A DNA stretch of 64,000 nucleotides. Source: Cetobacterium somerae. GTDB lineage: Bacteria; Fusobacteriota; Fusobacteriia; Fusobacteriales; Fusobacteriaceae. Position numbers and translations under genes: made by a program. The notes under the pieces are model-generated. The model saw nothing but the letters and a program-made list of their open reading frames with translations. It was not told the DNA's origin and did no database searches. This document shows, one piece after another, positions 1 to 64,000 of this stretch (positions are counted from its first letter, which is position 1; each line of letters opens with the position of its first letter). The stretch is taken from assembly GCF_022430525.1 (NCBI RefSeq), contig NZ_CP092519.1, positions 310,001 to 374,000 of the forward strand. Reading direction: 5' to 3'.

Positions 1-1110
1 TAAAATATCTAAACTATTAGAACAAGCTATTCTAACAGCTTTATCATTACCAAAAGGTTTTCCTGGAATAACTTTGACTTTTAGTTTTTCAAAAAGATAA
101 TCCGAATATTGTATGGAATTTAAATTAGTTTCACTAATATCTATAAAAATATATATTCCACCTTGTGGAGCAAATGCTCTTAAACCAGTTATATTATTGA
201 TTCTATTTAAACTATATTCAACTCTTTCTTTGTATAGAGGAACAATACTATTTTTTATGTGTTCTCTATTTTTTAGGGCTGCAAGAGCAGCTCTTTGAGA
301 GATAGCTGAAGCACTATAAACAATAACTTCGTTTATTTTTCTAATCGTGTCTATAATAGACGCAGGTGCAATATTATAGCCAACTCTCCAACCAGTCATA
401 GCAAAATTTTTAGAAAAACTACAAACAGAAATAGTTCGCTCCTTCATTCCATCTAAAGTATAAATGGGAATAAAACTATTAGAATAATCATAAAAATCGT
501 AGATATCATCAGCATATATAAGTAAATCATATTTTTTAGCTAATTCACTAATAGTCTCTAAACTTTTTAAAGAGTAACAAACTCCTGTAGGATTAGAAGG
601 TGTATTTATAATAATACCTTTAGTTTTTTTTGTTATAGCTTTTTCTAAGTCTTCTTTAATAATTTGATAGTTATTTTCAATAGTTGTATGAACGATAACT
701 GGAGTTCCATTAGCCTCTTTAATTTGATCTACATAAACTGGAAAAAATGGGGCAATAAGAATAACTTCATCCCCCTCATTCAATGTAGCTTGTAATGCTA
801 AATACATTCCATGACAAGCTCCTGATAAAACAATAACTTCGTTGAGATCAACATTATAATTATTAAACTCAGTTTTATGATATTCAATAATTTCTTTACG
901 AAGGTCTAAATCTCCTAAAGGATCGGTATAGTGTGTATGACCATTTAAAGCATCTTGAAAAGCGGAGTTTATAATAATTTTATCAGTGTGTATATCCAAA
1001 TCTCCAATTCCTAAGTTTATAATTTGATTTTTTTCTGATTCATCAATAGACTTGAAAGTTGTTTCCTCTTTATTTTGAAATCTTTTAGCTAAAAATTTTG
1101 ATCCATTCAT
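1..1110 (-). CDS. Class I/II PLP-dependent aminotransferase (partial, C-terminus off the left edge)
   Basis: The reading frame is open from the ATG at 1110 down to base 1 (370 codons) and runs off the window. It shows the fold-type I aminotransferase landmarks: a substrate-binding YTDPLGD segment near the N-terminus, the NTPSNPTG motif, the ADDIYD motif with the PLP-ring aspartate, and SFSKNFAMTGWR with the Schiff-base lysine near residue 235. The carboxylate-binding arginine is probably the one in VRIACS near the edge. The start is supported by a GGGGG Shine-Dalgarno run about 8 nt upstream and lies 13 nt after the stop of the dehydrogenase gene, so the two form an operon. Because the leader upstream is rich in aromatic codons, an aromatic amino acid or aryl-pyruvate substrate is plausible; this is inference. 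Family call is strong, substrate unknown. Confidence 0.9.
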   Translation of the reverse strand, partial: MNGSKFLAKRFQNKEETTFKSIDESEKNQIINLGIGDLDIHTDKIIINSAFQDALNGHTHYTDPLGDLDLRKEIIEYHKTEFNNYNVDLNEVIVLSGACHGMYLALQATLNEGDEVILIAPFFPVYVDQIKEANGTPVIVHTTIENNYQIIKEDLEKAITKKTKGIIINTPSNPTGVCYSLKSLETISELAKKYDLLIYADDIYDFYDYSNSFIPIYTLDGMKERTISVCSFSKNFAMTGWRVGYNIAPASIIDTIRKINEVIVYSASAISQRAALAALKNREHIKNSIVPLYKERVEYSLNRINNITGLRAFAPQGGIYIFIDISETNLNSIQYSDYLFEKLKVKVIPGKPFGNDKAVRIACSNSLDIL

Positions 1111-1123
1111 TTTAATATCCCCC

Positions 1124-2167
1124 CTATAAATTTCCTTCTAAAATAGTTATAAATTCATCTTTAGTAAAGTTAAGTGGTATTTCGCTACCAGTAATAGAGT
1201 TTAAAATTTTATCAATAATCTCCTCTTTTTTCTCAAGGTATTCATTTTTAACAACAATCTCTTTAAGAGTAGTTGGAAGATTAATCTCTTTATAGAAGTT
1301 TAAAAGATTATTAAGTTCTTCATGATTACCTTCAAGTTGTAATTGAATTAATATACCAAAAGCTACCACTTCTCCATGTAGATGCTCCTCTTCAACTCTT
1401 TTAATTTTAGTTAAAGCATCGAAAATAGCATGGGCAAGTGCTCCATTGTATTTAAAGTCAATAAGATTTGAAACAATACCAGTTGTTACAAGAATAACTC
1501 CAGCAACTTCTTTAAAATCAACATCTACTATTGATGTAGAAAGAGCATGTTTTCCATAATTTAACATTGTTTCTTTACAAAGATGACTTAGCTTTTCTCC
1601 CATAGTAGTATTAAAATTTAATCTTTTTCCACGAGCTTTTAAATTCATTTCGTAATATTTAGCTAAAGTATCTCCTATTCCAGCCCATAAGTATTTTTTA
1701 GGGGCAGCAATTAAAGTATCTAAATTTATGAACGTTTTGTGAGGTGGTCTTTTTAAAAAGTATAACTCTTGAAACACATGATTTTCCTCATACATTACTG
1801 AAATATATGAAACTGCAGCACATGTAGAAGCAATGGTAGGAATAGTAAAAAGTGGTATATTTAATTTATCCATCATAACTTTTGAAGCATCGATAGATTT
1901 TCCGCCACCAATACCAAGAATCAAATCATAAGTATTATCATTTAAATTATCCAAAGTTGAGTTAACAATAGAGTGACAACACTCATTACCATAATGAACT
2001 AGATGAAAATTTTTATCTTTTAAAGTTTTAAAAAATTCATTTTTTATTGATAAAAGAGATTTATCACCATGAATAACTAAGATATTATTATAATTTTGAA
2101 TCTCTTTACCTAAAATATTCCAAATGTTACTGTCCATATAAACTTCTGTTAAAATAGATTTTTCCAT
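1124..2167 (-). CDS. Iron-containing alcohol dehydrogenase family protein (glycerol-dehydrogenase-like)
   Basis: 347 residues, close to the usual length of GldA-type dehydrogenases. Visible landmarks are the nucleotide-binding GIGGGKSIDASK (about residues 86-97), PTIASTCA in the middle, the metal-ligand region WAGIGDTLAKYYE, and the histidines of the HAIFDAL and EEHLHGE segments that complete the metal site. It should catalyse NAD(P)-dependent oxidation of an alcohol or the reverse reduction of a keto group in the cytoplasm. It is the first gene of a two-gene operon with the aminotransferase. A transaminase plus a ketone/alcohol dehydrogenase could interconvert an amino acid, its keto acid and a hydroxy acid. 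Translation starts at an ATG behind GGGAGGAA. Expression is probably set by the leader-peptide attenuator at 2200-2440. Substrate is not determinable from sequence. Confidence 0.85.
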   Translation of the reverse strand: MEKSILTEVYMDSNIWNILGKEIQNYNNILVIHGDKSLLSIKNEFFKTLKDKNFHLVHYGNECCHSIVNSTLDNLNDNTYDLILGIGGGKSIDASKVMMDKLNIPLFTIPTIASTCAAVSYISVMYEENHVFQELYFLKRPPHKTFINLDTLIAAPKKYLWAGIGDTLAKYYEMNLKARGKRLNFNTTMGEKLSHLCKETMLNYGKHALSTSIVDVDFKEVAGVILVTTGIVSNLIDFKYNGALAHAIFDALTKIKRVEEEHLHGEVVAFGILIQLQLEGNHEELNNLLNFYKEINLPTTLKEIVVKNEYLEKKEEIIDKILNSITGSEIPLNFTKDEFITILEGNL

Positions 2168-2202
2168 AAAAATTCCTCCCAGTTCATAAATTTAGATAAA
2201 AT

Positions 2203-2233
2203 AAAAAAGCTTCTGGTTTCCCAAAAGCTTTAA
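2203..2233 (-). terminator. Attenuator terminator between leader peptide and dehydrogenase gene
   Basis: Read on the minus strand, an 11-bp stem (AAAGCTTTTGG with CCAGAAGCTTT, one G-U pair) closed by a short GAAA-type loop runs straight into a T-rich tract. It lies after the leader ORF and before the first structural gene, where a transcription attenuator would be. Upstream of it are two mutually exclusive hairpins: 2297-2317, and 2261-2301 (13 bp, one G-U pair). Confidence 0.8.
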
Positions 2234-2309
2234 ACAATAAATCTTTAAAAAGTTAGTTGGGATATAAGCCTATATTTTTTTAATACAAATAGGCTCATAT
2301 CTATAATTT

Positions 2310-2378
2310 CTAGATATAAACCTTAGTTTTAAAATAATACATAAACCAAAACATAGCCCTAACTTTTCTTAAAGACAT
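2310..2378 (-). CDS. Aromatic-rich 22-residue leader peptide (attenuation peptide)
   Basis: ATG at 2378-2376 sits 8 nt behind a perfect AGGAGG (2387-2392) and the frame closes with TAG at 2312-2310. The peptide begins MSLRKVRAM, continues FWFMYYF at residues 10-16 and ends KTKVYI, so seven of 22 residues are Phe, Tyr or Trp and six of them fall within seven consecutive codons. It is followed by alternative hairpins and a rho-independent terminator before the dehydrogenase-aminotransferase operon. This is the classical arrangement of a ribosome-mediated attenuator such as PheL, TrpL or TnaC leaders. No similarity to a named leader is claimed. Whether the ribosome stalls from lack of charged aromatic tRNA (biosynthetic logic) or by sensing a free amino acid (TnaC-like catabolic logic) cannot be read from the sequence. 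Confidence 0.75.
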   Translation of the reverse strand: MSLRKVRAMFWFMYYFKTKVYI

Positions 2379-2412
2379 TTTAAATTCCTCCTAAAATTTT
2401 TTTATTTGCATA

Positions 2413-2441
2413 AATATAACATAAAAAAATAGGGTTGTAAA
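2413..2441 (-). promoter_or_regulatory. Promoter of the leader peptide-dehydrogenase-aminotransferase operon
   Basis: On the minus strand TTTACA (2441-2436) and TATATT (2418-2413) are separated by 17 bases, placing the likely transcription start shortly before the leader ribosome-binding site. It is divergent from the promoter at 2488-2516. Confidence 0.6.
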
Positions 2442-2487
2442 CATTTTTTTGAAAATATTTTTTTAAAAAAAATAAAATAAAAAAAGA

Positions 2488-2516
2488 TTGACAAAATTAT
2501 AAAAAATTATTATCAT
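2488..2516 (+). promoter_or_regulatory. Sigma-70-type promoter for the solute-binding protein genes
   Basis: TTGACA (2488-2493) and TATCAT (2511-2516) are separated by exactly 17 bases, about 30 bases ahead of the first start codon. Confidence 0.65.
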
Positions 2517-2546
2517 TTTTAAAACATTTATAGCTGGGGGGATTTT

Positions 2547-3317
2547 ATGAAAAGAACATTATTGCTATTAATTATTGTTTCAAATTTTGTCTTTGGAAAA
2601 GATGTGTTTAAAATTGGGGCTACTCCAATACCTGCTGGGGAAATTTTAAATGAGATAAAAGAGGAGTTAGCAAAAGAGGGATTAAATATTGAAATTGTTG
2701 AATTTACAGATTATATTATGCCAAATTTAGCTTTGGCAGATGGTTCTTTAGATGCAAATTTTTTCCAACATAAACCATATTTAGCTAATTTTATGAAAGA
2801 GAAAAATTTAGATTTAGTTCCCTTAGAGGATATATATGTCCCACCATTAGGAGCTTATTCTAAAAAATATAAAAGTGTGAATGAATTAAAAGCTGGAGAT
2901 AAAATAGCTATTCCTAATGATCCTACAAATGCTGGAAGAGCGTTGATTTTATTACATAATAATGGAGTTATAAAGTTATCTAATCCTGAGGATTTAATGG
3001 CTACAGAGTTTGATATAGTTGAAAATCCTAAAAAATTAAAGATTGTTTCTCTACAAGCTGCTCAGTTACCAAGATCTTTAGAAGATGTGGACTTAGCAGT
3101 TATAAATTGTAACTATGCTTTAGATACAGGATTATCACCACAAGAAGACTCTTTAATTGTTGAAGGGAAAGAGAGTGCTTATGGAAATGTGGTAGCAGTA
3201 AGAAAAGGTGATGAAAATAGTAAAGAAGTAGCAACTTTAATGAAAGTTCTAAGGAGTGACAAAGTTAGAAATTTTATATTAGAGAAGTATAAAGGAGGAA
3301 TAATTCCTCTATTCTAA
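2547..3317 (+). CDS. MetQ/NlpA-family substrate-binding protein
   Basis: 256 residues, typical of the NlpA/MetQ family that delivers D- or L-methionine to MetNI importers. Recognisable pieces are FKIGATPIPAGEIL at the mature N-terminus, the DANFFQHKPYL segment, the IPNDPTNAGRAL motif and the NCNYAL segment. A hydrophobic signal sequence (residues 4-17) ends NFVFGKD with no lipobox cysteine, so the mature protein should be soluble in the periplasm, whereas most family members are lipoproteins. Translation starts at an ATG behind GGGGGG. No metN or metI gene is adjacent, so it either serves a transporter encoded elsewhere or has another role. The lipoprotein-type binding protein follows 18 bases downstream, probably in the same transcript. 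The ligand methionine is a family guess. Confidence 0.85.
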   Translation: MKRTLLLLIIVSNFVFGKDVFKIGATPIPAGEILNEIKEELAKEGLNIEIVEFTDYIMPNLALADGSLDANFFQHKPYLANFMKEKNLDLVPLEDIYVPPLGAYSKKYKSVNELKAGDKIAIPNDPTNAGRALILLHNNGVIKLSNPEDLMATEFDIVENPKKLKIVSLQAAQLPRSLEDVDLAVINCNYALDTGLSPQEDSLIVEGKESAYGNVVAVRKGDENSKEVATLMKVLRSDKVRNFILEKYKGGIIPLF

Positions 3318-3335
3318 ACTATTTTGGAGGTCTTT

Positions 3336-4079
3336 ATGAAAAATATATTAAAGGGAATTTTTATAGTATTAATTGCACTGATTGTTTTTAGTTGTGGAGA
3401 AAAAGAAGCCAAGGTTCAAGAAACAAAAGACAGAGTTTTTGTAATTGGAACTAATGCAGAATATCCACCATTTGAATACTTAGAAAACGGGAAAATAGTA
3501 GGGTTAGATCCAGATATTATAGAAGCAATATTTCAAAAACTTGGATATCAGTATAAATGGGCTAATATGGAGTTTGGAGGATTAATATCAGCCTTACAAA
3601 CTGGCAAAATAGATATGGTTATAGCTGGAATGAGTATTACTCCTGAAAGAGCTAAGATGGTTCAATTTACATCTCCTTATCTAACTTCAAAGGTAGCATT
3701 TGTAACAAATCAAAAAAAACCTATAAAAGGAATGGATGATTTAGAGGATAAAAAATATGGAGCAGAATTAGGAACAACAAAAGAAAATACTGCTAAAAAT
3801 ATTTCTGGAGCAACGGTAGTTCCTTTTCAAAATAATACATCAGCTTTATTAGCCTTAAAAAATGGTCAAATAGATGGGATTGTTTTAGATGAGAGTGTTG
3901 CAGAAGAGTATGTTAAAAATAACTCAGATTTATTATTAGTTGGTATTTTAGAAGGGGAACCAAAAGCGATAGCTCTTGGAAAAAATGATAAAGATTTTGA
4001 TAAAATAAACGAAGCATTAGTTCAGTTAGTAAATGATGGAACTATTGAAAAGTTAAAAGAAAAATATAAGGTTAAGTAA
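3336..4079 (+). CDS. Polar amino-acid ABC transporter substrate-binding lipoprotein (SBP family 3)
   Basis: The start is taken at the ATG at 3336 because GGAGG lies at 3326-3330; an upstream TTG at 3324 would overlap that site. The 247-residue product has a signal sequence ending in the lipobox IVFSC, so it should be lipid-anchored. The mature protein shows the family-3 pattern: VIGTNAEYPPFEY, the GLDPDIIEAIF segment, LQTGKIDMVIAGMSITPERA, and a closing domain ending GTIEKLKEKYK. Such proteins bind glutamine, histidine, arginine or related polar amino acids. Permease and ATPase genes are absent nearby, as for its upstream neighbour. A terminator follows directly. The exact ligand cannot be assigned. 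Confidence 0.88.
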   Translation: MKNILKGIFIVLIALIVFSCGEKEAKVQETKDRVFVIGTNAEYPPFEYLENGKIVGLDPDIIEAIFQKLGYQYKWANMEFGGLISALQTGKIDMVIAGMSITPERAKMVQFTSPYLTSKVAFVTNQKKPIKGMDDLEDKKYGAELGTTKENTAKNISGATVVPFQNNTSALLALKNGQIDGIVLDESVAEEYVKNNSDLLLVGILEGEPKAIALGKNDKDFDKINEALVQLVNDGTIEKLKEKYKVK

Positions 4080-4083
4080 GTAG

Positions 4084-4110
4084 AAAGAGAGGAAACTCTC
4101 TTTTTATTTT
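4084..4110 (+). terminator. Rho-independent terminator after the solute-binding protein operon
   Basis: Eight-base-pair stem AAAGAGAG / CTCTCTTT with a GAAA loop followed by a T-rich tail. Confidence 0.85.
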
Positions 4111-4114
4111 TGTG

Positions 4115-4144
4115 ATTGACTTTTAAAAGTCAATAAGATATACT
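4115..4144 (+). promoter_or_regulatory. Promoter with a 20-bp palindromic operator over the -35 box
   Basis: TTGACT (4116-4121) and TATACT (4139-4144) are spaced 17 bases apart ahead of the LytTR regulator gene. The -35 box is the left part of a perfect 20-bp palindrome at 4115-4134, with half-site ATTGACTTTT. A dimeric repressor bound there would block RNA polymerase. LytTR domains usually bind direct repeats, so the palindrome may belong to another factor. Confidence 0.55.
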
Positions 4145-4193
4145 CCTTCTGAAATAGTAATAAATATAACAAAATAATAGTCGGGGAGAGAGA

Positions 4194-4910
4194 ATGCTAA
4201 AAATAGCTATATGTGAGGATGTTGATATCCAATATAAAATATTGGAGAAATATCTTAAGGTTTGGGCATTAAAAAATAATATAACTATACATTTAGTTCA
4301 TTACAAAAGTTCAGAGGAGTTTCTATTTAATTTAGATGAAAATATGGATATGGATATTTTAATATTAGATATTCAAATGAAAGAGATGAATGGAATTGAG
4401 TTAGCTAAAAAGTTAAGAGAAAAAGATGAAGAAATAGCAATTATTTTTGTGACAGGGGTATCAGAATATATTTCTAAAGGATATAGTGTGGGAGCTATAA
4501 ACTATTTGTTAAAACCTCTAAAAGAGGAGGAGTTATTTGACTCTTTAGAAAGAGCTTATAAAAAAATAAAACAATTAAAAGAAAAAAAAGAATCATTAAA
4601 AGTAATTACAGATAAACAAGTAGTAAAAATAAGATATAGTGATATAAAATATTTTGTAGTATATTCTCACTATGTTCATATAGAACTGTTAAATAAGAAA
4701 ATAACTTATAAAAAAAGAATCAGTGATTTAGAAGAGGAGTTACCAAAGACTCATTTTTTAAGGTGCCATAGATCATATATTGTAAACTTACATTTTATAA
4801 AATCTATAGAAAAAGAATCTTTAACCTTAGATGATAATACGATTATTCCTATAAGTAGAGGAAAAAGAGAAAAAGTATTAGAACTATTTATGAATTATTT
4901 TGATATATAA
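4194..4910 (+). CDS. LytTR-family response regulator
   Basis: 238 residues. The receiver domain (about 1-120) carries the acidic pair in AICEDVD, the phospho-acceptor Asp59 in LILDIQ, and the conserved lysine in NYLLKPLKE. The C-terminal half is a LytTR DNA-binding domain (about 135-235) with IKYFVVYSHYVHIEL, the FLRCHRSYIVNL segment and ISRGKREKV. It should be a phosphorylation-controlled transcription factor of the AgrA/LytR type. The partner kinase gene starts 11 bases after the stop. In other bacteria such pairs often control surface proteins, quorum responses or transport; the neighbouring autotransporter at 5663 is a possible target, which is inference. The upstream promoter carries a palindrome that could be an autoregulatory or heterologous operator. 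Confidence 0.9.
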   Translation: MLKIAICEDVDIQYKILEKYLKVWALKNNITIHLVHYKSSEEFLFNLDENMDMDILILDIQMKEMNGIELAKKLREKDEEIAIIFVTGVSEYISKGYSVGAINYLLKPLKEEELFDSLERAYKKIKQLKEKKESLKVITDKQVVKIRYSDIKYFVVYSHYVHIELLNKKITYKKRISDLEEELPKTHFLRCHRSYIVNLHFIKSIEKESLTLDDNTIIPISRGKREKVLELFMNYFDI

Positions 4911-4921
4911 GGAGTAAAGAT

Positions 4922-5518
4922 ATGGATAAAATATTTGATATAGAAAATAATATTGTGAATACAAAAGCTTGGCAACATGATTGGAGTAATCATTTGTCTG
5001 TACTTCTTTTTTTAGTGAAAAGTGGAGAGTATCAAGAACTAGAACATTATATAGAAAATTTAACAAAAGAGATAAAAGTTTTAGAGAAGCAATTACTAAA
5101 TGTTGATAATATAATTTTAAAAGCAATAATTAGTCAAAAAATAGAAATTGCTAAAAATTTTGGAATAGAGTTTATTTTAAAATTAGATATTCCAGAAGAA
5201 ATAAAAATTAAAAACATTGATTTATCGACTTTAATAAATAATTTGTTGGATAATTCTATTGAAGCAAATATTATTACTGGAACTTATAGATGGATAAAAT
5301 TAGAGATATTCAAGATGAAAGAGAATTTATATATAACTGTAAAAAATACTATAAATTGTGAAATAAAACAAGAGGATGGGAAATATAAAACAACAAAACA
5401 AGGTGGAAAAGGAATCGGATTAAGACAAATAGATAAGATTGTAAAATCTTATAAAGGTAGTATAATAAGAAAAATTGAAGATAATATATTTATAACAAAA
5501 ATATTGATTCCACTTTAA
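4922..5518 (+). CDS. Soluble GHKL-type histidine kinase lacking a sensor domain
   Basis: 198 residues, about half the length of AgrC-like kinases. The phospho-acceptor region is WQHDWSNHL with His19, typical of the AgrC/Spo0B-like H-box (HDxxNH). The N-box is NNLLDNSIEA (about residue 112) and the G-box is GGKGIGLRQI (about residue 163), so the ATP-binding GHKL core appears complete. No hydrophobic segment exists anywhere, and the region before the ATG is occupied by the regulator stop and a GGAG ribosome-binding site, so no membrane sensor has been missed upstream. It is therefore a cytoplasmic kinase that must sense an internal signal or partner protein. A strong terminator follows directly, closing the operon. 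Confidence 0.8.
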   Translation: MDKIFDIENNIVNTKAWQHDWSNHLSVLLFLVKSGEYQELEHYIENLTKEIKVLEKQLLNVDNIILKAIISQKIEIAKNFGIEFILKLDIPEEIKIKNIDLSTLINNLLDNSIEANIITGTYRWIKLEIFKMKENLYITVKNTINCEIKQEDGKYKTTKQGGKGIGLRQIDKIVKSYKGSIIRKIEDNIFITKILIPL

Positions 5519-5520
5519 AA

Positions 5521-5552
5521 AAGGCCATAGTTTATAACTATGGTCTTTTTTC
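5521..5552 (+). terminator. Terminator of the two-component operon
   Basis: Stem GGCCATAGTT / AACTATGGTC (one G-U pair) with a tiny loop followed by six or more T. Confidence 0.85.
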
Positions 5553-5662
5553 TAAAACAATTCAGGATCGAAAATATACAATTTGGGTATAGAAAAAGAA
5601 AAAAAATAAATTTTTATAGTAATGTTAAGATAGAATAAAATTCATAATATGGTGGTGTTAAA

Positions 5663-8600
5663 ATGAAAAGAATTTTAAATAATAAAACTATATTTAATAT
5701 AATTATTTTATTTATTTTAATAGAGAAGAATGCTTATATGATGCAGGATATTATAAAAGAAAAAAATTATTTTAATGATAGTGATAAAACTCAAGGTATT
5801 TTGTTAGATAAAGAAGAATCAACTATATACAACAATGGAAAAATTCAAAATTTGAATAAAGTTAATCAAAATAGTGAGTTAATATCTAACGGAATAGAGA
5901 GTCATAAAAATATTGAAAGTCTAGATAATAATGGAGTAATTCTAGGAAGAGCTGAAGTAATAGAGTCTGTGAATAATGTAACAAATAGTGGAAATGGAAT
6001 AGCATTGGAGAATTTAGAAATAAAATTTTTAAAAAATAATGGATATATAAATGGAAGTTTTATAGCAAATGATTTAATAGATAGTAGTGGAAACAGCGGG
6101 AATGGGGTAAACCTTATAGGTAATGATACTGGTCAAACACAAATGGGAGCTAAAATTATAGGTAGTAAACTAGATAAAATAGTAAATGAAGGAGTAATAT
6201 CAGGAAAGGTAGATTCAAGAAATGCAAATAGAGGATTATATAACTCTGGAAATGCAATAAATATAGCTCCAAAAGATTTAATAGGTGGAAGTTATTACTT
6301 TAAAAGTGAAGTGGGAAGTTTTAAAAATTTTGGAAGAGTTATAGGAGAAGCATATATAGAAAATCAAAATTCAAGAAATATAGGAAACGGATTAACAGCT
6401 TTTGGAAGTTACGAAAGTAAAGCTGATGAAATAGTAAATCAAGGAGTAATAAAAGGGAATGTATTTTCAAATTTAAACATAGAGAATAGTGGAAATGGAA
6501 TACATTTAAGTTCTTTCGGACATTTTTTCGGTGGAGACTTTATAACTTCAAAAATAGAAAATAAAGGTATTGTTGAAGGAGAAGCTAATACAAGTGCATT
6601 AAATTTTGGAAGTGGAAATGGAATAATTATTGATGGAAGAGGTATACAGACAAAAATAGAAAATCTTGAAAATAGTGGAGTTATAAGCGGTTATAGTTCA
6701 AAACTTAATAATGAGAAATCTGGAAATGGAGTATATTCAGGTTATAATATTACAACTCTTTTTAATGAAGGAGTAATAAAAGGTAATAATACTGCAATTA
6801 GTTTTGGTGGAGTTAAAGATGCTAACTTCAATGGGAAGTTAACAAGTTTAGTCAATAATGGAATACTAATCGGAAATAATATTTTTAGAGTAGGAAAGAT
6901 TCCAGAAAATGAAGTCAATAATGGGCTATACATAAATCTGAAGGAAAATGGAGAAGTAGATAGTATTAGGCAAGATTTAAATAATGTTAATGATAATAAT
7001 GGAAGAGAGATAATTAATATTGTAAATGGATTAGATGGTTATATACTTGCGGGCTCAGAATATAAAAATAAAGTTTTAAATGGAGCAGGAGTATCAACTG
7101 GAACATTAACACTCTCAAAGAATCAAATTACAACAGTGGAGAATACGATAATAAATGCATATAAAACTGCAGTTACTTTAAATGATAATACAAATTTAAA
7201 AATACAAGATTCCTTAATAAATGGTGGCGGAATAAAAAATGAAAATCCAATAATACAAGTCTTAGGAAATGAAGCTAATTTAGATATTACAAAGAATACC
7301 GTTCTAAATGGAAAAATAAGTGTAGACGGGAATAATAATACATTATATATTGATAATAGCGTTAAAATAAATGGAGACATAGTATCAAAAGGTCAACTTA
7401 ATACTTTGAAATTAGGAACTAGTAATTCAAATGAAGAGTTAAAAATATATGATAAAATAGAAAATTTTGATGAGATAAAAACAAATGGAAAGGTTACATT
7501 GTATTCTACGTCAAAAGTAAATGCCGTTGCAGATATAGATATAGAGCATGGAACATTATTAGTGAGATTAGATGGAAGTAAAAGAGATGAGAAAGGAAGA
7601 GTAACAGGTCATGCATTGTATGATCATACAGGAGCTATAATATTAGGAGAGAAAGGAAATATAGGAGATCATTTACCAGATGGTGATAATCATCCAGATA
7701 TTCAAGCAGGAGCACAACTATTTTTTAAGGCTAGCGGATTAACAAATGGAACAGTTATAGCAATGAAAGAAACAGATATCACAGGCTTAAAAGATTCTCA
7801 GATAGGAACCTATTCTATAGCTCATACAGCAAGAAAATTTATACCTGGAAAAGATGATATATGGTTATTGAATTCAGGAACAAATACTTATGCAATAAGA
7901 GCGACAGAAACGATAGATATTATAATAGATACACTAAATTTAGATGATATTATAAACAGGCCAGACGATAAAGAAAAACCAGATAACAAAGGTGAAGAGA
8001 AACCAGATAATCCTCCGGATAATGAGGTAGAAGATAGAGAAGATTTAGGTGATATATGGGACAGTATAGTAAATGGTGGGGAAGAGGATTATCTGGCTCC
8101 AACATTAGACTATGAAGATGGAAAGAATATAGTAGAAGCTAAAAAAGAGTTGATATCTATATTGGATCAAATATATGCAAATAATCCCTACTCTTATATA
8201 GGAGAAGCCTCTAAAGAAAGTTTGAGATTATATCAAGATAATATTTTTACAACAAAAATGCCTAAAAAGGATGAGTGGATTACAGAAGCACACGGAATAT
8301 ACGGGTATGATAAATTTGAAAAAGCTGAGCAAAATAATAGATTTGGAAAAGAGATTCAAAAGAATAGCTATTCAAGTAATGTAAGTACGTATGGAATGCT
8401 AGGAACAGCAGAGTACGGAATATTAGAGGATACATCTCTAGGAATTGCTATTGGTGGTAGTAAACAAAAAGTAGATATGTCAAAGGGAACAAAAATAGAT
8501 GGAAACTCTGGATATATTGGAGTTTATGGTAAAAAAAATGTAAATAGATTTAGAATTACTAGTGGAATAGGTTATCAACATAACGAATATGATGTGGATA

Positions 8601-9130
8601 GAATTTTAATAAATAAATACCAAGAATTTAAAAATAATGGTAGTTTATCTACAGATAGCATAGGGGTTTATTTAGAGGGAAAATATTTTATAAAAAGTGA
8701 GACTGGAGTTTCAATAGAACCTAAGTTGAGACTAAGTTATATGAATATATCTCAAGAAGAAGTTAAAGAGAAATCTAATGAATTAGCAATAGATGTGGAT
8801 GGAAAAAATTATCAAAATACAGATATTTTAATAGGAGTAGATTTTTCTAAGAAAAAATATTTAAAAGGTGGTTTATTAGAGTTTAAAGGTGAACTAAGTT
8901 ATATGAAAACTTTGGATACTGAAAGAGATTATTTAACAGGTAGAATAAAAAATAGTACATCTTTTAAAATTAAAGGGCCAGAAATAACAGAGGATAGAAT
9001 AAGAATTATCGTTGGTATAGATTATGAAAAAGTAAATGGAGTTTTCTATAATTTATATACTGGTGTAGAGTTAGCAGATAAAGATAGAATAGATACAAAT
9101 GTTAAAATAGGAGTAGGATATAGATTTTAA
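5663..9130 (+). CDS. Autotransporter (type Va) adhesin-like outer-membrane protein
   Basis: 1155 residues. A hydrophobic N-terminal segment (about residues 10-20) serves as export signal. The passenger (about 40-700) contains many imperfect repeats of the type NSGNGI, NNGVI.G and ENKGI, the pattern of right-handed beta-helix passengers in Fusobacterium autotransporters. A proline/charged linker (EKPDN, PPDNEVED) near residues 770-795 precedes a helix and the translocator. The last 270 residues form the beta-barrel: alternating strands such as SLGIAIGGSKQ, GYIGVYGKK and RITSGIGYQH, and a C-terminal GVGYRF ending in Phe, as needed for BAM-dependent insertion. It should expose its passenger on the cell surface. 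No protease catalytic triad is evident. It is monocistronic and ends at a bidirectional terminator shared with the convergent regulator gene. Confidence 0.88.
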   Translation: MKRILNNKTIFNIIILFILIEKNAYMMQDIIKEKNYFNDSDKTQGILLDKEESTIYNNGKIQNLNKVNQNSELISNGIESHKNIESLDNNGVILGRAEVIESVNNVTNSGNGIALENLEIKFLKNNGYINGSFIANDLIDSSGNSGNGVNLIGNDTGQTQMGAKIIGSKLDKIVNEGVISGKVDSRNANRGLYNSGNAINIAPKDLIGGSYYFKSEVGSFKNFGRVIGEAYIENQNSRNIGNGLTAFGSYESKADEIVNQGVIKGNVFSNLNIENSGNGIHLSSFGHFFGGDFITSKIENKGIVEGEANTSALNFGSGNGIIIDGRGIQTKIENLENSGVISGYSSKLNNEKSGNGVYSGYNITTLFNEGVIKGNNTAISFGGVKDANFNGKLTSLVNNGILIGNNIFRVGKIPENEVNNGLYINLKENGEVDSIRQDLNNVNDNNGREIINIVNGLDGYILAGSEYKNKVLNGAGVSTGTLTLSKNQITTVENTIINAYKTAVTLNDNTNLKIQDSLINGGGIKNENPIIQVLGNEANLDITKNTVLNGKISVDGNNNTLYIDNSVKINGDIVSKGQLNTLKLGTSNSNEELKIYDKIENFDEIKTNGKVTLYSTSKVNAVADIDIEHGTLLVRLDGSKRDEKGRVTGHALYDHTGAIILGEKGNIGDHLPDGDNHPDIQAGAQLFFKASGLTNGTVIAMKETDITGLKDSQIGTYSIAHTARKFIPGKDDIWLLNSGTNTYAIRATETIDIIIDTLNLDDIINRPDDKEKPDNKGEEKPDNPPDNEVEDREDLGDIWDSIVNGGEEDYLAPTLDYEDGKNIVEAKKELISILDQIYANNPYSYIGEASKESLRLYQDNIFTTKMPKKDEWITEAHGIYGYDKFEKAEQNNRFGKEIQKNSYSSNVSTYGMLGTAEYGILEDTSLGIAIGGSKQKVDMSKGTKIDGNSGYIGVYGKKNVNRFRITSGIGYQHNEYDVDRILINKYQEFKNNGSLSTDSIGVYLEGKYFIKSETGVSIEPKLRLSYMNISQEEVKEKSNELAIDVDGKNYQNTDILIGVDFSKKKYLKGGLLEFKGELSYMKTLDTERDYLTGRIKNSTSFKIKGPEITEDRIRIIVGIDYEKVNGVFYNLYTGVELADKDRIDTNVKIGVGYRF

Positions 9131-9131
9131 T

Positions 9132-9168
9132 AAAAAAGGTGGTTTTTCATATAAAACCACCTTTTTTA
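9132..9168. terminator. Bidirectional terminator between autotransporter and regulator
   Basis: Stem AAAAAAGGTGGTTTT with AAAACCACCTTTTTT; A and T tracts on both sides make it usable from either strand. Confidence 0.85.
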
Positions 9169-10560
9169 TTCATTGTAGAAATTATTAACACCTAAACAAA
9201 AAGCTTTTTCTTCTAAAATATTTTGAACTTTAGAATTACAATAAAAATCAATGACGAAAACATTTGGATTTATTTTTTCATCACTAATAACTAAATCATA
9301 GTCACTAAAATCTCTAAGAATATTTTTTTTGTGAAAGAATGAAGCTTCCAAATCAAATTTTATATCAGGAGCTAATTTAATTAGACTTCTTTTAAATAAA
9401 GTATAATGATTTGCATTTATTTCATTAAAAAGAAATAAAACATTTTTTATCTTAGAAAAATTATCTTCTATCAGAGCTCTTTTTAAAGCGAAAACTATTG
9501 AAAATTTATCTCCTAAGAAAAAATCATAAGAATGTTTGTCTGAAATATAATCTAGTTTATTTAAAAGAATTTTTTCATTATCATTAAAATATGTATTTTT
9601 AAAATCTATTATATTATTTTTATATTTAAATAAAGCAAGATAGATGTTGTGAAAAAGCATATCTTCTAGCTCTGAAGTTATATTTGATATTTTAAATTCT
9701 TCTTTTAAAATATTCAAAAATTTTAGAGTTCTAACTTTATTATCTTTATCTAAAAAATAGTAATCTAAAATTAAGGTAGTTAAAAAGAAAGCTAATTCAT
9801 CCTTATATTTCGGATGAAAATCTCTACCATATTTATTAATTAGTGATTTTATATGATTAAATTCTTTAGTTTCAAGATAACTTTCATTTCTGAATAAAGA
9901 TTCTTCAAATATTTCTGAACAAATTTCTAAAGAATATAGAAAAGAAAGTAAAAAATAATTAACAGATATATTAGAAAATTTAAGAATAGGATAAATTTGA
10001 GATAACCTAGTTTTAGTATCAAATTTTTTTATATCTATTAAAAGAGATTTTAGTGGAGGAACTAAAATATCCTCTTCTATAAAAAGTTTCATAAGCTTTC
10101 TATGGAAATTTTTTTTATCACTGAAGCTAAGTTCAGTTATTAAAAGTCCCTTTCCATGAAGATATTCATAACGAGTACCATTTTTTAAAAACTCATCTTT
10201 AACACTTTGAAAACATCTGAGAATAGTACTTCTAGAAAGATCTAAAATTTCTTTTTCTTTTTCTAAATTTAAAAAACCATGGGCAATAAACTTAATATAA
10301 AGATAATCAATTCTTTCTTCTACAGTTAAAACATTAAAATTATTAAAAAGTATTTCCCATTGTTTTTTAGTAAGTATTAAATGAAAAGCATCCTCTTTTT
10401 TTTCGATTTTAGGTAAATCAATAGATTCTAAAAAATCATTAATTTGTGAAATAGTTTTTAAAATAGCATTTTTTTCAACTTTTAAATACAGATGCATGTC
10501 TTCTACAGACATTTCAGTTTGCGATAAAATTTTTAAAACATTAGCAGCTGTTGTATTCAT
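9166..10560 (-). CDS. Mga/BglG-like multidomain transcriptional regulator, paralogue 1
   Basis: 464 residues. Residues 1-50 form a first helix-turn-helix-like segment (NTTAANVLKILSQTEMSVEDM). A second one near 100-145 has the signature of BglG/MtlR/Mga proteins: LDLSRSTILRCFQSVKDEFL followed by YLHGKGLLIT. The central part resembles PRD-like helical domains. The C-terminus has an EIIB-like Rossmann pattern (NVLFLFNEI, then DYDLVISDEK) but no phosphorylatable cysteine, as in Mga. This suggests a PTS-derived regulator of the kind that controls surface adhesins in streptococci; that function is inference. It is closely related to the genes at 10648 and 14573 and more distantly to 13093. ATG behind GGAGGTG. 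Convergent with the autotransporter gene, a plausible target. Confidence 0.7.
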   Translation of the reverse strand: MNTTAANVLKILSQTEMSVEDMHLYLKVEKNAILKTISQINDFLESIDLPKIEKKEDAFHLILTKKQWEILFNNFNVLTVEERIDYLYIKFIAHGFLNLEKEKEILDLSRSTILRCFQSVKDEFLKNGTRYEYLHGKGLLITELSFSDKKNFHRKLMKLFIEEDILVPPLKSLLIDIKKFDTKTRLSQIYPILKFSNISVNYFLLSFLYSLEICSEIFEESLFRNESYLETKEFNHIKSLINKYGRDFHPKYKDELAFFLTTLILDYYFLDKDNKVRTLKFLNILKEEFKISNITSELEDMLFHNIYLALFKYKNNIIDFKNTYFNDNEKILLNKLDYISDKHSYDFFLGDKFSIVFALKRALIEDNFSKIKNVLFLFNEINANHYTLFKRSLIKLAPDIKFDLEASFFHKKNILRDFSDYDLVISDEKINPNVFVIDFYCNSKVQNILEEKAFCLGVNNFYNE

Positions 10561-10613
10561 TCAATCACCTCCGATATTGATAGTTTAACATATATTTTAA
10601 AGGAACAGAACAT

Positions 10614-10640
10614 AAAAAAGAACACTTTTAAAGTGTTCTT
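10614..10640 (-). terminator. Terminator after regulator paralogue 2
   Basis: On the minus strand AAGAACACTT and AAAGTGTTCTT form a stem with almost no loop, followed by six T. It separates paralogue 2 from paralogue 1, so each has its own transcript. Confidence 0.8.
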
Positions 10641-10647
10641 AGATATT

Positions 10648-12042
10648 TTAAATAGTGTTTAATTTTTTTAATCCACTCAATAAAGCATGATTTTCTAAAA
10701 TATTGTGAACATTCACAGTATTATAGTATTCAACAACTTTCACGTTAGGTACAATATTACTGTCACTAATAATAATATCATAATTTTTATGATTATGTAT
10801 AATATTTTTTTTATGAAAAAAAGTAGCTTCAATATCAAATGCAATATTTGGATGGAATTTTTTTAGAGATTTTTTAAATACAATTTGATCAACTGCAACT
10901 ACTTCATTGAATAACAGAAGAACATTTTTTATATTAAAAAAGTTTTCTTCTATAAGAATTCTTCTTATAACATAGACAATCATAAATTTATCAACTAAAT
11001 AAAAGTTATATGAAAGTTCATTTAAAATATCATCTAAAGTATTTAAAATAATTTTATGTGGTTTATTAAAAGAGACATTTATGATTTTTACAATTTTATT
11101 ATTATATTTAAAAAAGGATATATATAATTTGTTAAATAACATTTTTTCTAAATCTTTATTTGGAATATTAATTTGAAATCTTATCTTTATGTGTTTTATT
11201 AAATTAAGACACATATTTTTAAGATTTTCTTCTAAAATACCATTTTCAAAATAAAGAGATGTTAGAAAATGACTAAGTTGATTTTTAAAATCCTGATCAA
11301 AATTATTTCCAAATTTATCTATATTTTTTTCAATCTCTTTAAATTTATCTAGTGATAAATTTGATTCTTTTATAAAATTAAATCCACCAAAAATATGAAT
11401 ACAAACTTCTAATGAACAAATAAAAGAGAGTAAAAAATAATTAATAGATATACCAGAATCTTTAAGTATAGGATAAAGTTGAGTTAATCTTTGTTTTGTA
11501 TCAAAAAATTTAATAGATTTTAGGAGTTCTTTTCTAACAGGAACTAAAATATCTTCCTCGATAAAGAACTTCATAAGTTTTTTATAAAAAATATTTTTAT
11601 CTTGTTCTGAAATTTTTTTTAAAATTAAACCTTTTCCATGAGAGTATTCATAAGTAGTGCCATTCTTTAAAAACTCATCTTTTACAACTTGAAAAGATCT
11701 TAAAATGGTACTTCGAGAAATATCTAGAATCTCTTTTTCTTTTTCAAGATTTAAAAAACCAGTAGAAATAAACTTGATAAACAGATAATCTACTTTTTCA
11801 TCAGCAGTTAAAATTTTAAAATTTTTGAATAAAAATTTCAATTCTTGTGAACTTAGTTTTAAGAAATAAAAATCATCATTCTTTGAAATAATAGGTAAAT
11901 TAATTGAAATTAAGAAATCATTAATTTGTGAAATTGTTTTAATAATAGAACTTTTTTCTACATCTAAATACAGTTGCATATCTTCTATGGACATCTCAGT
12001 TTGAGATAAAATCTTTAAAATATTAGCAGCTGTTGTATTCAT
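10648..12042 (-). CDS. Mga/BglG-like multidomain transcriptional regulator, paralogue 2
   Basis: 464 residues, the same length as paralogue 1, and alignable throughout: it starts MNTTAANILKILSQTEMS and has LDISRSTILRSFQVVKDEFL with YSHGKGLIL for the second helix-turn-helix. Near the C-terminus it has NVLLLFNEVV followed by NYDIIISDSNI for the EIIB-like part, again without a cysteine. The start is the ATG at 12042 behind GGGGGTGG. A short upstream stretch (TAAACTAT plus a G-rich ribosome-binding site) is shared with paralogue 1, suggesting either common control or recent duplication. The divergent neighbour is the cold-shock gene at 12266. Function as a DNA-binding regulator is well supported by the motif; the signal and targets are unknown. 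Confidence 0.7.
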   Translation of the reverse strand: MNTTAANILKILSQTEMSIEDMQLYLDVEKSSIIKTISQINDFLISINLPIISKNDDFYFLKLSSQELKFLFKNFKILTADEKVDYLFIKFISTGFLNLEKEKEILDISRSTILRSFQVVKDEFLKNGTTYEYSHGKGLILKKISEQDKNIFYKKLMKFFIEEDILVPVRKELLKSIKFFDTKQRLTQLYPILKDSGISINYFLLSFICSLEVCIHIFGGFNFIKESNLSLDKFKEIEKNIDKFGNNFDQDFKNQLSHFLTSLYFENGILEENLKNMCLNLIKHIKIRFQINIPNKDLEKMLFNKLYISFFKYNNKIVKIINVSFNKPHKIILNTLDDILNELSYNFYLVDKFMIVYVIRRILIEENFFNIKNVLLLFNEVVAVDQIVFKKSLKKFHPNIAFDIEATFFHKKNIIHNHKNYDIIISDSNIVPNVKVVEYYNTVNVHNILENHALLSGLKKLNTI

Positions 12043-12210
12043 TTGACCACCCCCGACTTAAATAGTTTATCATATATAGATATAGATTAAAATAGTTAAT
12101 AAAGAAAAAAGAAAGAAAAATTCATTTTTATTACGTATCACTTTTGCTTCTATAAAAAGAAAAAATGAAATATTTAATTTATAAATTATATGTGATATCA
12201 TAGGAACATA

Positions 12211-12233
12211 TTAGAAATGAATTAGATTTCTAA
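12211..12233 (+). promoter_or_regulatory. 5'-UTR hairpin of the cold-shock gene
   Basis: TTAGAAAT and ATTTCTAA form a perfect 8-bp stem around a 7-base loop, about 20 bases before the GGAGGGG ribosome-binding site. Cold-shock mRNAs often carry temperature-sensitive 5'-UTR structure; a role here is only suggested. The stem is AT-rich and could arise by chance. Confidence 0.3.
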
Positions 12234-12265
12234 AAGGTTTTAAAAATACGGAGGGGAATGAAAAA

Positions 12266-12466
12266 ATGACAAAAGGTACAGTAAAATGGTTTAACAAAGA
12301 AAAAGGATTTGGATTTGTAACTTGTGAAGAAGGAAAGGATTACTTTGTACACTTTTCTGGAATTATAGGAGATGGATTTAGATTTTTAGAAGAAGGACAA
12401 AACGTTTCTTTCAAAATTGAAAGTGGAGATAAAGGACCTTTAGCTAAAGAGGTTCAAGCAAACTAA
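12266..12466 (+). CDS. Cold-shock domain protein (CspA family)
   Basis: 66 residues, the normal size for a single cold-shock domain. It starts [17 protein letters not shown] with the RNP1-type motif KGFGFV, followed by YFVHFS as RNP2, and ends with GPLAKEVQ. It binds single-stranded RNA or DNA and acts as an RNA chaperone or antiterminator in the cytoplasm. The start codon lies behind a strong GGAGGGG. The long untranslated leader (about 200 bases between it and the divergent regulator) is usual for this family. A clear terminator follows, so the gene is monocistronic. A specific csp paralogue number cannot be assigned. Confidence 0.95.
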
Positions 12467-12478
12467 TATAAATATTCG

Positions 12479-12502
12479 GACGGAGATGATCCGTCTTTTT
12501 TA
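12479..12502 (+). terminator. Terminator of the cold-shock gene
   Basis: GACGGA, five-base loop, TCCGTC, then six T. Confidence 0.85.
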
Positions 12503-12543
12503 TTTAGAAATGTTTTTGTATAGAGCATTGTGTAAAAAAAACA

Positions 12544-12573
12544 TTGCATAAAATGGTAAAAATAAGATATAAT
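12544..12573 (+). promoter_or_regulatory. Promoter of the first riboswitch transcript
   Basis: TTGCAT (12544-12549) and TATAAT (12568-12573) separated by 18 bases, about 14 bases before the aptamer core. Confidence 0.6.
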
Positions 12574-12586
12574 ACTACTAAAATTA

Positions 12587-12651
12587 TACGGCAAACTATG
12601 AGAAATCATAGGACGCAAAGCTATAGGGCCTGTAAAATGGCAGCCAGTTGC
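12587..12651 (+). promoter_or_regulatory. Cyclic-di-GMP-I (GEMM) riboswitch aptamer, copy 1
   Basis: The conserved core is present in order: GGCAAAC, a helix CTATGA closed by a GAAA tetraloop and TCATAG, GGACGCAAAGC, the GGGCC receptor segment, then ATGGCAGCC and GTTGC. These are the signature elements of class I cyclic-di-GMP riboswitches, including the tetraloop and its receptor side. The aptamer is nearly identical to the copy at 35391, but the tetraloop helix differs by compensating changes. A terminator starts at the last base of the aptamer. It sits about 120 bases upstream of a MarR-like regulator gene, its apparent target. Whether ligand turns expression on or off cannot be read by eye. 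Confidence 0.9.
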
Positions 12652-12690
12652 ACTTATTTCTTAAATTTAAGGGATAAGTGTTTTTTTTTT
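12651..12690 (+). terminator. Expression-platform terminator of riboswitch copy 1
   Basis: CACTTATTTCTTAA pairs with TTAAGGGATAAGTG (14 bp with two G-U pairs) and is followed by ten T. Its 5' arm begins at the 3' end of the aptamer, as expected for a ligand-controlled terminator. Confidence 0.85.
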
Positions 12691-12773
12691 GAAAAAATGA
12701 GTTAAAAAAAGGAAAAAAAGATTGTGTCTATAATAAACATATTAAAGATGAAATCTATTAGGGGTGTTGTATT

Positions 12774-13064
12774 ATGTGTAAAACAGAAATAAAAAAAGAA
12801 TTAGGAAAGTATCATATTAATTACACACATGAAAAGATTTTAAGAAGAATAAATGAAAATCCAGGGATAACTATGTGTGAATTAACAAAAGGATTGGATT
12901 TGTCAAAGGGGTCTATTTCTCTTTGTATAAAAAGATTAGAAGAGGAAAATTTAATTCAAAAGTATGGAGCATTTGACGACAAAAGAGTCTTTAGGCTTCA
13001 TCCAACAAAGAGTGGAAAAGATTTGTGTAGCAAAATTAAATTAATGCAAATATTAAAAATATAA
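12774..13064 (+). CDS. MarR-like winged-helix regulator under riboswitch control
   Basis: 96 residues, shorter than full MarR proteins (about 140), with the central winged helix intact. ITMCELTKGLDLSKGSISLCIKRLEEENLIQ forms the helix-turn-helix, and GAFDDKRVFRLHPTKSG forms the wing with the typical D-x-R. The usual C-terminal dimerisation helix is much reduced. It should bind DNA, probably as a dimer. The gene lies downstream of cyclic-di-GMP riboswitch copy 1 and its terminator, so its synthesis should respond to cyclic di-GMP, letting the messenger reach genes that lack their own riboswitch. ATG behind GGGGTG. Targets are unknown; the adjacent Mga-like regulators are candidates only by position. 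Confidence 0.8.
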   Translation: MCKTEIKKELGKYHINYTHEKILRRINENPGITMCELTKGLDLSKGSISLCIKRLEEENLIQKYGAFDDKRVFRLHPTKSGKDLCSKIKLMQILKI

Positions 13065-13092
13065 ATCTCCGTATAATTTATACGGAGATTTA
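13063..13092. terminator. Inverted repeat between convergent regulator genes
   Basis: AAATCTCCGTATAA with TTATACGGAGATTT gives a long perfect stem. The T tails are short on both sides, so termination in either direction is probable but not certain. Confidence 0.55.
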
Positions 13093-14487
13093 TTATAATG
13101 GTAAAGAGTAATATTTTATAAATGGATAATTAGAAGTTAATGGTAAATTTTCAAAAGTTATAATTAAAGAAACATCTTCTTGGAGAAGGTAGGTTTCTAA
13201 CTCATGATATCTAATAAAATGAGAGATATTTATATTTTCTTTTAAAAGAAATAAATTTTTAATAATTGGTTGTAAAAATCTTGGTAAGTCTTTAAAAACA
13301 ACAATTGTATTTGTGATTTCTAAAAAATTAATTTTATTTAAGTTCCAAAGATAAAGAAAAATAATATTTGAAAATTGAATGTTAAAGTAATTTTTTCTTA
13401 GTTCTAAAAAAAGTTGGTAACATTCATCTTTTATTTTATAAGTTAAGTTTAAATCTAGAAAAGAAAGATCATTCATATATAGAAAAGAACTCTCTTTATT
13501 AGCAATATAAACTCTATTAGTAAATTTTTCGAAATAACTATTTTTAGAATAATCTAAAGATGTAAATTTAGAAAAAGTTTTTCTAAGATTTTCATACTCT
13601 TTATTTAAACATATATTTTTTTCTTTTAAAATTCCAGTACAAAATTTTAAAGTTAAAATAAAAACATTAATATATTTTAGTGGAAACTTTCCTAAAGTAG
13701 AAGTTTTAAAAAAAGTATATACTTTTTCAATATTCTTTAAAGGAAAAACATCTAGAAAAATTTTTTTAAACTCTTCAAAAGATAGTGTAGAAATATTATC
13801 TTTACAATTTTCTTCAAAATATATTCGATAAATACTTTTTAAAAGTTTTTTATTGTTAGCAAAAATATCTAAATCAAAGGCATAAACAAAATAATCAATT
13901 TCTTTGATAATATTTTGAGACATTTTTTGTTGAAAAAAACTAAAACAATCTTTAGACATTAAGAGTGGTAACTCTTTAAATTCTATTAAAAACTTAAAAA
14001 GATATGAAAGAAAACAGTTTTTAATATCACTAGTATTACCTGAAATATTAATTCCTTTACTTGGAATACTATATATTTTTAATTTGTAAAATTCCAAAGC
14101 TTTTTTTACAGAAAGTAAATCATCATTTAAGGTTCTTCTAGAGATGTTTAAAGTAGAAGAAACAGTATTCAAGTTAAGATTTAAGTTTGAATCATGACAT
14201 TTAAATAAAATTAATATAATATAGAATATTCGATCTGTTTTAGTAAAAATTTGATTTTGTTTTAAAGCTTTAAAAAGAGATTTATCGCTTTGAATCTTTT
14301 TGATCATATCAGTAAGTAAAATATTTTGCTGGTTATTCTCTATAAGTTGATAAATTTGTTTTATATATAAAATAACATTTTGTTTATTCATTTTTAAGAA
14401 GTGGCAAATAAAATCTAAATTTTTATCAGGAATAAAATTTAGTAACTTGTATATTCTGATGTGATTTGCATTAATATTTATTTTCAT
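13093..14487 (-). CDS. Mga/BglG-like transcriptional regulator, divergent paralogue 4
   Basis: The start is taken at the ATG at 14487, about 8 nt behind AGAAGGGAA. An ATG 57 bases upstream is in frame but has no ribosome-binding site. With this start the protein is 464 residues, exactly the length of paralogues 1 and 2. The recognisable helix-turn-helix is LNISRRTLNDDLLSVKKAL followed by SIPSKGINISGN, the BglG/Mga pattern. The N-terminus (MKININANHIRIYKLLNFI) corresponds to the first helix-turn-helix of the paralogues, but sequence identity is low, and the C-terminal part lacks the clear SDE-type EIIB motif. It lies between paralogues 2 and 3 on the same strand. Likely a DNA-binding regulator of unknown signal. 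Confidence 0.6.
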   Translation of the reverse strand: MKININANHIRIYKLLNFIPDKNLDFICHFLKMNKQNVILYIKQIYQLIENNQQNILLTDMIKKIQSDKSLFKALKQNQIFTKTDRIFYIILILFKCHDSNLNLNLNTVSSTLNISRRTLNDDLLSVKKALEFYKLKIYSIPSKGINISGNTSDIKNCFLSYLFKFLIEFKELPLLMSKDCFSFFQQKMSQNIIKEIDYFVYAFDLDIFANNKKLLKSIYRIYFEENCKDNISTLSFEEFKKIFLDVFPLKNIEKVYTFFKTSTLGKFPLKYINVFILTLKFCTGILKEKNICLNKEYENLRKTFSKFTSLDYSKNSYFEKFTNRVYIANKESSFLYMNDLSFLDLNLTYKIKDECYQLFLELRKNYFNIQFSNIIFLYLWNLNKINFLEITNTIVVFKDLPRFLQPIIKNLFLLKENINISHFIRYHELETYLLQEDVSLIITFENLPLTSNYPFIKYYSLPL

Positions 14488-14572
14488 TTTATTATTCCCT
14501 TCTTTGTAAAGTAAAACTACATATAGTATACCATCTATATACATAAAATAAAATTAAAACAGTTAAATTTTT

Positions 14573-15979
14573 TTATTCATATACTAGATGTTTTGTAGCT
14601 TGATTAAAAACGTGATTATAAATCGCTAAAAATATTTGTATAGGATTAAAGCTATTAACCATAATTGCCTTGGAATTTAAACTAGGTTCATCGCTTAAAA
14701 TCAAATCATATTTACCTTCATAATTTTTAGGATTTAATTTATAAAAAAAAGTAGGTTCAACACAAATGTTAAACTTTTGATTATGTCCATATATTGATTC
14801 TTTGAGATATTTATCATCTAAAAGAATAACTTCATTAAAAAGCAGTAGAATGTTTTTTAATGAACCTTTATTGTGTTCAATAACAATTTTTATAATTATT
14901 TGAGCAATTGAAATTTTATCACAAAAAAATAAATTTAAATCATATTTTTTAAAAATATTTTCTAAAATGTTAATTATAATTTTTTCTTTTTCTCCAGTTA
15001 CTATATTTCTAACTTTAAAAATATGATTTTCATATTTAAAAATTGAAAAACAAATTTTCTTTAATAACATTTTTTCTAAAAAAGAATCTAAATCTTTTAA
15101 GTTTAAATCAATTTTAATCTCTTCAATAATTTTAAAAGCTTTTTCTAAGATAGTAGGCTCAAAATTTATTTCATCTTTGTTTAAAGAAACTATAAAATAA
15201 AATATTTGTGTTTGGTATTCTGTACTACAATCTTTTAGTTCCAATCGAATTAAATTTTCAATATCAGAGAATTGGGTATAATCATAGTCGCTTTTGAAAT
15301 TAAATCCTCCAAAAACTTCTGTACATATATGGAGAGAGCATAAAAATGATATTATGAAATGTGTAGTTGGAATATTTAGAGTTTTAAAAATAACATATAA
15401 ATTATTGAGTAATTTATTAATATTATAATCTTTAATTAAATCGATTATAAAAATAGAATGATTTAAAGAGAAATCACATTTTATAAAAAATTTGATTAAT
15501 TTTTTAGAAAAAATATTCTTGTTAACTTGAGATAAATAAGTTAACCTTAATCCCTTTCCTACGACATATTCATATTGAGAGCCATTGAGCTCTAATGTTT
15601 TTTTTACATCATTAAAATATCTAATAATAGAACTTCTAGATATGCTTAGTAATTCTTTTTCAACCTCTAAATTTATAAAACCATTATGTATAAACTTAAG
15701 ATATAGGTAATCTATAATTTCATCTGTAGTTATAAAGTCTTTTCGAGTAAAAAGGTTTGCCCATTGAGATTTTGAAAGGTCTATAGAATAAATAGCGTTT
15801 TTTATCTCGATTAAGGGAAGATTTTCATCTTCTAAAAATGAATTAATAGAATTGATATTCTTATAGATAGATTTTTTCTCTAAATTTAAATAAAGAGAAA
15901 GCTCCTCTAAAGAAAACTTCTCTTGTGAGAGAAGTGTTAAGATATTTATATTTGTTGTATTAATTTGAACCACCCCCAT
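14573..15979 (-). CDS. Mga/BglG-like transcriptional regulator, paralogue 3 (possible ATT start)
   Basis: Related along its length to paralogues 1 and 2: INTTNINILTLLSQEKFSLEEL at the N-terminus, LSISRSSIIRYFNDVKKTL with YVVGKGLRLT for the second helix-turn-helix, and NILLLFNEVI plus KYDLILSDEPS for the EIIB-like end. Coordinates extend to the first ATG (15979), but that ATG overlaps the G-rich ribosome-binding site and has none of its own. In the paralogues the sequence reads GGGGGTGGTCAAATG then AATACAAC; here it reads GGGGGTGGTTCAAATT then AATACAAC. So the preferred start is the ATT at 15964-15962, which would give 463 residues. ATT starts are rare (known in infC) and can be used for regulation. 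Function inferred from motifs only. Confidence 0.7.
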   Translation of the reverse strand: MGVVQINTTNINILTLLSQEKFSLEELSLYLNLEKKSIYKNINSINSFLEDENLPLIEIKNAIYSIDLSKSQWANLFTRKDFITTDEIIDYLYLKFIHNGFINLEVEKELLSISRSSIIRYFNDVKKTLELNGSQYEYVVGKGLRLTYLSQVNKNIFSKKLIKFFIKCDFSLNHSIFIIDLIKDYNINKLLNNLYVIFKTLNIPTTHFIISFLCSLHICTEVFGGFNFKSDYDYTQFSDIENLIRLELKDCSTEYQTQIFYFIVSLNKDEINFEPTILEKAFKIIEEIKIDLNLKDLDSFLEKMLLKKICFSIFKYENHIFKVRNIVTGEKEKIIINILENIFKKYDLNLFFCDKISIAQIIIKIVIEHNKGSLKNILLLFNEVILLDDKYLKESIYGHNQKFNICVEPTFFYKLNPKNYEGKYDLILSDEPSLNSKAIMVNSFNPIQIFLAIYNHVFNQATKHLVYE

Positions 15980-16064
15980 CTTAATTTATACCATAAAAAA
16001 AAGATAAAGAAAATATGAAAATTTTTAATAAAATAGATGAAAGTAGTATAAAATTTTTCTACAA

Positions 16065-16100
16065 ATAAAAAAAGATAGCTATTTTTCAATAACTATCTTT
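16065..16100 (-). terminator. Terminator after the XRE-cupin regulator
   Basis: On the minus strand AAAGATAGTTATT and AATAGCTATCTTT form a 13-bp stem (one mismatch or wobble) with a GAAA-type loop and a run of T. Confidence 0.8.
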
Positions 16101-16113
16101 ATAAAAATTACTT

Positions 16114-16653
16114 TTAAAATGAAGGGGGATTTGAGACCCAAAGAATCTTAGCACTACCTTTTCCACAATTAGATAGGTAATGATTTTTTCCAGAGCTGTA
16201 GTAAAAAGCTTCACCTTTTTTTGCTTTATGAATCTTATCACCTAAATGAATTAGAATTTCCCCTTTTAAAACATAACCAAATTCTTGACCATCATGAGCA
16301 ATCTCTTCTTTATATCGTCCACCTTCTTCTAGAGTCAGAAGGATAGGTTCCATTTGATTTTTTTGAGCGTTAGGTATAATCCATTCAACTTTATATTTTA
16401 GTTTAGAATCTGTAAGTTCGAAAGCATCATTTTCATCAAAAACAATTTTTTCATCACCATCATCACTAAAGAAATCTTTTAAATTTGTTCCAAGACCTTC
16501 AAGTATATCAGCTAAATTTGCAATAGATGGAGAAGTTAGATTTCTTTCTACTTGAGATATAAATCCTTTAGACAGTTCACAACGACTAGCTAACTCATCT
16601 TGAGTAAGATATTTTTCTTGTCTTAGTCTTTTGATTTTTTTTCCGATTTCCAT
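16114..16653 (-). CDS. XRE-family regulator with C-terminal cupin domain
   Basis: 179 residues, the standard length of the HTH-cupin family (PuuR, SinR-like). Residues 5-60 form an XRE helix-turn-helix (KIKRLRQEKYLTQDELA, then LSKGFISQVER). Residues 105-176 form a small cupin barrel with the HDGQEFGYVLKGE and LGDKIHKAKKGEAFYY segments, which usually binds a small effector. It is divergently transcribed from speD-speE. Members of this family often control polyamine genes, so regulation of spermidine synthesis is a reasonable inference. A perfect 12-bp palindrome at 16670-16681, just upstream of its start codon, could be its operator. ATG behind GGAGAG. Confidence 0.88.
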   Translation of the reverse strand: MEIGKKIKRLRQEKYLTQDELASRCELSKGFISQVERNLTSPSIANLADILEGLGTNLKDFFSDDGDEKIVFDENDAFELTDSKLKYKVEWIIPNAQKNQMEPILLTLEEGGRYKEEIAHDGQEFGYVLKGEILIHLGDKIHKAKKGEAFYYSSGKNHYLSNCGKGSAKILWVSNPPSF

Positions 16654-16669
16654 ATAGATCTCTCCTTAA

Positions 16670-16681
16670 ATTATCGATAAT
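16670..16681. promoter_or_regulatory. Candidate operator palindrome for the XRE-cupin regulator
   Basis: ATTATCGATAAT is a perfect 12-bp palindrome located 17 bases upstream of the regulator start codon, in the intergenic region shared with speD. XRE proteins bind short palindromes of this kind; binding is not shown. Confidence 0.35.
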
Positions 16682-16712
16682 ATAGTATATTCTGTTTTTT
16701 ATAAAAAAGCAA

Positions 16713-16740
16713 TTGACAAAAAATAAAGAGATGATATTAT
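16713..16740 (+). promoter_or_regulatory. Promoter of speD-speE
   Basis: TTGACA (16713-16718) and TATTAT (16735-16740) spaced 16 bases. About 100 bases of almost pure A/T with inverted repeats follow before the ribosome-binding site. Confidence 0.55.
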
Positions 16741-16852
16741 ATATGTGATATTTAAAATATTAAATTTTAAATATATTTTTTTAAACAAAAGTTTAATATT
16801 TTAATATTTAAATTTAATTTTTTGTTAAAAAACTGTTTTGGGGAGGAAGAAA

Positions 16853-17269
16853 TTGAAATTAGAAACACTAGGAAGACACATTTTAATTGAATTTTATAAC
16901 TGTGATGAGGAGATATTAAAAAATCCAATTCTAATAAAAGAACATATGAATGAAGCAGCAAGAATAGCAAATGCTACAATTGTTGAATCAGTATTTCATC
17001 ACTTTAATCCATATGGAGTATCAGGAGCTGTAATCATATCAGAATCTCATCTTGCTATTCATACTTGGCCTGAATATGGATATGCAGCAGTTGATGTGTT
17101 TACTTGTGGTGATAAGATAGATCCGTGGACAGCTTTTAAATTTTTAGAGGATGTATTTAAATCTGATAGAAGTGAATCAATAGAGGTTCCAAGAGGAATG
17201 GTAGATAAAATTAGAAATTACTCAAAAAAAGAGCTAGGAAAAATAACTTTTAAACCAGAGGAGGAATAG
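16853..17269 (+). CDS. speD: S-adenosylmethionine decarboxylase proenzyme (prokaryotic class)
   Basis: The start is taken at the TTG at 16853, 6 nt behind GGGAGGA; an upstream in-frame TTG at 16838 overlaps that site. The product is 138 residues. The signature ESHLAIHTWPEYGYAAVDVF is complete: self-cleavage should occur between Glu64 and Ser65, converting the serine to the pyruvoyl cofactor, and the downstream HTWPE and FTCG residues complete the active site. The enzyme decarboxylates S-adenosylmethionine to the aminopropyl donor for spermidine synthesis. speE follows after one base, so the two are translationally coupled. Use of TTG may keep expression low. Likely controlled by the divergent XRE-cupin regulator. 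Confidence 0.95.
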   Translation: MKLETLGRHILIEFYNCDEEILKNPILIKEHMNEAARIANATIVESVFHHFNPYGVSGAVIISESHLAIHTWPEYGYAAVDVFTCGDKIDPWTAFKFLEDVFKSDRSESIEVPRGMVDKIRNYSKKELGKITFKPEEE

Positions 17270-17270
17270 C

Positions 17271-18125
17271 ATGTTAGATTTATGGTTTACAGAAAAATGG
17301 TCAGAGGACACAAGATTCTCTATTAAAGTTAAAGAACATTTATATTCAGAAGAAACACCTTTTCAAAAAATAGATTTCTTTACTTCGAATGAATATGGAA
17401 GATTTTTTACACTAGATGGAATGATAATGATAACTGAAAAAGATGAATTTATATATCATGAGATGATAACTCATGTTCCAATGTGTACAAATATGAATAT
17501 AAAAAAAGTCTTAGTAATTGGTGGTGGAGACGGTGGTACAGTGAGAGAACTTACAAGATACTCAACTATAGAAAAAATAGATATGGTTGAAATAGATGAA
17601 AGAGTTGTAAGATTATCTCAAAAGTTTTTACCGTTTACAGCAGATAAATTAGAAGATAAAAGAGTAACTTTATATTTTCAAGATGGATTAAAATTCGTAG
17701 AGGAGTGTTCGAGTGAAACTTATGATTTAATATTAGTTGATTCAACAGATCCAATCTCTGTTGGAGAAGGACTTTTTACAACTGAGTTTTATAAAAATTG
17801 TTATAGAGTTTTAAAAGAGGACGGAATTTTAGTAAATCAACACGAATCACCATATTATGAAAGATATTCTCAAGAAATGAAGAAAGCTCATAATAAAATA
17901 AAAAAAATATTTCCTATTGCAAAAGTTTATCAGTTTCATCAACCAACATATGCATCAGGACATTGGTTATTTGGATTTGCATCAAAAAAATATAATCCAA
18001 CTTTAGATTGTAAAATTGAAGAATGGAATAAGTTAGATATTCGAACTAGATATTATAATACTGATATTCAAATTGCCGCATTTGCTTTACCAAACTATGT
18101 AAAAGCTCAATTAGAAGAAAAATAA
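17271..18125 (+). CDS. speE: Spermidine synthase (putrescine aminopropyltransferase)
   Basis: 284 residues, typical length. Recognised by LWFTEKWSEDTRFSIKV at the N-terminus, the substrate segment GRFFTLDGMIMITEKDEFIYHEMI, the nucleotide-binding IGGGDGGTVREL, MVEIDERVV, and the catalytic LVDSTDPISVG. It transfers the aminopropyl group of decarboxylated S-adenosylmethionine to putrescine in the cytoplasm. It follows speD with a one-base gap and an AGGAGG site inside the end of speD. No ornithine or arginine decarboxylase is nearby, so putrescine must come from elsewhere in the genome or by uptake. Confidence 0.96.
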   Translation: MLDLWFTEKWSEDTRFSIKVKEHLYSEETPFQKIDFFTSNEYGRFFTLDGMIMITEKDEFIYHEMITHVPMCTNMNIKKVLVIGGGDGGTVRELTRYSTIEKIDMVEIDERVVRLSQKFLPFTADKLEDKRVTLYFQDGLKFVEECSSETYDLILVDSTDPISVGEGLFTTEFYKNCYRVLKEDGILVNQHESPYYERYSQEMKKAHNKIKKIFPIAKVYQFHQPTYASGHWLFGFASKKYNPTLDCKIEEWNKLDIRTRYYNTDIQIAAFALPNYVKAQLEEK

Positions 18126-18189
18126 AATTGGAGATATAAAAGAGATTTTGCTAAGATATATTATAGAAAACTATAGTAGGGAGGCAAAA

Positions 18190-18624
18190 TTGAAAAAATT
18201 ACTAGGAATAATGGTTTTTCTTTTAGGAACATTAGTTTTTGGAGCTAATGAGGATCAAAAAGTTATTTTAAAATTAGTAAATAGGGAGAGAGTTAGTAGA
18301 GGATTAAGTCCAATGAAATTAAATTCAAAGTTAAATAAACTAGCTAAAATAAAGTCTGATGATATGCATAAAAACAGATATTTTAGTCACAACTCACCTA
18401 TTTATGGAACACCTTTTGATTTAATGAAAAAACATAGAGTAGATTATATGACTGCTGGAGAGAATATAGCAAAAGGTCAAAATACACCAGAATATGTTAT
18501 GAAATCATGGATGGATTCTCCAGGACATAGAAAAAATATTCTAAATCCAAGATTTAAAGAGATGGGAGTTTCAAGAGATGAGTATGGAAATAATATTTGG
18601 ACACAAATGTTTATAGGGAGTTAA
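18190..18624 (+). CDS. Exported CAP/SCP-domain protein (YkwD-like)
   Basis: The start is the TTG at 18190 behind GGGAGG; a longer frame from 18148 has no ribosome-binding site and would spoil the signal sequence. The 145-residue product has a signal peptide (KKLLGIMVFLLGTLVFGA) and one CAP domain. The domain shows VNRERVSRGLSPM, SDDMHKNRYFSHNSP, TAGENIAKG and HRKNILNPRFKEMGV, including the paired histidines and glutamate of the CAP cavity. Bacterial members are secreted or periplasmic proteins of mostly unknown biochemical role. It follows speE by 65 bases and may be read through from that operon. A terminator follows. Confidence 0.88.
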   Translation: MKKLLGIMVFLLGTLVFGANEDQKVILKLVNRERVSRGLSPMKLNSKLNKLAKIKSDDMHKNRYFSHNSPIYGTPFDLMKKHRVDYMTAGENIAKGQNTPEYVMKSWMDSPGHRKNILNPRFKEMGVSRDEYGNNIWTQMFIGS

Positions 18625-18631
18625 TAAAATA

Positions 18632-18676
18632 AAGGTTATAGTGAATTAAGTTAAAATCACTATAACCTATTTTTTT
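18632..18676. terminator. Bidirectional terminator after the CAP-domain gene
   Basis: AGGTTATAGTGA and TCACTATAACCT form a perfect 12-bp stem with a T tail on the plus strand and an A/T-rich tail on the other. It is shared with the convergent DUF454 gene. Confidence 0.85.
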
Positions 18677-19029
18677 ATTGTATCAACATTGATAATATGA
18701 AAAATAACACCGACAAGAATTAACAAAAGTAAAATTTTTCCAATAATAAATGGCATAAAAAACATTCCTAAAGTCATTCCGAAAATTGTTGATGCTATAG
18801 CAATAATTTTATTTTTTTTAGTGATTCCTTTATTAATTCTATAATCTTTTAGATGTTCACCAAAATATTTATTATTAAGTAACCAATTATAAAATTTTTC
18901 TGAACTTTTTTCAAAAAAATATGCGGCAATTAATATAAATGGTACTGTTGGAATAATAGGTAAAAAGGCTCCGATGATTCCAAAACCTAAAAATAGAAAA
19001 CCTAAAAATGTAAAAATTTTTTTCTTCAT
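18667..19029 (-). CDS. DUF454 (YbaN-like) inner-membrane protein
   Basis: The start is the ATG at 19029 behind GGAGG (19038-19042), not the longer frame from 19059. The product is 120 residues. It has the family hallmark near the N-terminus, FGIIGAFLPIIPTVPFILIAAYFF, followed by SSEKFYNWLLNNKYFGEHLKDYR and two further hydrophobic segments near the C-terminus. These proteins are small inner-membrane proteins with no established function. It is convergent with the CAP-domain gene and divergent from the LemA operon. Family assignment is confident, role unknown. Confidence 0.85.
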   Translation of the reverse strand: MKKKIFTFLGFLFLGFGIIGAFLPIIPTVPFILIAAYFFEKSSEKFYNWLLNNKYFGEHLKDYRINKGITKKNKIIAIASTIFGMTLGMFFMPFIIGKILLLLILVGVIFHIINVDTIKK

Positions 19030-19119
19030 GCAAAAAGCCTCCAGATAAAAAGTTTTCATAAGGATTTAAAAATAAATATAGTATAATACATAAAAGAAAA
19101 AAATAATAGGGAGGAAGTT

Positions 19120-19674
19120 ATGATTTTAGGAATAGTGTTTATAGTATTGGTAGTTATTTTAATTGGATTCATTATAGGAGTATACAATAAGTTAGTTAAA
19201 GAAAGAAATTTTGTAGAAGAAGCTTTTTCAACAATTGATGCATACTTGAAGAAAAGATATGATTTAATACCAAATTTAGTAGAAACTGTAAAAGGGTATA
19301 AAAATTATGAAGGTAGTACATTAGAAGCTGTAATAGCAGCAAGAAGCAGATATATGACTGCTACAACGCCAGAAGAAAAAATAGAAAACGAAAATATGAT
19401 AACAGGTGCTTTAGGAAAACTTTTTGCTTTAACAGAAAATTATCCAGAATTAAAAGCAAATGAAAATTTCATGAAGTTACAAGGAGAGTTAGTAGCAATA
19501 GAAGAGGATATTTTACAGGCAAGAAAATATTACAATGGTAGTGTTAGAGTTTACAATACAATGTGTGAAACATTTCCAAGTGTTATAGTGGCTAATAACT
19601 TTGGATTTAAGAAGTATCCATTCTTTAAAGTTGAAAACGAAGAGGAAAGACAAAATGTTAAAGTTCAGTTTTAG
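19120..19674 (+). CDS. lemA: LemA family membrane protein
   Basis: 184 residues, the usual length. A single N-terminal transmembrane segment (LGIVFIVLVVILIGFIIGVY) is followed by the conserved helix region YNKLVKERNFVEEAFSTID, the KRYDLIPNLVETVKGY motif, LFALTENYPELKANENF and the RKYYNGSVRVYNTM motif. LemA proteins form helical bundles at the inner membrane; their function is unsettled. The gene starts at an ATG behind GGGAGG. The next gene, a DUF2207 protein, overlaps its end by 20 bases in another frame, and LemA-DUF2207 pairs are common in bacteria, which suggests a joint membrane role. Confidence 0.93.
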   Translation: MILGIVFIVLVVILIGFIIGVYNKLVKERNFVEEAFSTIDAYLKKRYDLIPNLVETVKGYKNYEGSTLEAVIAARSRYMTATTPEEKIENENMITGALGKLFALTENYPELKANENFMKLQGELVAIEEDILQARKYYNGSVRVYNTMCETFPSVIVANNFGFKKYPFFKVENEEERQNVKVQF

Positions 19675-21340
19675 TCTATTTTTTCTTTTAGTTACAACTA
19701 TTTTTGCAGATGCAGGATATATAATTGATAACTATAAAGTAAATATAAAAATAGATGAAAAAAATATTTATAATGTTGACGAAAATATAAGAGTGGATTT
19801 TTTACAGCCAAGAAGAGGTATATATAGAGTAATTCCAGAAGAATTCAATGGAAAAGAAATAAAAGTTACTAATATACAAACAAATGTCCAAACAGCAGCA
19901 AAAGACGAAGGGAACTATATCTACTTAAGATTAGGAGATCCTAATAGATATTTAACAGGAATAAAAGATTATATAATAAAATATAGATATAGTATAGGAT
20001 GGGATAGAAACTCTAGTTATGATGAAGTGTATTATAATCTAATTGGAAATGATTGGGATACAACTATAAAAAAAGTTGAGTTTTCTATAGAGCTGCCTAA
20101 AAGTTTTGATGCTAAAAAAATAAATTTTACTTTAGGAAATTATGGTAGTACAAATACTAATGGAGTTAAATGGAGTGTAGATGGCAACACAATTAAGGGT
20201 TACACAACAGTTACATTAAATCCAAAGGAGAGTGTAACAATAGCTTTACCATTACCAGAGGGATATTTTGATTTTGGAGACCAAAAAATAACTTATTATA
20301 TATTTAAGAGTGTTTTATATTTAATATATCTTATTATTCCTGGAATGGCTTTAAATCTTTTAAGAAAATATAAAGATAGAAATAGCGTTATTCAAACAGT
20401 TGAGTTTTATCCTCCGGATAATCTTACACCAACAGAGATTGGATATTATATAGATGGAATTATACATTCTAAGGATTTAACAAGCTTGATTTTTTATTGG
20501 GCTAATAAAGGATATTTAAAAATTAATGAAGTAAAAAAAGGTGGAATTTTTACAAAGGATGAATTTGAAATAGAATTTTTAAAAGATAGAATAGAAACAG
20601 AGAAAGAGTTTGAAAAATATATGTATAATGCACTATCAGCATATAAAAATTCTGAAAATAGATTAAATATCAAGGATTTAAGGAATAGATTTTATAAGCA
20701 TATTGATAAAGCAGCTGAAATTTTGGAAATAGATTTAATTATGAGTAAAAAAACTCTGTATAGTTCTAAAAGTTTAAGAGCAGGAAATACAGTTAGAACA
20801 TCAATCTTATTTATTGTAGCGGCTAGTTTTGGATATTTTTATTACTTTGGAGCTGGACAGGGATTAGATACGATGTTAACTATCATATTTGGTGGAGTAT
20901 CAGTATTAGTAACATTAGCTATAAGTGGAAAAATAAAAAGTAAAACACAATATGGAAATGAAATTTTAGGAAAAATACTAGGTTTCAAAAGATTTTTAGA
21001 AACAGCAGAAAAAAGAAAATTAGAGATGTTATTAGAAGAAAACCCTAGTTATTTTTACAACATACTTCCTTATACTATAGTTTTAGGAGTTAGTAGTATA
21101 TGGGCTGATAAATTTAAAGATCTTGTAGTTGAACCACCTCAATGGTATGGTGGATCTAATATAGGAAATGCTTTTGTTTTAGGAGCCTTTATGGGTAGCT
21201 TTAATAACTCGTTATCAGCATTTAATGACACTATGTTGTCAGCACCAAAAGCTCCAAGTAATTTTGGAGGTGGAAGTTCATCTATGGGTGGAGGTTCATC
21301 AGGAGGTGGAGCTGGTGGAGGTGGAGGCGGAAGCTGGTAA
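19655..21340 (+). CDS. DUF2207 domain-containing membrane protein
   Basis: The start is the ATG at 19655 behind AGAGGAAAG, inside the end of lemA; it gives a proper signal sequence (KFSFSLFFLLVTTIFADA). The product is 561 residues. Residues 25-220 form the exported beta-rich DUF2207 domain (YIIDNYKVNIKID, RRGIYRVIPEEF). A transmembrane segment follows near 230-250, then a cytoplasmic domain, another pair of transmembrane helices near 380-430, and a low-complexity Gly/Ser tail ending GGGGGGSW. Such tails are typical of this family. Function is unknown; linkage to LemA is conserved across bacteria. Translational coupling with lemA is likely from the overlap. Confidence 0.88.
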   Translation: MLKFSFSLFFLLVTTIFADAGYIIDNYKVNIKIDEKNIYNVDENIRVDFLQPRRGIYRVIPEEFNGKEIKVTNIQTNVQTAAKDEGNYIYLRLGDPNRYLTGIKDYIIKYRYSIGWDRNSSYDEVYYNLIGNDWDTTIKKVEFSIELPKSFDAKKINFTLGNYGSTNTNGVKWSVDGNTIKGYTTVTLNPKESVTIALPLPEGYFDFGDQKITYYIFKSVLYLIYLIIPGMALNLLRKYKDRNSVIQTVEFYPPDNLTPTEIGYYIDGIIHSKDLTSLIFYWANKGYLKINEVKKGGIFTKDEFEIEFLKDRIETEKEFEKYMYNALSAYKNSENRLNIKDLRNRFYKHIDKAAEILEIDLIMSKKTLYSSKSLRAGNTVRTSILFIVAASFGYFYYFGAGQGLDTMLTIIFGGVSVLVTLAISGKIKSKTQYGNEILGKILGFKRFLETAEKRKLEMLLEENPSYFYNILPYTIVLGVSSIWADKFKDLVVEPPQWYGGSNIGNAFVLGAFMGSFNNSLSAFNDTMLSAPKAPSNFGGGSSSMGGGSSGGGAGGGGGGSW

Positions 21341-21370
21341 ATAAACCTCAATAAAAACCACAGTATTAAA

Positions 21371-21399
21371 TTGACCCTTTTAGTAGGATTTGATATAAT
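21371..21399 (+). promoter_or_regulatory. Promoter of the GGDEF-EAL gene
   Basis: TTGACC (21371-21376) and TATAAT (21394-21399) separated by 17 bases; AGGAGG follows just before the ATG. Confidence 0.7.
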
Positions 21400-21430
21400 A
21401 AAAGTCTATCTATAAAAAATAGGAGGATGA

Positions 21431-24214
21431 ATGCTAAAGGTTTTTATATTATGTTTTCTTTTGACTCAAATTTTATTAGCTGCTAGTTATATACCTAAAA
21501 ATATTAAAGAGGAAAAAATCTTAGAAAGTTATAGAGATACTCAATTAGTTTTAGGTTTAAAAGCAACAGACTTTGATAATACTATTATAGATAATCAATC
21601 ATTAAATACTATAGTAGAAGATTTATTTAAAAATTATTTACGTTTAAACATACGAGTAGTAAAGGGTAGTTGGGATGAACTACTATCAATGTACAGTAAA
21701 AAAGAGATTGATATTTTAGGATCTATAACTCAAAGTGAGGAAAGAAAAGAAAATAGTGTATTTAGCTTACCTCTATATGATGATTCAATCTATTTGGCTA
21801 CTTCAAATATAGAAAAATACAATTTGAAAGATTTAAAAAGCTTAAAAGAACAAGATATATTTGTTACAAAAGACTCTATTTATACAGGATACTTAAAAAA
21901 GTTTTTAAGAGGAAATGATATAAAAGTTAATATAATTGAAGTTGAAGATAGCTTTTTAGAAAAAGATGGAATATTCCTGACTTCTAAATACAATGTTGTA
22001 GGTTGGGAAAATACAATTAAAATAGGTTATCTTCCAGATATATCTATAGGGTTACAAAAAAAATTAAATGATTTAACTGCAATAGTAAATAATGCTCTTT
22101 TAGAGAAATATCAAGGTGATATTGCAAAATATTTAGAGAAACAATCCAATGTGATATATAAAAATAAATTTTTGAAATCTTTAACTCAAGAGGAGAGAAA
22201 ATATTTAGAAAACTTATCACAAATAACAATAGCCTTAGAACCTAATAATACTCTAAGTTATTATTCAAAAGATATGAAAAAATTTATTGGAGTTATTCCA
22301 TTTTTTATAGAAAGATTTTCTAAGAGAACGGGTATAAATTTTAAAATTGTAAATGATAGAAATAATAATTGGAATAATATATACAATGATTTTTTAGAGA
22401 AAAAAATTAGAGTAGTACCTCTTCCAGAAAATAAGGAATGGAGTGAGGATATTATTTTCACTGAACCGATATATAATCCTACGTTGTATAAAGTATCAAG
22501 TTTTTTTTCTCACAATACTAAAATAGGTGTTGTAAAAGGATCGATAGAGGAAAGTTTTGTCCAAGAGTATTATTTAAAAGATGATATATTATTTTATAAA
22601 GATTATGATGAATTAGAAAATTCTTTAAATAATTATACTATAAATGCAGCTTTTTTATTTGATATTAATAAAATGGATACTAGTAAATTTAAGGTTGATG
22701 AATTTATGAAAATTCCAATATCTCTAGGGTTATATAAAAGTGATGAAATATTAAAAGAGATAATAAATAAAGGGATAAAAAATGGTTTAAGTATAAGAAG
22801 AATAGAGGAAGAAGCAGATATAGTAAAAAAACAGGAAGCTTTTAATGAGTATCAAAGATTCCAATTAACTAATAAAATTTTATACTTATTACTAGCGATA
22901 TCTCTTATGTTTGGAATGATTTCTATATATAAAATGCTTTTGAATCATAAAATAACAAAAGAATTAAAAAAAGATTTAATTACATCTCTTCCAAATAGAG
23001 TAGAATTTCTAAATTTTATTGATGAGAAAAAAGAGTTAAAGGGCTATGCAATAGTGGTAGATATTAATAATTTTAAAGAGATAAACGATAAATATGGACA
23101 AAGTTCAGGAGACGATATTCTTAGAATAGTTGCAGATAAATTAAAAAGGATATTTATAAATCAAAATATTTATAGAGTTTCAGGAGATGAGTTTTATATT
23201 TTTAGTGAAGAAGAATTTTTAATTGAAAGATTAGAAGAATTAAAAAAAGAGATGCACTCTTTGAAGTTAAGTTATCAAGTAGATTTAAGTATAGGATTTT
23301 ATAAAAATTATAACAAAAATTTAGAAACATCTTTCAAATACGCATATATGGCAATGGAAGAGGTAAAGAAAAAAAATAATTTTTATTATGTTGAAGCAAC
23401 AGATGAGTTAATAGAAAAAAAAGAAAGAGAGTATTCGATAAAATCTCTTTTAAGAAATAAGAATTTAAGTGGATTATATGGAGTATATCAACCAAAATTT
23501 AATATAAAAAATAAAAATATTGTTGGTGCTGAAGTATTAGCGAGATGGAAAGATGAAAAGTTAGGTTTTATATCCCCAGGAGAGTTTATTCCCATAGCTG
23601 AAGAGATTAATTTAATACATTTAATAGACTACAAAATAGCGAATGAAGGAATAAAATTTATAAGTATTTTGAAAAAAAATAATTTAATTGATGAAAACTT
23701 TAGAATGTCTTTTAATCTATCAATGAAATCATTAGAAAGAGATGATGTTGTTTCAGTAGTCAAAGCTTTATTAAAAGAAAATAAAGTTTCAGGAGATTAT
23801 ATGGAGATTGAAATAACTGAATCCATCTTTTCAACAAATTTAAAAACAACATTAGAAAAAATAAACGAATTAAAAAAAATGAATATTTCTTTATCAATGG
23901 ATGACTTCACAGCAGGTCACTCTACAGTTAGCTTACTACCTATATTGCCTTTAGATGTAGTAAAGTTTGATAAAGGAATATTAGATGCTATTGGAACAAA
24001 AGGAGATTTAGTAGCATCAAATATATATATGGCTTTGATTGGGCTTATAAAGGATTTAAATCTTAAAATTGTATCAGAAGGAATAGAAACAAAGTTACAA
24101 CTAGAATTTTTAGAAAAAGCAAATGTTGATATTGGACAAGGATATATTTTTAGTAAACCTATAGAAGACCTGAATTTTATAAAAAAATTAACAGAAAAAA
24201 ATACAGGCTCTTAA
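21431..24214 (+). CDS. Membrane GGDEF-EAL protein with two periplasmic solute-binding (PBPb) sensor domains
   Basis: 927 residues. A signal sequence is followed by two tandem SBP family-3 type domains (about 40-235 and 260-470), one transmembrane helix (about 482-502), a GGDEF domain (about 515-655) and an EAL domain (about 670-920). The GGDEF signature reads RVSGDEF near residue 582, with Ser for the first Gly; such variants may or may not make cyclic di-GMP. The EAL domain has EVLARW in place of EALLRW and keeps the NLSMKSL, EITES, MDDFT, VKFDKG, SEGIET and QGYIFSKP motifs. The metal- and substrate-binding residues therefore look intact and phosphodiesterase activity is likely. It should couple an external small molecule to cyclic-di-GMP turnover and so to the two riboswitches in this window. 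Monocistronic. Confidence 0.92.
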   Translation: MLKVFILCFLLTQILLAASYIPKNIKEEKILESYRDTQLVLGLKATDFDNTIIDNQSLNTIVEDLFKNYLRLNIRVVKGSWDELLSMYSKKEIDILGSITQSEERKENSVFSLPLYDDSIYLATSNIEKYNLKDLKSLKEQDIFVTKDSIYTGYLKKFLRGNDIKVNIIEVEDSFLEKDGIFLTSKYNVVGWENTIKIGYLPDISIGLQKKLNDLTAIVNNALLEKYQGDIAKYLEKQSNVIYKNKFLKSLTQEERKYLENLSQITIALEPNNTLSYYSKDMKKFIGVIPFFIERFSKRTGINFKIVNDRNNNWNNIYNDFLEKKIRVVPLPENKEWSEDIIFTEPIYNPTLYKVSSFFSHNTKIGVVKGSIEESFVQEYYLKDDILFYKDYDELENSLNNYTINAAFLFDINKMDTSKFKVDEFMKIPISLGLYKSDEILKEIINKGIKNGLSIRRIEEEADIVKKQEAFNEYQRFQLTNKILYLLLAISLMFGMISIYKMLLNHKITKELKKDLITSLPNRVEFLNFIDEKKELKGYAIVVDINNFKEINDKYGQSSGDDILRIVADKLKRIFINQNIYRVSGDEFYIFSEEEFLIERLEELKKEMHSLKLSYQVDLSIGFYKNYNKNLETSFKYAYMAMEEVKKKNNFYYVEATDELIEKKEREYSIKSLLRNKNLSGLYGVYQPKFNIKNKNIVGAEVLARWKDEKLGFISPGEFIPIAEEINLIHLIDYKIANEGIKFISILKKNNLIDENFRMSFNLSMKSLERDDVVSVVKALLKENKVSGDYMEIEITESIFSTNLKTTLEKINELKKMNISLSMDDFTAGHSTVSLLPILPLDVVKFDKGILDAIGTKGDLVASNIYMALIGLIKDLNLKIVSEGIETKLQLEFLEKANVDIGQGYIFSKPIEDLNFIKKLTEKNTGS

Positions 24215-24233
24215 TAGAGACCTGTATTTTTTT
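24199..24233. terminator. Terminator overlapping the stop codon of the GGDEF-EAL gene
   Basis: ATACAGG ... CCTGTAT with inner TCT/AGA pairs, T run on the plus strand and a matching run on the minus strand; it also serves the convergent lipoprotein gene. Confidence 0.75.
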
Positions 24234-24267
24234 ATAACTGGAATATGTTGTTAAAAGAATTAAGTTC

Positions 24268-24603
24268 TTATTGAGCAGTTTTAGTTGTTGAATCAGGTGT
24301 TACAGCTTGAACTTGTTCCTCAACAGTTTCTTCTACTGCTTGAACGGGAGTTTTACCAGCAGCTTCTTCAGCAGCTTTAATCTCTGCAGGAGTAGCAGGA
24401 GTAACTTCCTCTACAACAGTTTCTTCAATAGCTTCAACTGGTTGGTTAGCGTTATCTGTAGTTTGAGAATCAACAGTTTGAGCTGGTTGAGCAAGATCAG
24501 TAGTCTGTACAGGTGGATTTGGATCATTAGGAGTTGTATCTTGTTTCTCTCCACAAGCCACCATTGCTAAAGATAAAGCTAACATAGCTAATAATTTTTT
24601 CAT
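24268..24603 (-). CDS. Small Thr/Gln/Glu/Pro-rich lipoprotein
   Basis: 111 residues. The signal peptide MKKLLAMLALSLAMVAC ends in a clear lipobox with the cysteine at residue 17, so the protein should be lipid-anchored. The mature part is low-complexity: Thr, Gln, Pro, Ala and Glu with repeated elements of the type AEEA, VEETV and EEQVQAV, and no globular domain is visible. It resembles the small spacer-like lipoproteins common in Fusobacterium genomes. The ATG lies behind GGAGAG, with a TATAAT-like -10 about 40 bases upstream. Function unknown. Confidence 0.8.
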   Translation of the reverse strand: MKKLLAMLALSLAMVACGEKQDTTPNDPNPPVQTTDLAQPAQTVDSQTTDNANQPVEAIEETVVEEVTPATPAEIKAAEEAAGKTPVQAVEETVEEQVQAVTPDSTTKTAQ

Positions 24604-24713
24604 AATTAATCTCTCCTTTTAAAATAAGTTATTTTTTCAACATATTATACTAAATAATAGAAGGGGTTCCTTCAAAAAAATAAAAAAAAAGTTGACTCAT
24701 GATTCAAAAGGTA

Positions 24714-24741
24714 TTTACTTTTTGAAAAAATGTGCTATACT
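24714..24741 (+). promoter_or_regulatory. Promoter of the EIIA-CBS/permease operon
   Basis: TTTACT (24714-24719) and TATACT (24736-24741), 16-base spacer. Confidence 0.55.
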
Positions 24742-24788
24742 AAAAATGAACAAAAGATAAATAAGTGTAAAAAAACGGAGGTGTTCCA

Positions 24789-25712
24789 ATGAAGCTGTCT
24801 AGCTATCTATCGGAAAAAGTAATTATTCCAAACATAAAAGGAAATAATATTAACGAATTGGTAGAAAATCTTTTAGATCAACTTGTTGAAAACAACAAAT
24901 CATTGAAAAATGAAAAAATGGTTATGAAAAAGGCTGTTCTAAAAAGAGAGGAAGAAGCATCAACATATTTAGGATATGGAGTTGCAGTACCACACGCAAG
25001 ATTAGAGCATTATGATGATATCTTAGTGGCAATAGGATTTCCAGAAAAACCAGTTATGGTAAAAACTATTGATAACAAAGAGGAAGAGTTAAAAATAGTT
25101 ATACTTGTAATAGCTGATGTTTTAAAAGGAAAAAAGATTCTGAAAATAATGTCAGGTATATCTAAATTAGCTATGAAAAACAAAGTTATTTTAGATAGAA
25201 TAATTGAGGAAAAAGATCCTGTTGAAACTATAAAAATATTAGAAGCTGCAAATATTGAAGTAGACCATAATATTACAGCAGAAGATTTAATGACTAATGT
25301 ACCAAAACCAGTAAAAGAAACTAATACATTAGAGGACATTGCAAAAATAATAATAATGGAAAAGGTTAGTGGAATTCCTGTGGTAGATAAGAATAATAAC
25401 TTTTTGGGAGAGATAACAGAAAGAGAGCTAATTGCATTTGGAATGCCTAAATACACAACTATTTTAAATGACTTAAACTTCATGACTGTGGGAGAGCCAT
25501 TTGAAAACTATCTAATAAATGAAAAAACAACAACAATAGAAGAGTTATATAGAAGAGAAGGAGTTGTAACAGTAGATAGAGAGGCTTCGTTAATGGAGGT
25601 ATCATATTTATTTATGAACCGTGGTGTTACTAGAATATATGTTGTTGAAAGTGGAAAGTATCTTGGAATTATTTTAAGATCAGATATTATAAGAAAAATA
25701 TTACATATATAA
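24789..25712 (+). CDS. Fusion of PTS EIIA (fructose/nitrogen type) with a CBS-domain pair
   Basis: 307 residues. Residues 1-150 match the EIIA-fru/PtsN fold with the phosphorylatable histidine in GVAVPHARLE (His69). Residues 160-307 form two CBS motifs (AEDLMTNVPKPVKETNTLEDIA with VSGIPVVDKNNNFLGEITERE, and VVTVDREASLMEVS with RIYVVESGKYLGIILRSDI), which bind adenosyl nucleotides in other proteins. No EIIB or EIIC accompanies it. The next gene, 17 bases downstream, is an ArsB/NhaD-type ion permease, so the fusion is probably a cytoplasmic regulatory subunit that links PTS phosphorylation state and nucleotide level to ion transport. That role is inference. ATG behind GGAGGTG. Confidence 0.85.
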   Translation: MKLSSYLSEKVIIPNIKGNNINELVENLLDQLVENNKSLKNEKMVMKKAVLKREEEASTYLGYGVAVPHARLEHYDDILVAIGFPEKPVMVKTIDNKEEELKIVILVIADVLKGKKILKIMSGISKLAMKNKVILDRIIEEKDPVETIKILEAANIEVDHNITAEDLMTNVPKPVKETNTLEDIAKIIIMEKVSGIPVVDKNNNFLGEITERELIAFGMPKYTTILNDLNFMTVGEPFENYLINEKTTTIEELYRREGVVTVDREASLMEVSYLFMNRGVTRIYVVESGKYLGIILRSDIIRKILHI

Positions 25713-25729
25713 GAAGGAAGTGAAGGTTT

Positions 25730-27007
25730 ATGTTAAGCTTAATATTAGGGCTTGGTATTTTTATAGCAGTGTTCTATTGTATCATAACAGAGAAGGTACC
25801 TGGAGCATGGGCAACAATGCTAGGTGGATTAGCTATGTCAATGGTAGGTATTTTTAATGAGGAACAAGCACTACACGCTATAGCAAGTAGATTAGAGATT
25901 TTATTTTTATTAATTGGTATGATGATAATAGTTCATCTTATATCTGAAACAGGAGTGTTCCAGTGGTTTGCTATTACATTAGCAAAATTTGTTAGAGGAG
26001 AACCGTTTTTACTTATAGTTTTCCTTGCAATAGTAACTGCAGTTTGTTCAGCGTTTTTAGATAACGTAACAACAATTTTACTAATGGCACCAATATCAAT
26101 ACTGTTAGCAGGGGAGTTAAAGTTAAATCCATTCCCATTTGTAATAACAGAGATAATGGCAGCAAATATAGGTGGTACAGCAACACTAATTGGAGACCCA
26201 ACACAACTGATCATAGGTCATGAAAGTGGATTAGGATTTAATGAATTTTTATTTAATACATCACCAGTTGCAATAATATCAATGGTAATATTACTAGCAA
26301 ATGTTTATTTCATCTATGGAAAAGATTTCCATGTTTCTACAGAGTTAAAAGCTAGAATTATGGAGATGAACCCAAGTAGAAGTTTAAAAGATAAAAAACT
26401 TTTAAGAGAAGCAGGAACAATTTTTGCATTAGTAATTCTTGGATTTGTATTAAATAACTTTATAAATAAAGGTCTTGCAATAATCTCTTTAAGTGGAGCA
26501 TTTTTACTTGTAACAATAGCAAAAAGAAAACCAGCAGATATATTTAAGCACGTAGAGTGGGATACTCTGTTCTTCTTTATTGGATTATTTATGATGGTAT
26601 TAGGAATCGAAAAAATAAATGTTATTGATATGGTTAGTGACAAGATGATTGCAGTAACTAAAGGAAACTTTGAGTTTGCAACAATGTCTATTATGACGTT
26701 ATCAGCATTATTCACATCAGTAATTGGAAACGTTGCTAACGCTGCAACAGTTTCAAAAATCATAGATGTTATGGCTCCTACATTTAAAGGAGTTCATACA
26801 GATGCACTTTGGTGGGCATTATCTTTTGGTTCGTGTTTAGGTGGAAACATCTCTATTCTTGGTTCTGCAACAAACGTAGTAGCAGTTGGTGTAGCAGGAA
26901 AATCAGGATGTAAAATAGATTTCGTAAAATTCTTAAAGTTTGGTGCATTAATAGCAATACAAACTTTAGTAGTAGCAGGAATATATCTAAAATTAAGATA
27001 TATGTAA
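25730..27007 (+). CDS. ArsB/NhaD-superfamily ion transporter (P-protein-like permease)
   Basis: 425 residues with about 11-12 hydrophobic segments. The two re-entrant signature loops of the ion-transporter superfamily are clear: FLDNVTTILLMAPISI in the first half with GGTATLIGDPTQLIIG, and in the second half VIGNVANAATVSKI with LGGNISILGSATNVVAVG. Family members exchange Na+/H+, or move arsenite or dicarboxylates across the inner membrane; the subgroup cannot be fixed from sequence reading. It is co-transcribed with the EIIA-CBS protein, which is probably its regulator. ATG behind GAAGGAAG. Confidence 0.85.
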   Translation: MLSLILGLGIFIAVFYCIITEKVPGAWATMLGGLAMSMVGIFNEEQALHAIASRLEILFLLIGMMIIVHLISETGVFQWFAITLAKFVRGEPFLLIVFLAIVTAVCSAFLDNVTTILLMAPISILLAGELKLNPFPFVITEIMAANIGGTATLIGDPTQLIIGHESGLGFNEFLFNTSPVAIISMVILLANVYFIYGKDFHVSTELKARIMEMNPSRSLKDKKLLREAGTIFALVILGFVLNNFINKGLAIISLSGAFLLVTIAKRKPADIFKHVEWDTLFFFIGLFMMVLGIEKINVIDMVSDKMIAVTKGNFEFATMSIMTLSALFTSVIGNVANAATVSKIIDVMAPTFKGVHTDALWWALSFGSCLGGNISILGSATNVVAVGVAGKSGCKIDFVKFLKFGALIAIQTLVVAGIYLKLRYM

Positions 27008-27043
27008 TATAAAAAATAATTGAAATACCCTCTAGTAAAAGAA

Positions 27044-27084
27044 GTAACAAAGGTATATAATAACTGAGCAAGTTATTTTGTTAC
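27044..27084 (+). promoter_or_regulatory. Nested inverted repeats around the -10 region of the NRAMP-like gene
   Basis: An outer pair GTAACAA (27044-27050) / TTGTTAC (27078-27084) encloses an inner pair AATAACT (27059-27065) / AGTTATT (27071-27077), all perfect. A TATAAT (27056-27061) lies inside. It could be an operator for a metal-responsive repressor or a transcript hairpin; no clear -35 box was found. Confidence 0.4.
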
Positions 27085-27105
27085 AATTTACGGAGGGATT
27101 TTTTT

Positions 27106-28305
27106 ATGAAAAATAATATGAGTTCAAAGAGTGGTGGTGCTGTTTTAGGTGCCGCTTTTTTAATGGCGATGTCAGCAGTAGGACCAGGCTTTTTGACTCA
27201 AGCATCAATTTTTACAGAACAATTTAAAGCTAACTTTGCATTTTCTATTTTGGTTTCAATAATTATAACTTTAATAGTTCAATTGAATATTTCTAGAATT
27301 ATTGGAGTTTCAGGATTAAGAGGGCAAGATTTAGCAAATAAAATTGTTCCAGGGTTAGGATATTTAATAGCGATATTGATTGTTTTAGGAGGCTTTGCTT
27401 TTAATATAGGAAATGTAGGTGGAGCAGCTCTAGGTTTAAATGTATTATTTGGAATTGATCTTACATATTCTGCGCTATTAGCAGGAGGAGTGGGAGCATT
27501 AATTTTTATTTCAAAAGATGCTGGAAAAATAATAGATAAATTTACTAAAATATTGGGTGTTTTAATGATTTTAGTAATATCTTACGTGGCTTTAGAGAGT
27601 AAGCCACCAATTTCAGAAGCAGCTTATAGTGCAGTATTTCCAGAGTCTTATGGAGATTTGAGTTTCTCATTATTGACTTTACTTGGTGGAACTATAGGAG
27701 GGTATATAATTTTTGCAGGAGGTCATAAGTTATTAGATGCAAATATTAAAGGAAAAGAAAATTTAAACAATATAGATAAAAGTTTGTTAATAGGTGTAAG
27801 TATAGCTTCAATTATAAGAATAGTTCTGTTTTTAGCTGTCTTAGGAGTGGTTTCAGCGGGAGCTACCTTAAATCCAGAGAATCCACCAGCTTCGGCTTTC
27901 ATGCAAGGGGCAGGAGTTGTAGGATATAAAATATTTGGAGTCGTTATATTAGCATCATCATTAGGAACTATAGTAGGTGCAGCGTATACATCAATTTCAT
28001 TTTTAAAGACACTTTTTCCAGTTGTTTTTCAACATGAAAAGGGATTTATAATAGGATTTATTCTATTATCAACATTGGTTATGGCAAGTATTGGAAAACC
28101 AGTTTCGTTATTGTTATTAGCAGGAGCTTTAAATGGTTTAATTTTACCAATAACTTTAGGAATAACACTGCTTGCTTCAAGAAAAAAAGAGATAGTAGGA
28201 GATTACAAACACTCAGTTATACTTACAATATTTGGAATAGCTATAGTTGTTATTATGGGATATGAAGGAATAATATCTCTTGGAAGTATAGCAGCGATAC
28301 TTTAA
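27106..28305 (+). CDS. NRAMP-related divalent metal/amino-acid-fold transporter (YcsG-like)
   Basis: 399 residues, about 11 transmembrane segments. The N-terminal helix contains SAVGPGFLTQASIFTEQF, where classical Mn/Fe NRAMP proteins have the metal-binding DPGN; here it is GPGF. This substitution is seen in the YcsG/NRAMP-related subgroup, so Mn or Fe transport should not be assumed. FAGGHKLLDA in the middle replaces the usual MPHNL-type motif. It lies 98 bases after the ArsB-type permease, behind its own nested inverted repeat and TATAAT, and ends in a strong terminator, so it may be an independent unit. ATG behind GGAGGG. Confidence 0.78.
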   Translation: MKNNMSSKSGGAVLGAAFLMAMSAVGPGFLTQASIFTEQFKANFAFSILVSIIITLIVQLNISRIIGVSGLRGQDLANKIVPGLGYLIAILIVLGGFAFNIGNVGGAALGLNVLFGIDLTYSALLAGGVGALIFISKDAGKIIDKFTKILGVLMILVISYVALESKPPISEAAYSAVFPESYGDLSFSLLTLLGGTIGGYIIFAGGHKLLDANIKGKENLNNIDKSLLIGVSIASIIRIVLFLAVLGVVSAGATLNPENPPASAFMQGAGVVGYKIFGVVILASSLGTIVGAAYTSISFLKTLFPVVFQHEKGFIIGFILLSTLVMASIGKPVSLLLLAGALNGLILPITLGITLLASRKKEIVGDYKHSVILTIFGIAIVVIMGYEGIISLGSIAAIL

Positions 28306-28337
28306 AAAAGAAGCTAGTTTACCTAGCTTCTTTTATT
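28306..28337. terminator. Terminator after the NRAMP-like gene
   Basis: AAAAGAAGCTAG / CTAGCTTCTTTT with a five-base loop; usable in both directions and shared with the convergent Rep-like gene. Confidence 0.85.
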
Positions 28338-28351
28338 ATATCTAAAAAATA

Positions 28352-29473
28352 TTAATTTTGAGTTTGGAAAATTTTGAAACTTCCACGATTTTCAATATAT
28401 GTTCCAAAGACAATATAATTTTCATCTCTATAAAAGAAAGTATCCCCCTCTTTAAATTCCTTAATATCTTTTAAAAATTTAAAATTTAAAGAGTAATAGA
28501 AGTTATAACCAATCATTATATTATAGATTGTCTTAGTAAAAGTTGTTACATCTTTGTATAAAGATACCTTCTCTTTAATAAGTGTATGGTTATTCAGTTG
28601 TAAAATCTCTTCAATGTTTTCACCTTTTCTTTTCAAATAGTTTATTAATTCATTATCTGAAAGAGTAAGATTATTTTCTTTTAAGAAAAGAATAGCTCTT
28701 TTACACTGAATAAATCCAATATCATTAATAGATGAGTTGATACTTTCCCAAATCTTTTTATAATCTTCAATATTACTTTTGATAAGCTGAATTAAATAGT
28801 TAGTTTCAGCACTTTTTTCAATAAGAGAGTTATTTTTTAAAATAAATTCAATAGCAGTAACTTTGTTATTTTTAGATTCTCCTTTTTTTATCTTATTATA
28901 AATAAGGGTGTAGTTTGAATAGGAGTTTATATTTTCTACTAAGGGTTTTAATAGTGCTTTTTCAAAATCAAAAAAACGATCATAAGCTTCTTCTTTTACA
29001 TTAAAGATATTTTTTAGCTCTTCAATACTTAAAACTAGATTTATATTTTCTGAGCTATTTTTTAAAACTAGATTAAAAAAATTATGTGAAGATTTTTGTC
29101 TAAAGTAAAAAAAGGTCTTTAAAGATAAAAAACTTTCAATACTATTTTTTTTAAAAGCATTAACTATCATAGGAGGGATGGTTATATAAAAAACATCATC
29201 AATTTTGCTAAAGTAACTAATATGAGGAAATTGTGAAAAAGTATTTTTATCATACTCATCAATGAACGAATAAGAGATATATTTAGTCATAAGTCCATTG
29301 AGAGCTTCTATAACATCTTGAGAGTCTAATTTTTTAAATTCTTTAGACTCTAAGATAATAGTTTCTTTTAAATCACTGTTTACTTTATTTAATATGTTTA
29401 AAAAAATGGTATTTTCAATTTTAGAAGTTCTCGTATTAAAGATAATATTTTGGTTAGAAATTTTAAAACTCAA
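28352..29473 (-). CDS. Rep_3 (RepB)-family replication initiator-like protein
   Basis: 373 residues. The two winged-helix architecture of plasmid initiators is visible. The stretch LVLSIEELKNIFNVKEEAYDRFFDFEKALLKPLVENIN followed by YTLIYNKIKKG and VTAIEFILK matches the conserved WH1 end of the Rep_3 family. The region before it (FYITIPPMIVNAFKKNSIESFLSLKTFFYFRQ) fits the typical 'leysLkS.ya.rlYel' segment. The C-terminus (residues 230-373) is unlike standard Rep proteins. Nearby plasmid genes (parA, mobilisation) are absent. It is divergent from a fructose PTS gene, with two copies of a 15-base direct repeat in between. Either this replicon is a plasmid or chromid, or the Rep fold has been taken over as a regulator. 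ATG behind GGAGG. Confidence 0.7.
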   Translation of the reverse strand: MSFKISNQNIIFNTRTSKIENTIFLNILNKVNSDLKETIILESKEFKKLDSQDVIEALNGLMTKYISYSFIDEYDKNTFSQFPHISYFSKIDDVFYITIPPMIVNAFKKNSIESFLSLKTFFYFRQKSSHNFFNLVLKNSSENINLVLSIEELKNIFNVKEEAYDRFFDFEKALLKPLVENINSYSNYTLIYNKIKKGESKNNKVTAIEFILKNNSLIEKSAETNYLIQLIKSNIEDYKKIWESINSSINDIGFIQCKRAILFLKENNLTLSDNELINYLKRKGENIEEILQLNNHTLIKEKVSLYKDVTTFTKTIYNIMIGYNFYYSLNFKFLKDIKEFKEGDTFFYRDENYIVFGTYIENRGSFKIFQTQN

Positions 29474-29530
29474 TATATAACCTCCGTTAAAAAAAATTTT
29501 TAATTTTTTTTACATATTTTATCATGAAAA

Positions 29531-29545
29531 TAGACGAAACAAAAT
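29531..29545 (+). repeat. Direct repeat, copy 1 (iteron- or operator-like)
   Basis: TAGACGAAACAAAAT, in the intergenic region between the Rep-like gene and the PTS gene. The second copy lies 52 bases downstream. Distinct from the surrounding A/T background because of the GACG core. Confidence 0.55.
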
Positions 29546-29582
29546 ATAAAAAATAGATAATAAAAAAATAAAAATTATATTA

Positions 29583-29597
29583 TAGACGAAACAAAAA
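29583..29597 (+). repeat. Direct repeat, copy 2 (iteron- or operator-like)
   Basis: TAGACGAAACAAAAA, matching copy 1 at 14 of 15 positions and lying just upstream of the PTS promoter. The 52-base period is about five helical turns, so both copies face the same side of the DNA. Confidence 0.55.
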
Positions 29598-29613
29598 TTT
29601 AAAAATAGCAAAT

Positions 29614-29643
29614 TTGACAGAAAAAAGTAAAATAATGTATAGT
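29614..29643 (+). promoter_or_regulatory. Promoter of the fructose-type PTS gene
   Basis: TTGACA (29614-29619) and TATAGT (29638-29643) with an 18-base spacer. Confidence 0.65.
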
Positions 29644-29679
29644 GAGACCATAAGACAAAGAAAATAAGGGAGTGAAAAA

Positions 29680-31497
29680 ATGTTAGAAAAAAAGTATATA
29701 AAACTAAAACTAACAGGTAAAACAAAAGATGAGATACTACAAGAGCTTGTAGATGTTTTAGATAATGGTGGGGCATTAGAAAATAAGGATGAGTTTTTAA
29801 AAGTTGTAAAGGCTAGAGAGGCTACATCATCAACAGGATTAGAAGAGGGAATTGCAATTCCTCATGGAAAAACAAAGGCAGTGAAAAAACCAGCGGTAGC
29901 TTTTGGAAGATCAGAAGGAGTGGACTTTAATTCTTTAGATGGAGAGCCATCAAAACTATTCTTTATGATAGCAGCTCCAGAAGATGCAACAGATTCTCAT
30001 ATAGAAACATTATCGAAGTTAACAAATAAACTTTTAGATGATGAAGTAAGAGAAAAGTTAGAAAATGCTAAAACAGAGGATGAAATTTTAAATATATTAA
30101 ATGAAGAGAAAAAAGAGACTGTAAAATCTGTAGAATCAAGAGATGGTTATGTGGTTGCTGTAACAGCTTGTCCAGTAGGAATTGCTCATACATACATGGC
30201 AGCTGATTCTTTAGTAAATAAAGGTAAAGAGTTAGGAGTAGAGATAAAAGTTGAAACAAATGGAAGCGTTGGAGTTAAAAATGAATTGACAGCTGAAGAT
30301 ATAAAAAGAGCTACAGGAGTTATAGTTGCAGCAGATAAGACAATAGATATGGATAGATTTGCAGGTAAAAAAGTTATTCAAGTTCCAGTAAAACAAGCTA
30401 TAAGAGCTCCAAAAGAGTTAATTGAAAAGACACTAAATGGAGAGGGAGAAATCTATAAATCTTCTTCTAATGGGAAAAAAGAAGTTCCAAAAAATGAAAA
30501 AACTGGAATTTATAAACATCTAATGAATGGTGTTTCTCATATGTTACCATTAGTAGTATGTGGAGGAGTTTTAATAGCTCTTTCAATAGCATTATCAGGA
30601 ATAAAAGCAGGATCAGGAGCAGATGTAACAAATCCATTCTTTAAATCGATGTTAGATTTAGGAGTTGCAGCATTTGGACTTATGATACCAATTCTTTCAG
30701 GGTATATAGCGATGAGTATAGCGGATAGACCAGGACTTGCTCCAGGACTTGTTGGTGGTGCTTTAGCAAATACAGTTGGAGCAGGATTTTTAGGTGGTAT
30801 GGTTGCCGGTTTCGCTGCAGGATATATAGCTAAATGGGTAAAATCATGGAATGTTCCAGAGGGATTAAAGCCAATTATGCCAATATTTGTAATACCTTTA
30901 GTTTCAACATCTTTAGTTGGAGTTATAATGTATTTCATAGGTGCACCTATTAGTGGATTTATGAATATGTTAACAGATGTATTAAAAGGAATGGAAGCAG
31001 GATCAGTGTTTTTAGCACTTATTTTAGGATGTATGATTTCTTTTGATATGGGTGGACCAATAAATAAAGTTGCATTCCTATTTGGTTCAGCAATGATAAC
31101 TCAAGGAGTTCCAACAGTGATGGGACCAATTGCAGTTGCAATTTGTATTCCACCAATTGGTATGGGAATAGCAACAATGATGGCACCTAAGAACTATGAA
31201 GTTGGAGAAAGAGAAGCTGGAAAAGCAGCTTTTGCAATGGGATTAATTGGAATCACAGAAGGAGCGATACCATTTGCTGCAGCAGATCCATTTAGAGTTA
31301 TTCCATCTATAATGGTTGGAAGTGGAGTTGGAGCAGTTATAGCGGCAATAGGAAAAGTTGCGGATCATGCACCTCATGGAGGACCAATAGTATTACCAGT
31401 AGTAGACAATAAGTTAATGTTTATTATTGCGATTGTAGTAGGATCTCTGATAAGTGCAATAATGGTAAATATTTTAAAGAAATTTAAGAAACAGTAG
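29680..31497 (+). CDS. Fructose-family PTS permease, EIIA-EIIB-EIIC fusion
   Basis: 605 residues in the order A-B-C. EIIA (1-150) has the phosphorylatable histidine in GIAIPHGKT (His62). EIIB (about 155-255) has VTACPVGIAHTYMAAD with the phospho-cysteine Cys164. EIIC (about 275-605) has some eight or more hydrophobic segments, the DMGGPINKVAF motif and GITEGAIPFAAADP. It should import and phosphorylate a fructose-type sugar, possibly fructose, mannose or a mannosyl compound, using phosphoenolpyruvate via HPr. No fructose-1-phosphate kinase gene is adjacent, so the substrate is uncertain. ATG behind AAGGGAG, promoter with TTGACA upstream, and two direct repeats that may be operator sites. Confidence 0.93.
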   Translation: MLEKKYIKLKLTGKTKDEILQELVDVLDNGGALENKDEFLKVVKAREATSSTGLEEGIAIPHGKTKAVKKPAVAFGRSEGVDFNSLDGEPSKLFFMIAAPEDATDSHIETLSKLTNKLLDDEVREKLENAKTEDEILNILNEEKKETVKSVESRDGYVVAVTACPVGIAHTYMAADSLVNKGKELGVEIKVETNGSVGVKNELTAEDIKRATGVIVAADKTIDMDRFAGKKVIQVPVKQAIRAPKELIEKTLNGEGEIYKSSSNGKKEVPKNEKTGIYKHLMNGVSHMLPLVVCGGVLIALSIALSGIKAGSGADVTNPFFKSMLDLGVAAFGLMIPILSGYIAMSIADRPGLAPGLVGGALANTVGAGFLGGMVAGFAAGYIAKWVKSWNVPEGLKPIMPIFVIPLVSTSLVGVIMYFIGAPISGFMNMLTDVLKGMEAGSVFLALILGCMISFDMGGPINKVAFLFGSAMITQGVPTVMGPIAVAICIPPIGMGIATMMAPKNYEVGEREAGKAAFAMGLIGITEGAIPFAAADPFRVIPSIMVGSGVGAVIAAIGKVADHAPHGGPIVLPVVDNKLMFIIAIVVGSLISAIMVNILKKFKKQ

Positions 31498-31526
31498 TTT
31501 AAACTTATTAATATATTGATGAAATA

Positions 31527-31573
31527 AAACTCCCATGATACTATTTAATAAAAAAGTACGTGGGAGTTTTTTT
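31527..31573 (+). terminator. Terminator whose 3' arm contains the ribosome-binding site of the next gene
   Basis: AAAACTCCCATG (31527-31538) pairs with CGTGGGAGTTTT (31559-31570, one G-U pair). An inner TACT/AGTA pairing extends the stem, and a T run leads directly to the ATG at 31574. The GGGAG used as Shine-Dalgarno is buried in the stem. Confidence 0.75.
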
Positions 31574-32527
31574 ATGAGAAAAAGGATATTAAAAAGTATA
31601 ATTCAAGTTATACCAGTATTTATAATTGGTGGAATTTTATCAGTAATATCGTTATATACAGATAATCAATTTTTAAAAGATTTAAGTGGATATAGTTTTT
31701 TAATGGCACCACCTCTTTTAGCAGCATACATAGCAAAAGAGATAGCTGGAAGTGTAGGATTTATTCCTGGAATTATTTTAGGATATTTGTCTGGTGCAAT
31801 TGGTCTTGGAATGTTTGGAGGAATATTAGTTGGGGTAGTTTTAGGGTATTTTATAAATACTTTAAAAAAAATAGAGATATCTATAGAAGTTTCTTCAATA
31901 ATGTATTTAGTAATAATTCCAATACTTTCAACTCTAGTTGTAGGAATGGGCTTTTATTATATTTTCCAAGGACCAATGAAATTTATATTAGATGAACTTG
32001 GGATCTATTTAAATAGTTTAGATGATAAGAATAATGTATTTTTAAATTTTGTTTTAGGTGGACTTATAGGAGTAGATTTAGGAGGACCAATAAATAAAGT
32101 GGCATATGTTTATGCTGTAAATACTATTGAGTATGGCAGAGGAGATATAATGGGACCAATAGCAGTGGCTATTTCAACTCCTCCTTTAGCTTTGGGATTA
32201 TCACAGTTTATATTAAAAAATAGATTTTCTAAAACTGAGAGAGAAGCGGGAGTAATATCTATACTTTTAGGGTTTTTAGGGATTACAGAGGGAGCACTAT
32301 TATTTTTAACAAGAGATATTTCTGTATTACCAACAACTGTTATTGGAGCAGCAATAGGTGCTGGAGCAGCATCGATATTAGGGGTAAAATCAATAGTACC
32401 TCATGGAGGTATTATAATATTACCATTAATAGAAAATAAAATAGGCTTTTTAATAGCATTATCAATAGGTGTAGCATCAACAATATTTATGTTGTATTTT
32501 TTAAAAAAAGGGGAGAGCAATGGATAG
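31574..32527 (+). CDS. Stand-alone fructose-type PTS EIIC-like membrane protein
   Basis: The start is the ATG at 31574 with GGGAG at 31562-31566; this shortens the longest frame by 13 residues that would lie in the terminator loop. The product has 317 residues and the same landmarks as the EIIC part of the upstream gene: GVDLGGPINKVAYVYA, GPIAVAISTPPLALG, GITEGALLFLTRD and the PHGGI segment. It has no EIIA or EIIB of its own. It may form a pore with the upstream EIIA-EIIB, act as a facilitator, or be a regulatory relic; this cannot be decided here. Its ribosome-binding site lies inside the terminator stem of the preceding gene, so expression is probably low or conditional. The GNAT gene overlaps its end by 8 bases. 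Confidence 0.82.
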   Translation: MRKRILKSIIQVIPVFIIGGILSVISLYTDNQFLKDLSGYSFLMAPPLLAAYIAKEIAGSVGFIPGIILGYLSGAIGLGMFGGILVGVVLGYFINTLKKIEISIEVSSIMYLVIIPILSTLVVGMGFYYIFQGPMKFILDELGIYLNSLDDKNNVFLNFVLGGLIGVDLGGPINKVAYVYAVNTIEYGRGDIMGPIAVAISTPPLALGLSQFILKNRFSKTEREAGVISILLGFLGITEGALLFLTRDISVLPTTVIGAAIGAGAASILGVKSIVPHGGIIILPLIENKIGFLIALSIGVASTIFMLYFLKKGESNG

Positions 32528-33077
32528 AAGCGTAGAAAATATACATCTGATTATGACTAAAGAGAATTTAGATTTTAATGAAAAACAACTTCCAGAGGGA
32601 TATGAGTTTGTAATGTATGAATCAGGAATGATGAATAAATGGATTGAAATTCAACTTTCATCTAAGCATATACTTGAAAGACTTGAAGGAGAAAACTATT
32701 TTAAAGATGTATTCTTAAAAAATGAAAATTTTTTAAAAGAAAGTATGATTTTTATTAAGGATAGTAAAGGAGACTTAGTAGGAACAGGGGCTATTTGGGA
32801 GGGAAAGTATTTTCCACAAGATAAAAATAAAAGTTATAGATTACATTGGATTGCAGTAGATCCAAAACATGGTGGAAAAGGGTTAGCAAAAGCTATAGTA
32901 TCAAAACTACTTTCAATATTTAAAGATAAAAAAATGGGAGAGGGATTATATCTCTCCACACAAACATGTAGCTATGTAGCTATAAAAATATATTTAGACT
33001 TTGGCTTTAAACCCTATGATTTAGAAAAAAATCAAAAAGGTTGGGATATAGTTTTCAATAAAATTAATGTTCAATAA
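32520..33077 (+). CDS. GNAT-family N-acetyltransferase
   Basis: 185 residues. The acetyl-CoA binding core is in LHWIAVDPKHGGKGLAKAIVSKLLS (the R/Q-x-x-G-x-G/A loop reads HGGKGLA), followed by GLYLSTQTCSYVAIKIYLDFGF, the usual C-terminal strand and helix. The N-terminal part (LPEGYEFVMYESGMMNKWIEIQL) is typical of stand-alone GNAT enzymes acting on small molecules. The substrate is unknown. It starts inside the end of the EIIC-like gene behind GGGGAGAG, so the two are translationally coupled. Its 3' end overlaps the 3' end of the HD-GYP gene on the opposite strand by 14 bases, with no terminator between them. Confidence 0.85.
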   Translation: MDRSVENIHLIMTKENLDFNEKQLPEGYEFVMYESGMMNKWIEIQLSSKHILERLEGENYFKDVFLKNENFLKESMIFIKDSKGDLVGTGAIWEGKYFPQDKNKSYRLHWIAVDPKHGGKGLAKAIVSKLLSIFKDKKMGEGLYLSTQTCSYVAIKIYLDFGFKPYDLEKNQKGWDIVFNKINVQ

Positions 33078-35187
33078 AAATTTTATTAAATTCTTCATTG
33101 TAAGCTAAAAAAATATCAACAAGAGTGGGGTCAAAGTGTTGTCCACGCTCTTTTTTTATTATTTCAACAGCTTCTTCATGAGAAAAACCGTCTTTGTAAA
33201 CTCTTTTTTGACGCAAAGCATCATAAACATCTGCTATAGCTACAATTCTAGCCTCTAAAGGTATTTCATTTTCTTTTAAACCATAACAGTATCCTTTTCC
33301 ATTCCATTTTTCATGATGATAGAGAGCTATATTTTCAGCAACAGCTCCAAGTTGCATTTTATCAATAAGTTTTTTTCCTAAAAGAACATGTTTTTTCATT
33401 TCTTCAAATTCGTAAGGAGATAGCTTTCCTGGTTTTTTTAAAATTGAATCAGGAATTCCAATTTTACCAATATCGTGAAGTGAAGCATATTCACTAATCT
33501 CTTTAATAAATTTTTTATGACATTTTAGCTTTTCAGCTAAAAATTTCGAATAAAAGTTAACTCTTAGGATATGATTTCCAGTATCTTCATCATTTAATTC
33601 ATTGGCAGCTTCAAAGCTTTCAACTAATGCTCTAGTTATTAAACGCTCTTTCTTAGTAGCAATAGTAGCTTTTCTTAAAAAATAAAAAAGAGTTAGAATA
33701 ATTATAGAAGACATGGAAAACATAATTATAAAATATTTATAATTAGGAGATAATTTTTTAGGTATAACTAATTCACTATAAAGAATCCTGCTTTCAGATA
33801 GATGACTAGGAAAAAGTTTATCTATAAAATCAGCTAAATCAGAATCATTTTTTACTCCAAATCCAACGGGAGTAATTTTATTAAAAAATCCAGCAACTTT
33901 TATCTCATTTTCTAAATATTCATTAGAGATAGACATAGATATGATTTTAAAGTCTCCATAAAGATAATCAATCTCTTTATTTAAAAGTGCATTTAAAGCT
34001 GATTTTGTACTTTTAAAAAATTTAAAATCGTTCGATGTAATTATTTTTTTTATAGAATTTTTATTTAATTCTTCTGAAGAGATAAATCCAATTTTTTTAT
34101 TTTTAATATCTGAATAAGAATCGATAAAATTATTATTTGTAAGAGTAAAAGCAGCTAATTGAGATTCATAATATGGAATAAAAAATTTATTTTTTAGATT
34201 AAATAAATCTGTGTCAATAGCTTTAATATCATAGTTATCGTTAGGACTTTGGATATAATTGATAGGAATATCAGTTAAATAAGATAATTCTTTAAGGCGA
34301 TCAATAACATATCCATGATAACTTCCTTTAGATAGATAAAGAAGCGGAACTATTTCATTATTTGTGGGCAGTAAAACTTTAAGTTGCTTGTATCTATGTT
34401 TTAATTTATCAATAAGTGGGTCATTTTTTAAAAGTTGTTTATAAAAAATAAGACGTTCTTTTTTTAAGGAATCTACAACATATTTCTCAGAAAAATTAAT
34501 TTGAAAGTTTTCAATAATATCTTTTAACATGGGATATTTTTTATTTACAACTAACCAAAGTTGTGACGATGGAATATTTTTTAAAGGAATAAAATTATAA
34601 TTTTTAAAAACATCATTACTACTTTTGCCGATAATAGCATCTATTTTGTTATTTTCTAATGATGAAAAACCAAAATTACCATTATCTTCAATAGATATTA
34701 AATTTTTTAAATCTGGATAAAACTCTTTAGTTAATATAGAATCAGAAGTTCCATCAATATGACCAATTTTAAATTTATTTAGATTATTTAAATCTAAAGA
34801 TTTATTTTTCTTTGTAAATAAACCGACATTATACGTATTATAAGTTGGAATAAAAAAATAATTTTTTTCTCTTTCGGGAGTTTTCGCAACATTAAAAAGA
34901 ATATCTCCATCTCCATTTTTTAATAAATTTTTCATTTTCATTTTATTAGTTGATTGTATTTTAAATCTTAATCCAGTTTCTTGTTCTAGTTTTTCAAAAA
35001 ACTCCATATAAACGCCAGCTAATTCACCAGAATTTTTTTGATATAAATAGACATGGTTTGGATGGTATATATCAATTAAAAATATTCTATTTTTATTATT
35101 TTTAATCCATAATTTTTCATCTTTTGAAAATTCAAATGGGAATATATTTAAAAAAATGAGAAAAAAAAGAAAAAAAGATTTAATCAA
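33064..35187 (-). CDS. Membrane HD-GYP phosphodiesterase with two periplasmic solute-binding sensor domains
   Basis: 707 residues, starting at a TTG (35187) behind GGGGAGG. A signal sequence precedes two SBP family-3-like domains (about 25-235 and 255-475), a transmembrane helix (about 480-500) and an HD-GYP domain (about 515-700). The HD pair is in SLHDIGKIGIPDSIL (about residue 568). The second signature reads HHEKWNGKGYCYGL, with GYC where the family has GYP. The DVYDAL segment and the other metal ligands are present, so hydrolysis of cyclic di-GMP is expected, though the GYC change might alter it. The overall layout mirrors the GGDEF-EAL protein at 21431. Its start lies about 200 bases from the cyclic-di-GMP riboswitch of the pilus operon, in divergent orientation, which suggests local control of that operon. 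Confidence 0.9.
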   Translation of the reverse strand: MIKSFFLFFLIFLNIFPFEFSKDEKLWIKNNKNRIFLIDIYHPNHVYLYQKNSGELAGVYMEFFEKLEQETGLRFKIQSTNKMKMKNLLKNGDGDILFNVAKTPEREKNYFFIPTYNTYNVGLFTKKNKSLDLNNLNKFKIGHIDGTSDSILTKEFYPDLKNLISIEDNGNFGFSSLENNKIDAIIGKSSNDVFKNYNFIPLKNIPSSQLWLVVNKKYPMLKDIIENFQINFSEKYVVDSLKKERLIFYKQLLKNDPLIDKLKHRYKQLKVLLPTNNEIVPLLYLSKGSYHGYVIDRLKELSYLTDIPINYIQSPNDNYDIKAIDTDLFNLKNKFFIPYYESQLAAFTLTNNNFIDSYSDIKNKKIGFISSEELNKNSIKKIITSNDFKFFKSTKSALNALLNKEIDYLYGDFKIISMSISNEYLENEIKVAGFFNKITPVGFGVKNDSDLADFIDKLFPSHLSESRILYSELVIPKKLSPNYKYFIIMFSMSSIIILTLFYFLRKATIATKKERLITRALVESFEAANELNDEDTGNHILRVNFYSKFLAEKLKCHKKFIKEISEYASLHDIGKIGIPDSILKKPGKLSPYEFEEMKKHVLLGKKLIDKMQLGAVAENIALYHHEKWNGKGYCYGLKENEIPLEARIVAIADVYDALRQKRVYKDGFSHEEAVEIIKKERGQHFDPTLVDIFLAYNEEFNKIFIEH

Positions 35188-35350
35188 TTTAACACCTCCC
35201 CTAATTTGAAAAATTATATCATAATAATAAAAAAACTTAAATAATATAGAAAAATATTTTATATTAACAATAAAAAAAGGAACTATAAATATTTTATTGA
35301 ATTAGAACATATCTAGAAAAATTTTTTTATTTTTTTTAAAAAATTTCTAA

Positions 35351-35379
35351 TTGAAATATAATAAATAAGATGATATATT
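35351..35379 (+). promoter_or_regulatory. Promoter of the riboswitch-pilus operon
   Basis: TTGAAA (35351-35356) and TATATT (35374-35379) with a 17-base spacer, about 12 bases before the aptamer. Confidence 0.65.
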
Positions 35380-35390
35380 AGTATTTCAAA

Positions 35391-35455
35391 TACGGCAAAC
35401 TGTAGGAAACTGCAGGACGCAAAGCTATAGGGCCTCTAAAATGGCAGCCAGTTGC
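35391..35455 (+). promoter_or_regulatory. Cyclic-di-GMP-I (GEMM) riboswitch aptamer, copy 2
   Basis: All core elements of copy 1 recur: GGCAAAC, a helix CTGTAG-GAAA-CTGCAG, GGACGCAAAGC, GGGCC, ATGGCAGCC and GTTGC. Compared with copy 1 the unpaired core is identical, while the tetraloop helix differs at four pairs: three changed on both strands and one that becomes a G-U wobble. This is direct evidence for a conserved RNA structure. It leads the chaperone/pilin/usher/adhesin operon that begins at 35582. The stretch 35188-35350 upstream shows only A/T-rich sequence. Confidence 0.92.
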
Positions 35456-35498
35456 ACTTATCTTTTGTAAATTAGATTACAAAGGCTAAGTGTTTTTT
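35455..35498 (+). terminator. Expression-platform terminator of riboswitch copy 2
   Basis: CACTTATCTTTTGTAA pairs with TTACAAAGGCTAAGTG (one wobble, one mismatch), six-base loop, then seven T. As in copy 1, it starts at the last base of the aptamer, although the stem sequence has diverged. Confidence 0.85.
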
Positions 35499-35581
35499 TA
35501 TTACTTTAAATTTTTTAAAAGAAAAGTGTAAAACAAAAAGTATAAAGATTCGAAATTATAAAAAATATAGGGGGGAACAAG

Positions 35582-36307
35582 ATGAGGAAAACTTATCAAA
35601 TTTTATTAACATTTTTATTAACATTTTCTGTAACATTTTCATTTCATATTGCACCAACGTTTTTCGAAAAACGTATCGATGCCAGTGGAGGGTATCAAGA
35701 GTTCATAATGTATAATAACAGCACAAAAACACAAAGATTTAAAGTAAGTACACTTCCAGGAACAGGAACATACGGAGGTCATATGGATAAATGGGTTGAA
35801 TATAACCCTAAAATAATAACAATTAAACCTAAAAGTCAAAGTGTTTTAAAAGTTTTTGTAAAAGCTCCAAAGGGAACTCCAGAAGGAGAATACTCAACAT
35901 TTTTAAATTTTAAATCAGTTCCTGTACCAGATATCACAAGAGATGATGGTAAAAGTGTTGCAGCAGCAGCAAGCATAGGACTTAATGTAAATATAGAAGT
36001 TATAGGTTATGTTGGTGATTTAAAAGCAAAGTTAGAAATAACTAATTTAAAAGTTACTGAAAATAACGAGGGACAAGCAGTGGTATCTTTTAAAGTTAAA
36101 AACAATACTCTTAAAAGAGGAATTTGGTATAACATAGATGTTATGAATGGAAATGAAAGTCATGAGTCAGTGGAAAAAGGTAGAATTGGAATTGGAAAAA
36201 CAGATGAAATAACTTTAACTATGAAAAATATGAAAAAAAGAGATGTAGTTGGAGTTAGGCTTAGAGATTCTTCAACATATGAGGATATTACTAAGAAAGA
36301 ACTTTGA
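35582..36307 (+). CDS. Periplasmic pilus chaperone-like protein (first chaperone)
   Basis: 241 residues with a signal peptide (about 1-20). The first domain looks like a PapD-type immunoglobulin fold: IAPTFFEKRIDASGGYQEFIMYNNSTKTQRFKV, then IITIKPKSQSVLKVFVKAPKGTPEGEYSTFLNF. The second beta-rich domain is LKAKLEITNLKV through KKRDVVGVRLRDSSTYEDI. Such chaperones hold pilin subunits in the periplasm and deliver them to an outer-membrane usher. It is the first gene after the cyclic-di-GMP riboswitch, followed by a pilin-like gene and, further on, a second related chaperone (37033) and an usher-like barrel. Two chaperones per operon recall the alternate (CFA/CS1-type) systems. Strong GGGGGGAA site. 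The family is inferred from pattern and context. Confidence 0.72.
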   Translation: MRKTYQILLTFLLTFSVTFSFHIAPTFFEKRIDASGGYQEFIMYNNSTKTQRFKVSTLPGTGTYGGHMDKWVEYNPKIITIKPKSQSVLKVFVKAPKGTPEGEYSTFLNFKSVPVPDITRDDGKSVAAAASIGLNVNIEVIGYVGDLKAKLEITNLKVTENNEGQAVVSFKVKNNTLKRGIWYNIDVMNGNESHESVEKGRIGIGKTDEITLTMKNMKKRDVVGVRLRDSSTYEDITKKEL

Positions 36308-36374
36308 TATCAAATAAACTTGATATATATGGGAACAAAATAAAAAATAAAAAGAAAATTTAGGAGGTATTAAA

Positions 36375-36953
36375 ATGAAAAAAGTTTTATTCGGAATCAT
36401 GGCATTATCAATTGCAGCATTTGCAGCAAATCCAGGGACAGATAGCGAAGCATCAGTACCAGTAAAGGTAATAGCTGAGATAATCACTGCACCTACAGGA
36501 CTTACTATAACTGATGAGGCAGGAACAGTTATTGATGAATTATTATTAGACCACGGAAGAATAGTTAAAGGTGCGGCAACAAGTGATTCAGTAGCATACA
36601 AACTATTTAAAGTTCAAAGATTTGATGGAACTAAACCTACAAAAATTGGTGCAGGAACTTTAAATGTAAAATTAGATGAGGCAACAACAACATTAGCAAA
36701 AAATGGAACTTCAACTGCAAGCACACTAACATCAGCATTAACTTTAACTGGTGGAGCAACTCAAGTGTCTTCAAAAGAATATACTCATACTACTGGAGCT
36801 GATGATACAGAGCACGTAGGAAGAGTAACATCAACTATAGCTAAAACTGAATTATTAAAAACTGGGATAGAAACAGGTATTCACCACAACTCAAGAGAAA
36901 GAACTTTAACTGTTGTTTATACACCAGCAAAACCAACAGAAGGAGGAAAATAA
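36375..36953 (+). CDS. Putative major pilin-like subunit
   Basis: 192 residues, signal peptide cleaved near AAFAA. The mature start (ASVPVKVIAEIITAPTGLTITDEAG) resembles the donor strand and first strands of alternate chaperone-usher pilins such as CFA/I major subunits, which begin with a VTVTA-type segment. The rest is Thr/Ala-rich and beta-rich, with no cysteines, and ends ERTLTVVYTP plus a short tail, as expected for a subunit that ends in a beta strand. It lies between two chaperone-like genes and is followed by a terminator, an arrangement that makes the major subunit the most abundant product. Ribosome-binding site TAGGAGG. Identification rests on position and pattern; homology was not tested. 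Confidence 0.6.
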   Translation: MKKVLFGIMALSIAAFAANPGTDSEASVPVKVIAEIITAPTGLTITDEAGTVIDELLLDHGRIVKGAATSDSVAYKLFKVQRFDGTKPTKIGAGTLNVKLDEATTTLAKNGTSTASTLTSALTLTGGATQVSSKEYTHTTGADDTEHVGRVTSTIAKTELLKTGIETGIHHNSRERTLTVVYTPAKPTEGGK

Positions 36954-36965
36954 TTCCTTTAAACT

Positions 36966-36993
36966 TAGAGAGAAGTCTCTTCTCTCTTTTTTT
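36966..36993 (+). terminator. Intra-operon terminator after the pilin-like gene
   Basis: AGAGAGAAG, three-base loop, CTTCTCTCT and seven T. No promoter was found between it and the next gene, so it probably acts as a partial terminator that lowers downstream expression. Confidence 0.8.
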
Positions 36994-37032
36994 AAGAGAA
37001 TTATATATTAAATAAAATACGGGGGCGGTTTT

Positions 37033-37761
37033 ATGAAAAACATTTTTATTCTTTTTTTCCTTTTAACTTTTAATATCTTTGGATATGTAAATATAAATCC
37101 TGTTACCTTTGATAGAAAGATTGATGGTAAGGGAGAAGTACAGGAATACACTTTGTATAACCCAACTCAAAATACATTAAAGTATCAACTTTATTTAACA
37201 GATGAAAATATAGAAAAATCTATGAAAAATTGGATTGAGATATTCCCTACAACAATTACTTTAAAACCAGGGCGTAGTGGAAAATTTAAAGTCTTTGTAA
37301 AAGCTCCAAAAGGCGCTCCAAGGGGTGAGTATTTAGTAACTGTTGGAGTTAAAGAGATAGCATTACCAAAACTTAATTCAACAGATACATCTTCAGTTCA
37401 AATTTTAACACACTTAAAAATGGATTTAGCAGGATATATAGGAGATTTAATTCCCAAAATATTTTTAAAAGATTTTTCAGTTACTTTAAATGATAATAAC
37501 CTTAATTTCCATGGATTAATAGCCAATGTTGGTGAAAGAAGAGGTACATTAGATTTTTACTTAGCTGAAAACAAAGGGAAAAACCCTATTTATGTTGGGA
37601 ATTTAAGACTTCTAAAAAATGAGAAAATTAAAGCTTCAAAACTAAATCAAAAATTAACAAAACATGATAAAGATTTAATAAAAAATTTTTCTAAATACAA
37701 TATTTTAATTATTAAAGATTCATTAAGTAAAAAAGTCTTGTATGAGAGAGAGATTAAATAG
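37033..37761 (+). CDS. Periplasmic pilus chaperone-like protein (second chaperone)
   Basis: 242 residues with signal peptide (KNIFILFFLLTFNIFG). It shares the framework of the first chaperone: INPVTFDRKIDGKGEVQEYTLYNPTQNTLKYQL, ITLKPGRSGKFKVFVKAPKGAPRGEYLVTVGVKEI, and MDLAGYIGDLIPKI at the domain junction, the same place where the first has IEVIGYVGDL. The second domain is more divergent and lysine-rich. It probably serves a different subunit, for example the large adhesin at 41502, as in systems with one chaperone for the major and one for the minor subunit; this is inference. It stands 18 bases before the usher-like gene. Strong GGGGGCGG ribosome-binding site. Confidence 0.7.
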   Translation: MKNIFILFFLLTFNIFGYVNINPVTFDRKIDGKGEVQEYTLYNPTQNTLKYQLYLTDENIEKSMKNWIEIFPTTITLKPGRSGKFKVFVKAPKGAPRGEYLVTVGVKEIALPKLNSTDTSSVQILTHLKMDLAGYIGDLIPKIFLKDFSVTLNDNNLNFHGLIANVGERRGTLDFYLAENKGKNPIYVGNLRLLKNEKIKASKLNQKLTKHDKDLIKNFSKYNILIIKDSLSKKVLYEREIK

Positions 37762-37779
37762 TTAAAGGAGGTGTTATTC

Positions 37780-40437
37780 TTGAAGTTAAAATCAGTAATA
37801 TATCTACTAGCATTTCTATGCTTCTCACTATTAACTCATTCAGCAGAGTTCACTTTAGAGGAGCTAAATGAATTAAAAGGTTTAAATATGATAACAGAAG
37901 AGGAGTATCAAATCCTTTTAAATGAGTTAAAGGGTGTTCAAGAAAGAGAAAACTTTTTTAATTTAAAAGTTAATGGAGCAAAAGTTAGTGATGTATACCC
38001 AGTTATAGTTCAAGATAATAAAATATACCTTCCTGTTATAAATCTATTTAATACAATAGGCTTTAAAGACTATACAATCCAAAGTGAAATTTTAAAAGCA
38101 ACTTTAGGAACAGAGGTTAGAGAGATTACACTAAAGCCAAGTGATTCCTATGTTATAGTAGAGCAAAGTGATTTCTTTGTAGAGAGTGAAAAGTTTAAAG
38201 AACTATTTTTAAGAGAGTTATACTTAGATCAAGAAAACTCAAGTGTTTCAATGAGACTTAGCTTTGAAACTACAGCAGAGATAGAAGCATATTTAGCTAA
38301 TGTTAAAGATGGATTAATTGATGCAGAAAACGCTGGAGAACTTATGTTTACAAGTGAGCGTACTCTATTTGATGTGGGATATATGCGTTTTGATTTCCAA
38401 GGAGTTTTAAATAAAGCTGGAAAGGATTCTGAAGATAGAAAATTAGAAACTGATTGGACAGGAAATTTAGAATACCAAGGACCACTTTTTTATGGAGAGT
38501 TTACAGCAGCTTATGATGTGAGAAATAGTGAACTTGGAAATACAAGTTTATACTATCCTGATATCTATAAAAATCACTCTTTAAAATTAGAAAATAATGG
38601 TAGCGGAGGAGCTAGGGAGTGGGCAGCAAGCTTTAAAAAAGAGCGTGGGTATTACATTAAAGGTAAAAACTATGTAATTCGTGAAACTGTTCCTATTGGA
38701 AGTAGAGTAGAGCTGTTATACTTGGGATTTCCCATTGAAGTTAAAGACGCTGTAGATGGAACTATAGAGTTTGACAATTCAGAGATTCAAGAGAATAGAC
38801 GTTACACTTTAAGAGTTTATCAACCAGATGGAAGAATATATACAATAGATATAGATACTGCTGCAAACTATTTTCAACAAAACAAAGGAGAGACAGAGTA
38901 TGATATCTCTTTCCGTGAAGTGGATCAATATGATAGATACTCAATAAATGCTAATCTATATCACGGTATCACTCAAAATCTAACTTTAGGATTAGGATAT
39001 GTACATGAACCTGAGGATGTTGGTGATGGACGAATTGAGTATTTAGAGCATATTAGAGGAGAGGTTGTATACAGTAACTATATTTATAGATTCCCATACA
39101 CTTTAGTTCTTGGAACAGAGCGAGCACTAAATACAAGTGTAGTTAATGAAGAGGGAGTTAGTAACAAAGATAGATATTCGTATGATGGAACATTCCAAAT
39201 TGATATAAAAGATTTTAGATTTATAATTGATAGAGCACAATATGGAAAATATTTTGATGAAAAATCAGATGAAAGTTACTCTATAACATATAATCCAACA
39301 GGAATTTTTCAAATTAACTATGAGTGGAGTAAAACAAAATATAATATAGACCAAGATGATAACAATGATGAAAGTGTTGGTTTAAATATTAGTAAAGGTT
39401 GGAAAGATTTTCTACTTTCTCTAGATTACAATAAGTCCTTAAATCAAGAGGATAGTTATGAAGTTAATATGTATTACAATGGATTTAAAAAGTATAACGT
39501 ACAACTTACAAACTACTGGTTAGAGGATGGAAAGGATTTAGAAACAACTTTAAGATTAACAAATAAAAATATCTTTAGTATATTTGATTACTCCCTAGAG
39601 TTTGGCTATTCAGATTCATACAAAGAAAAATTTACATTTAGATTCACTTTAGATTATGATAACTGGTTTAGAAGTGAAGTTAACTTTGATGAAAGTGGTG
39701 CTCAAAGATACTCTGCTGGTATAAATAGAGTTGTGGATTTGAAAAATATTAGAAAGCCACTGGAAAGCATTGATAGCACTAGAGTTAAAGTTATAACTTT
39801 CCTAGATAAAAATGATAACGGAATTATGGACGCTGATGAGGAAAGAGTAGACTATGTAGCTGTAAAAATTGGAGACCAAGAGATAGATACTGATGAAAAT
39901 GGAGAAGCTATGTTCTTTGGAGTTCCTAATAAAATAGTTTATGATATGAAACCAACAATTAGAAAACCATCATATACAATTGGAGATACAAAGATAAAAA
40001 TACTAGGACAACAAGTTGGAACAGTTACGGCACATATTCCTATAAAACCAATGGTTACTATAGTTGGAGAGATTCAAGTAGATAAAAATTTAAATTTGAA
40101 AGATAAAGAAAAAGAGGCTTTATTTGAAAATATACTTATTAAAGTTTTAGATGAAAAAGGCAAGTTAATAGAGTATTTAAATCCAGAAAGTGATGGAACA
40201 TTTGAAGTTAGTGGGTTATATGCTAGAAAATATATGTTACAAATTGAATATATAGGTGTGGATAATAAAGCCAGAAAGATCGCTGAGAATGTAGTGTTGG
40301 GGTACTATGATGATAGAGAGAACAGGTTTATTATCCACTTAGATAAAGAAAGATTAACACTTAAGCAGATATTCTTAAGTGAAGGAGGAAAGTATGAAAA
40401 AGTTATTAGTTCTAATACTAGTCCTTCTAAGTTGTAA
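37780..40437 (+). CDS. Outer-membrane usher-like protein
   Basis: The start is the TTG at 37780, 8 nt behind AAAGGAGG; a GTG at 37771 overlaps that site. The product has 885 residues with a signal peptide. The N-terminal part (about 25-175) has a periplasmic domain (YPVIVQDNKIYLPVINLFNTIGF). The middle (about 190-650) consists of alternating beta strands of a barrel. A plug-like segment near 305-350 reads VPIGSRVELLYLGFPIEV and RRYTLRVYQPDGRIYTI, close to the usher pattern in which a surface loop begins with VEL and ends with a Gly-x-x turn. The C-terminus has a DKNDNGIMDADEERV calcium-type loop and a beta-sandwich, as in alternate ushers. It should translocate subunits held by the two chaperones. 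The assignment is by pattern and operon context. Confidence 0.68.
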   Translation: MKLKSVIYLLAFLCFSLLTHSAEFTLEELNELKGLNMITEEEYQILLNELKGVQERENFFNLKVNGAKVSDVYPVIVQDNKIYLPVINLFNTIGFKDYTIQSEILKATLGTEVREITLKPSDSYVIVEQSDFFVESEKFKELFLRELYLDQENSSVSMRLSFETTAEIEAYLANVKDGLIDAENAGELMFTSERTLFDVGYMRFDFQGVLNKAGKDSEDRKLETDWTGNLEYQGPLFYGEFTAAYDVRNSELGNTSLYYPDIYKNHSLKLENNGSGGAREWAASFKKERGYYIKGKNYVIRETVPIGSRVELLYLGFPIEVKDAVDGTIEFDNSEIQENRRYTLRVYQPDGRIYTIDIDTAANYFQQNKGETEYDISFREVDQYDRYSINANLYHGITQNLTLGLGYVHEPEDVGDGRIEYLEHIRGEVVYSNYIYRFPYTLVLGTERALNTSVVNEEGVSNKDRYSYDGTFQIDIKDFRFIIDRAQYGKYFDEKSDESYSITYNPTGIFQINYEWSKTKYNIDQDDNNDESVGLNISKGWKDFLLSLDYNKSLNQEDSYEVNMYYNGFKKYNVQLTNYWLEDGKDLETTLRLTNKNIFSIFDYSLEFGYSDSYKEKFTFRFTLDYDNWFRSEVNFDESGAQRYSAGINRVVDLKNIRKPLESIDSTRVKVITFLDKNDNGIMDADEERVDYVAVKIGDQEIDTDENGEAMFFGVPNKIVYDMKPTIRKPSYTIGDTKIKILGQQVGTVTAHIPIKPMVTIVGEIQVDKNLNLKDKEKEALFENILIKVLDEKGKLIEYLNPESDGTFEVSGLYARKYMLQIEYIGVDNKARKIAENVVLGYYDDRENRFIIHLDKERLTLKQIFLSEGGKYEKVISSNTSPSKL

Positions 40438-40957
40438 TATATTGGCAAGTGAGTTGGTTCATATACCAACTACCTTGCCTCTTTTACCAGAGGATTATGA
40501 AAACCAGCCAAATCTTTTGCCAGCGATTCCTCTTATTCCAGCTTTACCTAGTGAAGAGTCTACAATAGATGGAACTGGAGAAGAGGTAAAATGGAAGTTA
40601 GAAGATTCATATACAATACATTTAGATACAAAAGTTAAAGCAGTTGTACCTTTAGAAATTATAACAGATGTTGATATAAAGGCACTTATTATAGATGATG
40701 AGCAAGTTACAATACCATTTGAACTAGAGATGAATAAAGAACCTGATAAGCAAAATTTCTATGTTTTAAATTATAGTGAAACTGAGATAGACATAGATGG
40801 AGATGGTACTTTAGACACGTTTATATATGCACCAAAATATATTAACAAAAAGCTAGTTACTGATAACTATCTATTTATAGATGGTAAAAATATATCTCGT
40901 GAGGGTGTACATAAGAAAAAAGTTTATATAACTGTTGAATTAAATGAGAGGAGATAG
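40394..40957 (+). CDS. Exported protein of unknown function in the pilus operon
   Basis: The start is the ATG at 40394 behind GGAGGAA; it lies inside the end of the usher gene, giving a 44-base overlap in another frame. The product has 187 residues. The N-terminus KKLLVLILVLLSCNILA is a signal sequence and contains LLSC, a possible lipobox. A proline-rich stretch follows (LPLLPEDY, LLPAIPLIPALP), then a beta-rich part with a DIDGDGTLD loop of the EF-hand/dockerin calcium type. I do not recognise the family. Position between usher and adhesin suggests a minor subunit or assembly factor; this is inference. Confidence 0.6.
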   Translation: MKKLLVLILVLLSCNILASELVHIPTTLPLLPEDYENQPNLLPAIPLIPALPSEESTIDGTGEEVKWKLEDSYTIHLDTKVKAVVPLEIITDVDIKALIIDDEQVTIPFELEMNKEPDKQNFYVLNYSETEIDIDGDGTLDTFIYAPKYINKKLVTDNYLFIDGKNISREGVHKKKVYITVELNERR

Positions 40958-40959
40958 TC

Positions 40960-41505
40960 ATGAGAAAAAATATAGTTTTGATAGTCTTTATGACTATCTT
41001 TTCAATGAGTTTTAGTGAGATAAAAGTAAAAATAGTTGAGCCACTTAGATTTCGAGATATAAATCACACAGAGGTTGGACCTAACCAAGTTGTAGCAGTA
41101 TCTCATGTGGAAATCTATACAACTGATAAAGAAAAAGATTTAGGAAAGAGAATAACTTTTAAATTTCCGAATTTTGTTAATATGACGAATAGAAAAAAGT
41201 GGGTAAAAGTTGAAAGAGTTGGAATGGATCGAAAACAAAATGAGATAATACTTGAAAATGAGAGGGAGTTAGTTAAGTTTTATGCTATTTTAGATAGACG
41301 TGAACTTGATAAAGGTGAAAGTATTGAGGTTATAGAGGGAGAGTATGTTGGGCAATTACCAATAGTTATGGGAGTGTACTCATTGGTAAATGCAAATACA
41401 AAACCAGTAGAACCAATACCAAATCCTGAAGGGGAAAATAGACCACAGATATTACCTATATTTCCAGATGAAATACCAAATGAAAACAAAGGGGGAGAGC
41501 TATGA
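40960..41505 (+). CDS. Exported protein of unknown function in the pilus operon
   Basis: 181 residues with a signal peptide (RKNIVLIVFMTIFSMSFS). The mature part begins EIKVKIVEPLRFRDINHTEVGPNQVVAVSHVEIYT, a beta-rich stretch, and ends in a Pro/Asn/Glu-rich tail (VEPIPNPEGENRPQ). It could be a small beta-sandwich minor subunit, which is a guess. It begins two bases after the previous stop behind GAGAGGAG, and its last codons overlap the adhesin start by four bases (ATGA), so all three are translationally coupled. Confidence 0.6.
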   Translation: MRKNIVLIVFMTIFSMSFSEIKVKIVEPLRFRDINHTEVGPNQVVAVSHVEIYTTDKEKDLGKRITFKFPNFVNMTNRKKWVKVERVGMDRKQNEIILENERELVKFYAILDRRELDKGESIEVIEGEYVGQLPIVMGVYSLVNANTKPVEPIPNPEGENRPQILPIFPDEIPNENKGGEL

Positions 41506-44500
41506 GTAAAAAGTTAAAGAGTTTTCACAAGCTCTTTTTTATAATATTTTTTTCTTTTTTATTCTCTTCAATTGTTGAAAGTGGAAACACACCTGATCTT
41601 CCAGATAGAATAGCACCAGAGCTAGAAAAAATAGAGGCACTTCCTAGAAGGACAAAGCCAGCTGAGTTAAATATAGAAGTTACAAAGATAAAAAGTGAAC
41701 CTTTAGAAGATGTATATATAGATAGGAAAAATAAAAATATATACGTAGACTTTTCTAAAAAAAGAGAGCAAGCTCTTAAAGGAGTTAAAGATACTGAAGA
41801 TTTAGAAAAAAAATATAATTTAATAGTGAGCGAAAGTGTTCAAGGTGATAGTGAAGTAAATGGAAGAAGTAAAATCAAAAATAAAAGTAATTCACAAGTT
41901 ATGAGTTATGAAGTAGTTGAATATCAAGGAAAAAAAGTTTTGAAAATACCATATGAAAATGAACCAGAGAAATTTTATATATCAGTTCAGGAAAACGGAA
42001 GTGGAAAGCTTATAAAAGTATACGGGGTGGATATTGAAAAAGCTCGCAATGTAGAAAAGCAAGTTATTGAAAGAAAAGAAGCAACAGTTACATATTTGAA
42101 TGGATATCATAGAGAATGGATAACACTTAATAGCAATGGAAGTATAAATGGTAATGGAGTAGAATTAACTAAAGAGAACTTTACATCTGGAAATATAACA
42201 GGATTTAATTATGGATGTACATCAATTAAACATAATCATAATATTTTAGTAGGTATAGAGAATAATACACCTGTTCAAATACCTGAAAGTTTGGGAGCAA
42301 ATTATAGCGATAGATATATATCAATTGGAGAAATGCAAATATTTATGAGAATTTCATGTAATGGGGATTATATACAATTTTATATAAGTAAATTACCAAC
42401 GAATAAAAAAACTTACAAACTTAAAATCCTTTATACAAATACAACTGGTCAAATAAAAGAGCACACCCTAAATCTAACTGAAGGTTATCTTGAACAATTG
42501 ATGACAATTACAAATTCGTTGAGTGATATTATAATACAAGATGTTGAAAATATTACACAAGATATTTATACTTTTGGCAATGTGAGTTTAGAACAAACTA
42601 GTCAAACAGTTCTATACGATCAAGCATTTCCTGTAATAGGATTAGGTCCTGAATTAGAAATAAATAGAGATGGATGGAGAGCTGAAACTTATAATCCTAA
42701 CGAAAAAAGAACCATTTCTATTATAGATAGTTTTAAAGATGGAAATAACAATATTTTAAATGCAAATTTATATTTTACAGATATAAATCCAAATGGTGGC
42801 ACTTTATTAGAGAGGTCGACACAAGTAGGAAAAAAAGAGATAACAGCAATGGGTAGTCATAAGCTTAATACTAAAGAGAAAATAGGTGGAAATCTTGTTG
42901 CAGAAATAAATTTGGATGAACTAAAAACTATTCTTAGTAATTTTAGAAGTGTCAATTCAACGGAACTTACACTTTCATCTTCAAAACCAGTGGGAGAACA
43001 ACTAACTTTTGCAGGCGGACAATATACCTATAGTTATACTTGGGGTAAATATTTATACTATTATTTAGCTAATCAACCTAAAGTATTTAAAAAAAGTGTA
43101 AAATATCCAAATATAAAAATAGTAAAGCCACAAATAACTGAAAACTCGCAATTAGAAATCAATAAGACTCTTAATACAAATAATTATATAGTCTTTAATG
43201 CTAATGGTATAAATCCAGAAGTAGGAGTAGTTTGTCCGATACCTGGAACTAGAAGTTTGAAGTCTTTACATTTTAATGGGACATATACTTTAAATAATGG
43301 TAATAAAATAGATATTGACGCTACAGGAAACTCAGTGATAAATACAATAAATATTTTTAATGGATTGAACACTTTAAATTTAGAAATTAAATATGAAGGC
43401 AGATATCCTAAGATAAAAATATTAAATAAACCTATGGCAGGAATTTATAAATTAAACATAAAACATTATGAACCAAGTGGATTAGAAAGATTAAACTACA
43501 ATTTAGATATAGTTATTAAAGAAAATTTTACTAAAGAAAGATTAGCAACAATAACTTATTTAAAGGGATATGATAGATTAATGTTAGATAAACAAGGATT
43601 TGAAAAAATTAATTTTGATACATGGGGAAACCCAAATGTAAATACAAGTACCAATGAATATATAAAAGTTGATATAGATGGAGAATTTATATCAGGATTA
43701 ACTGGGGGTAGTACTGTAAAAATAAAAAATAAAAATGGAGAATTAATAAAAGAAGTTAGTGGTATTGAAAAAGAGATAGACTTAGGAGAGGTGAAACTAT
43801 TTTTTAGTAATCAGGGGTTCTTTAGTTTACAAATGAAAACAGTAGAAAATCAAAAAATATTTGAATACATAATTGAACATTATAATAATAACGAATTGGA
43901 GTTAAAAGATAAATTAAATATAAAATCTATTCAAGAAAACGTTATTGATAGAGAAGCTACGTTAAATTATAAAGAGGGATATGACCACTATTTTGTAAAA
44001 AAAGTAGACATAGACTCTCAAGGACAAATTACACCAGGGATACCAGTAGAATTAATAAGAGATAACTTTCCTAGTGGGTTTATAACAGGTTTAAATACGT
44101 CTCCTGCAAATGATTATGAGATAAAAGTGAAAATAATAAGATTGAATTTAGATGGGACTGATTATATCCCAAGAGAAGAGAAAGTAGGAGGAATAGAAGA
44201 ATCTCTAATAATGAATGATTTTGATTTAACAGTGGGAAAAAATGGTATGTCTGTTATAGTTAAGAACTTAAATAATTCTAATAGTTATAAATATAGAATA
44301 GAACAGTATATAGAAGTTGGTGGAATAAGAGTATTAAAAAATAAAGATATTTTGAATATAAGAAGTAAAAATATAAATAAGGAGTTTGAAGTAACATGGA
44401 ATATGAAAGATATAATTATTATTCCAGATCCAAATGGAGATCCAAATAAAACAAAAATTGAATATCCAGATAATTGGGTAAAAATAACTCAATTAGTAGA

Positions 44501-47500
44501 TGATAAGAAAAAATTTCCAATAATTGGAATTAATCAAGTTTTAGGAGAAATGCAAAATATTTGGAGTCTAGAAACACAAACTCCTTTAAATCCAATTAAC
44601 CATAAACCTTTTGCAAGTTTAGCTATTACTTCATCAAATGGAAGTAATATAAAAGTTCCTATAAATATAAGAGAAACACCATTTCAAAAAGCAGAAAAAT
44701 TTTTAGTTTATGATCGTGGAGATATGACAAATAGAAATACAGCTGTTGGAGCGTACACACCTTTAAATTCTTTAAATATTTCACCTTTAAATAATGAAGT
44801 CCAAGTAGATTTTGAAATGATTTTTGAAAATATTCCAACAAGTCAAATGGAAGCTATATTAAAGTATGCAAAAGAAAAATTTGAACAAGGACAAACTAAA
44901 GTAGAAATACCATACTTAGATTCTAAAAATTTTCATAAAATATTAGCTATAAGAGGTCTACAAGAAAGTACTGAGTCAAATCAAATTAAGTATAGAGTAA
45001 ATAATAGTAATATTTTAACTTATGGAATTATAGATTTTCCAAAAATCTATGTAATTAAAGATGAAAATATGATAGAGAGTAATACAGCTACATTGAATTT
45101 TAAAAATCCAGTACCTAAATCAAATAGAGATATATCAGGAACATTTGATATAAAAAATGGAACTATAGAACCAAATAATTTGCCAGAATATAATCATCCT
45201 AGTTCTTTAATTGTTGAAGGATTGACATCTTCTTGGCATGGAGTTGCAAATATTCCAGAATATCATAAAATAAAAATATATTCAGGAACAGATATAGGAG
45301 AGGGGATAACTCCAGAAGCGGAGTTTATGACGACAGAAAATGGAGAAATAAAAGGAGTTCATACAATAAAAACAAAAAATAATAAATATGTTTTTATGAA
45401 AGGTAAAAATACATCATTAGCTGTTGGAGTTTTAGAATGGAATTTTATGGAAGTATTGGAAGAAGTTATAACTTTAGTACATTATAATAATGTGGGAAGA
45501 ATAATTGCAAAAGATACCTATAAAATGAATATAGAAGAGTTTTTACCTAAAAAATATTTAGATGTTACAAACTCTACTCTTATAAATAAAATAGATGTAA
45601 ATAAAACTTTAAAGGTAACAGTTGATGCAAGACAAGATTTTATAGAGTTAGGAAGTCTTAAATTGGAAAATTATCAAAAGGACATAACAAAAACAGTAGA
45701 AGATACAAAAGGAATAAAAATAGAGGCTTTATCAAAGGAAATAACTTTATCAACAACTTCAGATAATGTATTTTTAAAAGGTAATTTAAAGTATGATAAT
45801 GGAAATAAAGATATATCAAATCCCAATGAGAGCGCTAACTTAAGATTTGTATTATCTCAAGAATCTATAGATAATATAGAAAATTTGATAGGAAAAACAT
45901 TTTCGTTAATGACTCCCCTAGAATTAATAAAAATTAGTGGTGGGAAAAAAAATGAGGTCCTTTTAAATAATCTAATCATAACTTTAAGTAATGCTCAAAG
46001 TGGAAATTTATCAAGTATGACTTATATATCAACAGTTACAAATTTAAAAGTTAAAGATATAGATAGTGTAATTGCTACTAATAAAACTAAATTTGATTTA
46101 GATGGACAAATGACTTTAAGGCAAATTAATAGTGGACAAGGAAATTCAGTTCCAGCAATAGCTATTGGTAATTATACTGTATGGAAATTTGGAGTTGATG
46201 GAATAGCAAAAAGAGATAGAAGTAATTCTAGAACGAATAGAACAGAGTTAAAAGTTCAATATGAAATAGTTGGAAGTAATCCAGTGAAAAAGATAGAAGT
46301 TTTTCCAGAATTAACTAAATCAAAAACAAAAGCAACTCAAGATAATTTAAACTATAATAGGCCAATAAAATTATATATAGAGAAAAATTCTGATGATAAA
46401 ATTTTAACAGCAGTATCATATGCTGAGTACAGAGATACTATGAGTGAAAGAATAACAACAGGTTTAACTTTAAATATTCCGATAGAACAATTAAAAGTCA
46501 TAAAAAATGAATTAAAAAATATAAAAGGAGATATTATAGAAATAAAGCCGATAGGAGAAAATGCTAAAATAGCATATATTCATGGAAGAGATATTGGAGG
46601 AAGTGGAGTTTCAACCAATGGAAATACATTATCATTACCTACAGATACAAATATTACGAGTAGATATATAGAGGAGTTACTTCCAAGTATATTCGTAGAT
46701 AAAGAAAAATTAAATAAAAATTTAGAGATTAATCTTTTACCAACATATCCTTTAAAAGATGAACAAGAAAAAATTATTTTTAAAAGTACAGAACCTCCAT
46801 TTTATTCAGCTGGGAAAGTAATAATAAATCCTACTAATGATAATAGAGTAATAGAAGGATTAAATTATCAACATAAAATCAAATTAACTTTACCAGGAGG
46901 TGAAATAAAGGAATATACTACTTCACTTGATGGATCGATAACTATAAAAGAGATTATAGAAAAAAATGCTAAAAGTATAACTTTAAATATAGATTATAAA
47001 TCAGGAAATGAAGTGCATGTTTGGGTGACAAATAGAAATGGAATACAATATTATGATTTAGTTTTACAGCATATAGATCCTTCTGGAGATATTAGAAGAA
47101 CAACAAATCTTAGAATTAATTCTGGATTAGAAGGTTCGACTTCAATAAAGCAAGGTGAGGTGGACTTAACTATTAGTTCAAGATATAATCCAATAGATGG
47201 TCAATTAAATAGTGAACCTATTTTAATAACTAAAGATGGAATAAAGTATCAAACAGAGGTTCTAGATTTAAAGCTTTTAAATGGTGATTATCCTGTTGAA
47301 CTAAAAGTTGGACAAAAGGCGTATATACGAAGTACAGAGATCTTGGAAAATAATTATACAACAATTACTTTAGGTAAAGGAACTAAAATTAAAGCAAAAA
47401 GGGAAGCTAATGGAGATTTGAAAATTAAACCTATCTATTGGAATTATAATGTAGAAGACGAGTTTGTATTAGAATATAAAACAGAAGATACATTGACTAA

Positions 47501-47891
47501 TCAATATAAGTTTAATGTAAAATGTCCTGAGTTCTTTATAGCATCATCTGGAGTTTTAGATTTTGGAAAGTTATATAAATTTGGAAGCCCCCAAGATAAA
47601 ACAGTTACAACAAATATAGATCTACATTATAATACGAATGTAATTGCTGAATATTCTTTGGATATTTCTCAAGGAAAGTTAAATATAGGAGCTGAAATTT
47701 TTGAAAATTATCTATACTTAGATGATAATAAAACTTTATTAGTTAAAGATTTATTTTTAGGAGAAGAATTAGGAAAAGAAACTACAAAAAGAATACTTCC
47801 TTTAACGGGGACAATCCATGGTCCAAGTATTCTAAAAGCATCAGAGGGAAAATATGAAAAAACTATACAAATTTTAATTCATTTAAAATAG
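41502..47891 (+). CDS. Very large putative tip adhesin / terminal pilus subunit
   Basis: 2129 residues with a signal peptide (about 10-30). Three copies of a module of the type ATVTYLNGYHREW, ATITYLKGYDRLM and ATLNYKEGYDHYF (near residues 194, 682 and 819) show internal duplication. The middle is Asn/Ile/Lys-rich and beta-rich without recognisable enzymatic motifs. The last 110 residues resemble a pilin domain: SSGVLDFGKLYKFG, TTNIDLHYNTNVIAEYSLDIS and a C-terminal GKYEKTIQILIHL strand. It would therefore be held by a chaperone and incorporated by the usher at the tip. CFA/CS1 tip adhesins are about 360 residues, so this one would be about six times larger. It ends the riboswitch-led operon and is followed by a terminator. 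Function is inferred from layout. Confidence 0.6.
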   Translation: MSKKLKSFHKLFFIIFFSFLFSSIVESGNTPDLPDRIAPELEKIEALPRRTKPAELNIEVTKIKSEPLEDVYIDRKNKNIYVDFSKKREQALKGVKDTEDLEKKYNLIVSESVQGDSEVNGRSKIKNKSNSQVMSYEVVEYQGKKVLKIPYENEPEKFYISVQENGSGKLIKVYGVDIEKARNVEKQVIERKEATVTYLNGYHREWITLNSNGSINGNGVELTKENFTSGNITGFNYGCTSIKHNHNILVGIENNTPVQIPESLGANYSDRYISIGEMQIFMRISCNGDYIQFYISKLPTNKKTYKLKILYTNTTGQIKEHTLNLTEGYLEQLMTITNSLSDIIIQDVENITQDIYTFGNVSLEQTSQTVLYDQAFPVIGLGPELEINRDGWRAETYNPNEKRTISIIDSFKDGNNNILNANLYFTDINPNGGTLLERSTQVGKKEITAMGSHKLNTKEKIGGNLVAEINLDELKTILSNFRSVNSTELTLSSSKPVGEQLTFAGGQYTYSYTWGKYLYYYLANQPKVFKKSVKYPNIKIVKPQITENSQLEINKTLNTNNYIVFNANGINPEVGVVCPIPGTRSLKSLHFNGTYTLNNGNKIDIDATGNSVINTINIFNGLNTLNLEIKYEGRYPKIKILNKPMAGIYKLNIKHYEPSGLERLNYNLDIVIKENFTKERLATITYLKGYDRLMLDKQGFEKINFDTWGNPNVNTSTNEYIKVDIDGEFISGLTGGSTVKIKNKNGELIKEVSGIEKEIDLGEVKLFFSNQGFFSLQMKTVENQKIFEYIIEHYNNNELELKDKLNIKSIQENVIDREATLNYKEGYDHYFVKKVDIDSQGQITPGIPVELIRDNFPSGFITGLNTSPANDYEIKVKIIRLNLDGTDYIPREEKVGGIEESLIMNDFDLTVGKNGMSVIVKNLNNSNSYKYRIEQYIEVGGIRVLKNKDILNIRSKNINKEFEVTWNMKDIIIIPDPNGDPNKTKIEYPDNWVKITQLVDDKKKFPIIGINQVLGEMQNIWSLETQTPLNPINHKPFASLAITSSNGSNIKVPINIRETPFQKAEKFLVYDRGDMTNRNTAVGAYTPLNSLNISPLNNEVQVDFEMIFENIPTSQMEAILKYAKEKFEQGQTKVEIPYLDSKNFHKILAIRGLQESTESNQIKYRVNNSNILTYGIIDFPKIYVIKDENMIESNTATLNFKNPVPKSNRDISGTFDIKNGTIEPNNLPEYNHPSSLIVEGLTSSWHGVANIPEYHKIKIYSGTDIGEGITPEAEFMTTENGEIKGVHTIKTKNNKYVFMKGKNTSLAVGVLEWNFMEVLEEVITLVHYNNVGRIIAKDTYKMNIEEFLPKKYLDVTNSTLINKIDVNKTLKVTVDARQDFIELGSLKLENYQKDITKTVEDTKGIKIEALSKEITLSTTSDNVFLKGNLKYDNGNKDISNPNESANLRFVLSQESIDNIENLIGKTFSLMTPLELIKISGGKKNEVLLNNLIITLSNAQSGNLSSMTYISTVTNLKVKDIDSVIATNKTKFDLDGQMTLRQINSGQGNSVPAIAIGNYTVWKFGVDGIAKRDRSNSRTNRTELKVQYEIVGSNPVKKIEVFPELTKSKTKATQDNLNYNRPIKLYIEKNSDDKILTAVSYAEYRDTMSERITTGLTLNIPIEQLKVIKNELKNIKGDIIEIKPIGENAKIAYIHGRDIGGSGVSTNGNTLSLPTDTNITSRYIEELLPSIFVDKEKLNKNLEINLLPTYPLKDEQEKIIFKSTEPPFYSAGKVIINPTNDNRVIEGLNYQHKIKLTLPGGEIKEYTTSLDGSITIKEIIEKNAKSITLNIDYKSGNEVHVWVTNRNGIQYYDLVLQHIDPSGDIRRTTNLRINSGLEGSTSIKQGEVDLTISSRYNPIDGQLNSEPILITKDGIKYQTEVLDLKLLNGDYPVELKVGQKAYIRSTEILENNYTTITLGKGTKIKAKREANGDLKIKPIYWNYNVEDEFVLEYKTEDTLTNQYKFNVKCPEFFIASSGVLDFGKLYKFGSPQDKTVTTNIDLHYNTNVIAEYSLDISQGKLNIGAEIFENYLYLDDNKTLLVKDLFLGEELGKETTKRILPLTGTIHGPSILKASEGKYEKTIQILIHLK

Positions 47892-47908
47892 AATAATAAT
47901 AAAAAAAT

Positions 47909-47957
47909 AGTACTATAGAATAAGTGGAAATGTTCTATTAGTACTTTTTTTATTTTT
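47909..47957 (+). terminator. Terminator at the end of the pilus operon
   Basis: AGTACTATAGAA with TTCTATTAGTACT (one bulged T) and a T run. A shallow A/T-rich stretch to 48035 holds the ribosome-binding site of the next gene; no convincing promoter was found there. Confidence 0.75.
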
Positions 47958-48043
47958 TTATAAAACTTTTTTTAATAAAAAGGAACGAAAAGAAAACGGT
48001 TGAAGAAACATTTAAATAAAAAAATTAAAGAGGGGTGAAGTTA

Positions 48044-51000
48044 ATGAGAGATAAAAGATACTTAAAAAAGATATTATTTTTATCAGCTTTTCTTATTGTA
48101 GTACGGAGTGTTTACACAGAAGAAAAGGTGGATAACCAAATTATTTTAAAAGAAATTTCCACAAATACTGATGTTCAAGTTGATTTAGATAAACCATACG
48201 AAGAACAAAATTTAATCACACCAGGTAAAATAATTTTAAAAAATAACGGGGGATATATTTATTCCATAGTCGATCCAATTCCAAGAGAACCCAAGCTTTC
48301 AATAAAAGCAAATAAAAAACAAAATATAGACTCTGAGAGAGTCGAGTTTTTTATGTATACAAATTATCAAGAGATTATAAAAAAATGGGAGATATTGGTT
48401 TATGATGAAGAAGATATTCATAAACTTGATCCAATAACAAAATTAGAAGGAACAGAAATTATTTTAAATAAACCCATAGTTTTTGAATATTCTAAAGAGA
48501 AAATAAAAGAGGGAGATAAGTATTTTTATACTTTAAAAGTTTATGATAAAGATGGTCGTTTTGATCAAACAGATATTTATCCATTAGAGTTTGTATCTCC
48601 TATTAATTCAAATAAAAGTGTAGATATAGCAAATAGTATTTATGGAGACGATGGAGTAGTTACAAGAAATATTCAACTTAAAGGCTCTAAAGTAAGAGTT
48701 TATGGAAAAGACTTGCAAGGAGTTCAGAAGTTATCTATAAATAGTCAGCCGGTAAATTTAGATTATAAGGGAGATTTTGCATATGAATATTATACTGACA
48801 TGATAGGAGATTTAAATTTGCCTGTCTTAATGACAGATATAGAGGGAAATGAATATAACTATGGAATGGATATATATCTTCCATCAAGTTATAGTTTTGC
48901 AGTAGGAATAGCTGATTTATTTGTAGGTAAAAATTATGTCTCTGGTAGTGATGCAATTCTTCAAGATAACTATAAATATGATGAAAACGTATTTTCTTCT
49001 GGTAGATTAGCTTTTTATTATAAGAAAGTATGGGAAGATTATAGATTAACAGCTCAAGCGGACACTTGGGAACAAGAGACTAAATATTTATTTAAAGGAT
49101 TCTCTAAAAGAAGACCAAGAGATTTATTCGAAAAATTAGAAAGAGATGATATTGAATTTAATTTAGGAGACGAGTCAACGTATTATAAAGATACTGATAC
49201 TGCAGGTAAGTTTTATGTGAAATTAGAAAAACAAAAGTCTAGTATTTTATGGGGAAGCTTTAATACTGGATTTACAGGTAATTATTATGCAGACTATGAT
49301 AGAAGTTTGTATGGTCTTCAAGGTTTATATAACAGTAATCAATCCACCAAATTTGGAGATACAAGGACTCAAGCAAATATTTTTGTAAGTGAACCAGAGA
49401 CACTTTTTACAAGAGATGAATTTAGAGGAACAGGAGGAAGTGTTTATTTTTTAAGTTTTCAAGATATAGTTACGGGTAGTGCTAAAGTGAAGGTTCAAGT
49501 AACTGATGGAAGGACAGGTAGAATTTTAAGAGAGATAGTTTTACAAGATGGAAGAGATTATGATGTAAATGAACTTCAAGGTAGAGTTATTTTAAAGAAT
49601 CCTTTACCATCGATAATTGCTACAACAGAAGGAGGAGTAATAAAGGATGAACCTTATTACGGAGATAATGTAAATTTAGTTGTAGATTATGAATTTTATT
49701 CTGGAGATACAGACTTTGCAAAAACAACTTACGGAGTTAGAGGGAAATCGTGGATAACAGATAATGTTGCAATTGGAGGAACATTAGTATCAGAATCTAG
49801 GGGAGATGAGTTACAAGACTATGAATTACAAGGTGTAGATGTAACTTTAAGAAAAACAGATAATACATTTATGAGATTTGAATATGCTCATTCGAAAGGA
49901 ACTCAAGCTTTAGTGAATAATTTTTCTTTTAATGGTGGTTATGATTCGTTTTTAGATAGAGATAAATATGAAGAGATTATAAGTAATCCTATGAAATATT
50001 TTAACAATATATCAGGAGATGCATACTCTGTATCAGGAGAAATAGCTTTTAAAGATTTTAGTAGAAAATTTGATGATAGAGATAGTGGAACTTTTTGGTA
50101 TAACAGAAAAGATAAAGGATTTTCAACAGCGGGCTTCTCAAATAGTAGCGAACACGATGATTATGGATTTACAAGTAAGTTTCAATTGACAGATAAATGG
50201 GATATTGGATTTGGAGCAAATAAGTTTAAAGAAAACGATTCAGATTTGTATACAGGATACCCAATATCACTAGAAGAAGATAGAATAAATACAACTATAG
50301 GATATCAATACACAGAAAAATTAAAGTTATCCGCTGAAATTGAATATTTAAAAAATAAAGAAAATGGGGTAGAAGACTTAGATAATCTTAAGGAAGAAGC
50401 AGTATTAGCAGGAGTTAGAGCGGATTATGAGTTTCAGCCTAACAGAACAATATATGGAATAGTTCAAACTGCAATCTGGGATGAAAATTATGGAGCAAAT
50501 AATATTTATACTTTAGGGACAGATTTAAGAGTAACAGATAAATTTAAATTAAATGCAGAAGGTAGTACAGGAAACAAAGGTAATGGTGTTGAAATATTAG
50601 GAACATATGACTTTACTCCAGAGCATAGTCTTTATATGGGATATGCATTAGATGATAATGATGACTTTGGATCAAATTATGGCCAAGAACATACATTCAC
50701 AATTGGACAGAAATTCTTGTATGATGAAAAGACATCTATGTATCATGAAAATCAATTTTTAAAAGACAATGTTGGGAAAGGTGTTCTACAATCTTATGGA
50801 GTAGATTATACATATTCTGAAGATATGACAATTGGAGCATTAATTCAAGATGGTGATTTAGAAACTTATGATGGAAATTTATCAAGAACGTCTGTAAGTC
50901 TTTATAGTAGATATTATAAGAGAGATTTTATGATAAAAAATAAACTTGAATTTGGAAAAGATAGAGGTGCAGGAATGTCAGCTGATAGATGGGCTACGAT

Positions 51001-51598
51001 AAATAGAGGAAAGTTAATATTAAGTGATGAATATACTTTATTTGGAGAATTTAACTATTTATATAGAGATGCAAAAATAGAAAAAGATGACAGATCAATT
51101 GAAACAGGATTGGGATTAGGATATAGACCTATTTGGAATGATAGATTAAATCTTATAGGAAAGTATGAATATGTACAAAATATTGGGGTTAATAATCAAT
51201 TCAATGCAACAAATGATACTAAAGCTCATATCTTATCTTTAGAAGGAATATATGAATTAACTCAAAGGCTTGATATTGGTGGGAAATATGCATTCCGTAC
51301 AGAAGAACTTCGTGCAGGTAGAGGAGAGGGTGATTGGTTTAATTCGAAACTGGATTTATATGCAGTTAGATTAAATTATGAGGTTATTAAAAGTTGGTAT
51401 GCTTTTGGAGAATATCATCTATTAAGAGATATAGAGGATAATTCATATGAACATGGTGCAATTTTAGGAGTTTATAAAGAAGTTCAACAGAATTTGAAAG
51501 TTGGAGTAGGATATAACTTTACTAAATTCGATGATGATTTAAGTGACTTAGACTATAATGCTAAAGGTTGGTTTATTAACATTATAGGTAAATTCTAA
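48044..51598 (+). CDS. Large outer-membrane beta-barrel protein linked to the giant repeat protein
   Basis: The start is the ATG at 48044, behind AGAGGGG; an in-frame GTG at 48035 overlaps that site. The product has 1184 residues with a signal sequence. Residues 25-290 are beta-sandwich-like. Residues 440-560 contain FRGTGGSVYFLSFQDIVTGSAKVKVQVTDGRTGRI and GRDYDVNELQGRVIL, a pattern I associate with outer-membrane partners of DUF11/SdrD-type repeat proteins (from memory, not verified). The rest alternates hydrophobic and polar residues as in a barrel of many strands, and the last residue is Phe (IIGKF), as required for BAM insertion. The giant repeat gene begins 14 bases after its stop, so the pair is co-expressed. 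A role in export or anchoring of that protein is inference. Confidence 0.65.
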   Translation: MRDKRYLKKILFLSAFLIVVRSVYTEEKVDNQIILKEISTNTDVQVDLDKPYEEQNLITPGKIILKNNGGYIYSIVDPIPREPKLSIKANKKQNIDSERVEFFMYTNYQEIIKKWEILVYDEEDIHKLDPITKLEGTEIILNKPIVFEYSKEKIKEGDKYFYTLKVYDKDGRFDQTDIYPLEFVSPINSNKSVDIANSIYGDDGVVTRNIQLKGSKVRVYGKDLQGVQKLSINSQPVNLDYKGDFAYEYYTDMIGDLNLPVLMTDIEGNEYNYGMDIYLPSSYSFAVGIADLFVGKNYVSGSDAILQDNYKYDENVFSSGRLAFYYKKVWEDYRLTAQADTWEQETKYLFKGFSKRRPRDLFEKLERDDIEFNLGDESTYYKDTDTAGKFYVKLEKQKSSILWGSFNTGFTGNYYADYDRSLYGLQGLYNSNQSTKFGDTRTQANIFVSEPETLFTRDEFRGTGGSVYFLSFQDIVTGSAKVKVQVTDGRTGRILREIVLQDGRDYDVNELQGRVILKNPLPSIIATTEGGVIKDEPYYGDNVNLVVDYEFYSGDTDFAKTTYGVRGKSWITDNVAIGGTLVSESRGDELQDYELQGVDVTLRKTDNTFMRFEYAHSKGTQALVNNFSFNGGYDSFLDRDKYEEIISNPMKYFNNISGDAYSVSGEIAFKDFSRKFDDRDSGTFWYNRKDKGFSTAGFSNSSEHDDYGFTSKFQLTDKWDIGFGANKFKENDSDLYTGYPISLEEDRINTTIGYQYTEKLKLSAEIEYLKNKENGVEDLDNLKEEAVLAGVRADYEFQPNRTIYGIVQTAIWDENYGANNIYTLGTDLRVTDKFKLNAEGSTGNKGNGVEILGTYDFTPEHSLYMGYALDDNDDFGSNYGQEHTFTIGQKFLYDEKTSMYHENQFLKDNVGKGVLQSYGVDYTYSEDMTIGALIQDGDLETYDGNLSRTSVSLYSRYYKRDFMIKNKLEFGKDRGAGMSADRWATINRGKLILSDEYTLFGEFNYLYRDAKIEKDDRSIETGLGLGYRPIWNDRLNLIGKYEYVQNIGVNNQFNATNDTKAHILSLEGIYELTQRLDIGGKYAFRTEELRAGRGEGDWFNSKLDLYAVRLNYEVIKSWYAFGEYHLLRDIEDNSYEHGAILGVYKEVQQNLKVGVGYNFTKFDDDLSDLDYNAKGWFINIIGKF

Positions 51599-51612
51599 AG
51601 AGGGAGGTTATT

Positions 51613-54600
51613 ATGAAGTTAAAATATAAAAATTGTATAAAAAGCTTCATATTGTTTACTATATTTAATATATTATCGTTATTTACCTTTGCAATACCTG
51701 AAGGAATGAAGCCAAATGGCTCTGAAGAACCAATTCCACCTGTAATGAAAAAAACTAGAGCTATAACAAGTAGTTTTGATGTTAATGAAGGAGATGGATT
51801 TATAATTCAGGATATAGGATCAGGAAATATAATAGTAAACAAAAAGAACTTAGTAAACGGTAATAATAGTATAACACCAAAGACTTTAAATGTTGGTGGA
51901 AATACAAATAATGCATTTGGTTACAATTCTAAAGATAATTATATATATGGAATTCAAATGGTAACAAATTCAGGACACAACTTAATAAAAATAGGTAAAG
52001 ATAGTGGAACAGTAGGATTTTCTTTAGGGAAAATAACTGGAATATCATTAAATGAATCTATATTTATAGGAGATTTTGATAAAGATGGAAATATGTATGT
52101 AGCTGGAAATAATAATGTTTATAAGATAACAATAGCATCAAATGGAACAGCAAATGCGGCGAATATAGGGAGTAGAGAAAGTAGTACTTTTGCAGATTGG
52201 GGTTATACTGAAATCAATGGAAAAGAAAGGTTTTATTATATTTTAAATAATGGTACTTTAAAATATTATGAAAAAAGTGGAGGAGGATTGACAGGACCTA
52301 CTCAAGTAACAACAGGATTAAGTACAGATAGAGGAACAGTAGTTGCAGTATTTATGGCAGGAACAAATATGTTTTATAATCCATCAGGAACAAATACTAT
52401 TTATAAAGTGGATTTAACAGCGATTACACCAACTTCTTTATCATTTACATCTTTGGAAAATACAACAACTAGTGGAGATGGAGCTAGAAATTATTCTAAA
52501 TTAATTCCAAACTTGGCAGTAGGTAAAGAAATTACAAATGGAGTGATAGACACAAATGGAGATAAAATTTTTTCTCAAGGTGATGAGATTAAATATAAAT
52601 TAGTTATAAAAAACTCAGGAAATTATCCTTTAGGTGCAGATGATATATCTAAATATATTATTTCAGACAAAGTAGATTTAAATAAGGTAGAATCAGTGGC
52701 AACAAATGTTGTAGCGAAAAAATTTCCTACATTAATTGGAGGTATAGGAACAGTAGTTAATGTAGTACCAACAACATTGACATATGATTCTACAGGAAAA
52801 TTTGAATTAGCTTCAGAATTAGGTAAACTTCCAAGATTAGAAATAGGTGAGAGATTAGAAATAGAATATACTTTAAAAATAAAAATATATGACTTTAGTG
52901 GAGATACAGATAGGATAAATAATACTGTTACGGGAGCAATTCCAAATAAACAAGTAACAAGTGATAGTCAAGCAAGTGTAGTAATATTAAAACCATTAGT
53001 AATAGCAACAAAGATATCAGATAAAACAGGTCAAGTGGTTCAACCTGGAGATGAGATAGAATATACATTAACATTGACAAATACAGGAAAAGTACCATCG
53101 AATAATTATCCTGTAAAAGATAGTTTATTAACTAATGAGGGATTATCAAAACCAACATTAACAATAACGGGAGGAACCTTAACAGGGGATATATTCGAAA
53201 ATAGTGGAGGAACAATAACAGTACCTGCGCAAGTAGGAACATCGCCAGGTGTAGTAACTATAACATACAAAGTAATAGTTCCTACAGATTATGCAAAACC
53301 AACAATAGTTAACTCATTAAATAGTGGTCAAGAGATAGTAATCAATGTTGAAAAACCAGTAGTTTTATCAACAAAGACATCAGATAAAACAGGTCAAGTA
53401 GTTCAAGCAGGAGAAGTAATAGGTTATACATTAAAACTAACAAATACAACGAAAGTAGATGCAAAGAACTATGTAGTAAAAGATACGCTGTTAAGTAATC
53501 CATTGTTAACAAAACCAACAGATGTATTAGTAGAAGGAGGAACGTTAACAGGAGATATATTTGATGGTGCAGGAGGAAGTGTAACAGTACCAGCAGGAAA
53601 AACAGTGACGATAACATACACAGTAACAGTACCAAGCGCGTATCCAAATGAGACAATAGTAAACTCAGTAAATAATGGAGAAGAAGTAGTAATAGAGTAT
53701 GATGATCCAAATGTATCAGTAGTGAAGACATCAGATAAAACAGGTCAAGTAGTTCAAGCAGGAGAAGTAATAGGTTATACATTAAAACTAACAAATACAA
53801 CGAAAGTAGATGCAAAGAACTATGTAGTAAAAGATACGCTGTTAAGTAATCCATTGTTAACAAAACCAACAGATGTATTAGTAGAAGGAGGAACGTTAAC
53901 AGGAGATATATTTGATGGTGCAGGAGGAAGTGTAACAGTACCAGCAGGAAAAACAGTGACGATAACATACACAGTAACAGTACCAAGCGCGTATCCAAAT
54001 GAGACAATAGTAAACTCAGTAAATAATGGAGAAGAAGTAGTGATAGAGTATGATGATCCAAATGTATCAGTAGTGAAGACATCAGATAAAACAGGTCAAG
54101 TAGTTCAAGCAGGAGAAGTAATAGGTTATACATTAAAACTAACAAATACAACGAAAGTAGATGCAAAGAACTATGTAGTAAAAGATACGCTGTTAAGTAA
54201 TCCATTGTTAACAAAACCAACAGATGTATTAGTAGAAGGAGGAACGTTAACAGGAGATATATTTGATGGTGCAGGAGGAAGTGTAACAGTACCAGCAGGA
54301 AAAACAGTGACGATAACATACACAGTAACAGTACCAAGCGCGTATCCAAATGAGACAATAGTAAACTCAGTAAATAATGGAGAAGAAGTAGTAATAGAGT
54401 ATGATGATCCAAATGTATCAGTAGTGAAGACATCAGACAAAACAGGTCAAGTAGTTCAAGCAGGAGAAGTAATAGGTTATACATTAAAACTAACAAATAC
54501 AACGAAAGTAGATGCAAAGAACTATGTAGTAAAAGATACGCTGTTAAGTAATCCATTGTTAACAAAACCAACAGATGTATTAGTAGAAGGAGGAACGTTA

Positions 54601-57600
54601 ACAGGAGATATATTTGATGGTGCAGGAGGAAGTGTAACAGTACCAGCAGGAAAAACAGTGACGATAACATACACAGTAACAGTACCAAGCGCGTATCCAA
54701 ATGAGACAATAGTAAACTCAGTAAATAATGGAGAAGAAGTAGTAATAGAGTATGATGATCCAAATGTATCAGTAGTGAAGACATCAGACAAAACAGGTCA
54801 AGTAGTTCAAGCAGGAGAAGTAATAGGTTATACATTAAAACTAACAAATACAACGAAAGTAGATGCAAAGAACTATGTAGTAAAAGATACGCTGTTAAGT
54901 AATCCATTGTTAACAAAACCAACAGATGTATTAGTAGAAGGAGGAACGTTAACAGGAGATATATTTGATGGTGCAGGAGGAAGTGTAACAGTACCAGCAG
55001 GAAAAACAGTGACGATAACATACACAGTAACAGTACCAAGCGCGTATCCAAATGAGACAATAGTAAACTCAGTAAATAATGGAGAAGAAGTAGTGATAGA
55101 GTATGATGATCCAAATGTATCAGTAGTGAAGACATCAGACAAAACAGGTCAAGTAGTTCAAGCAGGAGAAGTAATAGGTTATACATTAAAACTAACAAAT
55201 ACAACGAAAGTAGATGCAAAGAACTATGTAGTAAAAGATACGCTGTTAAGTAATCCATTGTTAACAAAACCAACAGATGTATTAGTAGAAGGAGGAACGT
55301 TAACAGGAGATATATTTGATGGTGCAGGAGGAAGTGTAACAGTACCAGCAGGAAAAACAGTGACGATAACATACACAGTAACAGTACCAAGCGCGTATCC
55401 AAATGAGACAATAGTAAACTCAGTAAATAATGGAGAAGAAGTAGTAATAGAGTATGATGATCCAAATGTATCAGTAGTGAAGACATCAGATAAAACAGGT
55501 CAAGTAGTTCAAGCAGGAGAAGTAATAGGTTATACATTAAAACTAACAAATACAACGAAAGTAGATGCAAAGAACTATGTAGTAAAAGATACGCTGTTAA
55601 GTAATCCATTGTTAACAAAACCAACAGATGTATTAGTAGAAGGAGGAACGTTAACAGGAGATATATTTGATGGTGCAGGAGGAAGTGTAACAGTACCAGC
55701 AGGAAAAACAGTGACGATAACATACACAGTAACAGTACCAAGCGCGTATCCAAATGAGACAATAGTAAACTCAGTAAATAATGGAGAAGAAGTAGTAATA
55801 GAGTATGATGATCCAAATGTATCAGTAGTGAAGACATCAGATAAAACAGGTCAAGTAGTTCAAGCAGGAGAAGTAATAGGTTATACATTAAAACTAACAA
55901 ATACAACGAAAGTAGATGCAAAGAACTATGTAGTAAAAGATACGCTGTTAAGTAATCCATTGTTAACAAAACCAACAGATGTATTAGTAGAAGGAGGAAC
56001 GTTAACAGGAGATATATTTGATGGTGCAGGAGGAAGTGTAACAGTACCAGCAGGAAAAACAGTGACGATAACATACACAGTAACAGTACCAAGCGCGTAT
56101 CCAAATGAGACAATAGTAAACTCAGTAAATAATGGAGAAGAAGTAGTGATAGAGTATGATGATCCAAATGTATCAGTAGTGAAGACATCAGACAAAACAG
56201 GTCAAGTAGTTCAAGCAGGAGAAGTAATAGGTTATACATTAAAACTAACAAATACAACGAAAGTAGATGCAAAGAACTATGTAGTAAAAGATACGCTGTT
56301 AAGTAATCCATTGTTAACAAAACCAACAGATGTATTAGTAGAAGGAGGAACGTTAACAGGAGATATATTTGATGGTGCAGGAGGAAGTGTAACAGTACCA
56401 GCAGGAAAAACAGTGACGATAACATACACAGTAACAGTACCAAGCGCGTATCCAAATGAGACAATAGTAAACTCAGTAAATAATGGAGAAGAAGTAGTGA
56501 TAGAGTATGATGATCCAAATGTATCAGTAGTGAAGACATCAGACAAAACAGGTCAAGTAGTTCAAGCAGGAGAAGTAATAGGTTATACATTAAAACTAAC
56601 AAATACAACGAAAGTAGATGCAAAGAACTATGTAGTAAAAGATACGCTGTTAAGTAATCCATTGTTAACAAAACCAACAGATGTATTAGTAGAAGGAGGA
56701 ACGTTAACAGGAGATATATTTGATGGTGCAGGAGGAAGTGTAACAGTACCAGCAGGAAAAACAGTGACGATAACATACACAGTAACAGTACCAAGCGCGT
56801 ATCCAAATGAGACAATAGTAAACTCAGTAAATAATGGAGAAGAAGTAGTAATAGAGTATGATGATCCAAATGTATCAGTAGTGAAGACATCAGATAAAAC
56901 AGGTCAAGTAGTTCAAGCAGGAGAAGTAATAGGTTATACATTAAAACTAACAAATACAACGAAAGTAGATGCAAAGAACTATGTAGTAAAAGATACGCTG
57001 TTAAGTAATCCATTGTTAACAAAACCAACAGATGTATTAGTAGAAGGAGGAACGTTAACAGGAGATATATTTGATGGTGCAGGAGGAAGTGTAACAGTAC
57101 CAGCAGGAAAAACAGTGACGATAACATACACAGTAACAGTACCAAGCGCGTATCCAAATGAGACAATAGTAAACTCAGTAAATAATGGAGAAGAAGTAGT
57201 AATAGAGTATGATGATCCAAATGTATCAGTAGTGAAGACATCAGACAAAACAGGTCAAGTAGTTCAAGCAGGAGAAGTAATAGGTTATACATTAAAACTA
57301 ACAAATACAACGAAAGTAGATGCAAAGAACTATGTAGTAAAAGATACGCTGTTAAGTAATCCATTGTTAACAAAACCAACAGATGTATTAGTAGAAGGAG
57401 GAACGTTAACAGGAGATATATTTGATGGTGCAGGAGGAAGTGTAACAGTACCAGCAGGAAAAACAGTGACGATAACATACACAGTAACAGTACCAAGCGC
57501 GTATCCAAATGAGACAATAGTAAACTCAGTAAATAATGGAGAAGAAGTAGTAATAGAGTATGATGATCCAAATGTATCAGTAGTGAAGACATCAGATAAA

Positions 57601-60600
57601 ACAGGTCAAGTAGTTCAAGCAGGAGAAGTAATAGGTTATACATTAAAACTAACAAATACAACGAAAGTAGATGCAAAGAACTATGTAGTAAAAGATACGC
57701 TGTTAAGTAATCCATTGTTAACAAAACCAACAGATGTATTAGTAGAAGGAGGAACGTTAACAGGAGATATATTTGATGGTGCAGGAGGAAGTGTAACAGT
57801 ACCAGCAGGAAAAACAGTGACGATAACATACACAGTAACAGTACCAAGCGCGTATCCAAATGAGACAATAGTAAACTCAGTAAATAATGGAGAAGAAGTA
57901 GTAATAGAGTATGATGATCCAAATGTATCAGTAGTGAAGACATCAGATAAAACAGGTCAAGTAGTTCAAGCAGGAGAAGTAATAGGTTATACATTAAAAC
58001 TAACAAATACAACGAAAGTAGATGCAAAGAACTATGTAGTAAAAGATACGCTGTTAAGTAATCCATTGTTAACAAAACCAACAGATGTATTAGTAGAAGG
58101 AGGAACGTTAACAGGAGATATATTTGATGGTGCAGGAGGAAGTGTAACAGTACCAGCAGGAAAAACAGTGACGATAACATACACAGTAACAGTACCAAGC
58201 GCGTATCCAAATGAGACAATAGTAAACTCAGTAAATAATGGAGAAGAAGTAGTAATAGAGTATGATGATCCAAATGTATCAGTAGTGAAGACATCAGATA
58301 AAACAGGTCAAGTAGTTCAAGCAGGAGAAGTAATAGGTTATACATTAAAACTAACAAATACAACGAAAGTAGATGCAAAGAACTATGTAGTAAAAGATAC
58401 GCTGTTAAGTAATCCATTGTTAACAAAACCAACAGATGTATTAGTAGAAGGAGGAACGTTAACAGGAGATATATTTGATGGTGCAGGAGGAAGTGTAACA
58501 GTACCAGCAGGAAAAACAGTGACGATAACATACACAGTAACAGTACCAAGCGCGTATCCAAATGAGACAATAGTAAACTCAGTAAATAATGGAGAAGAAG
58601 TAGTAATAGAGTATGATGATCCAAATGTATCAGTAGTGAAGACATCAGACAAAACAGGTCAAGTAGTTCAAGCAGGAGAAGTAATAGGTTATACATTAAA
58701 ACTAACAAATACAACGAAAGTAGATGCAAAGAACTATGTAGTAAAAGATACGCTGTTAAGTAATCCATTGTTAACAAAACCAACAGATGTATTAGTAGAA
58801 GGAGGAACGTTAACAGGAGATATATTTGATGGTGCAGGAGGAAGTGTAACAGTACCAGCAGGAAAAACAGTGACGATAACATACACAGTAACAGTACCAA
58901 GCGCGTATCCAAATGAGACAATAGTAAACTCAGTAAATAATGGAGAAGAAGTAGTAATAGAGTATGATGATCCAAATGTATCAGTAGTGAAGACATCAGA
59001 TAAAACAGGTCAAGTAGTTCAAGCAGGAGAAGTAATAGGTTATACATTAAAACTAACAAATACAACGAAAGTAGATGCAAAGAACTATGTAGTAAAAGAT
59101 ACGCTGTTAAGTAATCCATTGTTAACAAAACCAACAGATGTATTAGTAGAAGGAGGAACGTTAACAGGAGATATATTTGATGGTGCAGGAGGAAGTGTAA
59201 CAGTACCAGCAGGAAAAACAGTGACGATAACATACACAGTAACAGTACCAAGCGCGTATCCAAATGAGACAATAGTAAACTCAGTAAATAATGGAGAAGA
59301 AGTAGTAATAGAGTATGATGATCCAAATGTATCAGTAGTGAAGACATCAGATAAAACAGGTCAAGTAGTTCAAGCAGGAGAAGTAATAGGTTATACATTA
59401 AAACTAACAAATACAACGAAAGTAGATGCAAAGAACTATGTAGTAAAAGATACGCTGTTAAGTAATCCATTGTTAACAAAACCAACAGATGTATTAGTAG
59501 AAGGAGGAACGTTAACAGGAGATATATTTGATGGTACAGGAGGAAGTGTAACAGTACCAGCAGGAAAAACAGTGACGATAACATACACAGTAACAGTACC
59601 AAGCGCGTATCCAAATGAGACAATAGTAAACTCAGTAAATAATGGAGAAGAAGTAGTAATAGAGTATGATGATCCAAATGTATCAGTAGTGAAGACATCA
59701 GACAAAACAGGTCAAGTAGTTCAAGCAGGAGAAGTAATAGGTTATACATTAAAACTAACAAATACAACGAAAGTAGATGCAAAGAACTATGTAGTAAAAG
59801 ATACGCTGTTAAGTAATCCATTGTTAACAAAACCAACAGATGTATTAGTAGAAGGAGGAACGTTAACAGGAGATATATTTGATGGTGCAGGAGGAAGTGT
59901 AACAGTACCAGCAGGAAAAACAGTGACGATAACATACACAGTAACAGTACCAAGCGCGTATCCAAATGAGACAATAGTAAACTCAGTAAATAATGGAGAA
60001 GAAGTAGTAATAGAGTATGATGATCCAAATGTATCAGTAGTGAAGACATCAGATAAAACAGGTCAAGTAGTTCAAGCAGGAGAAGTAATAGGTTATACAT
60101 TAAAACTAACAAATACAACGAAAGTAGATGCAAAGAACTATGTAGTAAAAGATACGCTGTTAAGTAATCCATTGTTAACAAAACCAACAGATGTATTAGT
60201 AGAAGGAGGAACGTTAACAGGAGATATATTTGATGGTGCAGGAGGAAGTGTAACAGTACCAGCAGGAAAAACAGTGACGATAACATACACAGTAACAGTA
60301 CCAAGCGCGTATCCAAATGAGACAATAGTAAACTCAGTAAATAATGGAGAAGAAGTAGTAATAGAGTATGATGATCCAAATGTATCAGTAGTGAAGACAT
60401 CAGATAAAACAGGTCAAGTAGTTCAAGCAGGAGAAGTAATAGGTTATACATTAAAACTAACAAATACAACGAAAGTAGATGCAAAGAACTATGTAGTAAA
60501 AGATACGCTGTTAAGTAATCCATTGTTAACAAAACCAACAGATGTATTAGTAGAAGGAGGAACGTTAACAGGAGATATATTTGATGGTGCAGGAGGAAGT

Positions 60601-63540
60601 GTAACAGTACCAGCAGGAAAAACAGTGACGATAACATACACAGTAACAGTACCAAGCGCGTATCCAAATGAGACAATAGTAAACTCAGTAAATAATGGAG
60701 AAGAAGTAGTGATAGAGTATGATGATCCAAATGTATCAGTAGTGAAGACATCAGATAAAACAGGTCAAGTAGTTCAAGCAGGAGAAGTAATAGGTTATAC
60801 ATTAAAACTAACAAATACAACGAAAGTAGATGCAAAGAACTATGTAGTAAAAGATACGCTGTTAAGTAATCCATTGTTAACAAAACCAACAGATGTATTA
60901 GTAGAAGGAGGAACGTTAACAGGAGATATATTTGATGGTGCAGGAGGAAGTGTAACAGTACCAGCAGGAAAAACAGTGACGATAACATACACAGTAACAG
61001 TACCAAGCGCGTATCCAAATGAGACAATAGTAAACTCAGTAAATAATGGAGAAGAAGTAGTGATAGAGTATGATGATCCAAATGTATCAGTAGTGAAGAC
61101 ATCAGATAAAACAGGTCAAGTAGTTCAAGCAGGAGAAGTAATAGGTTATACATTAAAACTAACAAATACAACGAAAGTAGATGCAAAGAACTATGTAGTA
61201 AAAGATACGCTGTTAAGTAATCCATTGTTAACAAAACCAACAGATGTATTAGTAGAAGGAGGAACGTTAACAGGAGATATATTTGATGGTACAGGAGGAA
61301 GTGTAACAGTACCAGCAGGAAAAACAGTGACGATAACATACACAGTAACAGTACCAAGTGCGTATCCAAATGAGACAATAGTAAACTCAGTAAATAATGG
61401 AGAAGAAGTAGTAATAGAGTATGATGATCCAAGTGTATCAGTAGTGAAGACATCAGATAAAACAGGTCAAGTAGTTCAAGCAGGAGAAGTAATAGGTTAT
61501 ACATTAAAACTAACAAATGCAACGAAAGTAGATGCAACGAACTATGTAGTAAAAGATACGCTGTTAAGTAATCCGTTGTTAACAAAACCAACAGATGTAT
61601 TAGTAGAAGGAGGAACGTTAACAGGAGATATATTTGATGGTACAGGAGGAAGTGTAACAGTACCAGCAGAAAAAACAGTGACGATAACATACACAGTAAC
61701 AGTACCAAGCGCGTATCCAAATGAGACAATAGTAAACTCAGCAAACGAGGGAGAGAATATAATAATAGAAGTAGATAAACCAAATGTTAGATTAAGACAT
61801 GATGTATTTGCATATGAGGAGAAATTTGATGATTCAGACGAACTTATAAATCAAGACGAAGGGATAGTGACAGATTTTGAAAATATCGAAAATAAGAATA
61901 GCAACCCACCAGTTATACTTCCAGGTAATAAAGCAATCCATTTTATTAGTTTAATTAATCCTTCTAAGGTAGATTTGAAAGGTAAGTCAGATATAAATCA
62001 TCAATTAGATGGAAAACAATTAAAAGATGATGAAGGAAATCCCATTTTTAATGAACACAAGTTCCAAGGAATTGTATTGACAAATCTAGATACAAATGAA
62101 AAGATTTTTTACAGTGAAAAAGAATTAAGTGGAGGACAGACAAAAGCTAAGAATGCAAGAATGTTACCAGAAGCTAATGAACTAAAAATAACACCAAAAA
62201 CTAGTAGTTTTACATTTGAAGAAAAAATTCCTTTGAGAACAGCAATTTCTTTTGTGTTCTCTTCAACTGTTAATCCAGAAGGAACATTCAATAAAAATAC
62301 GAGAATAAGTTCATATGCATTTTTACCATTTGATTCAGAACAAAATACTAGTGAGGGAGAACTAAGAAAAGCTGTAATTGTAATAGGTCGAAGAGAAGCT
62401 GATTTAGTATTAAGTAAAAGTGTAGAAATAGAAGAAGCTTCAATAGGTAAATTTGTTCCCTATACAATAGAAATCAAAAATATGGGTAAAGATTCTGTAG
62501 ATAATATTATTATATCAGATAAACTTCCACCAGGATTTACATATGTAGAAGGTTCTGCTGTACAAGAACTAAAAGATGGATACGCACAGAAAAAACTTCA
62601 AGTAATAGGAACAAAAGAGATAGAGATTGGACCTATTTCTCAGATAAAATCTGGAGAAACGATAGTAATAAAATATTTACTAAAGGTTGGAGTTGGTGTA
62701 AAACCAGGAACATATAAAAATATAGCTGTTGTAAAAAATGAAAACAAAGAAAATATTTCGAATACAGATTCTGTTGATATTGATATAGTAGCAGATCCAA
62801 TATTTGAGCATACAACAGTTATAGGAAAAGTTTTCCATGACAGAGACGAAGATGGAATTCAAGATTATGCTAATGCAAGAAAAGCTCATATAACAGTTAA
62901 TATTCCAAAAGAGTATTATGTAAAAAATACAACAACAGTTTCTAAAGAGGGAAAAATATACTCTTTTGCTGATAATTATGAAACAATAATAATAAGAAAT
63001 ATTAAGGGAAGAGTGTCGGAATTAGAACCAGCAACAAATAATATGGTTGTTATAAGAAAAGAGTTAATAAAACCTGTAATGGCAAATGTGAGAGTTCAAA
63101 CATTTGGAGGAACTGATATAACTCAACAAGGAAATGGTGAAGTTATAACAAATCATACTGGAGATAAAATAAAAGGAATGACCAATCAAGATATAGTAAT
63201 AACTCAAAGAGTAATAAAGAATAAAGATAATAAAATAATACTTGAAGTCTTTGTATTAAATAACGGAATACAAGAGGAGGGATTACCAGGAGTAAGATTA
63301 GCAACTCCAGAAGGAATAGTTGTAGAAACAGATAGATTTGGTAGATATCATGTTCCTCCTGTACCAGAGACTTTAGGAAAGAACTATATCATAAAGGTAG
63401 ATCCAACTACTTTACCAAAAGGAGCGGAATTTACAACTGAAAACCCAAGAGTTCGTCATTTAGGAAAAGTTATGATGAAGTTTAACTTTGGAGTGAAGTT
63501 ACCATCTTTAAAAAATCCAGAGAAAAAGGATAAAAAATAG
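51613..63540 (+). CDS. Giant surface protein with 24 near-identical DUF11-like repeats
   Basis: 3975 residues, signal sequence near 10-30. Residues 50-300 look like a propeller-type domain (GDFDKDGNMYVAGNNNVYKI). Residues 310-465 form a first DUF11-like domain (GDEIKYKLVIKNSGNYPL), and 469-589 a diverged repeat. Residues 590-3397 are 24 tandem copies of 117 residues, each with KTSDKTGQVVQAGEVIGYTL at its start and ETIVNSVNNGEEVVIEYDD at its end. Then come a spacer, another DUF11-like domain (VPYTIEIKNMGKDSVDNIIISDKL), an SdrD-B-like stretch (VIGKVFHDRDEDGIQD) and a final domain with DRFGRYHVPPVP and KVDPTTLPKGAEF. It should extend far from the cell as an adhesin or stalk. No LPXTG or barrel is present, so the upstream barrel is the likely anchor. 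GAGGGAGG precedes the ATG. Confidence 0.85.
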   Translation: MKLKYKNCIKSFILFTIFNILSLFTFAIPEGMKPNGSEEPIPPVMKKTRAITSSFDVNEGDGFIIQDIGSGNIIVNKKNLVNGNNSITPKTLNVGGNTNNAFGYNSKDNYIYGIQMVTNSGHNLIKIGKDSGTVGFSLGKITGISLNESIFIGDFDKDGNMYVAGNNNVYKITIASNGTANAANIGSRESSTFADWGYTEINGKERFYYILNNGTLKYYEKSGGGLTGPTQVTTGLSTDRGTVVAVFMAGTNMFYNPSGTNTIYKVDLTAITPTSLSFTSLENTTTSGDGARNYSKLIPNLAVGKEITNGVIDTNGDKIFSQGDEIKYKLVIKNSGNYPLGADDISKYIISDKVDLNKVESVATNVVAKKFPTLIGGIGTVVNVVPTTLTYDSTGKFELASELGKLPRLEIGERLEIEYTLKIKIYDFSGDTDRINNTVTGAIPNKQVTSDSQASVVILKPLVIATKISDKTGQVVQPGDEIEYTLTLTNTGKVPSNNYPVKDSLLTNEGLSKPTLTITGGTLTGDIFENSGGTITVPAQVGTSPGVVTITYKVIVPTDYAKPTIVNSLNSGQEIVINVEKPVVLSTKTSDKTGQVVQAGEVIGYTLKLTNTTKVDAKNYVVKDTLLSNPLLTKPTDVLVEGGTLTGDIFDGAGGSVTVPAGKTVTITYTVTVPSAYPNETIVNSVNNGEEVVIEYDDPNVSVVKTSDKTGQVVQAGEVIGYTLKLTNTTKVDAKNYVVKDTLLSNPLLTKPTDVLVEGGTLTGDIFDGAGGSVTVPAGKTVTITYTVTVPSAYPNETIVNSVNNGEEVVIEYDDPNVSVVKTSDKTGQVVQAGEVIGYTLKLTNTTKVDAKNYVVKDTLLSNPLLTKPTDVLVEGGTLTGDIFDGAGGSVTVPAGKTVTITYTVTVPSAYPNETIVNSVNNGEEVVIEYDDPNVSVVKTSDKTGQVVQAGEVIGYTLKLTNTTKVDAKNYVVKDTLLSNPLLTKPTDVLVEGGTLTGDIFDGAGGSVTVPAGKTVTITYTVTVPSAYPNETIVNSVNNGEEVVIEYDDPNVSVVKTSDKTGQVVQAGEVIGYTLKLTNTTKVDAKNYVVKDTLLSNPLLTKPTDVLVEGGTLTGDIFDGAGGSVTVPAGKTVTITYTVTVPSAYPNETIVNSVNNGEEVVIEYDDPNVSVVKTSDKTGQVVQAGEVIGYTLKLTNTTKVDAKNYVVKDTLLSNPLLTKPTDVLVEGGTLTGDIFDGAGGSVTVPAGKTVTITYTVTVPSAYPNETIVNSVNNGEEVVIEYDDPNVSVVKTSDKTGQVVQAGEVIGYTLKLTNTTKVDAKNYVVKDTLLSNPLLTKPTDVLVEGGTLTGDIFDGAGGSVTVPAGKTVTITYTVTVPSAYPNETIVNSVNNGEEVVIEYDDPNVSVVKTSDKTGQVVQAGEVIGYTLKLTNTTKVDAKNYVVKDTLLSNPLLTKPTDVLVEGGTLTGDIFDGAGGSVTVPAGKTVTITYTVTVPSAYPNETIVNSVNNGEEVVIEYDDPNVSVVKTSDKTGQVVQAGEVIGYTLKLTNTTKVDAKNYVVKDTLLSNPLLTKPTDVLVEGGTLTGDIFDGAGGSVTVPAGKTVTITYTVTVPSAYPNETIVNSVNNGEEVVIEYDDPNVSVVKTSDKTGQVVQAGEVIGYTLKLTNTTKVDAKNYVVKDTLLSNPLLTKPTDVLVEGGTLTGDIFDGAGGSVTVPAGKTVTITYTVTVPSAYPNETIVNSVNNGEEVVIEYDDPNVSVVKTSDKTGQVVQAGEVIGYTLKLTNTTKVDAKNYVVKDTLLSNPLLTKPTDVLVEGGTLTGDIFDGAGGSVTVPAGKTVTITYTVTVPSAYPNETIVNSVNNGEEVVIEYDDPNVSVVKTSDKTGQVVQAGEVIGYTLKLTNTTKVDAKNYVVKDTLLSNPLLTKPTDVLVEGGTLTGDIFDGAGGSVTVPAGKTVTITYTVTVPSAYPNETIVNSVNNGEEVVIEYDDPNVSVVKTSDKTGQVVQAGEVIGYTLKLTNTTKVDAKNYVVKDTLLSNPLLTKPTDVLVEGGTLTGDIFDGAGGSVTVPAGKTVTITYTVTVPSAYPNETIVNSVNNGEEVVIEYDDPNVSVVKTSDKTGQVVQAGEVIGYTLKLTNTTKVDAKNYVVKDTLLSNPLLTKPTDVLVEGGTLTGDIFDGAGGSVTVPAGKTVTITYTVTVPSAYPNETIVNSVNNGEEVVIEYDDPNVSVVKTSDKTGQVVQAGEVIGYTLKLTNTTKVDAKNYVVKDTLLSNPLLTKPTDVLVEGGTLTGDIFDGAGGSVTVPAGKTVTITYTVTVPSAYPNETIVNSVNNGEEVVIEYDDPNVSVVKTSDKTGQVVQAGEVIGYTLKLTNTTKVDAKNYVVKDTLLSNPLLTKPTDVLVEGGTLTGDIFDGAGGSVTVPAGKTVTITYTVTVPSAYPNETIVNSVNNGEEVVIEYDDPNVSVVKTSDKTGQVVQAGEVIGYTLKLTNTTKVDAKNYVVKDTLLSNPLLTKPTDVLVEGGTLTGDIFDGAGGSVTVPAGKTVTITYTVTVPSAYPNETIVNSVNNGEEVVIEYDDPNVSVVKTSDKTGQVVQAGEVIGYTLKLTNTTKVDAKNYVVKDTLLSNPLLTKPTDVLVEGGTLTGDIFDGTGGSVTVPAGKTVTITYTVTVPSAYPNETIVNSVNNGEEVVIEYDDPNVSVVKTSDKTGQVVQAGEVIGYTLKLTNTTKVDAKNYVVKDTLLSNPLLTKPTDVLVEGGTLTGDIFDGAGGSVTVPAGKTVTITYTVTVPSAYPNETIVNSVNNGEEVVIEYDDPNVSVVKTSDKTGQVVQAGEVIGYTLKLTNTTKVDAKNYVVKDTLLSNPLLTKPTDVLVEGGTLTGDIFDGAGGSVTVPAGKTVTITYTVTVPSAYPNETIVNSVNNGEEVVIEYDDPNVSVVKTSDKTGQVVQAGEVIGYTLKLTNTTKVDAKNYVVKDTLLSNPLLTKPTDVLVEGGTLTGDIFDGAGGSVTVPAGKTVTITYTVTVPSAYPNETIVNSVNNGEEVVIEYDDPNVSVVKTSDKTGQVVQAGEVIGYTLKLTNTTKVDAKNYVVKDTLLSNPLLTKPTDVLVEGGTLTGDIFDGAGGSVTVPAGKTVTITYTVTVPSAYPNETIVNSVNNGEEVVIEYDDPNVSVVKTSDKTGQVVQAGEVIGYTLKLTNTTKVDAKNYVVKDTLLSNPLLTKPTDVLVEGGTLTGDIFDGTGGSVTVPAGKTVTITYTVTVPSAYPNETIVNSVNNGEEVVIEYDDPSVSVVKTSDKTGQVVQAGEVIGYTLKLTNATKVDATNYVVKDTLLSNPLLTKPTDVLVEGGTLTGDIFDGTGGSVTVPAEKTVTITYTVTVPSAYPNETIVNSANEGENIIIEVDKPNVRLRHDVFAYEEKFDDSDELINQDEGIVTDFENIENKNSNPPVILPGNKAIHFISLINPSKVDLKGKSDINHQLDGKQLKDDEGNPIFNEHKFQGIVLTNLDTNEKIFYSEKELSGGQTKAKNARMLPEANELKITPKTSSFTFEEKIPLRTAISFVFSSTVNPEGTFNKNTRISSYAFLPFDSEQNTSEGELRKAVIVIGRREADLVLSKSVEIEEASIGKFVPYTIEIKNMGKDSVDNIIISDKLPPGFTYVEGSAVQELKDGYAQKKLQVIGTKEIEIGPISQIKSGETIVIKYLLKVGVGVKPGTYKNIAVVKNENKENISNTDSVDIDIVADPIFEHTTVIGKVFHDRDEDGIQDYANARKAHITVNIPKEYYVKNTTTVSKEGKIYSFADNYETIIIRNIKGRVSELEPATNNMVVIRKELIKPVMANVRVQTFGGTDITQQGNGEVITNHTGDKIKGMTNQDIVITQRVIKNKDNKIILEVFVLNNGIQEEGLPGVRLATPEGIVVETDRFGRYHVPPVPETLGKNYIIKVDPTTLPKGAEFTTENPRVRHLGKVMMKFNFGVKLPSLKNPEKKDKK
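53017..53379 (+). repeat. Diverged first unit of the DUF11-like repeat array
   Basis: 363 bases, four codons longer than the main unit, with the same frame landmarks (SDKTGQVVQPGDEIEYTL, GGTLTGDIF, then TIVNSLNSGQEIVI) but many differences at DNA level. It looks like an ancestral copy left outside the homogenised array. Confidence 0.8.
53380..61803 (+). repeat. 24 tandem 351-bp coding repeats
   Basis: Units start at 53380 and recur every 351 bases to the unit at 61453. The landmark is TCAGATAAAACAGGTCAAGT, with TCAGAC in several units. Interior copies are nearly identical at DNA level and differ at a few sites: GAT/GAC in the landmark, GTA/GTG before ATAGAG, and GGTGCA/GGTACA. The last two units (61102 and 61453) accumulate more changes, as expected at the edge of an array homogenised by recombination. 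The unit length is a multiple of three, so copy-number changes keep the frame. Confidence 0.95.
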
Positions 63541-63565
63541 AAAGTATTATATTTATACAAACACA

Positions 63566-63594
63566 TTGAAAAAGTAAGAGATCAATGATAGAAT
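63566..63594 (+). promoter_or_regulatory. Promoter of the 22-codon ORF
   Basis: TTGAAA (63566-63571) and TAGAAT (63589-63594) with a 17-base spacer. Confidence 0.55.
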
Positions 63595-63627
63595 GTAGTG
63601 ATTAGTAAAAATAGGAGGAGTTTTAAA

Positions 63628-63696
63628 TTGGAAGAAAAAATCACAATTACTATGCTAATTTTACTTACAATGATGTTTATGAGAAATGTAATTTAA
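63628..63696 (+). CDS. 22-residue hydrophobic small protein candidate
   Basis: A TTG start at 63628 stands 7-8 nt behind AGGAGGAG and reads MEEKITITMLILLTMMFMRN plus two residues (VI) before TAA. After a charged N-terminus (EEK), residues 5-17 are hydrophobic, long enough for a short membrane helix, then Arg. It has its own promoter 34 bases upstream and a strong terminator starting four bases after the stop, so the transcript is only about 130 bases long. This could be a small membrane protein, a type I toxin-like peptide, or a non-coding RNA with a chance ORF. No antisense RNA partner was recognised. The perfect spacing of ribosome-binding site and start favours translation. Confidence 0.45.
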   Translation: MEEKITITMLILLTMMFMRNVI

Positions 63697-63699
63697 AAT

Positions 63700-63730
63700 A
63701 AAAAGCCCCTTTTAAATAAGGGGCTTTTTA
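63700..63730. terminator. Bidirectional terminator at the end of the surface region
   Basis: AAAAAGCCCC and GGGGCTTTTT form a perfect 10-bp stem with a 10-base loop. It serves the small ORF on the plus strand and overlaps the stop codon of the chaperone-like gene on the minus strand. Confidence 0.9.
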
Positions 63731-64000
63731 TTTACATAAGCCAAAATATCCATATGAATATTAAATTTTAAATTATTGTATTTAGTAAGATTGATAGGAA
63801 GTGTTTCAATAGAAAGGACTCCACTATAAATATTTTTAATCTCTGTATTAGAAGAGGGTTTTAGAAAAATTTTAACCTCTTTTTTTTCATCAGGATTTAA
63901 TATAAAAACTTTTGGAAAAATTTTATAATTAATTTTTTCTTCATCTATATTAATAGAAACTTTGTATAATTTTTTTTCATTAGAATCATTAATTATTAAA
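63712..64000 (-). CDS. Chaperone-like protein, C-terminal part (gene continues beyond the right edge)
   Basis: An open minus-strand frame enters at 63999 and stops with TAA at 63714-63712, giving 95 visible residues. The pattern INDSNEKKLYKVSINI, then IFPKVFILNPDEKKEVKIFLKP and YSGVLSIETLPI, matches the N-terminal immunoglobulin domain of the chaperones at 35582 and 37033 (NPT...LKYQL, TLKPGRSGKFKVFV, GEYLVTVGVKEI). NIHMDILAYV corresponds to their KMDLAGYIGDL junction, but here the protein ends eight residues later, so the second domain is missing. It may be a one-domain chaperone of another pilus-type operon running leftward into this boundary. The start lies outside the window. Confidence 0.6.
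   Translation of the reverse strand, partial: LIINDSNEKKLYKVSINIDEEKINYKIFPKVFILNPDEKKEVKIFLKPSSNTEIKNIYSGVLSIETLPINLTKYNNLKFNIHMDILAYVNKKPLI

Follow-up and report, generated by a model that had tools for sequence, protein, structure and literature searches.

A predicted aromatic leader-peptide attenuator upstream of a dehydrogenase-aminotransferase operon in Cetobacterium somerae and its codon-matched relatives in Fusobacteriaceae

In the classical leader-peptide systems of Escherichia coli, such as trpL, hisL and pheL, a short leader ORF with control codons is followed by mutually exclusive hairpins and an intrinsic terminator, and the genes behind it are fitted to the codons. Arrest leaders of the TnaC type carry conserved arrest residues towards the C-terminus of the peptide. 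T-box RNAs (RF00230) likewise provide amino-acid-specific antitermination of synthetase, biosynthesis and uptake genes, but they sense tRNA by direct binding and need no peptide. The leader peptides recognised by 2010 came from Proteobacteria and Actinobacteria, to which His leaders in bacilli were added (PMC2965389), and His leaders have been described in three Firmicute lineages (PMC9413887). In the open-access PMC literature we found no report of leader attenuators in Fusobacteriota; subscription papers lay outside the scope of this search, and an earlier description is possible.

The locus studied here lies on the minus strand of a 64,000-nucleotide stretch of the Cetobacterium somerae genome (the window), where the gene order is leader and terminator, then dehydrogenase, then aminotransferase (Table 1). 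It shares with the proteobacterial trpL, hisL and pheL systems the leader ORF, control codons, exclusive hairpins and intrinsic terminator, a fit of genes to codons is seen in its relatives and may extend to the window operon, and the leader would work like the classical proteobacterial attenuators. Unlike them, it holds an additional core at the leader stop codon, in which segments b and d compete for segment c and which is common to several specificities, and its sensor mixes Phe, Trp and Tyr. The His-leader attenuators reported for Firmicutes (PMC2965389, PMC9413887) likewise place a leader rich in His, together with attenuator, antiterminator and terminator, upstream of his genes. Among Rfam families, Phe_leader (RF01859) and the trpB motif (RF04312) also place a terminator after alternative hairpins, and members of the family described below reach at best 38.1 and 32.4 bits with them, respectively, against thresholds of 59 and 55. 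The window element itself scores 24.0 with the trpB motif and 17.6 with Phe_leader, both below threshold; no Rfam leader family attained its gathering score in window positions 1-10000, and permissive searches returned sub-threshold leader matches only. No T-box match was present at the window or elsewhere in the window genome (G000). Leader-peptide attenuation would operate here in a phylum in which the T-box is above its gathering score in only 2 of the 98 genomes searched. Sub-threshold T-box matches were present in 18 more; members of the leader family described here occur in five of these as well (G016, G019, G024, G035, G077), and the two kinds of control may coexist.

Table 1. Coordinates of the operon genes and of the leader element within the window
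Feature	Position	Strand	Remarks
Aminotransferase gene, class I/II PLP, cut by window edge	1..1110	-	PRK06348 is the closest NCBIfam model, score under cut-off
Iron-containing alcohol dehydrogenase family protein gene	1124..2167	-	nearest models glycerol dehydrogenase, PRK10586; below cut-offs
Intrinsic terminator	2203..2231	-	11 pairs, then T run; -14.1 kcal/mol alone
Segment e	2242..2256	-	pairs with a, or with d's tail takes terminator 5' arm
Segment d	2261..2273	-	pairs with c; 3' tail begins antiterminator UCCCAA:UUGGGA
Segment c	2289..2303	-	partner is b or d
Segment b	2311..2323	-	leader ORF end including part of stop codon; pairs with c
Leader ORF MSLRKVRAMFWFMYYFKTKVYI	2310..2378	-	22 codons + TAG (2312-2310)
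Aromatic control codons 10-16, FWFMYYF	2331-2351	-	
Segment a	2359..2375	-	leader codons 2-7; complementary to e; shuffle test, MFE structure
AGGAGG ribosome binding site of leader ORF	2387..2392	-	8 nt before ATG at 2378
Sigma-70-like promoter TTTACA-17-TATATT	2413..2441	-	TG before -10; consensus matches 10/12
Hairpin b:c	2323-2311 with 2303-2291	-	
Hairpin c:d	2301-2289 with 2273-2261	-	
Pairing a:e	2375-2359 with 2256-2242	-	core AAAAGTTAG/CTAACTTTT

The initial annotation had described a 22-codon ORF with an AGGAGG site and FWFMYYF at residues 10-16, two mutually exclusive hairpins and a rho-independent terminator, and all of these are present on the minus strand. The hairpins b:c and c:d exclude each other by having strand c in common, while the terminator 5' arm lies outside both and is sequestered or released via e and the 3' tail of d. 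A translatable short ORF with control codons sits between promoter and terminator, and terminator and antiterminator structures exclude each other, a result that depends on the folding model. The annotation had also put forward a further pairing between the leader and the stretch before the terminator; it proved to be the core of the longer a:e pairing (-14.1 kcal/mol; shuffling e 1000 times gave p=0.027), which recurs in dissimilar leaders and looks like a part of the switch. In regard to chance, 3 terminator-like sites occur in the scanned region versus 0.1 expected in shuffles, and the 210-nt leader folds with z=-5.3. Of ORFs of 10-40 codons that follow a Shine-Dalgarno site and have six or more of seven aromatic residues, Trp among them, the actual 64-kb window holds one, versus 0.000, 0.017 and 0.017 per 64 kb in Markov sequences of order 1, 2 and 3 (120 windows per order).

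A covariance model built from five aromatic copies of the element, searched in 98 Fusobacteriota genomes, gave a distant match in G025: a Trp leader, MKINKVALFWWSWIIT, with the same hairpins and terminator, located before an ABC transporter whose binding protein matches the tryptophan-specific TrpX as the sole model at that threshold (199 bits, cut-off 390). A pattern of c and its loop allowing 3 mismatches led to a His leader, MKNLKLTIKGHHHHH, before hisZ in G016. Further members came from models of the b-c-loop-d core, among which R2 and R3 exclude segment a, e and the terminator. These are MRNKNLLNKGQHHHH (His) before hisZ-hisG in G028; MNIKGVSRNYYYYYYE, with six Tyr codons, in G002, where the next gene encodes a binding protein similar to TrpX (213 bits, cut-off 390); MLYGVFFDTTTTLTNK, with four Thr codons, which precedes thrS in both G035 and G077; and MLYSSILLPVYPIVP and MLYSSILLPIYPIVP (Pro), which precede putP in G015 and G027. 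G024, G077 and G019 add one further His leader each, again upstream of hisZ-hisG. The thrS of G035 and the putP of G027 are above curated cut-offs, while the thrS of G077, the putP of G015 and the hisZ of G024 were assigned by eye from their likeness to G035 thrS, G027 putP and G077 hisZ, respectively.

Altogether, the family comprises 16 leaders in six genera of one family, with 5 aromatic, 5 His, 2 Thr, 2 Pro, 1 Tyr and 1 Trp sensors. The 11 leaders outside the aromatic set precede hisZ (all five His), thrS (both Thr), putP (both Pro) and TrpX-like genes (Tyr and Trp). Control codons match gene function for the His, Thr and Pro relatives, and for the Tyr and Trp relatives such a match is plausible. 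Seven of these 11 leaders (Thr, Pro and His) were absent from the training of any model, and in 7 of 7 the codons fit the next gene, which makes them a fair test of this relation. The R3 search gave 72 rows at E up to 0.3; among the 55 examined, the 16 leaders occupied all 11 top rows and 5 of the 44 others, while the other 39 rows held no comparable leader, many of them looking like terminators or coding sequence. The remaining 17 rows stand outside this count, and two of them are reverse-strand matches on known G006 leaders. Searching the genus with R3 at a more permissive setting revealed no new leader among the loci examined. Searched as a DNA pattern in 96 genomes, FWFxYYF occurs at 14 places, 5 of which are the known leaders; the other 9 have no leader-like ORF, and the reversed control pattern yielded 8 matches. 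Matches of R1 in G017, G006:C1:1152281 and G026 look like terminators or AT-rich stretches and were rejected as leaders, as were the DNA-similarity matches L002-L005, L052, L054 and L055, which are AT-rich promoter regions or coding sequence.

The RNA anatomy is shared as well. Segment b begins at the leader stop codon, overlaps it or lies within a few nucleotides of it. Repeats b and d resemble each other and compete for c, and most members have UUUGU in the loop after c. Pairing with the terminator 5' arm involves the tail of d, by itself or together with e, through UCCCAA:UUGGGA in the aromatic leaders, UAUCCCAG:UUGGGAUA in the Trp, GUAUCCUAAA:UUUAGGAUAU in the Tyr, GUAUCUGGG:CCCGGAUGC in the G024 His and UGUAUCG:CGAUACA in the Pro leader. 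In the Trp and Tyr leaders, e pairs with a stretch that contains the start codon, and in the His and Pro leaders with one including or ending at control codons; in the Thr leader a:e is not significant (p=0.41). Over eight dissimilar leaders, mononucleotide shuffles on hand-drawn segments, as used for the single leaders too, gave combined p values of 7.5e-9 for a:e and 2.8e-9 for antiterminator complementarity. Shuffle p values for b:c and c:d were set aside as biased, the segments having been picked as helices and the b:c pairs being contained in R2 and R3. Covariation within the alignment is weak, with double changes at one pair in b:c and one in c:d, and the argument is based on recurrence across leaders and not on covariation counts.

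We give a probability of about 0.8 to the reading that the window element is a ribosome-mediated transcription attenuator responding to aromatic aminoacyl-tRNA (Phe, Trp, Tyr). This mechanism, already proposed in the initial annotation from the aromatic codons, is now the best-supported one, because in relatives the same core follows leaders whose codons fit the downstream gene; this comparative fit is the strongest evidence for it. Alternatively, the aromatic nascent peptide could arrest the ribosome in a TnaC-like manner when aromatic amino acids are in excess and thereby block termination, inducing a catabolic aminotransferase-reductase pair by its substrates. The enzyme pair could indeed be catabolic, and family-3 amino acid binding proteins adjoin the enzymes here and in other genera. 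However, the C-terminal residues, where TnaC-type leaders are conserved, vary among the copies of the window leader (KTKVYI, KTMVYV, KTKVCI), the terminator is intrinsic, and the core is also found behind homopolymeric leaders of His, Thr, Pro and Tyr, whose downstream genes (hisZ, thrS, putP and one for a transporter) fit control by starvation, so that induction by excess appears improbable.

Within the genus, 12 genomes were searched, and close relatives of the dehydrogenase (at least 72% identity) were found in the window genome and 7 others; a dehydrogenase 91% identical is present at the same locus in a MAG named Cetobacterium, which is placed in the same genus. Leader, hairpins and terminator occur at the dehydrogenase operon in 4 of the 12 (the window's, G007, G009 and G006), but in G002 the promoter is followed directly by the terminator, with the leader absent, and the operons of G008, G010 and G011 have neither leader nor terminator. 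Given this distribution, the leader device is a lineage feature, and in G002 the leader was probably lost. A terminator kept without its leader, the pattern named beforehand as one that would refute attenuation, is thus seen in one species, while four others keep the leader. The promoter is also retained in G007, G009, G006 and G002, and GGAGG in the other leader copies. The leaders of G007, G009 and G006 show the C-terminal variants KTMVYV and KTKVCI, and their aromatic codons are unchanged, which by itself is weak evidence, because the copies are close in DNA.

Residues 9-16 read MFWFMYYF in all four genomes, and it could be proposed that the sensor reads the whole substrate set of the aminotransferase (Met, Phe, Trp and Tyr) and not aromatics alone, a proposal to which the divergent MetQ-like gene would also be suited. 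Such a sensor is rated slightly lower still than induction by excess, because a second copy of the element in G006 has lost both internal Met residues. This copy is 88% identical, is located before a PTS_EIIC_2-family gene and encodes the peptide MSLRNFRAIFWFTYYFKTKVYI, in which 4 residues differ, including both internal Mets (to Ile and Thr), while all seven aromatics are intact. Its locus is flanked like the dehydrogenase operon of G002, with two unclassified genes upstream and a MipA gene downstream that both loci have in common. Least likely of all is that leader and hairpins are passive, the terminator merely lowering basal expression and the short ORF being decoration or an aid to re-initiation, since, although the terminator stands alone in G002 and three species have neither part, the copies retain the alternative pairings, and genes of six specificities have this core together with codons that match them.

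According to the attenuation model, RNA polymerase would start at the promoter and a ribosome would translate the leader. A shortage of charged tRNA for Phe, Trp or Tyr would make it stall in codons 10-16, leaving b free to bind c, and thus d free as well. Since the stalled ribosome, or another queued behind it, would cover a, e would be unable to pair with a, and the tail of d together with e could capture the terminator 5' arm, allowing transcription into the dehydrogenase and aminotransferase genes. When the leader is completed, the ribosome at the stop codon would cover b, c:d would form, the exposed a would take e, and the terminator would form. If the leader is not translated, a:e would form too and transcription would stop. 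The sequence data show the elements, their conservation, the exclusive pairings and, in relatives, the agreement of leader codons with gene function; stalling, the queueing step and the ON-when-starved direction are what we infer, and this direction fits because the controlled genes of the relatives make, import or charge the cognate amino acid. By the same starvation logic, both window enzymes are predicted to provide aromatic amino acids, either by converting aryl-keto or aryl-hydroxy acids or by carrying out a final step of biosynthesis.

The model was followed in ViennaRNA folds with ribosome-covered bases barred from pairing, which are equilibrium folds of a kinetic switch. In the four aromatic sequences, the antiterminator stayed at or below 0.10 with no ribosome or with a ribosome at the stop codon alone, and rose to 0.66-0.77 once the start of the leader was covered. 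One ribosome, placed at W11, gave 0.01, 0.22, 0.76 and 0.00, freeing the antiterminator in one of the four, and in more of them when a longer 5' end was used, while a ribosome at codon 12 with a queued one at the start gave 0.72, 0.72, 0.76 and 0.72. The Trp and Tyr leaders need the queued ribosome in this model (0.66 and 0.72 vs 0.00 for the stall alone), and the G028 His leader formed the antiterminator in no state modelled. With ribosomes at both stop and start codons, the aromatic antiterminator persisted (0.73-0.77) and was clearly lowered in the Trp leader only (0.21). In these folds, then, c:d alone does not block the aromatic antiterminator, and for this reason a c:d checkpoint is suggested more by conservation than by folding. 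The folds support the outline of the attenuation model, not its every step.

It is also possible, although we put this somewhat short of an even chance, that Fusobacteriaceae possess a modular attenuator, in which one core, made of repeats b and d competing for c with its UUUGU loop at the leader stop codon, is combined with exchangeable codon sensors (His, Thr, Pro, Tyr, Trp and mixed aromatic) and exchangeable a:e and terminator parts. Such a device would be a gate with two checkpoints, at which read-through requires a ribosome that occupies the leader (a covered) but is still short of the stop codon (b free). The window codons would then predict that the dehydrogenase-aminotransferase pair, like the PTS_EIIC_2 protein behind the second G006 copy, takes part in aromatic amino acid supply. 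One core is common to six specificities, which looks as though the switch had been transferred between genes and refitted, and this wider family is a more interesting result than the single window leader. In this poorly annotated phylum, leader codons could be read as a direct, testable code for what genes do, be they transporter genes, that of the uncharacterised PTS_EIIC_2 protein or the enzyme pair, and a mixed aromatic sensor at a transamination operon would predict the direction in which the enzymes run. The pathway genes do not settle the role of the dehydrogenase and aminotransferase: chorismate synthase is found in 11 of the 12 genus genomes, and prephenate dehydratase in 4 of the 12, including G000, G007 and G009 and excluding G006.

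Regarding the surroundings, genes for a MetQ-like and a family-3 amino acid binding protein lie divergently at 2547-4079 (+) of the window, and in other genera (L014, L015, L017) dehydrogenase relatives are located directly behind a similar-looking family-3 binding protein gene. This adjacency hints at one unit for amino acid uptake and conversion. The window binding protein genes are followed at 4194-5518 (+) by genes for a LytTR response regulator and a GHKL-type kinase fragment. Two tandem genes of 464-475 codons lie ahead of the leader locus in G006 (L051, 4856-7766) and of the leaderless operon in G002 (L053, 274-3125); one of them was scanned and had no Pfam or NCBIfam match, and their start gives us the impression of an HTH regulator. 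About 430 nt upstream of the Tyr leader element of G002, and on the same strand, is a c-di-GMP-I riboswitch (L123, 1713-1788 (-); 62.2 bits vs a threshold of 35). Finally, a strong palindrome at 9111-9184 of the window, with chance microRNA-family matches on both strands, stands at the end of a 1155-codon ORF (5663-9130) and may be a terminator.

What the first reader, a model, noticed from the sequence alone, without database searches (positions are those of the whole stretch)
21431..35187. Two cyclic-di-GMP enzymes sharing the same twin periplasmic sensor design
The GGDEF-EAL protein (21431) and the HD-GYP protein (33064) both have two tandem solute-binding-type domains before one transmembrane helix. 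They would read external solutes and act on the messenger that the two riboswitches bind. The HD-GYP gene starts about 200 bases from riboswitch copy 2. All parts of a local circuit are within 25 kb.
Basis: partly seen in the sequence, partly recalled or inferred. Interest (0 to 1): 0.65.

Follow-up and report, generated by a model that had tools for sequence, protein, structure and literature searches.

The report
Twin-flytrap c-di-GMP enzymes in Cetobacterium
Two sensor enzymes for a bacterial second messenger lie near two RNA switches that read it, as reported, but the neighbourhood looks incidental; a sister enzyme elsewhere in the same genome is built into a switch-controlled pilus operon that is shared across the bacterial family.

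Summary
GGDEF-EAL 21431-24214 and HD-GYP 33064-35187 each carry two Venus-flytrap (SBP_bac_3-type) domains, then one transmembrane helix. Two c-di-GMP-I riboswitches lie at 12580 and 35384, the latter 197 bp from the HD-GYP start but divergent from it. The host is a Cetobacterium.

A private local circuit is not supported. The genome holds 8 riboswitches and 15 c-di-GMP enzyme genes, 7 with this sensor design. None of the 8 orthologues of the window HD-GYP has a riboswitch within 1.5 kb. In four other Cetobacterium genomes the same riboswitch-pilus operon exists but is not next to that gene.

A sister gene does have the wiring. Of 53 twin-sensor HD-GYP genes in 61 genomes, 24 have a same-strand riboswitch directly upstream (0.07 expected). 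Many sit in a conserved operon: riboswitch, (pilin), HD-GYP, SBP_bac_5 protein, DUF4402 pilin, usher-like protein, chaperone. This genome's copy is at C1:605386-612579. All eight riboswitches here are predicted ON switches, so c-di-GMP would induce its own phosphodiesterase. 44 of 143 family riboswitches precede c-di-GMP enzyme genes, although reviews call this rare. Nothing here has been tested experimentally.

The parts
12580..12655 (+). c-di-GMP-I riboswitch aptamer, copy 1 (G at the position before GCAAA)
   Evidence: Rfam RF01051, 60.0 bits
12650..12690 (+). intrinsic terminator whose 5' arm reuses the last 6 nt of the aptamer (GCACTT)
12774..13064 (+). 96-aa MarR-type winged-helix protein, the gene behind riboswitch 1; the same pair is found in 9 of 12 Cetobacterium genomes
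21431..24214 (+). GE927: twin-flytrap sensor, TM, GGDEF (SGDEF), EAL (EVL)
21503..22795 (+). GE927 tandem flytrap domains (about residues 25-455)
   Evidence: model; one search matches to 4q0c, 9ilw, 5gzs
22865..22921 (+). GE927 transmembrane helix (residues 479-497)
22973..23377 (+). GE927 GGDEF domain, motif SGDEF
23471..24160 (+). GE927 EAL domain, motif EVL
33064..35187 (-). HD707: twin-flytrap sensor, TM, HD-GYP
33763..35124 (-). HD707 tandem flytrap domains (about residues 22-475)
   Evidence: model
33673..33741 (-). HD707 transmembrane helix (residues 483-505)
33121..33585 (-). HD707 HD-GYP domain (HDIGKIGIP ... HHEKWNGKGYCYG)
35384..35459 (+). c-di-GMP-I riboswitch aptamer, copy 2
   Evidence: Rfam RF01051, 58.6 bits
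35454..35500 (+). intrinsic terminator whose 5' arm reuses the last 6 nt of aptamer 2
35582..36307 (+). PapD-like chaperone, first gene behind riboswitch 2 (below the Pfam cut-off)
36375..36953 (+). 192-aa secreted protein, putative pilus subunit (no family match)
37033..37761 (+). second chaperone-like protein
37771..40437 (+). 888-aa usher-like outer-membrane protein (no match to a known usher family)
41502..47891 (+). 2129-aa secreted protein that follows the usher-like gene in the riboswitch-2 pilus operon of relatives too
48035..51598 (+). 1187-aa protein that lies near HD-GYP in G005 and G006 without riboswitch 2
51613..63540 (+). 3975-aa protein with about 25 DUF7927/DUF11 repeats

Best explanation
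The two proteins are members of a lineage-wide set of twin-flytrap c-di-GMP receptors: 7 of the 15 c-di-GMP enzyme genes of this Cetobacterium. Periplasmic solutes, probably amino-acid-like or peptide-like, close the flytraps, and the signal crosses one helix to the output domain. HD707 is a phosphodiesterase. GE927 has the SGDEF/EVL motif pair of the bifunctional V. cholerae receptor MbaA and may make or degrade c-di-GMP depending on ligand. Both feed a shared pool of c-di-GMP that eight riboswitches read. These are predicted ON switches: ligand binding holds back aptamer bases that the terminator needs. High c-di-GMP therefore switches on pilus-type operons (riboswitch 2 and others), a MarR-type regulator (riboswitch 1) and, at other loci, c-di-GMP enzymes themselves. 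The directly wired loop is not in the window. It is at C1:605386, where a riboswitch drives the sister enzyme HD718 as first gene of a pilus operon, so c-di-GMP induces its own ligand-gated phosphodiesterase together with the pilus. Shown by computation: domains, folds, motifs, gene order, conservation, terminator overlap. Inferred: catalytic activity, ligands, ON logic, pilus function, feedback.
For: Domains and folds. HD-GYP metal-site residues H539, H571, D572, K575, H600, H624, H625, D653 are invariant in 27 sequences (their role is recalled). SGDEF 584 and EVL 701 are the motifs of MbaA, for which papers report both activities (PMC8079147, PMC8967002; passages). Genome counts are 8 riboswitches, 11 GGDEF, 5 EAL and 4 HD_5. 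Of 53 twin-sensor HD-GYP genes, 24 have a same-strand riboswitch within 1.5 kb upstream, 0.074 expected. SBP_bac_5 is within 1 kb of 23 of 53, and an usher-like gene within 10 kb of 25 of 53. Window-HD clade: 9 genes, branch starred, none with a same-strand riboswitch. All 8 riboswitches of this genome have a terminator overlapping the aptamer 3' end. 28 of 143 riboswitches have a c-di-GMP enzyme as first gene and 16 more later in the same-strand run.
Against: In copies 1 and 2 the terminator shares only the last 6 nt of the Rfam model, and the minimum-energy fold keeps the P2 and P3 helices together with the terminator. So the ON reading rests on one ligand-contacting C (recalled) and on the copies with 9-19 nt overlap (L002, L003, L007). 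No obvious P1 helix was found by eye. Among the 29 sampled riboswitches of relatives, 15 show no genuine overlapping terminator. Papers report class I switches of both signs (PMC6366702 passages). HD-GYP of the window reads GYC instead of GYP. The usher-like protein matches no usher family.
Confidence: 0.68

Rival explanations
1. One reading: GE927, HD707 and the two riboswitches form a dedicated local circuit in which external solutes tune just these two riboswitches.
For: All four lie within 22.9 kb. HD707 is 197 bp from riboswitch 2. The rotation test gives 204 of 5000. Twin-sensor HD-GYP genes are linked to riboswitch-pilus operons elsewhere. HD-GYP orthologues in G005 and G009 also face a chaperone-usher-like cluster.
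Against: None of the other 8 genes in the HD707 clade has a riboswitch within 1.5 kb. The riboswitch-2 operon lies elsewhere in G004, G006, G008 and G010. HD-GYP is truncated in G004. Housekeeping genes fill the interval. The messenger diffuses.
Confidence: 0.12
2. The riboswitches are OFF switches, so HD707 and HD718 activity would raise pilus expression, and HD718 would be in a positive rather than a negative loop.
For: The class I switches of C. difficile are OFF (PMC11477304 and PMC6366702 passages). P2/P3 and the terminator can coexist in the minimum-energy fold.
Against: All 8 terminators of this genome reuse aptamer 3' bases, by 6-19 nt. No separate anti-terminator was seen in copies 1 and 2 by eye.
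Confidence: 0.2
3. GE927 and HD707 are degenerate receptors: their GGDEF/EAL or HD domains bind nucleotide but do not turn it over, and signal by protein contact.
For: SGDEF instead of GGDEF, GYC instead of GYP. The GE927 orthologue looks frameshifted in G009.
Against: Metal-site residues of the HD domain are invariant. EAL motif residues are present in GE927. MbaA with the same motif pair is reported active.
Confidence: 0.15

Closest known systems
CdgH of Vibrio cholerae (tandem PBPb diguanylate cyclase)
   Same: two tandem periplasmic SBP_bac_3-type domains ahead of a c-di-GMP output (PMC5431781 abstract); 5gzs, probably this protein (my inference), aligns to HD707 residues 33-472 with Z 17.7 over 401 residues at rmsd 7.1
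   Different: CdgH is a diguanylate cyclase; here the outputs are GGDEF-EAL and HD-GYP, and the ligand is unknown
NspS-MbaA of Vibrio cholerae
   Same: SGDEF and EVL motifs as in GE927; a separate periplasmic binding protein paired with a c-di-GMP receptor resembles the SBP_bac_5 gene beside HD718
   Different: MbaA has no tandem flytraps as far as I recall; no binding-protein gene lies beside the window's two enzymes
BvgS/EvgS tandem Venus-flytrap sensor kinases
   Same: tandem flytrap periplasmic part followed by one helix
   Different: output is a kinase cascade (recalled), not c-di-GMP turnover
RmcA of Pseudomonas aeruginosa
   Same: SBP_bac_3 sensor on a c-di-GMP enzyme (7ejg, Z 20.7 over 221 residues, rmsd 3.0; PMC8846402 section 10)
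   Different: single flytrap and PAS domains in RmcA (recalled)
c-di-GMP-I (GEMM-I) riboswitches of C. difficile and V. cholerae
   Same: same aptamer family, upstream of surface-structure genes
   Different: [quoted passage not shown] here 44 of 143 do, directly or within the same-strand run

Membership tests
c-di-GMP-I riboswitch | covariance-model match above gathering score | tested here: met
   60.0 and 58.6 bits, cut-off 35
c-di-GMP-I riboswitch | G at the specificity position (A there in cGAMP-type GEMM-Ib) | tested here: met
   G in copies 1 and 2; A in 1 of the 8 copies of this genome, C3:123236 (rule from PMC6456294 passages)
c-di-GMP-I riboswitch | regulates its gene in response to c-di-GMP | not testable with these tools
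   needs transcription assay
HD-GYP phosphodiesterase | HD_5/HD domain above cut-off | tested here: met
   115.2 bits, cut-off 27.2
HD-GYP phosphodiesterase | metal-binding H/D residues | tested here: met
   invariant in 27 sequences
HD-GYP phosphodiesterase | GYP motif | tested here: not met
   GYC in HD707; GYP in HD718 and HD692. Not a metal ligand as recalled; so HD707 is described as an HD-GYP-type enzyme with a variant motif, which works like one rather than strictly fitting the motif
bifunctional GGDEF-EAL enzyme | both domains above cut-off | tested here: met
   68.1 and 165.2 bits
bifunctional GGDEF-EAL enzyme | canonical GG(D/E)EF active site | tested here: not met
   SGDEF; an SGDEF enzyme, MbaA, is reported active, so the function claim stays open
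tandem Venus-flytrap sensor (BvgS/CdgH type) | two flytrap folds in series ahead of a TM helix | tested here: met
   models and matches over both domains
tandem Venus-flytrap sensor (BvgS/CdgH type) | ligand binding that alters output | not testable with these tools
   needs binding assay
chaperone-usher pilus system | usher family match (888-aa protein) | tested here: inconclusive
   no usher family match in Pfam, NCBIfam or PDB sequences; fold not predicted
chaperone-usher pilus system | PapD-type chaperone | tested here: inconclusive
   window protein 18.6 bits, below the cut-off of 23; homologue in G005 30.6 bits, above it

The most novel reading that the evidence does not exclude
In Fusobacteriaceae the c-di-GMP-I riboswitch has been turned into a classical metabolite-feedback switch. 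It drives a ligand-gated phosphodiesterase (twin-flytrap HD-GYP) in one operon with an extra SBP_bac_5 binding protein and a usher-like pilus system. Each such pilus operon thereby carries its own solute-gated off-timer: c-di-GMP switches on the pilus and, with it, the enzyme that removes c-di-GMP when the binding protein and flytraps report the right periplasmic solute. HD707 of the window would be a copy uncoupled from the riboswitch.
Probability: 0.4. Interest if true: 0.68.

Novelty: new variant of a known kind. Interest (0 to 1): 0.45.

Why it matters
[quoted passage not shown] Here about a third of the family's riboswitches do, and one conserved operon couples riboswitch, solute-gated phosphodiesterase, binding protein and pilus. 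If true, it gives a compact system in which feedback on a second messenger by RNA can be measured directly. It would also give Fusobacteriaceae, where F. nucleatum is reported to lack these domains (PMC5478684 passage), a worked-out c-di-GMP regulon. For the window itself the value is mainly corrective: nearness on the map is not wiring.

Tried and rejected
Considered and rejected: (a) riboswitch 2 regulating HD707 - opposite strands, divergent. (b) GE927 belonging to a conserved riboswitch operon - only 1 of 34 twin-sensor GGDEF-EAL genes has an upstream same-strand riboswitch within 1.5 kb, and it is not the window's. (c) GE927-HD707 linkage as a conserved pair: G008 and G012 also show a GGDEF-EAL gene about 9.4 kb from the HD-GYP gene, but that gene belongs to the GE923 clade, so it is no evidence for the window pair.

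Rows dropped: for the 53 HD-GYP genes I kept rows whose match starts at query residue 100 or earlier. Left out were HD-only proteins and truncated or broken copies (for instance G004:C162, G060:C308, G058:C2:1558493, G007:C52, G001:C8), and one search did not list its weakest matches. For the 34 GGDEF-EAL genes I kept rows that run from the sensor to the EAL end. For ushers I kept 91 rows and left out its short or weak rows. The tree holds 27 of the HD-GYP genes and that holds 17 sensor-GGDEF genes, those for which loci were in hand. G042's riboswitch (29.9 bits) is below the cut-off; it is in the 144 but not in the 143. In one search the printed count 24 of 37 includes two artefacts (L046, L047: the hairpin found is the aptamer itself), so I use 22 of 37; 5 had a separate hairpin and 8 none. 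The 37 are the 8 own copies plus 29 for which one search gave loci, of 144. Relatives are not independent: many are one genus.

Literature: 10 searches. None of the listed titles or start-of-abstract texts describes the riboswitch-HD-GYP-pilus operon, and 'Cetobacterium' with 'c-di-GMP' gave 3 listed papers, none on this subject by title. Subscription journals are mostly outside the library.

Absence told here: no usher among sequence matches; the usher-like protein was not folded.

Full report
WHAT IS THERE. The window is part of contig C1 (310001-374000) of a 2.97-Mb genome. Its HD-GYP protein is 78% identical to one in an uncultured Cetobacterium MAG, so the host is a Cetobacterium. ORFs 21431-24214 (+) and 33064-35187 (-) carry GGDEF+EAL and HD_5 domains, each with one Pfam SBP_bac_3 hit. 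AlphaFold2 models from alignments of 17 and 27 sequences (mean pLDDT 85.5 and 85.2) and structure matches show a second flytrap in each. The whole sensor regions match BvgS 4q0c, EvgS 9ilw and 5gzs. The two sensor regions are remote homologues of each other: profile probability 99.7, 17% identity over 485 columns; plain BLASTP is marginal, E 0.002 over 163 positions. Two c-di-GMP-I riboswitches are present.

The genome holds 8 such riboswitches, 11 GGDEF, 5 EAL and 4 HD_5 domains, which makes 15 genes. Seven of them have the twin-flytrap plan: GE927, GE923, GE924, GG647, HD707, HD718, HD692. The riboswitch targets in this genome are: a GGDEF gene (GG647) and, 2.1 kb on, a GGDEF-EAL gene (GE448), each with its own riboswitch; HD718; three DUF4402 pilin-like genes; a single DUF4402 gene; the window pilus-type operon; a MarR-type protein; and a large surface-type protein.

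TEST OF THE LOCAL CIRCUIT. In 61 genomes of the family I kept 53 twin-sensor HD-GYP genes. The clade of the window gene has 9 members, on a starred branch. Only the window gene has a riboswitch within 1.5 kb, and it is divergent; distances in the others are 6 kb, 19-22 kb, 211 kb, or none on the contig. The riboswitch-2 pilus operon is found in G004 (C10), G006 (C49), G008 (C4, 1.1 Mb from the HD-GYP gene) and G010 (C19), not beside the HD-GYP gene as far as contigs show. In G006 HD-GYP faces the 1187-aa protein directly. In G005 a different usher-like operon lies in between. In G004 only the HD half of the gene remains. The site next to HD-GYP therefore changes its pilus operon between species. 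Riboswitch 1 keeps its MarR-type gene in 9 of 12 Cetobacterium genomes and lies 7.9-8.8 kb from the GGDEF-EAL orthologue wherever both are on one contig (6 of 6), together with the spermidine, LemA and DUF2207 genes in between in the four relatives examined in full.

WHERE THE WIRING IS REAL. Of the 53 HD-GYP genes, 24 have a riboswitch on the same strand within 1.5 kb upstream; 0.074 would be expected by chance. Gaps are mostly 50-182 bp, or 561-840 bp where a pilin gene comes first. In 23 of 53 an SBP_bac_5 gene follows within 1 kb, and in 25 of 53 a usher-like gene lies within 10 kb. Conversely 23 of 31 strong SBP_bac_5 relatives lie beside such an HD-GYP gene. The operon order read directly in G005, G024 and G032 is riboswitch, (pilin), HD-GYP, SBP_bac_5, DUF4402-type, usher-like, about 300-aa protein, with a chaperone next in G005 and G024; this genome's copy is C1:605386-612579 as far as fetched. 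Over the family, 28 of 143 riboswitches have a c-di-GMP enzyme as first gene, 16 more have one later in the same-strand run, 41 lead to pilus-type genes, 9 to the MarR-type gene, 45 to other genes, 2 to no same-strand gene, and 2 end at a contig edge. [quoted passage not shown] another says the class was found upstream of some such genes (PMC12564702). So the kind is known, and the scale and the operon look new.

SWITCH LOGIC. Each of the 8 riboswitches of this genome is followed by a terminator whose 5' arm includes 6 to 19 nt of the aptamer 3' end. The overlap includes the C that, as I recall from the Vc2 crystal structures, contacts the ligand. Binding and termination should then exclude each other: an ON switch. 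The evidence is weaker for copies 1 and 2, where only 6 nt overlap and the other helices coexist with the terminator in the predicted fold. Among all 37 sampled, 22 show a genuine overlap.

ENZYMES. HD707 keeps the metal-site residues but reads GYC for GYP. GE927 has SGDEF and EVL, the pair found in MbaA, which papers describe as making c-di-GMP with one polyamine and degrading it with another (PMC8079147, PMC8967002; passages). The ligands are unknown. An arginine at the place where amino-acid-binding proteins hold the carboxylate (recalled) is nearly invariant in GE927 relatives (R105) and is not among the conserved columns of the HD-GYP set, so the two sensors probably read different things.

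VERDICT. The parts are real and ordinary in kind; the local circuit is not supported; the sister locus is a conserved, riboswitch-driven, presumably solute-gated phosphodiesterase in a pilus-type operon. That operon is the result worth following.

Noticed in passing
G000:C3:123236-123311 (L008); also L050 in G002: This riboswitch has A where the others have G just before GCAAA, the change that marks cGAMP-type GEMM-Ib switches in Geobacter (PMC6456294 passages). It precedes a large surface-type protein gene.
   Followed up: partly
G000:C1:1012958-1016594 (L029): Two riboswitches in series, one ahead of a twin-sensor GGDEF gene (SGDEF) and one ahead of a GGDEF-EAL gene in which no GGDEF motif was found.
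   Followed up: partly
L274:13045-13767 (G004) and L275:2774-3496 (G008): The riboswitch-2-type pilus operon is followed, in these relatives, by a 240-aa stand-alone EAL gene on the same strand.
   Followed up: partly
L033:9643-11109: SBP_bac_5 binding protein with no transporter gene seen beside it, conserved next to twin-sensor HD-GYP genes.
   Followed up: partly
window 9166-15979: Four large HTH-containing regulator genes of similar size (464-483 aa) flank riboswitch 1 and its MarR-type gene.
   Followed up: no
window 53342-61783 (-): A 2813-aa open frame runs antisense inside the 3975-aa DUF11-repeat protein gene; probably a by-product of the repeats.
   Followed up: no
window 28352-29473 (-): Protein with a Rep3_C (plasmid initiator) domain on the chromosome, kept at this place in relatives.
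   Followed up: no
L007:837-1011 (-), G000:C4: Cobalamin riboswitch, 111 bits, about 0.5 kb from a c-di-GMP-I riboswitch on the other strand.
   Followed up: no

What the first reader, a model, noticed from the sequence alone, without database searches (positions are those of the whole stretch)
35351..47957. A cyclic-di-GMP riboswitch leads a chaperone-usher-like pilus operon with a giant adhesin
Promoter, riboswitch and terminator precede chaperone, pilin-like subunit, second chaperone, usher-like barrel, two coupled exported proteins and a 2129-residue protein with a pilin-like C-terminus. The order resembles alternate (CFA/CS1-type) systems, but the usher is atypical, two small genes of unknown family sit between usher and adhesin, and the adhesin is about six times the usual size. 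Chaperone-usher systems are not a hallmark of Fusobacteriota. This is the strongest candidate for an undescribed system here.
Basis: partly seen in the sequence, partly recalled or inferred. Interest (0 to 1): 0.85.

Follow-up and report, generated by a model that had tools for sequence, protein, structure and literature searches.

The report
Divergent fusobacterial chaperone-usher pilus operon
A fish-gut-type bacterium of the genus Cetobacterium carries, under what looks like an RNA switch for the signal molecule cyclic di-GMP, a complete but very unusual set of genes for building adhesive hairs by the chaperone-usher route; published work says the best-known fusobacteria lack this route, and it is easily missed because every part is too divergent for the standard protein-family libraries.

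Summary
The window's genome is taken to be a Cetobacterium (named relatives). A c-di-GMP-I aptamer (58.6 bits) leads chaperone - pilin - chaperone - usher - two small exported proteins - 2129-aa adhesin, closed by a terminator.

It is a genuine chaperone-usher (CU) system, but a divergent branch. No product reaches a Pfam or NCBIfam cut-off. Yet the AlphaFold usher model retrieves FimD/PapC as the first 19 PDB hits (E 6e-25 downwards), and its profile runs into proteins that pass Pfam Usher. The pilin and the adhesin's C-terminal domain link by profile comparison to subunits that pass SCPU/DUF4402. The first small protein folds like CU pilins.

The order recurs at about 37 loci of one family (40 of 98 Fusobacteriota genomes match the usher profile, all in that family); the two small genes are core parts. 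Filing under 'alternate CFA/CS1' is not supported: the nearest relatives are archaic-type CU operons of the same bacteria.

c-di-GMP-I aptamers stand before 29 of 91 such ushers and before orphan pilin genes. In all 14 leaders checked the terminator stem overlaps the aptamer's 3' end, predicting that c-di-GMP switches the pilus ON (inferred).

The parts
33067..35187 (-). Divergent neighbour: SBP_bac_3 + HD-GYP-type protein (HD_5 E=3.5e-33), likely c-di-GMP phosphodiesterase; neighbourhood, not part of the operon
   Evidence: the same kind of protein is inside class-2 usher operons
35351..35379 (+). Candidate promoter (TTGAAA-17-TATATT, TG before -10)
   Evidence: number of such matches not above shuffles
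35384..35459 (+). c-di-GMP-I riboswitch aptamer
   Evidence: 58.6 bits, gathering 35
35454..35500 (+). Intrinsic terminator; its 5' arm takes the last 6 nt of the aptamer (predicted ON switch)
35582..36307 (+). chap1, PapD-like chaperone, 241 aa
   Evidence: PapD_N E=0.0019 here, up to 3.6e-6 in aligned relatives; profile hits CsuC E=0.005; homologous to chap2, hhalign E=2e-41
36375..36953 (+). Major pilin, 192 aa, N-terminal extension with alternating hydrophobics (PVKVIAEI)
   Evidence: hhalign of mature class-1 vs class-2 pilins E=3e-6, 139 columns; class-2 members pass SCPU/DUF4402 cut-offs
36967..36994 (+). Hairpin + T7 after the pilin gene; likely partial terminator that sets pilin excess
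   Evidence: hairpin below -6 kcal in 16 of 26 pilin-chap2 gaps, 0 of 27 chap1-pilin, 0 of 29 chap2-usher; fold alone not unusual, z=-0.3
37033..37761 (+). chap2, second PapD-like chaperone, 242 aa
   Evidence: hhalign to chap1 E=2e-41
37771..40437 (+). Usher, 888 aa: N-domain about 60-190, 6 strands, plug about 300-362, about 18 further strands, two C-terminal domains about 696-770 and 788-881
   Evidence: AlphaFold pLDDT 79.6; Foldseek first 19 PDB hits FimD/PapC
40394..40957 (+). sm1 (ATG start; GTG at 40379), conserved minor subunit with pilin-like fold and invariant DxDxDGxxDT loop
40960..41505 (+). sm2, conserved exported protein of the class-1 operons, probably a subunit without N-terminal extension
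   Evidence: 34 of 38 loci; C-terminal GEYVGxxPI pattern; fold not tested
41502..47891 (+). Adhesin, 2129 aa, variable central part
47532..47888 (+). C-terminal pilin domain of the adhesin (LDFG... GKYEKTIQILI)
   Evidence: conserved in class-1 adhesins; hhalign to class-2 pilins E=6.5e-8
47909..47956 (+). Terminator that closes the operon
   Evidence: -12.4 kcal/mol, z=-3.4, followed by U7

Best explanation
The operon encodes a complete chaperone-usher pathway of a divergent, non-classical branch found in Fusobacteriaceae. Subunits are exported by Sec. Two PapD-like chaperones cap them by lending a beta strand. The usher barrel takes the adhesin first (its pilin domain is at its very C-terminus, as in tip adhesins), then sm2/sm1 as tip or linker subunits, then polymerises the major pilin by donor-strand exchange, giving a pilus with a very large adhesin at its tip. 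Transcription starts upstream of a c-di-GMP-I aptamer. Without c-di-GMP the leader terminator forms. With c-di-GMP the aptamer's 3' end is held and the terminator cannot form, so the operon is read. A hairpin after the pilin gene stops part of the transcripts, so chaperone 1 and major pilin are made in excess. Shown here by computation: gene order and its conservation, aptamer, terminators, usher architecture, chaperone and pilin kinship, adhesin pilin domain, sm1 pilin-like fold. Inferred: secretion order, tip position of the adhesin, donor-strand exchange, ON direction of the switch, attenuation, and that a filament is made.
For: Usher: AlphaFold (pLDDT 79.6) has 6 barrel strands, a plug insert, about 18 further strands and two C-terminal domains, the layout of PapC/FimD (own knowledge of those structures). 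Foldseek hits 1-19 are all FimD/PapC, best E 6.1e-25 over 890 columns; the next hit is 7e-8 and TonB-type barrels 6e-7. Loci found by the usher profile (E=3e-58 and 7e-78) pass the Pfam Usher cut-off (44.9 and 44.5 bits against 27.1). Chaperones: PapD_N up to 3.6e-6 in aligned members, above cut-off in 19 of 98 genomes, many beside these ushers; CsuC E=0.005; the proline aligned with CsuC Pro59, which PMC4654587 calls invariant in the whole superfamily, is invariant in A1. Pilin: (E=3e-6) with class-2 pilins that pass SCPU/DUF4402. Adhesin C-terminus: (E=6.5e-8). sm1: the first 20 Foldseek hits of 350,542 chains are all type 1 pilus subunits, with PapA, CfaB, CsuA/B and SafA further down. Order conserved at 38 scored usher loci. 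Switch: (14 of 14 leaders overlap by 6-10 nt).
Against: No experiment. TM-scores of the usher match are low (best about 0.46) and pTM is 0.57. Individual sm1 E-values are not significant (best 0.11). sm2 was not folded and has no convincing homologue outside the class. hhalign E-values are for single comparisons. Single-sequence comparison with FimD, FimC, EcpC and EcpA finds nothing convincing. The P1 helix of the aptamer could not be seen clearly, so ON is an inference from overlap. Only 9 of the 37 class-1 ushers scored have the riboswitch upstream, all in the same genus, so it is not a general feature of class 1.
Confidence: 0.85

Rival explanations
1. The chaperone-usher machinery is real, but it makes no long pilus: it exports and anchors the giant adhesin on a short stalk or thin surface coat.
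For: The adhesin dwarfs the other subunits and varies, while usher, sm1 and sm2 are the constant core; some operons have several pilins, others one.
Against: A dedicated pilin with its own N-terminal extension directly follows chap1 in nearly all operons (pilin at 35 of 38 loci), with a hairpin placed to boost its relative amount.
Confidence: 0.2
2. It is a member of the alternate (CFA/CS1, alpha) clade, acquired from Proteobacteria.
For: Order chaperone-pilin-usher-large adhesin; one relative has a sub-threshold Fimbrial_CS1 match; CfaB is among lower sm1 fold hits.
Against: No usher or pilin similarity to the alternate system ECP; subunits of the sister operons pass archaic-type families SCPU/DUF4402 instead; the ushers are restricted to one family among the 98 Fusobacteriota genomes searched and the one all-genome scan, made with sm1, returned only that family, so recent transfer is unlikely.
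Confidence: 0.05
3. The riboswitch is an OFF switch: c-di-GMP binding favours the terminator and represses the pilus.
For: c-di-GMP-I riboswitches of both signs are known (general knowledge).
Against: In 14 of 14 leaders the terminator's 5' arm uses 6-10 nt of the aptamer's 3' end, so bound aptamer and terminator should exclude each other.
Confidence: 0.2
4. Not a chaperone-usher system: unrelated barrel and Ig-like proteins that resemble one by chance.
For: No product of the window operon reaches a curated family cut-off.
Against: The usher fold search, the transitive Pfam Usher/PapD_N/SCPU hits and the conserved operon all agree.
Confidence: 0.02

Closest known systems
Class-2 usher operons of the same bacteria (own genome, L039; also L152, L170, L175)
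   Same: Usher profile homology over 716 columns (hhalign 1e-66), PapD-like chaperones, pilins, c-di-GMP-I riboswitch upstream in 20 of 54
   Different: No sm1/sm2; pilins with plain LDFG motif passing SCPU/DUF4402; a K or R after GEY in 29 of 31 chaperones, against K in 9 and otherwise mostly S/T/G in class 1; HD-GYP and MORN-like proteins in many of these operons
Archaic chaperone-usher pili (Csu of Acinetobacter, CupE; SCPU subunits)
   Same: Chaperone profile hits CsuC; sister-operon subunits pass SCPU and DUF4402
   Different: Usher far from PF00577; hallmark basic residue of non-classical chaperones not seen in class 1; giant adhesin with conserved N- and C-terminal parts; sm1/sm2; riboswitch
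Alternate (CFA/CS1, ECP) pili
   Same: Two chaperones, large tip protein with C-terminal pilin domain, general order (partly own knowledge)
   Different: No usher or pilin sequence link to ECP
Classical type 1 / P pili (FimD, PapC)
   Same: Usher fold and domain layout; pilin-like fold of sm1
   Different: No convincing sequence similarity of class-1 usher or chaperones; non-classical subunits

Membership tests
Chaperone-usher pathway (superfamily) | Usher: beta barrel with internal plug and N- and C-terminal periplasmic domains | tested here: met
   Pfam Usher passed by members of the same profile family
Chaperone-usher pathway (superfamily) | PapD-like two-domain chaperone | tested here: met
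   PapD_N up to 3.6e-6 in aligned members, CsuC match; below the curated cut-off for the window's own protein
Chaperone-usher pathway (superfamily) | Invariant proline of the chaperone superfamily (CsuC Pro59, PMC4654587) | tested here: met
   aligned with the invariant P76 of chap1
Chaperone-usher pathway (superfamily) | Pilin with incomplete Ig fold and N-terminal donor strand | tested here: inconclusive
   Kinship to SCPU/DUF4402 subunits by profile; N-terminal alternating pattern seen in sequence; pilin itself not folded; sm1 fold pilin-like
Chaperone-usher pathway (superfamily) | Donor-strand exchange and usher-dependent surface fibre | not testable with these tools
   needs biochemistry and microscopy
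Archaic / alternate (non-classical) chaperones | Conserved arginine (Arg89 of CsuC and EcpB) that anchors the subunit C-terminus | tested here: not met
   class-1 chaperones have mostly S/T/G, with K in 9, at the position after GEY, and F in the window's chap1 where the profile aligns Arg89; class 2 has K/R in 29 of 31; the alignment is weak, so moderate confidence
Archaic (sigma) clade | Subunits of the SCPU family | tested here: inconclusive
   met by sister class-2 subunits, only by profile-profile link for the window pilin
Alternate (CFA/CS1, alpha) clade | Fimbrial_CS1 pilin and alpha-type usher | tested here: not met
c-di-GMP-I riboswitch (RF01051) | Covariance-model match above gathering score, followed by an expression platform | tested here: met

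The most novel reading that the evidence does not exclude
Fusobacteriaceae carry a previously undescribed third non-classical branch of the chaperone-usher pathway, with its own obligatory subunit pair (sm1 with a metal-binding-like loop, and sm2), chaperones that lost the non-classical anchor residue, giant exchangeable tip adhesins, and, in Cetobacterium, direct control by c-di-GMP riboswitches that together form a pilus regulon including orphan pilin cassettes.
Probability: 0.6. Interest if true: 0.78.

Novelty: new variant of a known kind. Interest (0 to 1): 0.66.

Why it matters
Two 2026 reviews state that Fusobacterium nucleatum lacks the chaperone/usher pathway (PMC12940168, PMC13432900). 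That fits our negative genera, but other genera of the same family carry up to six ushers per genome. They escape notice because in most of these genomes, the window's own included, no usher reaches Pfam Usher. This extends the pathway to a phylum for which our searches of the held papers found no report of it, gives a divergent usher for comparing assembly mechanisms, and offers a case of CU pili wired directly to c-di-GMP by riboswitches; a search of the held papers for that combination found eight co-mentions, none whose title or abstract describes such a case. Cetobacterium is a dominant fish-gut genus (own knowledge), so surface attachment there is of practical interest.

Tried and rejected
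Pfam and NCBIfam on the window proteins: nothing above cut-off. Direct PDB sequence profiles of usher, pilin and chap2: nothing useful; the HYDIN hits of chap1 are spread over many weak Ig-domain pieces. Direct hhalign to E. coli EcpA/B/C, FimC/D: nothing beyond weak pieces. hhalign among the class-1 exported proteins with signal peptides on: only signal-peptide matches, hence repeated on mature sequences. Plasmid search with the usher: no match. Internal repeats of the adhesin by self-BLAST: none found, though similar 'ATxxYxxGY' segments are visible by eye. The large exported protein + DUF11 giant protein pair downstream (48035-63540) was considered as part of the operon and rejected: a terminator separates it, it is absent from most class-1 loci and follows a class-2 operon elsewhere. 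I chose sm1 over the pilin for the last structure job because the pilin was already linked by profiles.

Full report
What is there. The reading frames are as described. An Rfam scan of the window finds two c-di-GMP-I aptamers, one at 35384-35459 (58.6 bits; gathering score 35) leading this operon. The genome holds eight. Named contigs carrying near-identical loci are Cetobacterium or uncultured Fusobacteriaceae, so the window is taken to be Cetobacterium. The operon runs chap1 (241 aa), pilin (192), chap2 (242), usher (888), sm1 (187 from ATG), sm2 (181), adhesin (2129). It ends at a terminator at about 47909-47956 (z = -3.4). The leader terminator has z = -3.8. The promoter match at 35351 is not above chance frequency.

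Is it a chaperone-usher system? Curated libraries say nothing above cut-off. Four lines nevertheless agree. (1) The usher, modelled with 22 sequences, gives pLDDT 79.6 with an N-terminal domain, six strands, an inserted all-beta domain at about 300-362, about eighteen further strands and two C-terminal beta domains. This is the PapC/FimD layout (own knowledge). Foldseek against the PDB ranks FimD and PapC first to nineteenth (E 6e-25 to 6e-8, up to about 900 columns) before any other protein. (2) The usher profile reaches proteins in genomes G014 and G080 (E = 3e-58 and 7e-78) that pass Pfam Usher at 44.9 and 44.5 bits against a cut-off of 27.1. (3) Chaperones aligned with chap1 match PapD_N up to 3.6e-6, PapD_N passes its cut-off in 19 of 98 Fusobacteriota genomes, often beside these ushers, and the chap1 profile finds CsuC (E = 0.005). 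The proline aligned with CsuC Pro59, described as the only invariant residue of the chaperone superfamily (PMC4654587), is invariant in our alignment. (4) Subunits in sister operons pass SCPU and DUF4402 cut-offs. With signal peptides removed, those subunits align with class-1 pilins (single-comparison E = 3e-6, 139 columns) and with the adhesin's C-terminal domain (E = 6.5e-8), while sm1 and sm2 give 0.07-0.14 against them.

The two small genes. sm1 and sm2 are found next to 35 and 34 of 38 scored class-1 ushers (37 distinct loci, as one is held twice; at least two of the gaps are contig ends). sm1 is the most conserved protein of the set (mean column identity 54% in A5 against 41% for the usher in A4, which also holds three class-2 members), with a nearly invariant DxDxDGxxDT segment that resembles a calcium loop (inference). 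Its model (core pLDDT about 95) has as its first twenty PDB neighbours only type 1 pilus subunits, with PapA, CfaB, CsuA/B and SafA further down. No single E-value is significant (best 0.11); the uniform retrieval is the evidence. sm1 is therefore most likely a minor pilin. sm2 starts at a strand-like segment right after its signal peptide and ends in GEYVGxxPIxxxxY, as subunits do. I take it as a subunit without N-terminal extension, at low confidence.

The adhesin. Its C-terminal 119 residues (47532-47888) and its first roughly 180 residues are conserved between class-1 operons; the middle is variable and the total ranges from about 820 to 2130 aa in loci with the conserved C-terminus. No Pfam domain is found. 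Size alone is thus not diagnostic.

Distribution. The usher profile is found in 40 of 98 Fusobacteriota genomes, all in one family with 7 genera positive, none in the other families, with up to six matches per genome. Class 1 has the window's architecture. Class 2 lacks sm1/sm2; one copy lies in the window's own genome at C1:610015-612534. Two 2026 reviews state that F. nucleatum lacks the pathway; this is compatible, since several genera of the family are negative here.

Control. Of 91 usher loci, 29 have a same-strand c-di-GMP-I aptamer within 9 kb upstream, mostly at repeated distances of about 2.3 kb (class 1) and 4.3-5.3 kb (class 2). In the own genome, four of eight aptamers precede chaperone-usher genes: this operon, the class-2 operon, a three-pilin cassette (L180) and a single pilin (L181), the last two passing DUF4402; others precede SBP-GGDEF and GGDEF-EAL genes. 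In a sample of 37 aptamer loci about half lead into such genes, or into the SBP-type protein that opens class-2 operons (the sample is biased to the best hit per genome). In all 14 leaders checked the terminator stem uses 6-10 nt of the aptamer's 3' end, so a ligand-held aptamer and the terminator should exclude each other. I infer an ON switch. A divergent SBP+HD-GYP-type gene flanks the riboswitch in the window (33067-35187), a possible local brake; that adjacency is not conserved in the class-1 relatives I looked at.

Stoichiometry. A hairpin with T-run follows the pilin gene in 16 of 26 pilin-chap2 gaps, against 0 of 27 chap1-pilin, 0 of 29 chap2-usher and 0 of 34 usher-sm1 gaps. Close relatives and one duplicate locus are counted, and the window hairpin is not unusual for its composition (z = -0.3). 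Partial termination or processing after the major pilin gene is a known way to make it in excess in other CU operons (own knowledge).

Kinship. Relative to the defining marks of non-classical chaperones in PMC4654587, class-2 chaperones keep a basic residue after GEY (29 of 31), whereas class-1 chaperones mostly do not, and the residue the profile aligns with Arg89 is F in the window's chap1 (weak alignment). Alternate-clade membership is not supported. The best filing is: chaperone-usher pathway, archaic-related, a divergent fusobacterial branch.

Verdict. A real, complete and conserved chaperone-usher operon of a branch for which the held papers I searched gave no description, under a likely c-di-GMP ON riboswitch. 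Novel as a variant, not as a kind.

Noticed in passing
window 12580-12655: Second c-di-GMP-I aptamer, followed by a 96-aa MarR/winged-helix regulator gene (12774-13064).
   Followed up: partly
window 48035-51598 and 51613-63540: Large exported protein (1187 aa) and a 3975-aa DUF11-repeat protein form a pair that follows this class-1 operon and, in L058, a class-2 usher operon; a terminator separates it from the adhesin here.
   Followed up: partly
window 53342-61783 minus strand: Open antisense frame of 2813 aa inside the 3975-aa DUF11-repeat gene.
   Followed up: no
L180:9873-11273 and L181:4974-5471 (own genome): Orphan pilin cassettes (three genes and one gene, DUF4402 above cut-off) directly behind c-di-GMP-I riboswitches, without chaperone or usher beside them: possibly exchangeable subunits for the ushers elsewhere.
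   Followed up: partly
L039:5469-14258 (own genome): Class-2 operon: riboswitch - SBP+HD-GYP-type protein - peptide-binding-like protein - pilin-like 279 aa - usher - MORN-like protein - chaperone. A likely c-di-GMP phosphodiesterase inside a c-di-GMP-riboswitch operon suggests feedback.
   Followed up: partly
L045, L048, L050, L054, L056 between sm2 and adhesin: Small LysM-like proteins (by eye) in many class-1 operons, absent from the window's; perhaps anchor the machinery to peptidoglycan.
   Followed up: no
L054:6791-7216, L055:11850-12266, L056:10117-10527, L149, L150, L155: chap2 is reduced to a single Ig-type domain (about 136-152 aa) and moved behind sm2 in these operons.
   Followed up: no
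L159:5758-8753: Usher gene split into two adjacent frames, probably a decaying copy.
   Followed up: no
L054: Two class-1 operons head to head in one genome (ushers 37-38% identical to the window's).
   Followed up: no

Follow-up and report, generated by a model that had tools for sequence, protein, structure and literature searches.

The Periscope Proteins, which include SasG/Aap, Rib, Sgo_0707 and CdrA (Whelan et al. 2021, PMC8201768; review PMC9704523), are recognized by repeats that are folded domains of more than 50 amino acids sharing more than 80% identity. Their defining feature is a repeat number that differs among the strains of one species (PMC8201768, PMC9704523), and variable repeat numbers are also found in some inverse autotransporters (PMC9704523). 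A Lys-Asp-Asn isopeptide triad has been described for the DUF11 and DUF7927 domains, including a DUF7927 example with a triad spacing of 36/64 (PMC12617251). Fusobacteriota are not mentioned in PMC8201768. Furthermore, no paper linking Cetobacterium with DUF11 was found in the literature searched.

Cetobacterium is a genus common in fish guts. The locus considered here lies in a window of 64,000 nucleotides (the whole stretch of DNA that was analysed) from a genome of this genus. Its gene pair probably encodes a periscope-like fibrillar stalk, stiffened by isopeptide bonds, docked on a barrel and thereby anchored in the outer membrane, whose repeat array would be turned over by recombination.

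The stalk gene and its repeat array

The stalk ORF (51613-63540, + strand), identified by ORF reading, encodes 3975 aa. Computed from the sequence, the mature protein has a mass of about 418 kDa and a pI of 4.6, and the only Cys of the protein is located in the signal peptide. This Sec-type signal peptide, MKLKYKNCIKSFILFTIFNILSLFTFA (51613-51693, +), was recognized by eye and is followed by a DUF6923 N-terminal domain (51892-52485, +; Pfam PF21959, E=1.3e-12) which, judging from its position in the chain, would be the head of the stalk and its putative tip. Then come a DUF11-type domain (52999-53373, +) sharing 62% amino acid identity with the repeat unit, the array itself (53374-61797, +), made of 24 units of 351 bp that encode Ig-like DUF11/DUF7927 domains with Lys1, Asp37 and Asn97 in each, and a unique C-terminal region (61798-63537, +). 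The latter, described from Pfam and conserved in orthologues, has matches in 10 other Cetobacterium genomes. Pfam places in it a DUF11 domain (62401-62769, +) and, weakly, an SdrD_B-like stretch (62827-62973, +), and it ends with a putative C-terminal docking module (63274-63513, +), GLPGVRLATPEG..TDRFGRYHVPP...TLPKG...ENPRVRHLGKVMMKFNFGVKLP, that is found paired with or fused to a barrel. According to Pfam, the OmpA domain (PF00691) is absent from both the stalk and the barrel proteins, the OmpA matches of the genome being located elsewhere. An OmpA-anchored adhesin was therefore rejected, since the stalk lacks a C-terminal OmpA domain.

Next to the stalk gene and convergent with it, a small remnant-like cassette combines a short, pilin-like ORF with one that is chaperone-like and truncated; these two genes occupy 63712-64000 (-) and continue to positions 374001-374600 of the contig (C1; L051). 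Further downstream of the locus, the same contig carries an ORF (C1:380783-381670; L051:7784-8671) that we take to be IS3-family transposase-like.

The sequence-only reading had reported 24 near-identical 351-bp repeats inside the 3975-aa ORF, which Tandem Repeats Finder confirms: a single large array is reported, with a period of 351, 24.0 copies, 99% matches, 0% indels and a score of 16579 (53374-61787), far beyond chance. In register, the array extends over 53374-61797 with units of 351 bp, or 117 aa, in frame and coding throughout; the limits given previously (53380-61803) are shifted by 6 nt, the choice of frame being arbitrary. Units 1-22 differ from the consensus at 0-2 nt and unit 23 at 3 nt. 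The mean pairwise difference among units 1-23 is 1.2 nt (0.35%) and adjacent amino acid identity reaches 99-100% across these 23 units. The last unit (61447-61797, +) is near-identical only in a loose sense: it is 27 nt off the consensus, mostly in its last 56 nt (3' end), has 91% amino acid identity and grades into the unique C-terminal region.

Three variant sites recur in the units: sites 12 (T/C) and 318 (A/G), which are silent, and site 196 (G/A), which replaces Ala by Thr. Sites 12 and 318 occur in all four possible combinations (9, 6, 4 and 2 units, counted on the common background), which indicates exchange between units, unless mutation was recurrent. As previously proposed, changes in copy number would keep the frame, since the period of 351 is divisible by 3. 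With DNA so similar from one unit to the next, whole units would be gained or lost in frame through unequal recombination or replication slippage, so that the length of the stalk, and perhaps with it the reach of the protein, could shift quickly, as in Periscope Proteins, and would be expected to vary within the species.

The opposite strand of the array carries an ORF of 2813 aa (53342-61783, -) with a very Leu-rich product. This frame stays open in 61% of the synonymous recodings made with the codon usage of the unit itself, a partly circular test, and in 0/3000 of those made with the codon usage of neighbouring genes. The array favours GTA for Val and TCA for Ser, whereas the neighbouring genes favour GTT and AGT. 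No antisense ORF of comparable extent is found across the array of the sister species, G003. Repetition of a unit without stop codons is what keeps the antisense frame open, and the recoding test, the Leu-rich product and the G003 array led to its rejection as a gene: it is a by-product.

The repeat unit and the probable turnover of the array

The units of the array belong to the DUF11/CLIPPER family by sequence, fold and triad. DUF7927 (PF25549) and DUF11 (PF01345) are both detected by Pfam above cut-off, in a two-unit stretch and in the whole protein, and phmmer relates the upstream copy of the domain to the CLIPPER (DUF11) structure 9IFR (E=3e-4). An AlphaFold2 model of three units, obtained from 49 sequences, displays three Ig-like domains (mean pLDDT 89.5). 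The informative structural ranking is that of VIA-align, which places antigen I/II C-terminal domains at the top (Z up to 13.0) and aligns the model with 9IFR over 109 residues (Z 10.0, rmsd 2.5 A, 23% identity), with a CnaA-like fold. It is not that of Foldseek, whose matches in the PDB are mainly generic Ig-like domains (integrins, axoneme, alpha-2-macroglobulin) with poor TM-scores.

The Lys1-Asp37-Asn97 triad is complete in every unit (24/24) and in every DUF11-like domain of the stalk protein (27/27), and its spacing (36/60, versus 33/58 in 9IFR) is that of the family. From the residues and the fold, each unit is predicted to hold one intramolecular Lys-Asn isopeptide bond, which would stiffen the domain. 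An Ig-like domain is about 4 nm long. At this length, the 24 units would span roughly 100 nm, and these identical domains would form a long rod holding the DUF6923 head away from the cell, in a putative adhesive role.

Orthologues were compared using one genome per species, the genome of the window being G000. Downstream synteny is common to G000, G003, G001, G008 and G006. In the sister species G003, the syntenic orthologue has a C-terminus that is 91% identical, one unit close to that of the window, unit A (85%), another one at 64%, and a different unit of 138 aa, B, in about nine near-identical copies. In the orthologue of G001, a third unit, C, is present at least twice and is followed by A units; an N gap and contig ends lie inside its array. 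The orthologue of G006 is a protein of 1780 aa that has six DUF11-like domains with about 27% adjacent identity and no near-identical array. The A units of G000 and G001 differ at 29/351 nt, versus 0.35% within G000, which is a signature of concerted evolution or of recent re-amplification. Since different domains have been multiplied at the same place in sister species, stalk length seems to be fast-evolving. The species-specific amplified units, together with the combinations in which sites 12 and 318 occur, support the recombination between copies that had been anticipated from the sequence.

Near-identical or highly similar arrays are also found elsewhere: 18.9 x 411 bp (86%) in G090, 12.8 x 354 bp (83%) in a stalk of S. 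meliloti, and 10 x 387 bp in a second stalk gene of G003. Both near-identical arrays of G003 contain frame-breaking single-base deletions in A-rich stretches (L043:10502-10600; L096:13764-14536). These could correspond to consensus error, real disruption or phase variation, and look like consensus errors. The S. meliloti relative is represented by two copies only, both from plasmid records, whose alignment is unbroken and shows neither gain nor loss of units.

The identical array could be a transient of recent amplification without any selected role. Neutral concerted evolution, in which a fibrillar adhesin of the ordinary kind undergoes tandem duplication and gene conversion, could let copy number drift with no periscope meaning. 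Most homologous stalks across the wider family are indeed diverged (20-46% adjacent domain identity) and devoid of arrays, as is the 1780-aa orthologue of G006. However, arrays arose repeatedly (G000, G001, two G003 genes, G090, S. meliloti) and the complete triad has been retained by every amplified Cetobacterium unit examined, so that this neutral explanation appears unlikely and a periscope-like stalk is preferred.

The figure of 24 copies comes from a single assembly of 2.97 Mb in 7 contigs. The three fragmented assemblies that contain an orthologue (G001 C40/C12, G004 C16/C49, G008 C19/C74) are all broken within the stalk gene, so that the earlier warning about assembly collapse at this site was apt and 24 should be taken as the count of one assembly. 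An assembler could have inflated or collapsed the array, the true units being fewer or more, as these breaks would allow; the frame-breaking deletions of the G003 arrays, by their resemblance to consensus errors, point the same way. Such an artefact is nevertheless improbable for the window, where the variant units are interspersed and not arranged as a single copied block, the ORF runs on through all 24 units, and the units at the edges have diverged, as those of real arrays do. Furthermore, the contig is 1.9 Mb long. The array is best regarded as real, and recombination as the probable source of its turnover.

The genome of the window also encodes a fused paralogue of 5264 aa (C1:1081493-1097284; L097:494-16285), with an N-terminal DUF11 stalk and a C-terminal barrel. 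It has 29 DUF11-like domains in each of G000, G006 and G002, with adjacent identities of 20-38%, and 19/29 of its domains have the triad. In G002, its stalk and barrel are split over adjacent frames. Being diverged and having the same domain number in three species, this paralogue provides a natural control within the same genome. Its comparison with the stalk makes it directly testable whether the rate at which length changes depends on sequence identity between repeats and not on the type of domain.

The probable barrel-like partner and the putative docking module

The stalk gene is preceded by a gene on the same strand (48035-51598, +), ending 15 bp upstream, that encodes an outer-membrane beta-barrel-like protein of 1187 aa, assigned from a low-confidence model, Foldseek and homology to fused ORFs. 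This protein has a signal-like N-terminus and a C-terminal end ...GWFINIIGKF. Its model shows long alternating strands (mean pLDDT 58.8, i.e., low confidence) and most of the leading Foldseek matches are large outer-membrane barrels (SprA, MtrB, SlpA, LptD, FimD); given this pLDDT, they are used to recognize a large outer-membrane barrel only, not a family. At the sequence level, its profile has no PDB match at E<=1 and the protein matches no Pfam family at E<=0.001, the best match, DUF4900, being insignificant (E 0.12). Residues 72-1187 align with the C-terminus of the fused 5264-aa protein encoded elsewhere in the same genome, and the C-terminal module of the stalk is also found at the stalk/barrel junction of this fused protein.

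Among 98 genomes of Fusobacteriota, the barrel is found in 25 and the module in 24, the additional genome with the barrel only (G067) having a partial barrel match. The docking module is conserved in Vibrio and Sinorhizobium, and a plasmid collection contains 20 records with the barrel and 20 with the module, from proteobacterial plasmids, with matching organism lists. In the three annotated records that were read, a stalk gene annotated as DUF11, SdrD or OmpA is located immediately upstream of the barrel gene. The stalk ORF likewise adjoins the barrel ORF in V. campbellii, as seen from the ORFs of a record devoid of annotation. These data provide strong genomic evidence that stalk and barrel would act together. 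The barrel is probably the anchor of the stalk, whose C-terminal module would dock on it, and we would guess that the stalk is perhaps exported through it. The stalk is a putative surface protein, as initially described: the signal-peptide-like start, the adjacent barrel-like protein and the conserved C-terminal module all support this description.

Directly upstream, and in the same orientation, is a chaperone-usher-like cluster (35582-47891, +) whose divergence keeps it below the Pfam cut-offs. It encodes two PapD-like chaperones (35582-36307, +, with a weak PapD_N match, E=0.0019; 37033-37761, +), a small pilin-like protein (36375-36953, +), an usher-like protein of 888 aa (37771-40437, +), two small proteins and a protein of 2129 aa with no Pfam match. 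This proximity and the PapD_N similarity raise the idea that the stalk is a subunit or the tip of this system instead of a monomeric barrel-anchored adhesin, and usher-like clusters are located near the stalk gene in G004 and G006 too. However, the region read around the G003 barrel-stalk pair has regulator-like genes next to the pair and no usher-like gene, and the regions read around the pairs of Proteobacteria likewise lack such a cluster. Moreover, the units are Ig-like CLIPPER domains and the C-terminal module is common to the stalk and to barrel-fused proteins, which makes a role as usher-assembled subunit very improbable and favours the barrel as anchor.

That barrel and module go together almost one to one in different phyla suggests a surface-display system of wide distribution, for which the literature searched gave no name. 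Its members are usually annotated as "DUF11 domain-containing protein" together with "hypothetical protein", "OmpA family protein" or "TonB-dependent receptor". A more ambitious reading, which we hold only tentatively and consider somewhat doubtful as a whole, is that of an undescribed two-partner system of Fusobacteriota and Pseudomonadota, in which the barrel would export and hold giant DUF11 stalks, either split or fused, the focal stalk being freely length-variable and the fused paralogue of fixed length. Outside the genus but within the same family, homologous barrels adjoin stalk ORFs of 10,057 aa (G023 C15; L114/L115) and 7,675 aa (G034 C6; L112/L113), both without a near-identical array.

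Comparison with described systems

To our knowledge, the antigen I/II proteins are Gram-positive streptococcal adhesins without such an array. Their C-terminal domains (SspB, SpaP) are the closest structural matches of the unit, with about 14-17% sequence identity, and isopeptide bonds were reported in SspB (2WZA).

The inverse autotransporters (intimin/invasin) of type V secretion also display an Ig-like stalk on an outer-membrane barrel, within a single chain. However, they have an N-terminal barrel followed by the Ig stalk, whereas this order is reversed in the fused Cetobacterium form and the focal locus encodes two polypeptides. Furthermore, the focal barrel is much larger than theirs and matches no Pfam family. 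An inverse autotransporter (type Ve) was rejected because of the separate ORFs and of the reversed order of the fused paralogue.

The DUF11/CLIPPER adhesin B9T28_05395 from Acinetobacter silvestris (9IFR; PMC12617251) is, as here, a Gram-negative DUF11 stalk with a Lys-Asp-Asn triad, and some Cetobacterium orthologues bear GEVED domains, like DUF11/CLIPPER fibrillar adhesins (PMC12617251). However, the protein from A. silvestris ends in an OmpA-like domain, whereas the Cetobacterium stalk ends in a docking module beside a separate barrel. Moreover, the Cetobacterium units are 99-100% identical, unlike those of the 9IFR protein.

With the Periscope Proteins, the stalk shares tandem domains of predicted Ig-like fold, a putative N-terminal head, a predicted attachment to the surface and frame-preserving repeats, and its units of 117 aa, 99-100% identical (91% for the last one), exceed the length and identity that characterize their repeats. 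As the differences between orthologues are known between species, the stalk is a candidate Periscope Protein, not a filed member. What is new here is, in Fusobacteriota, a DUF11 stalk that resembles the Periscope Proteins and is paired with an outer-membrane barrel, its probable anchor. If this is true, the periscope idea would reach this phylum with a different anchor: a paired or fused large outer-membrane barrel, where the Periscope Proteins have a sortase motif or an inverse autotransporter.
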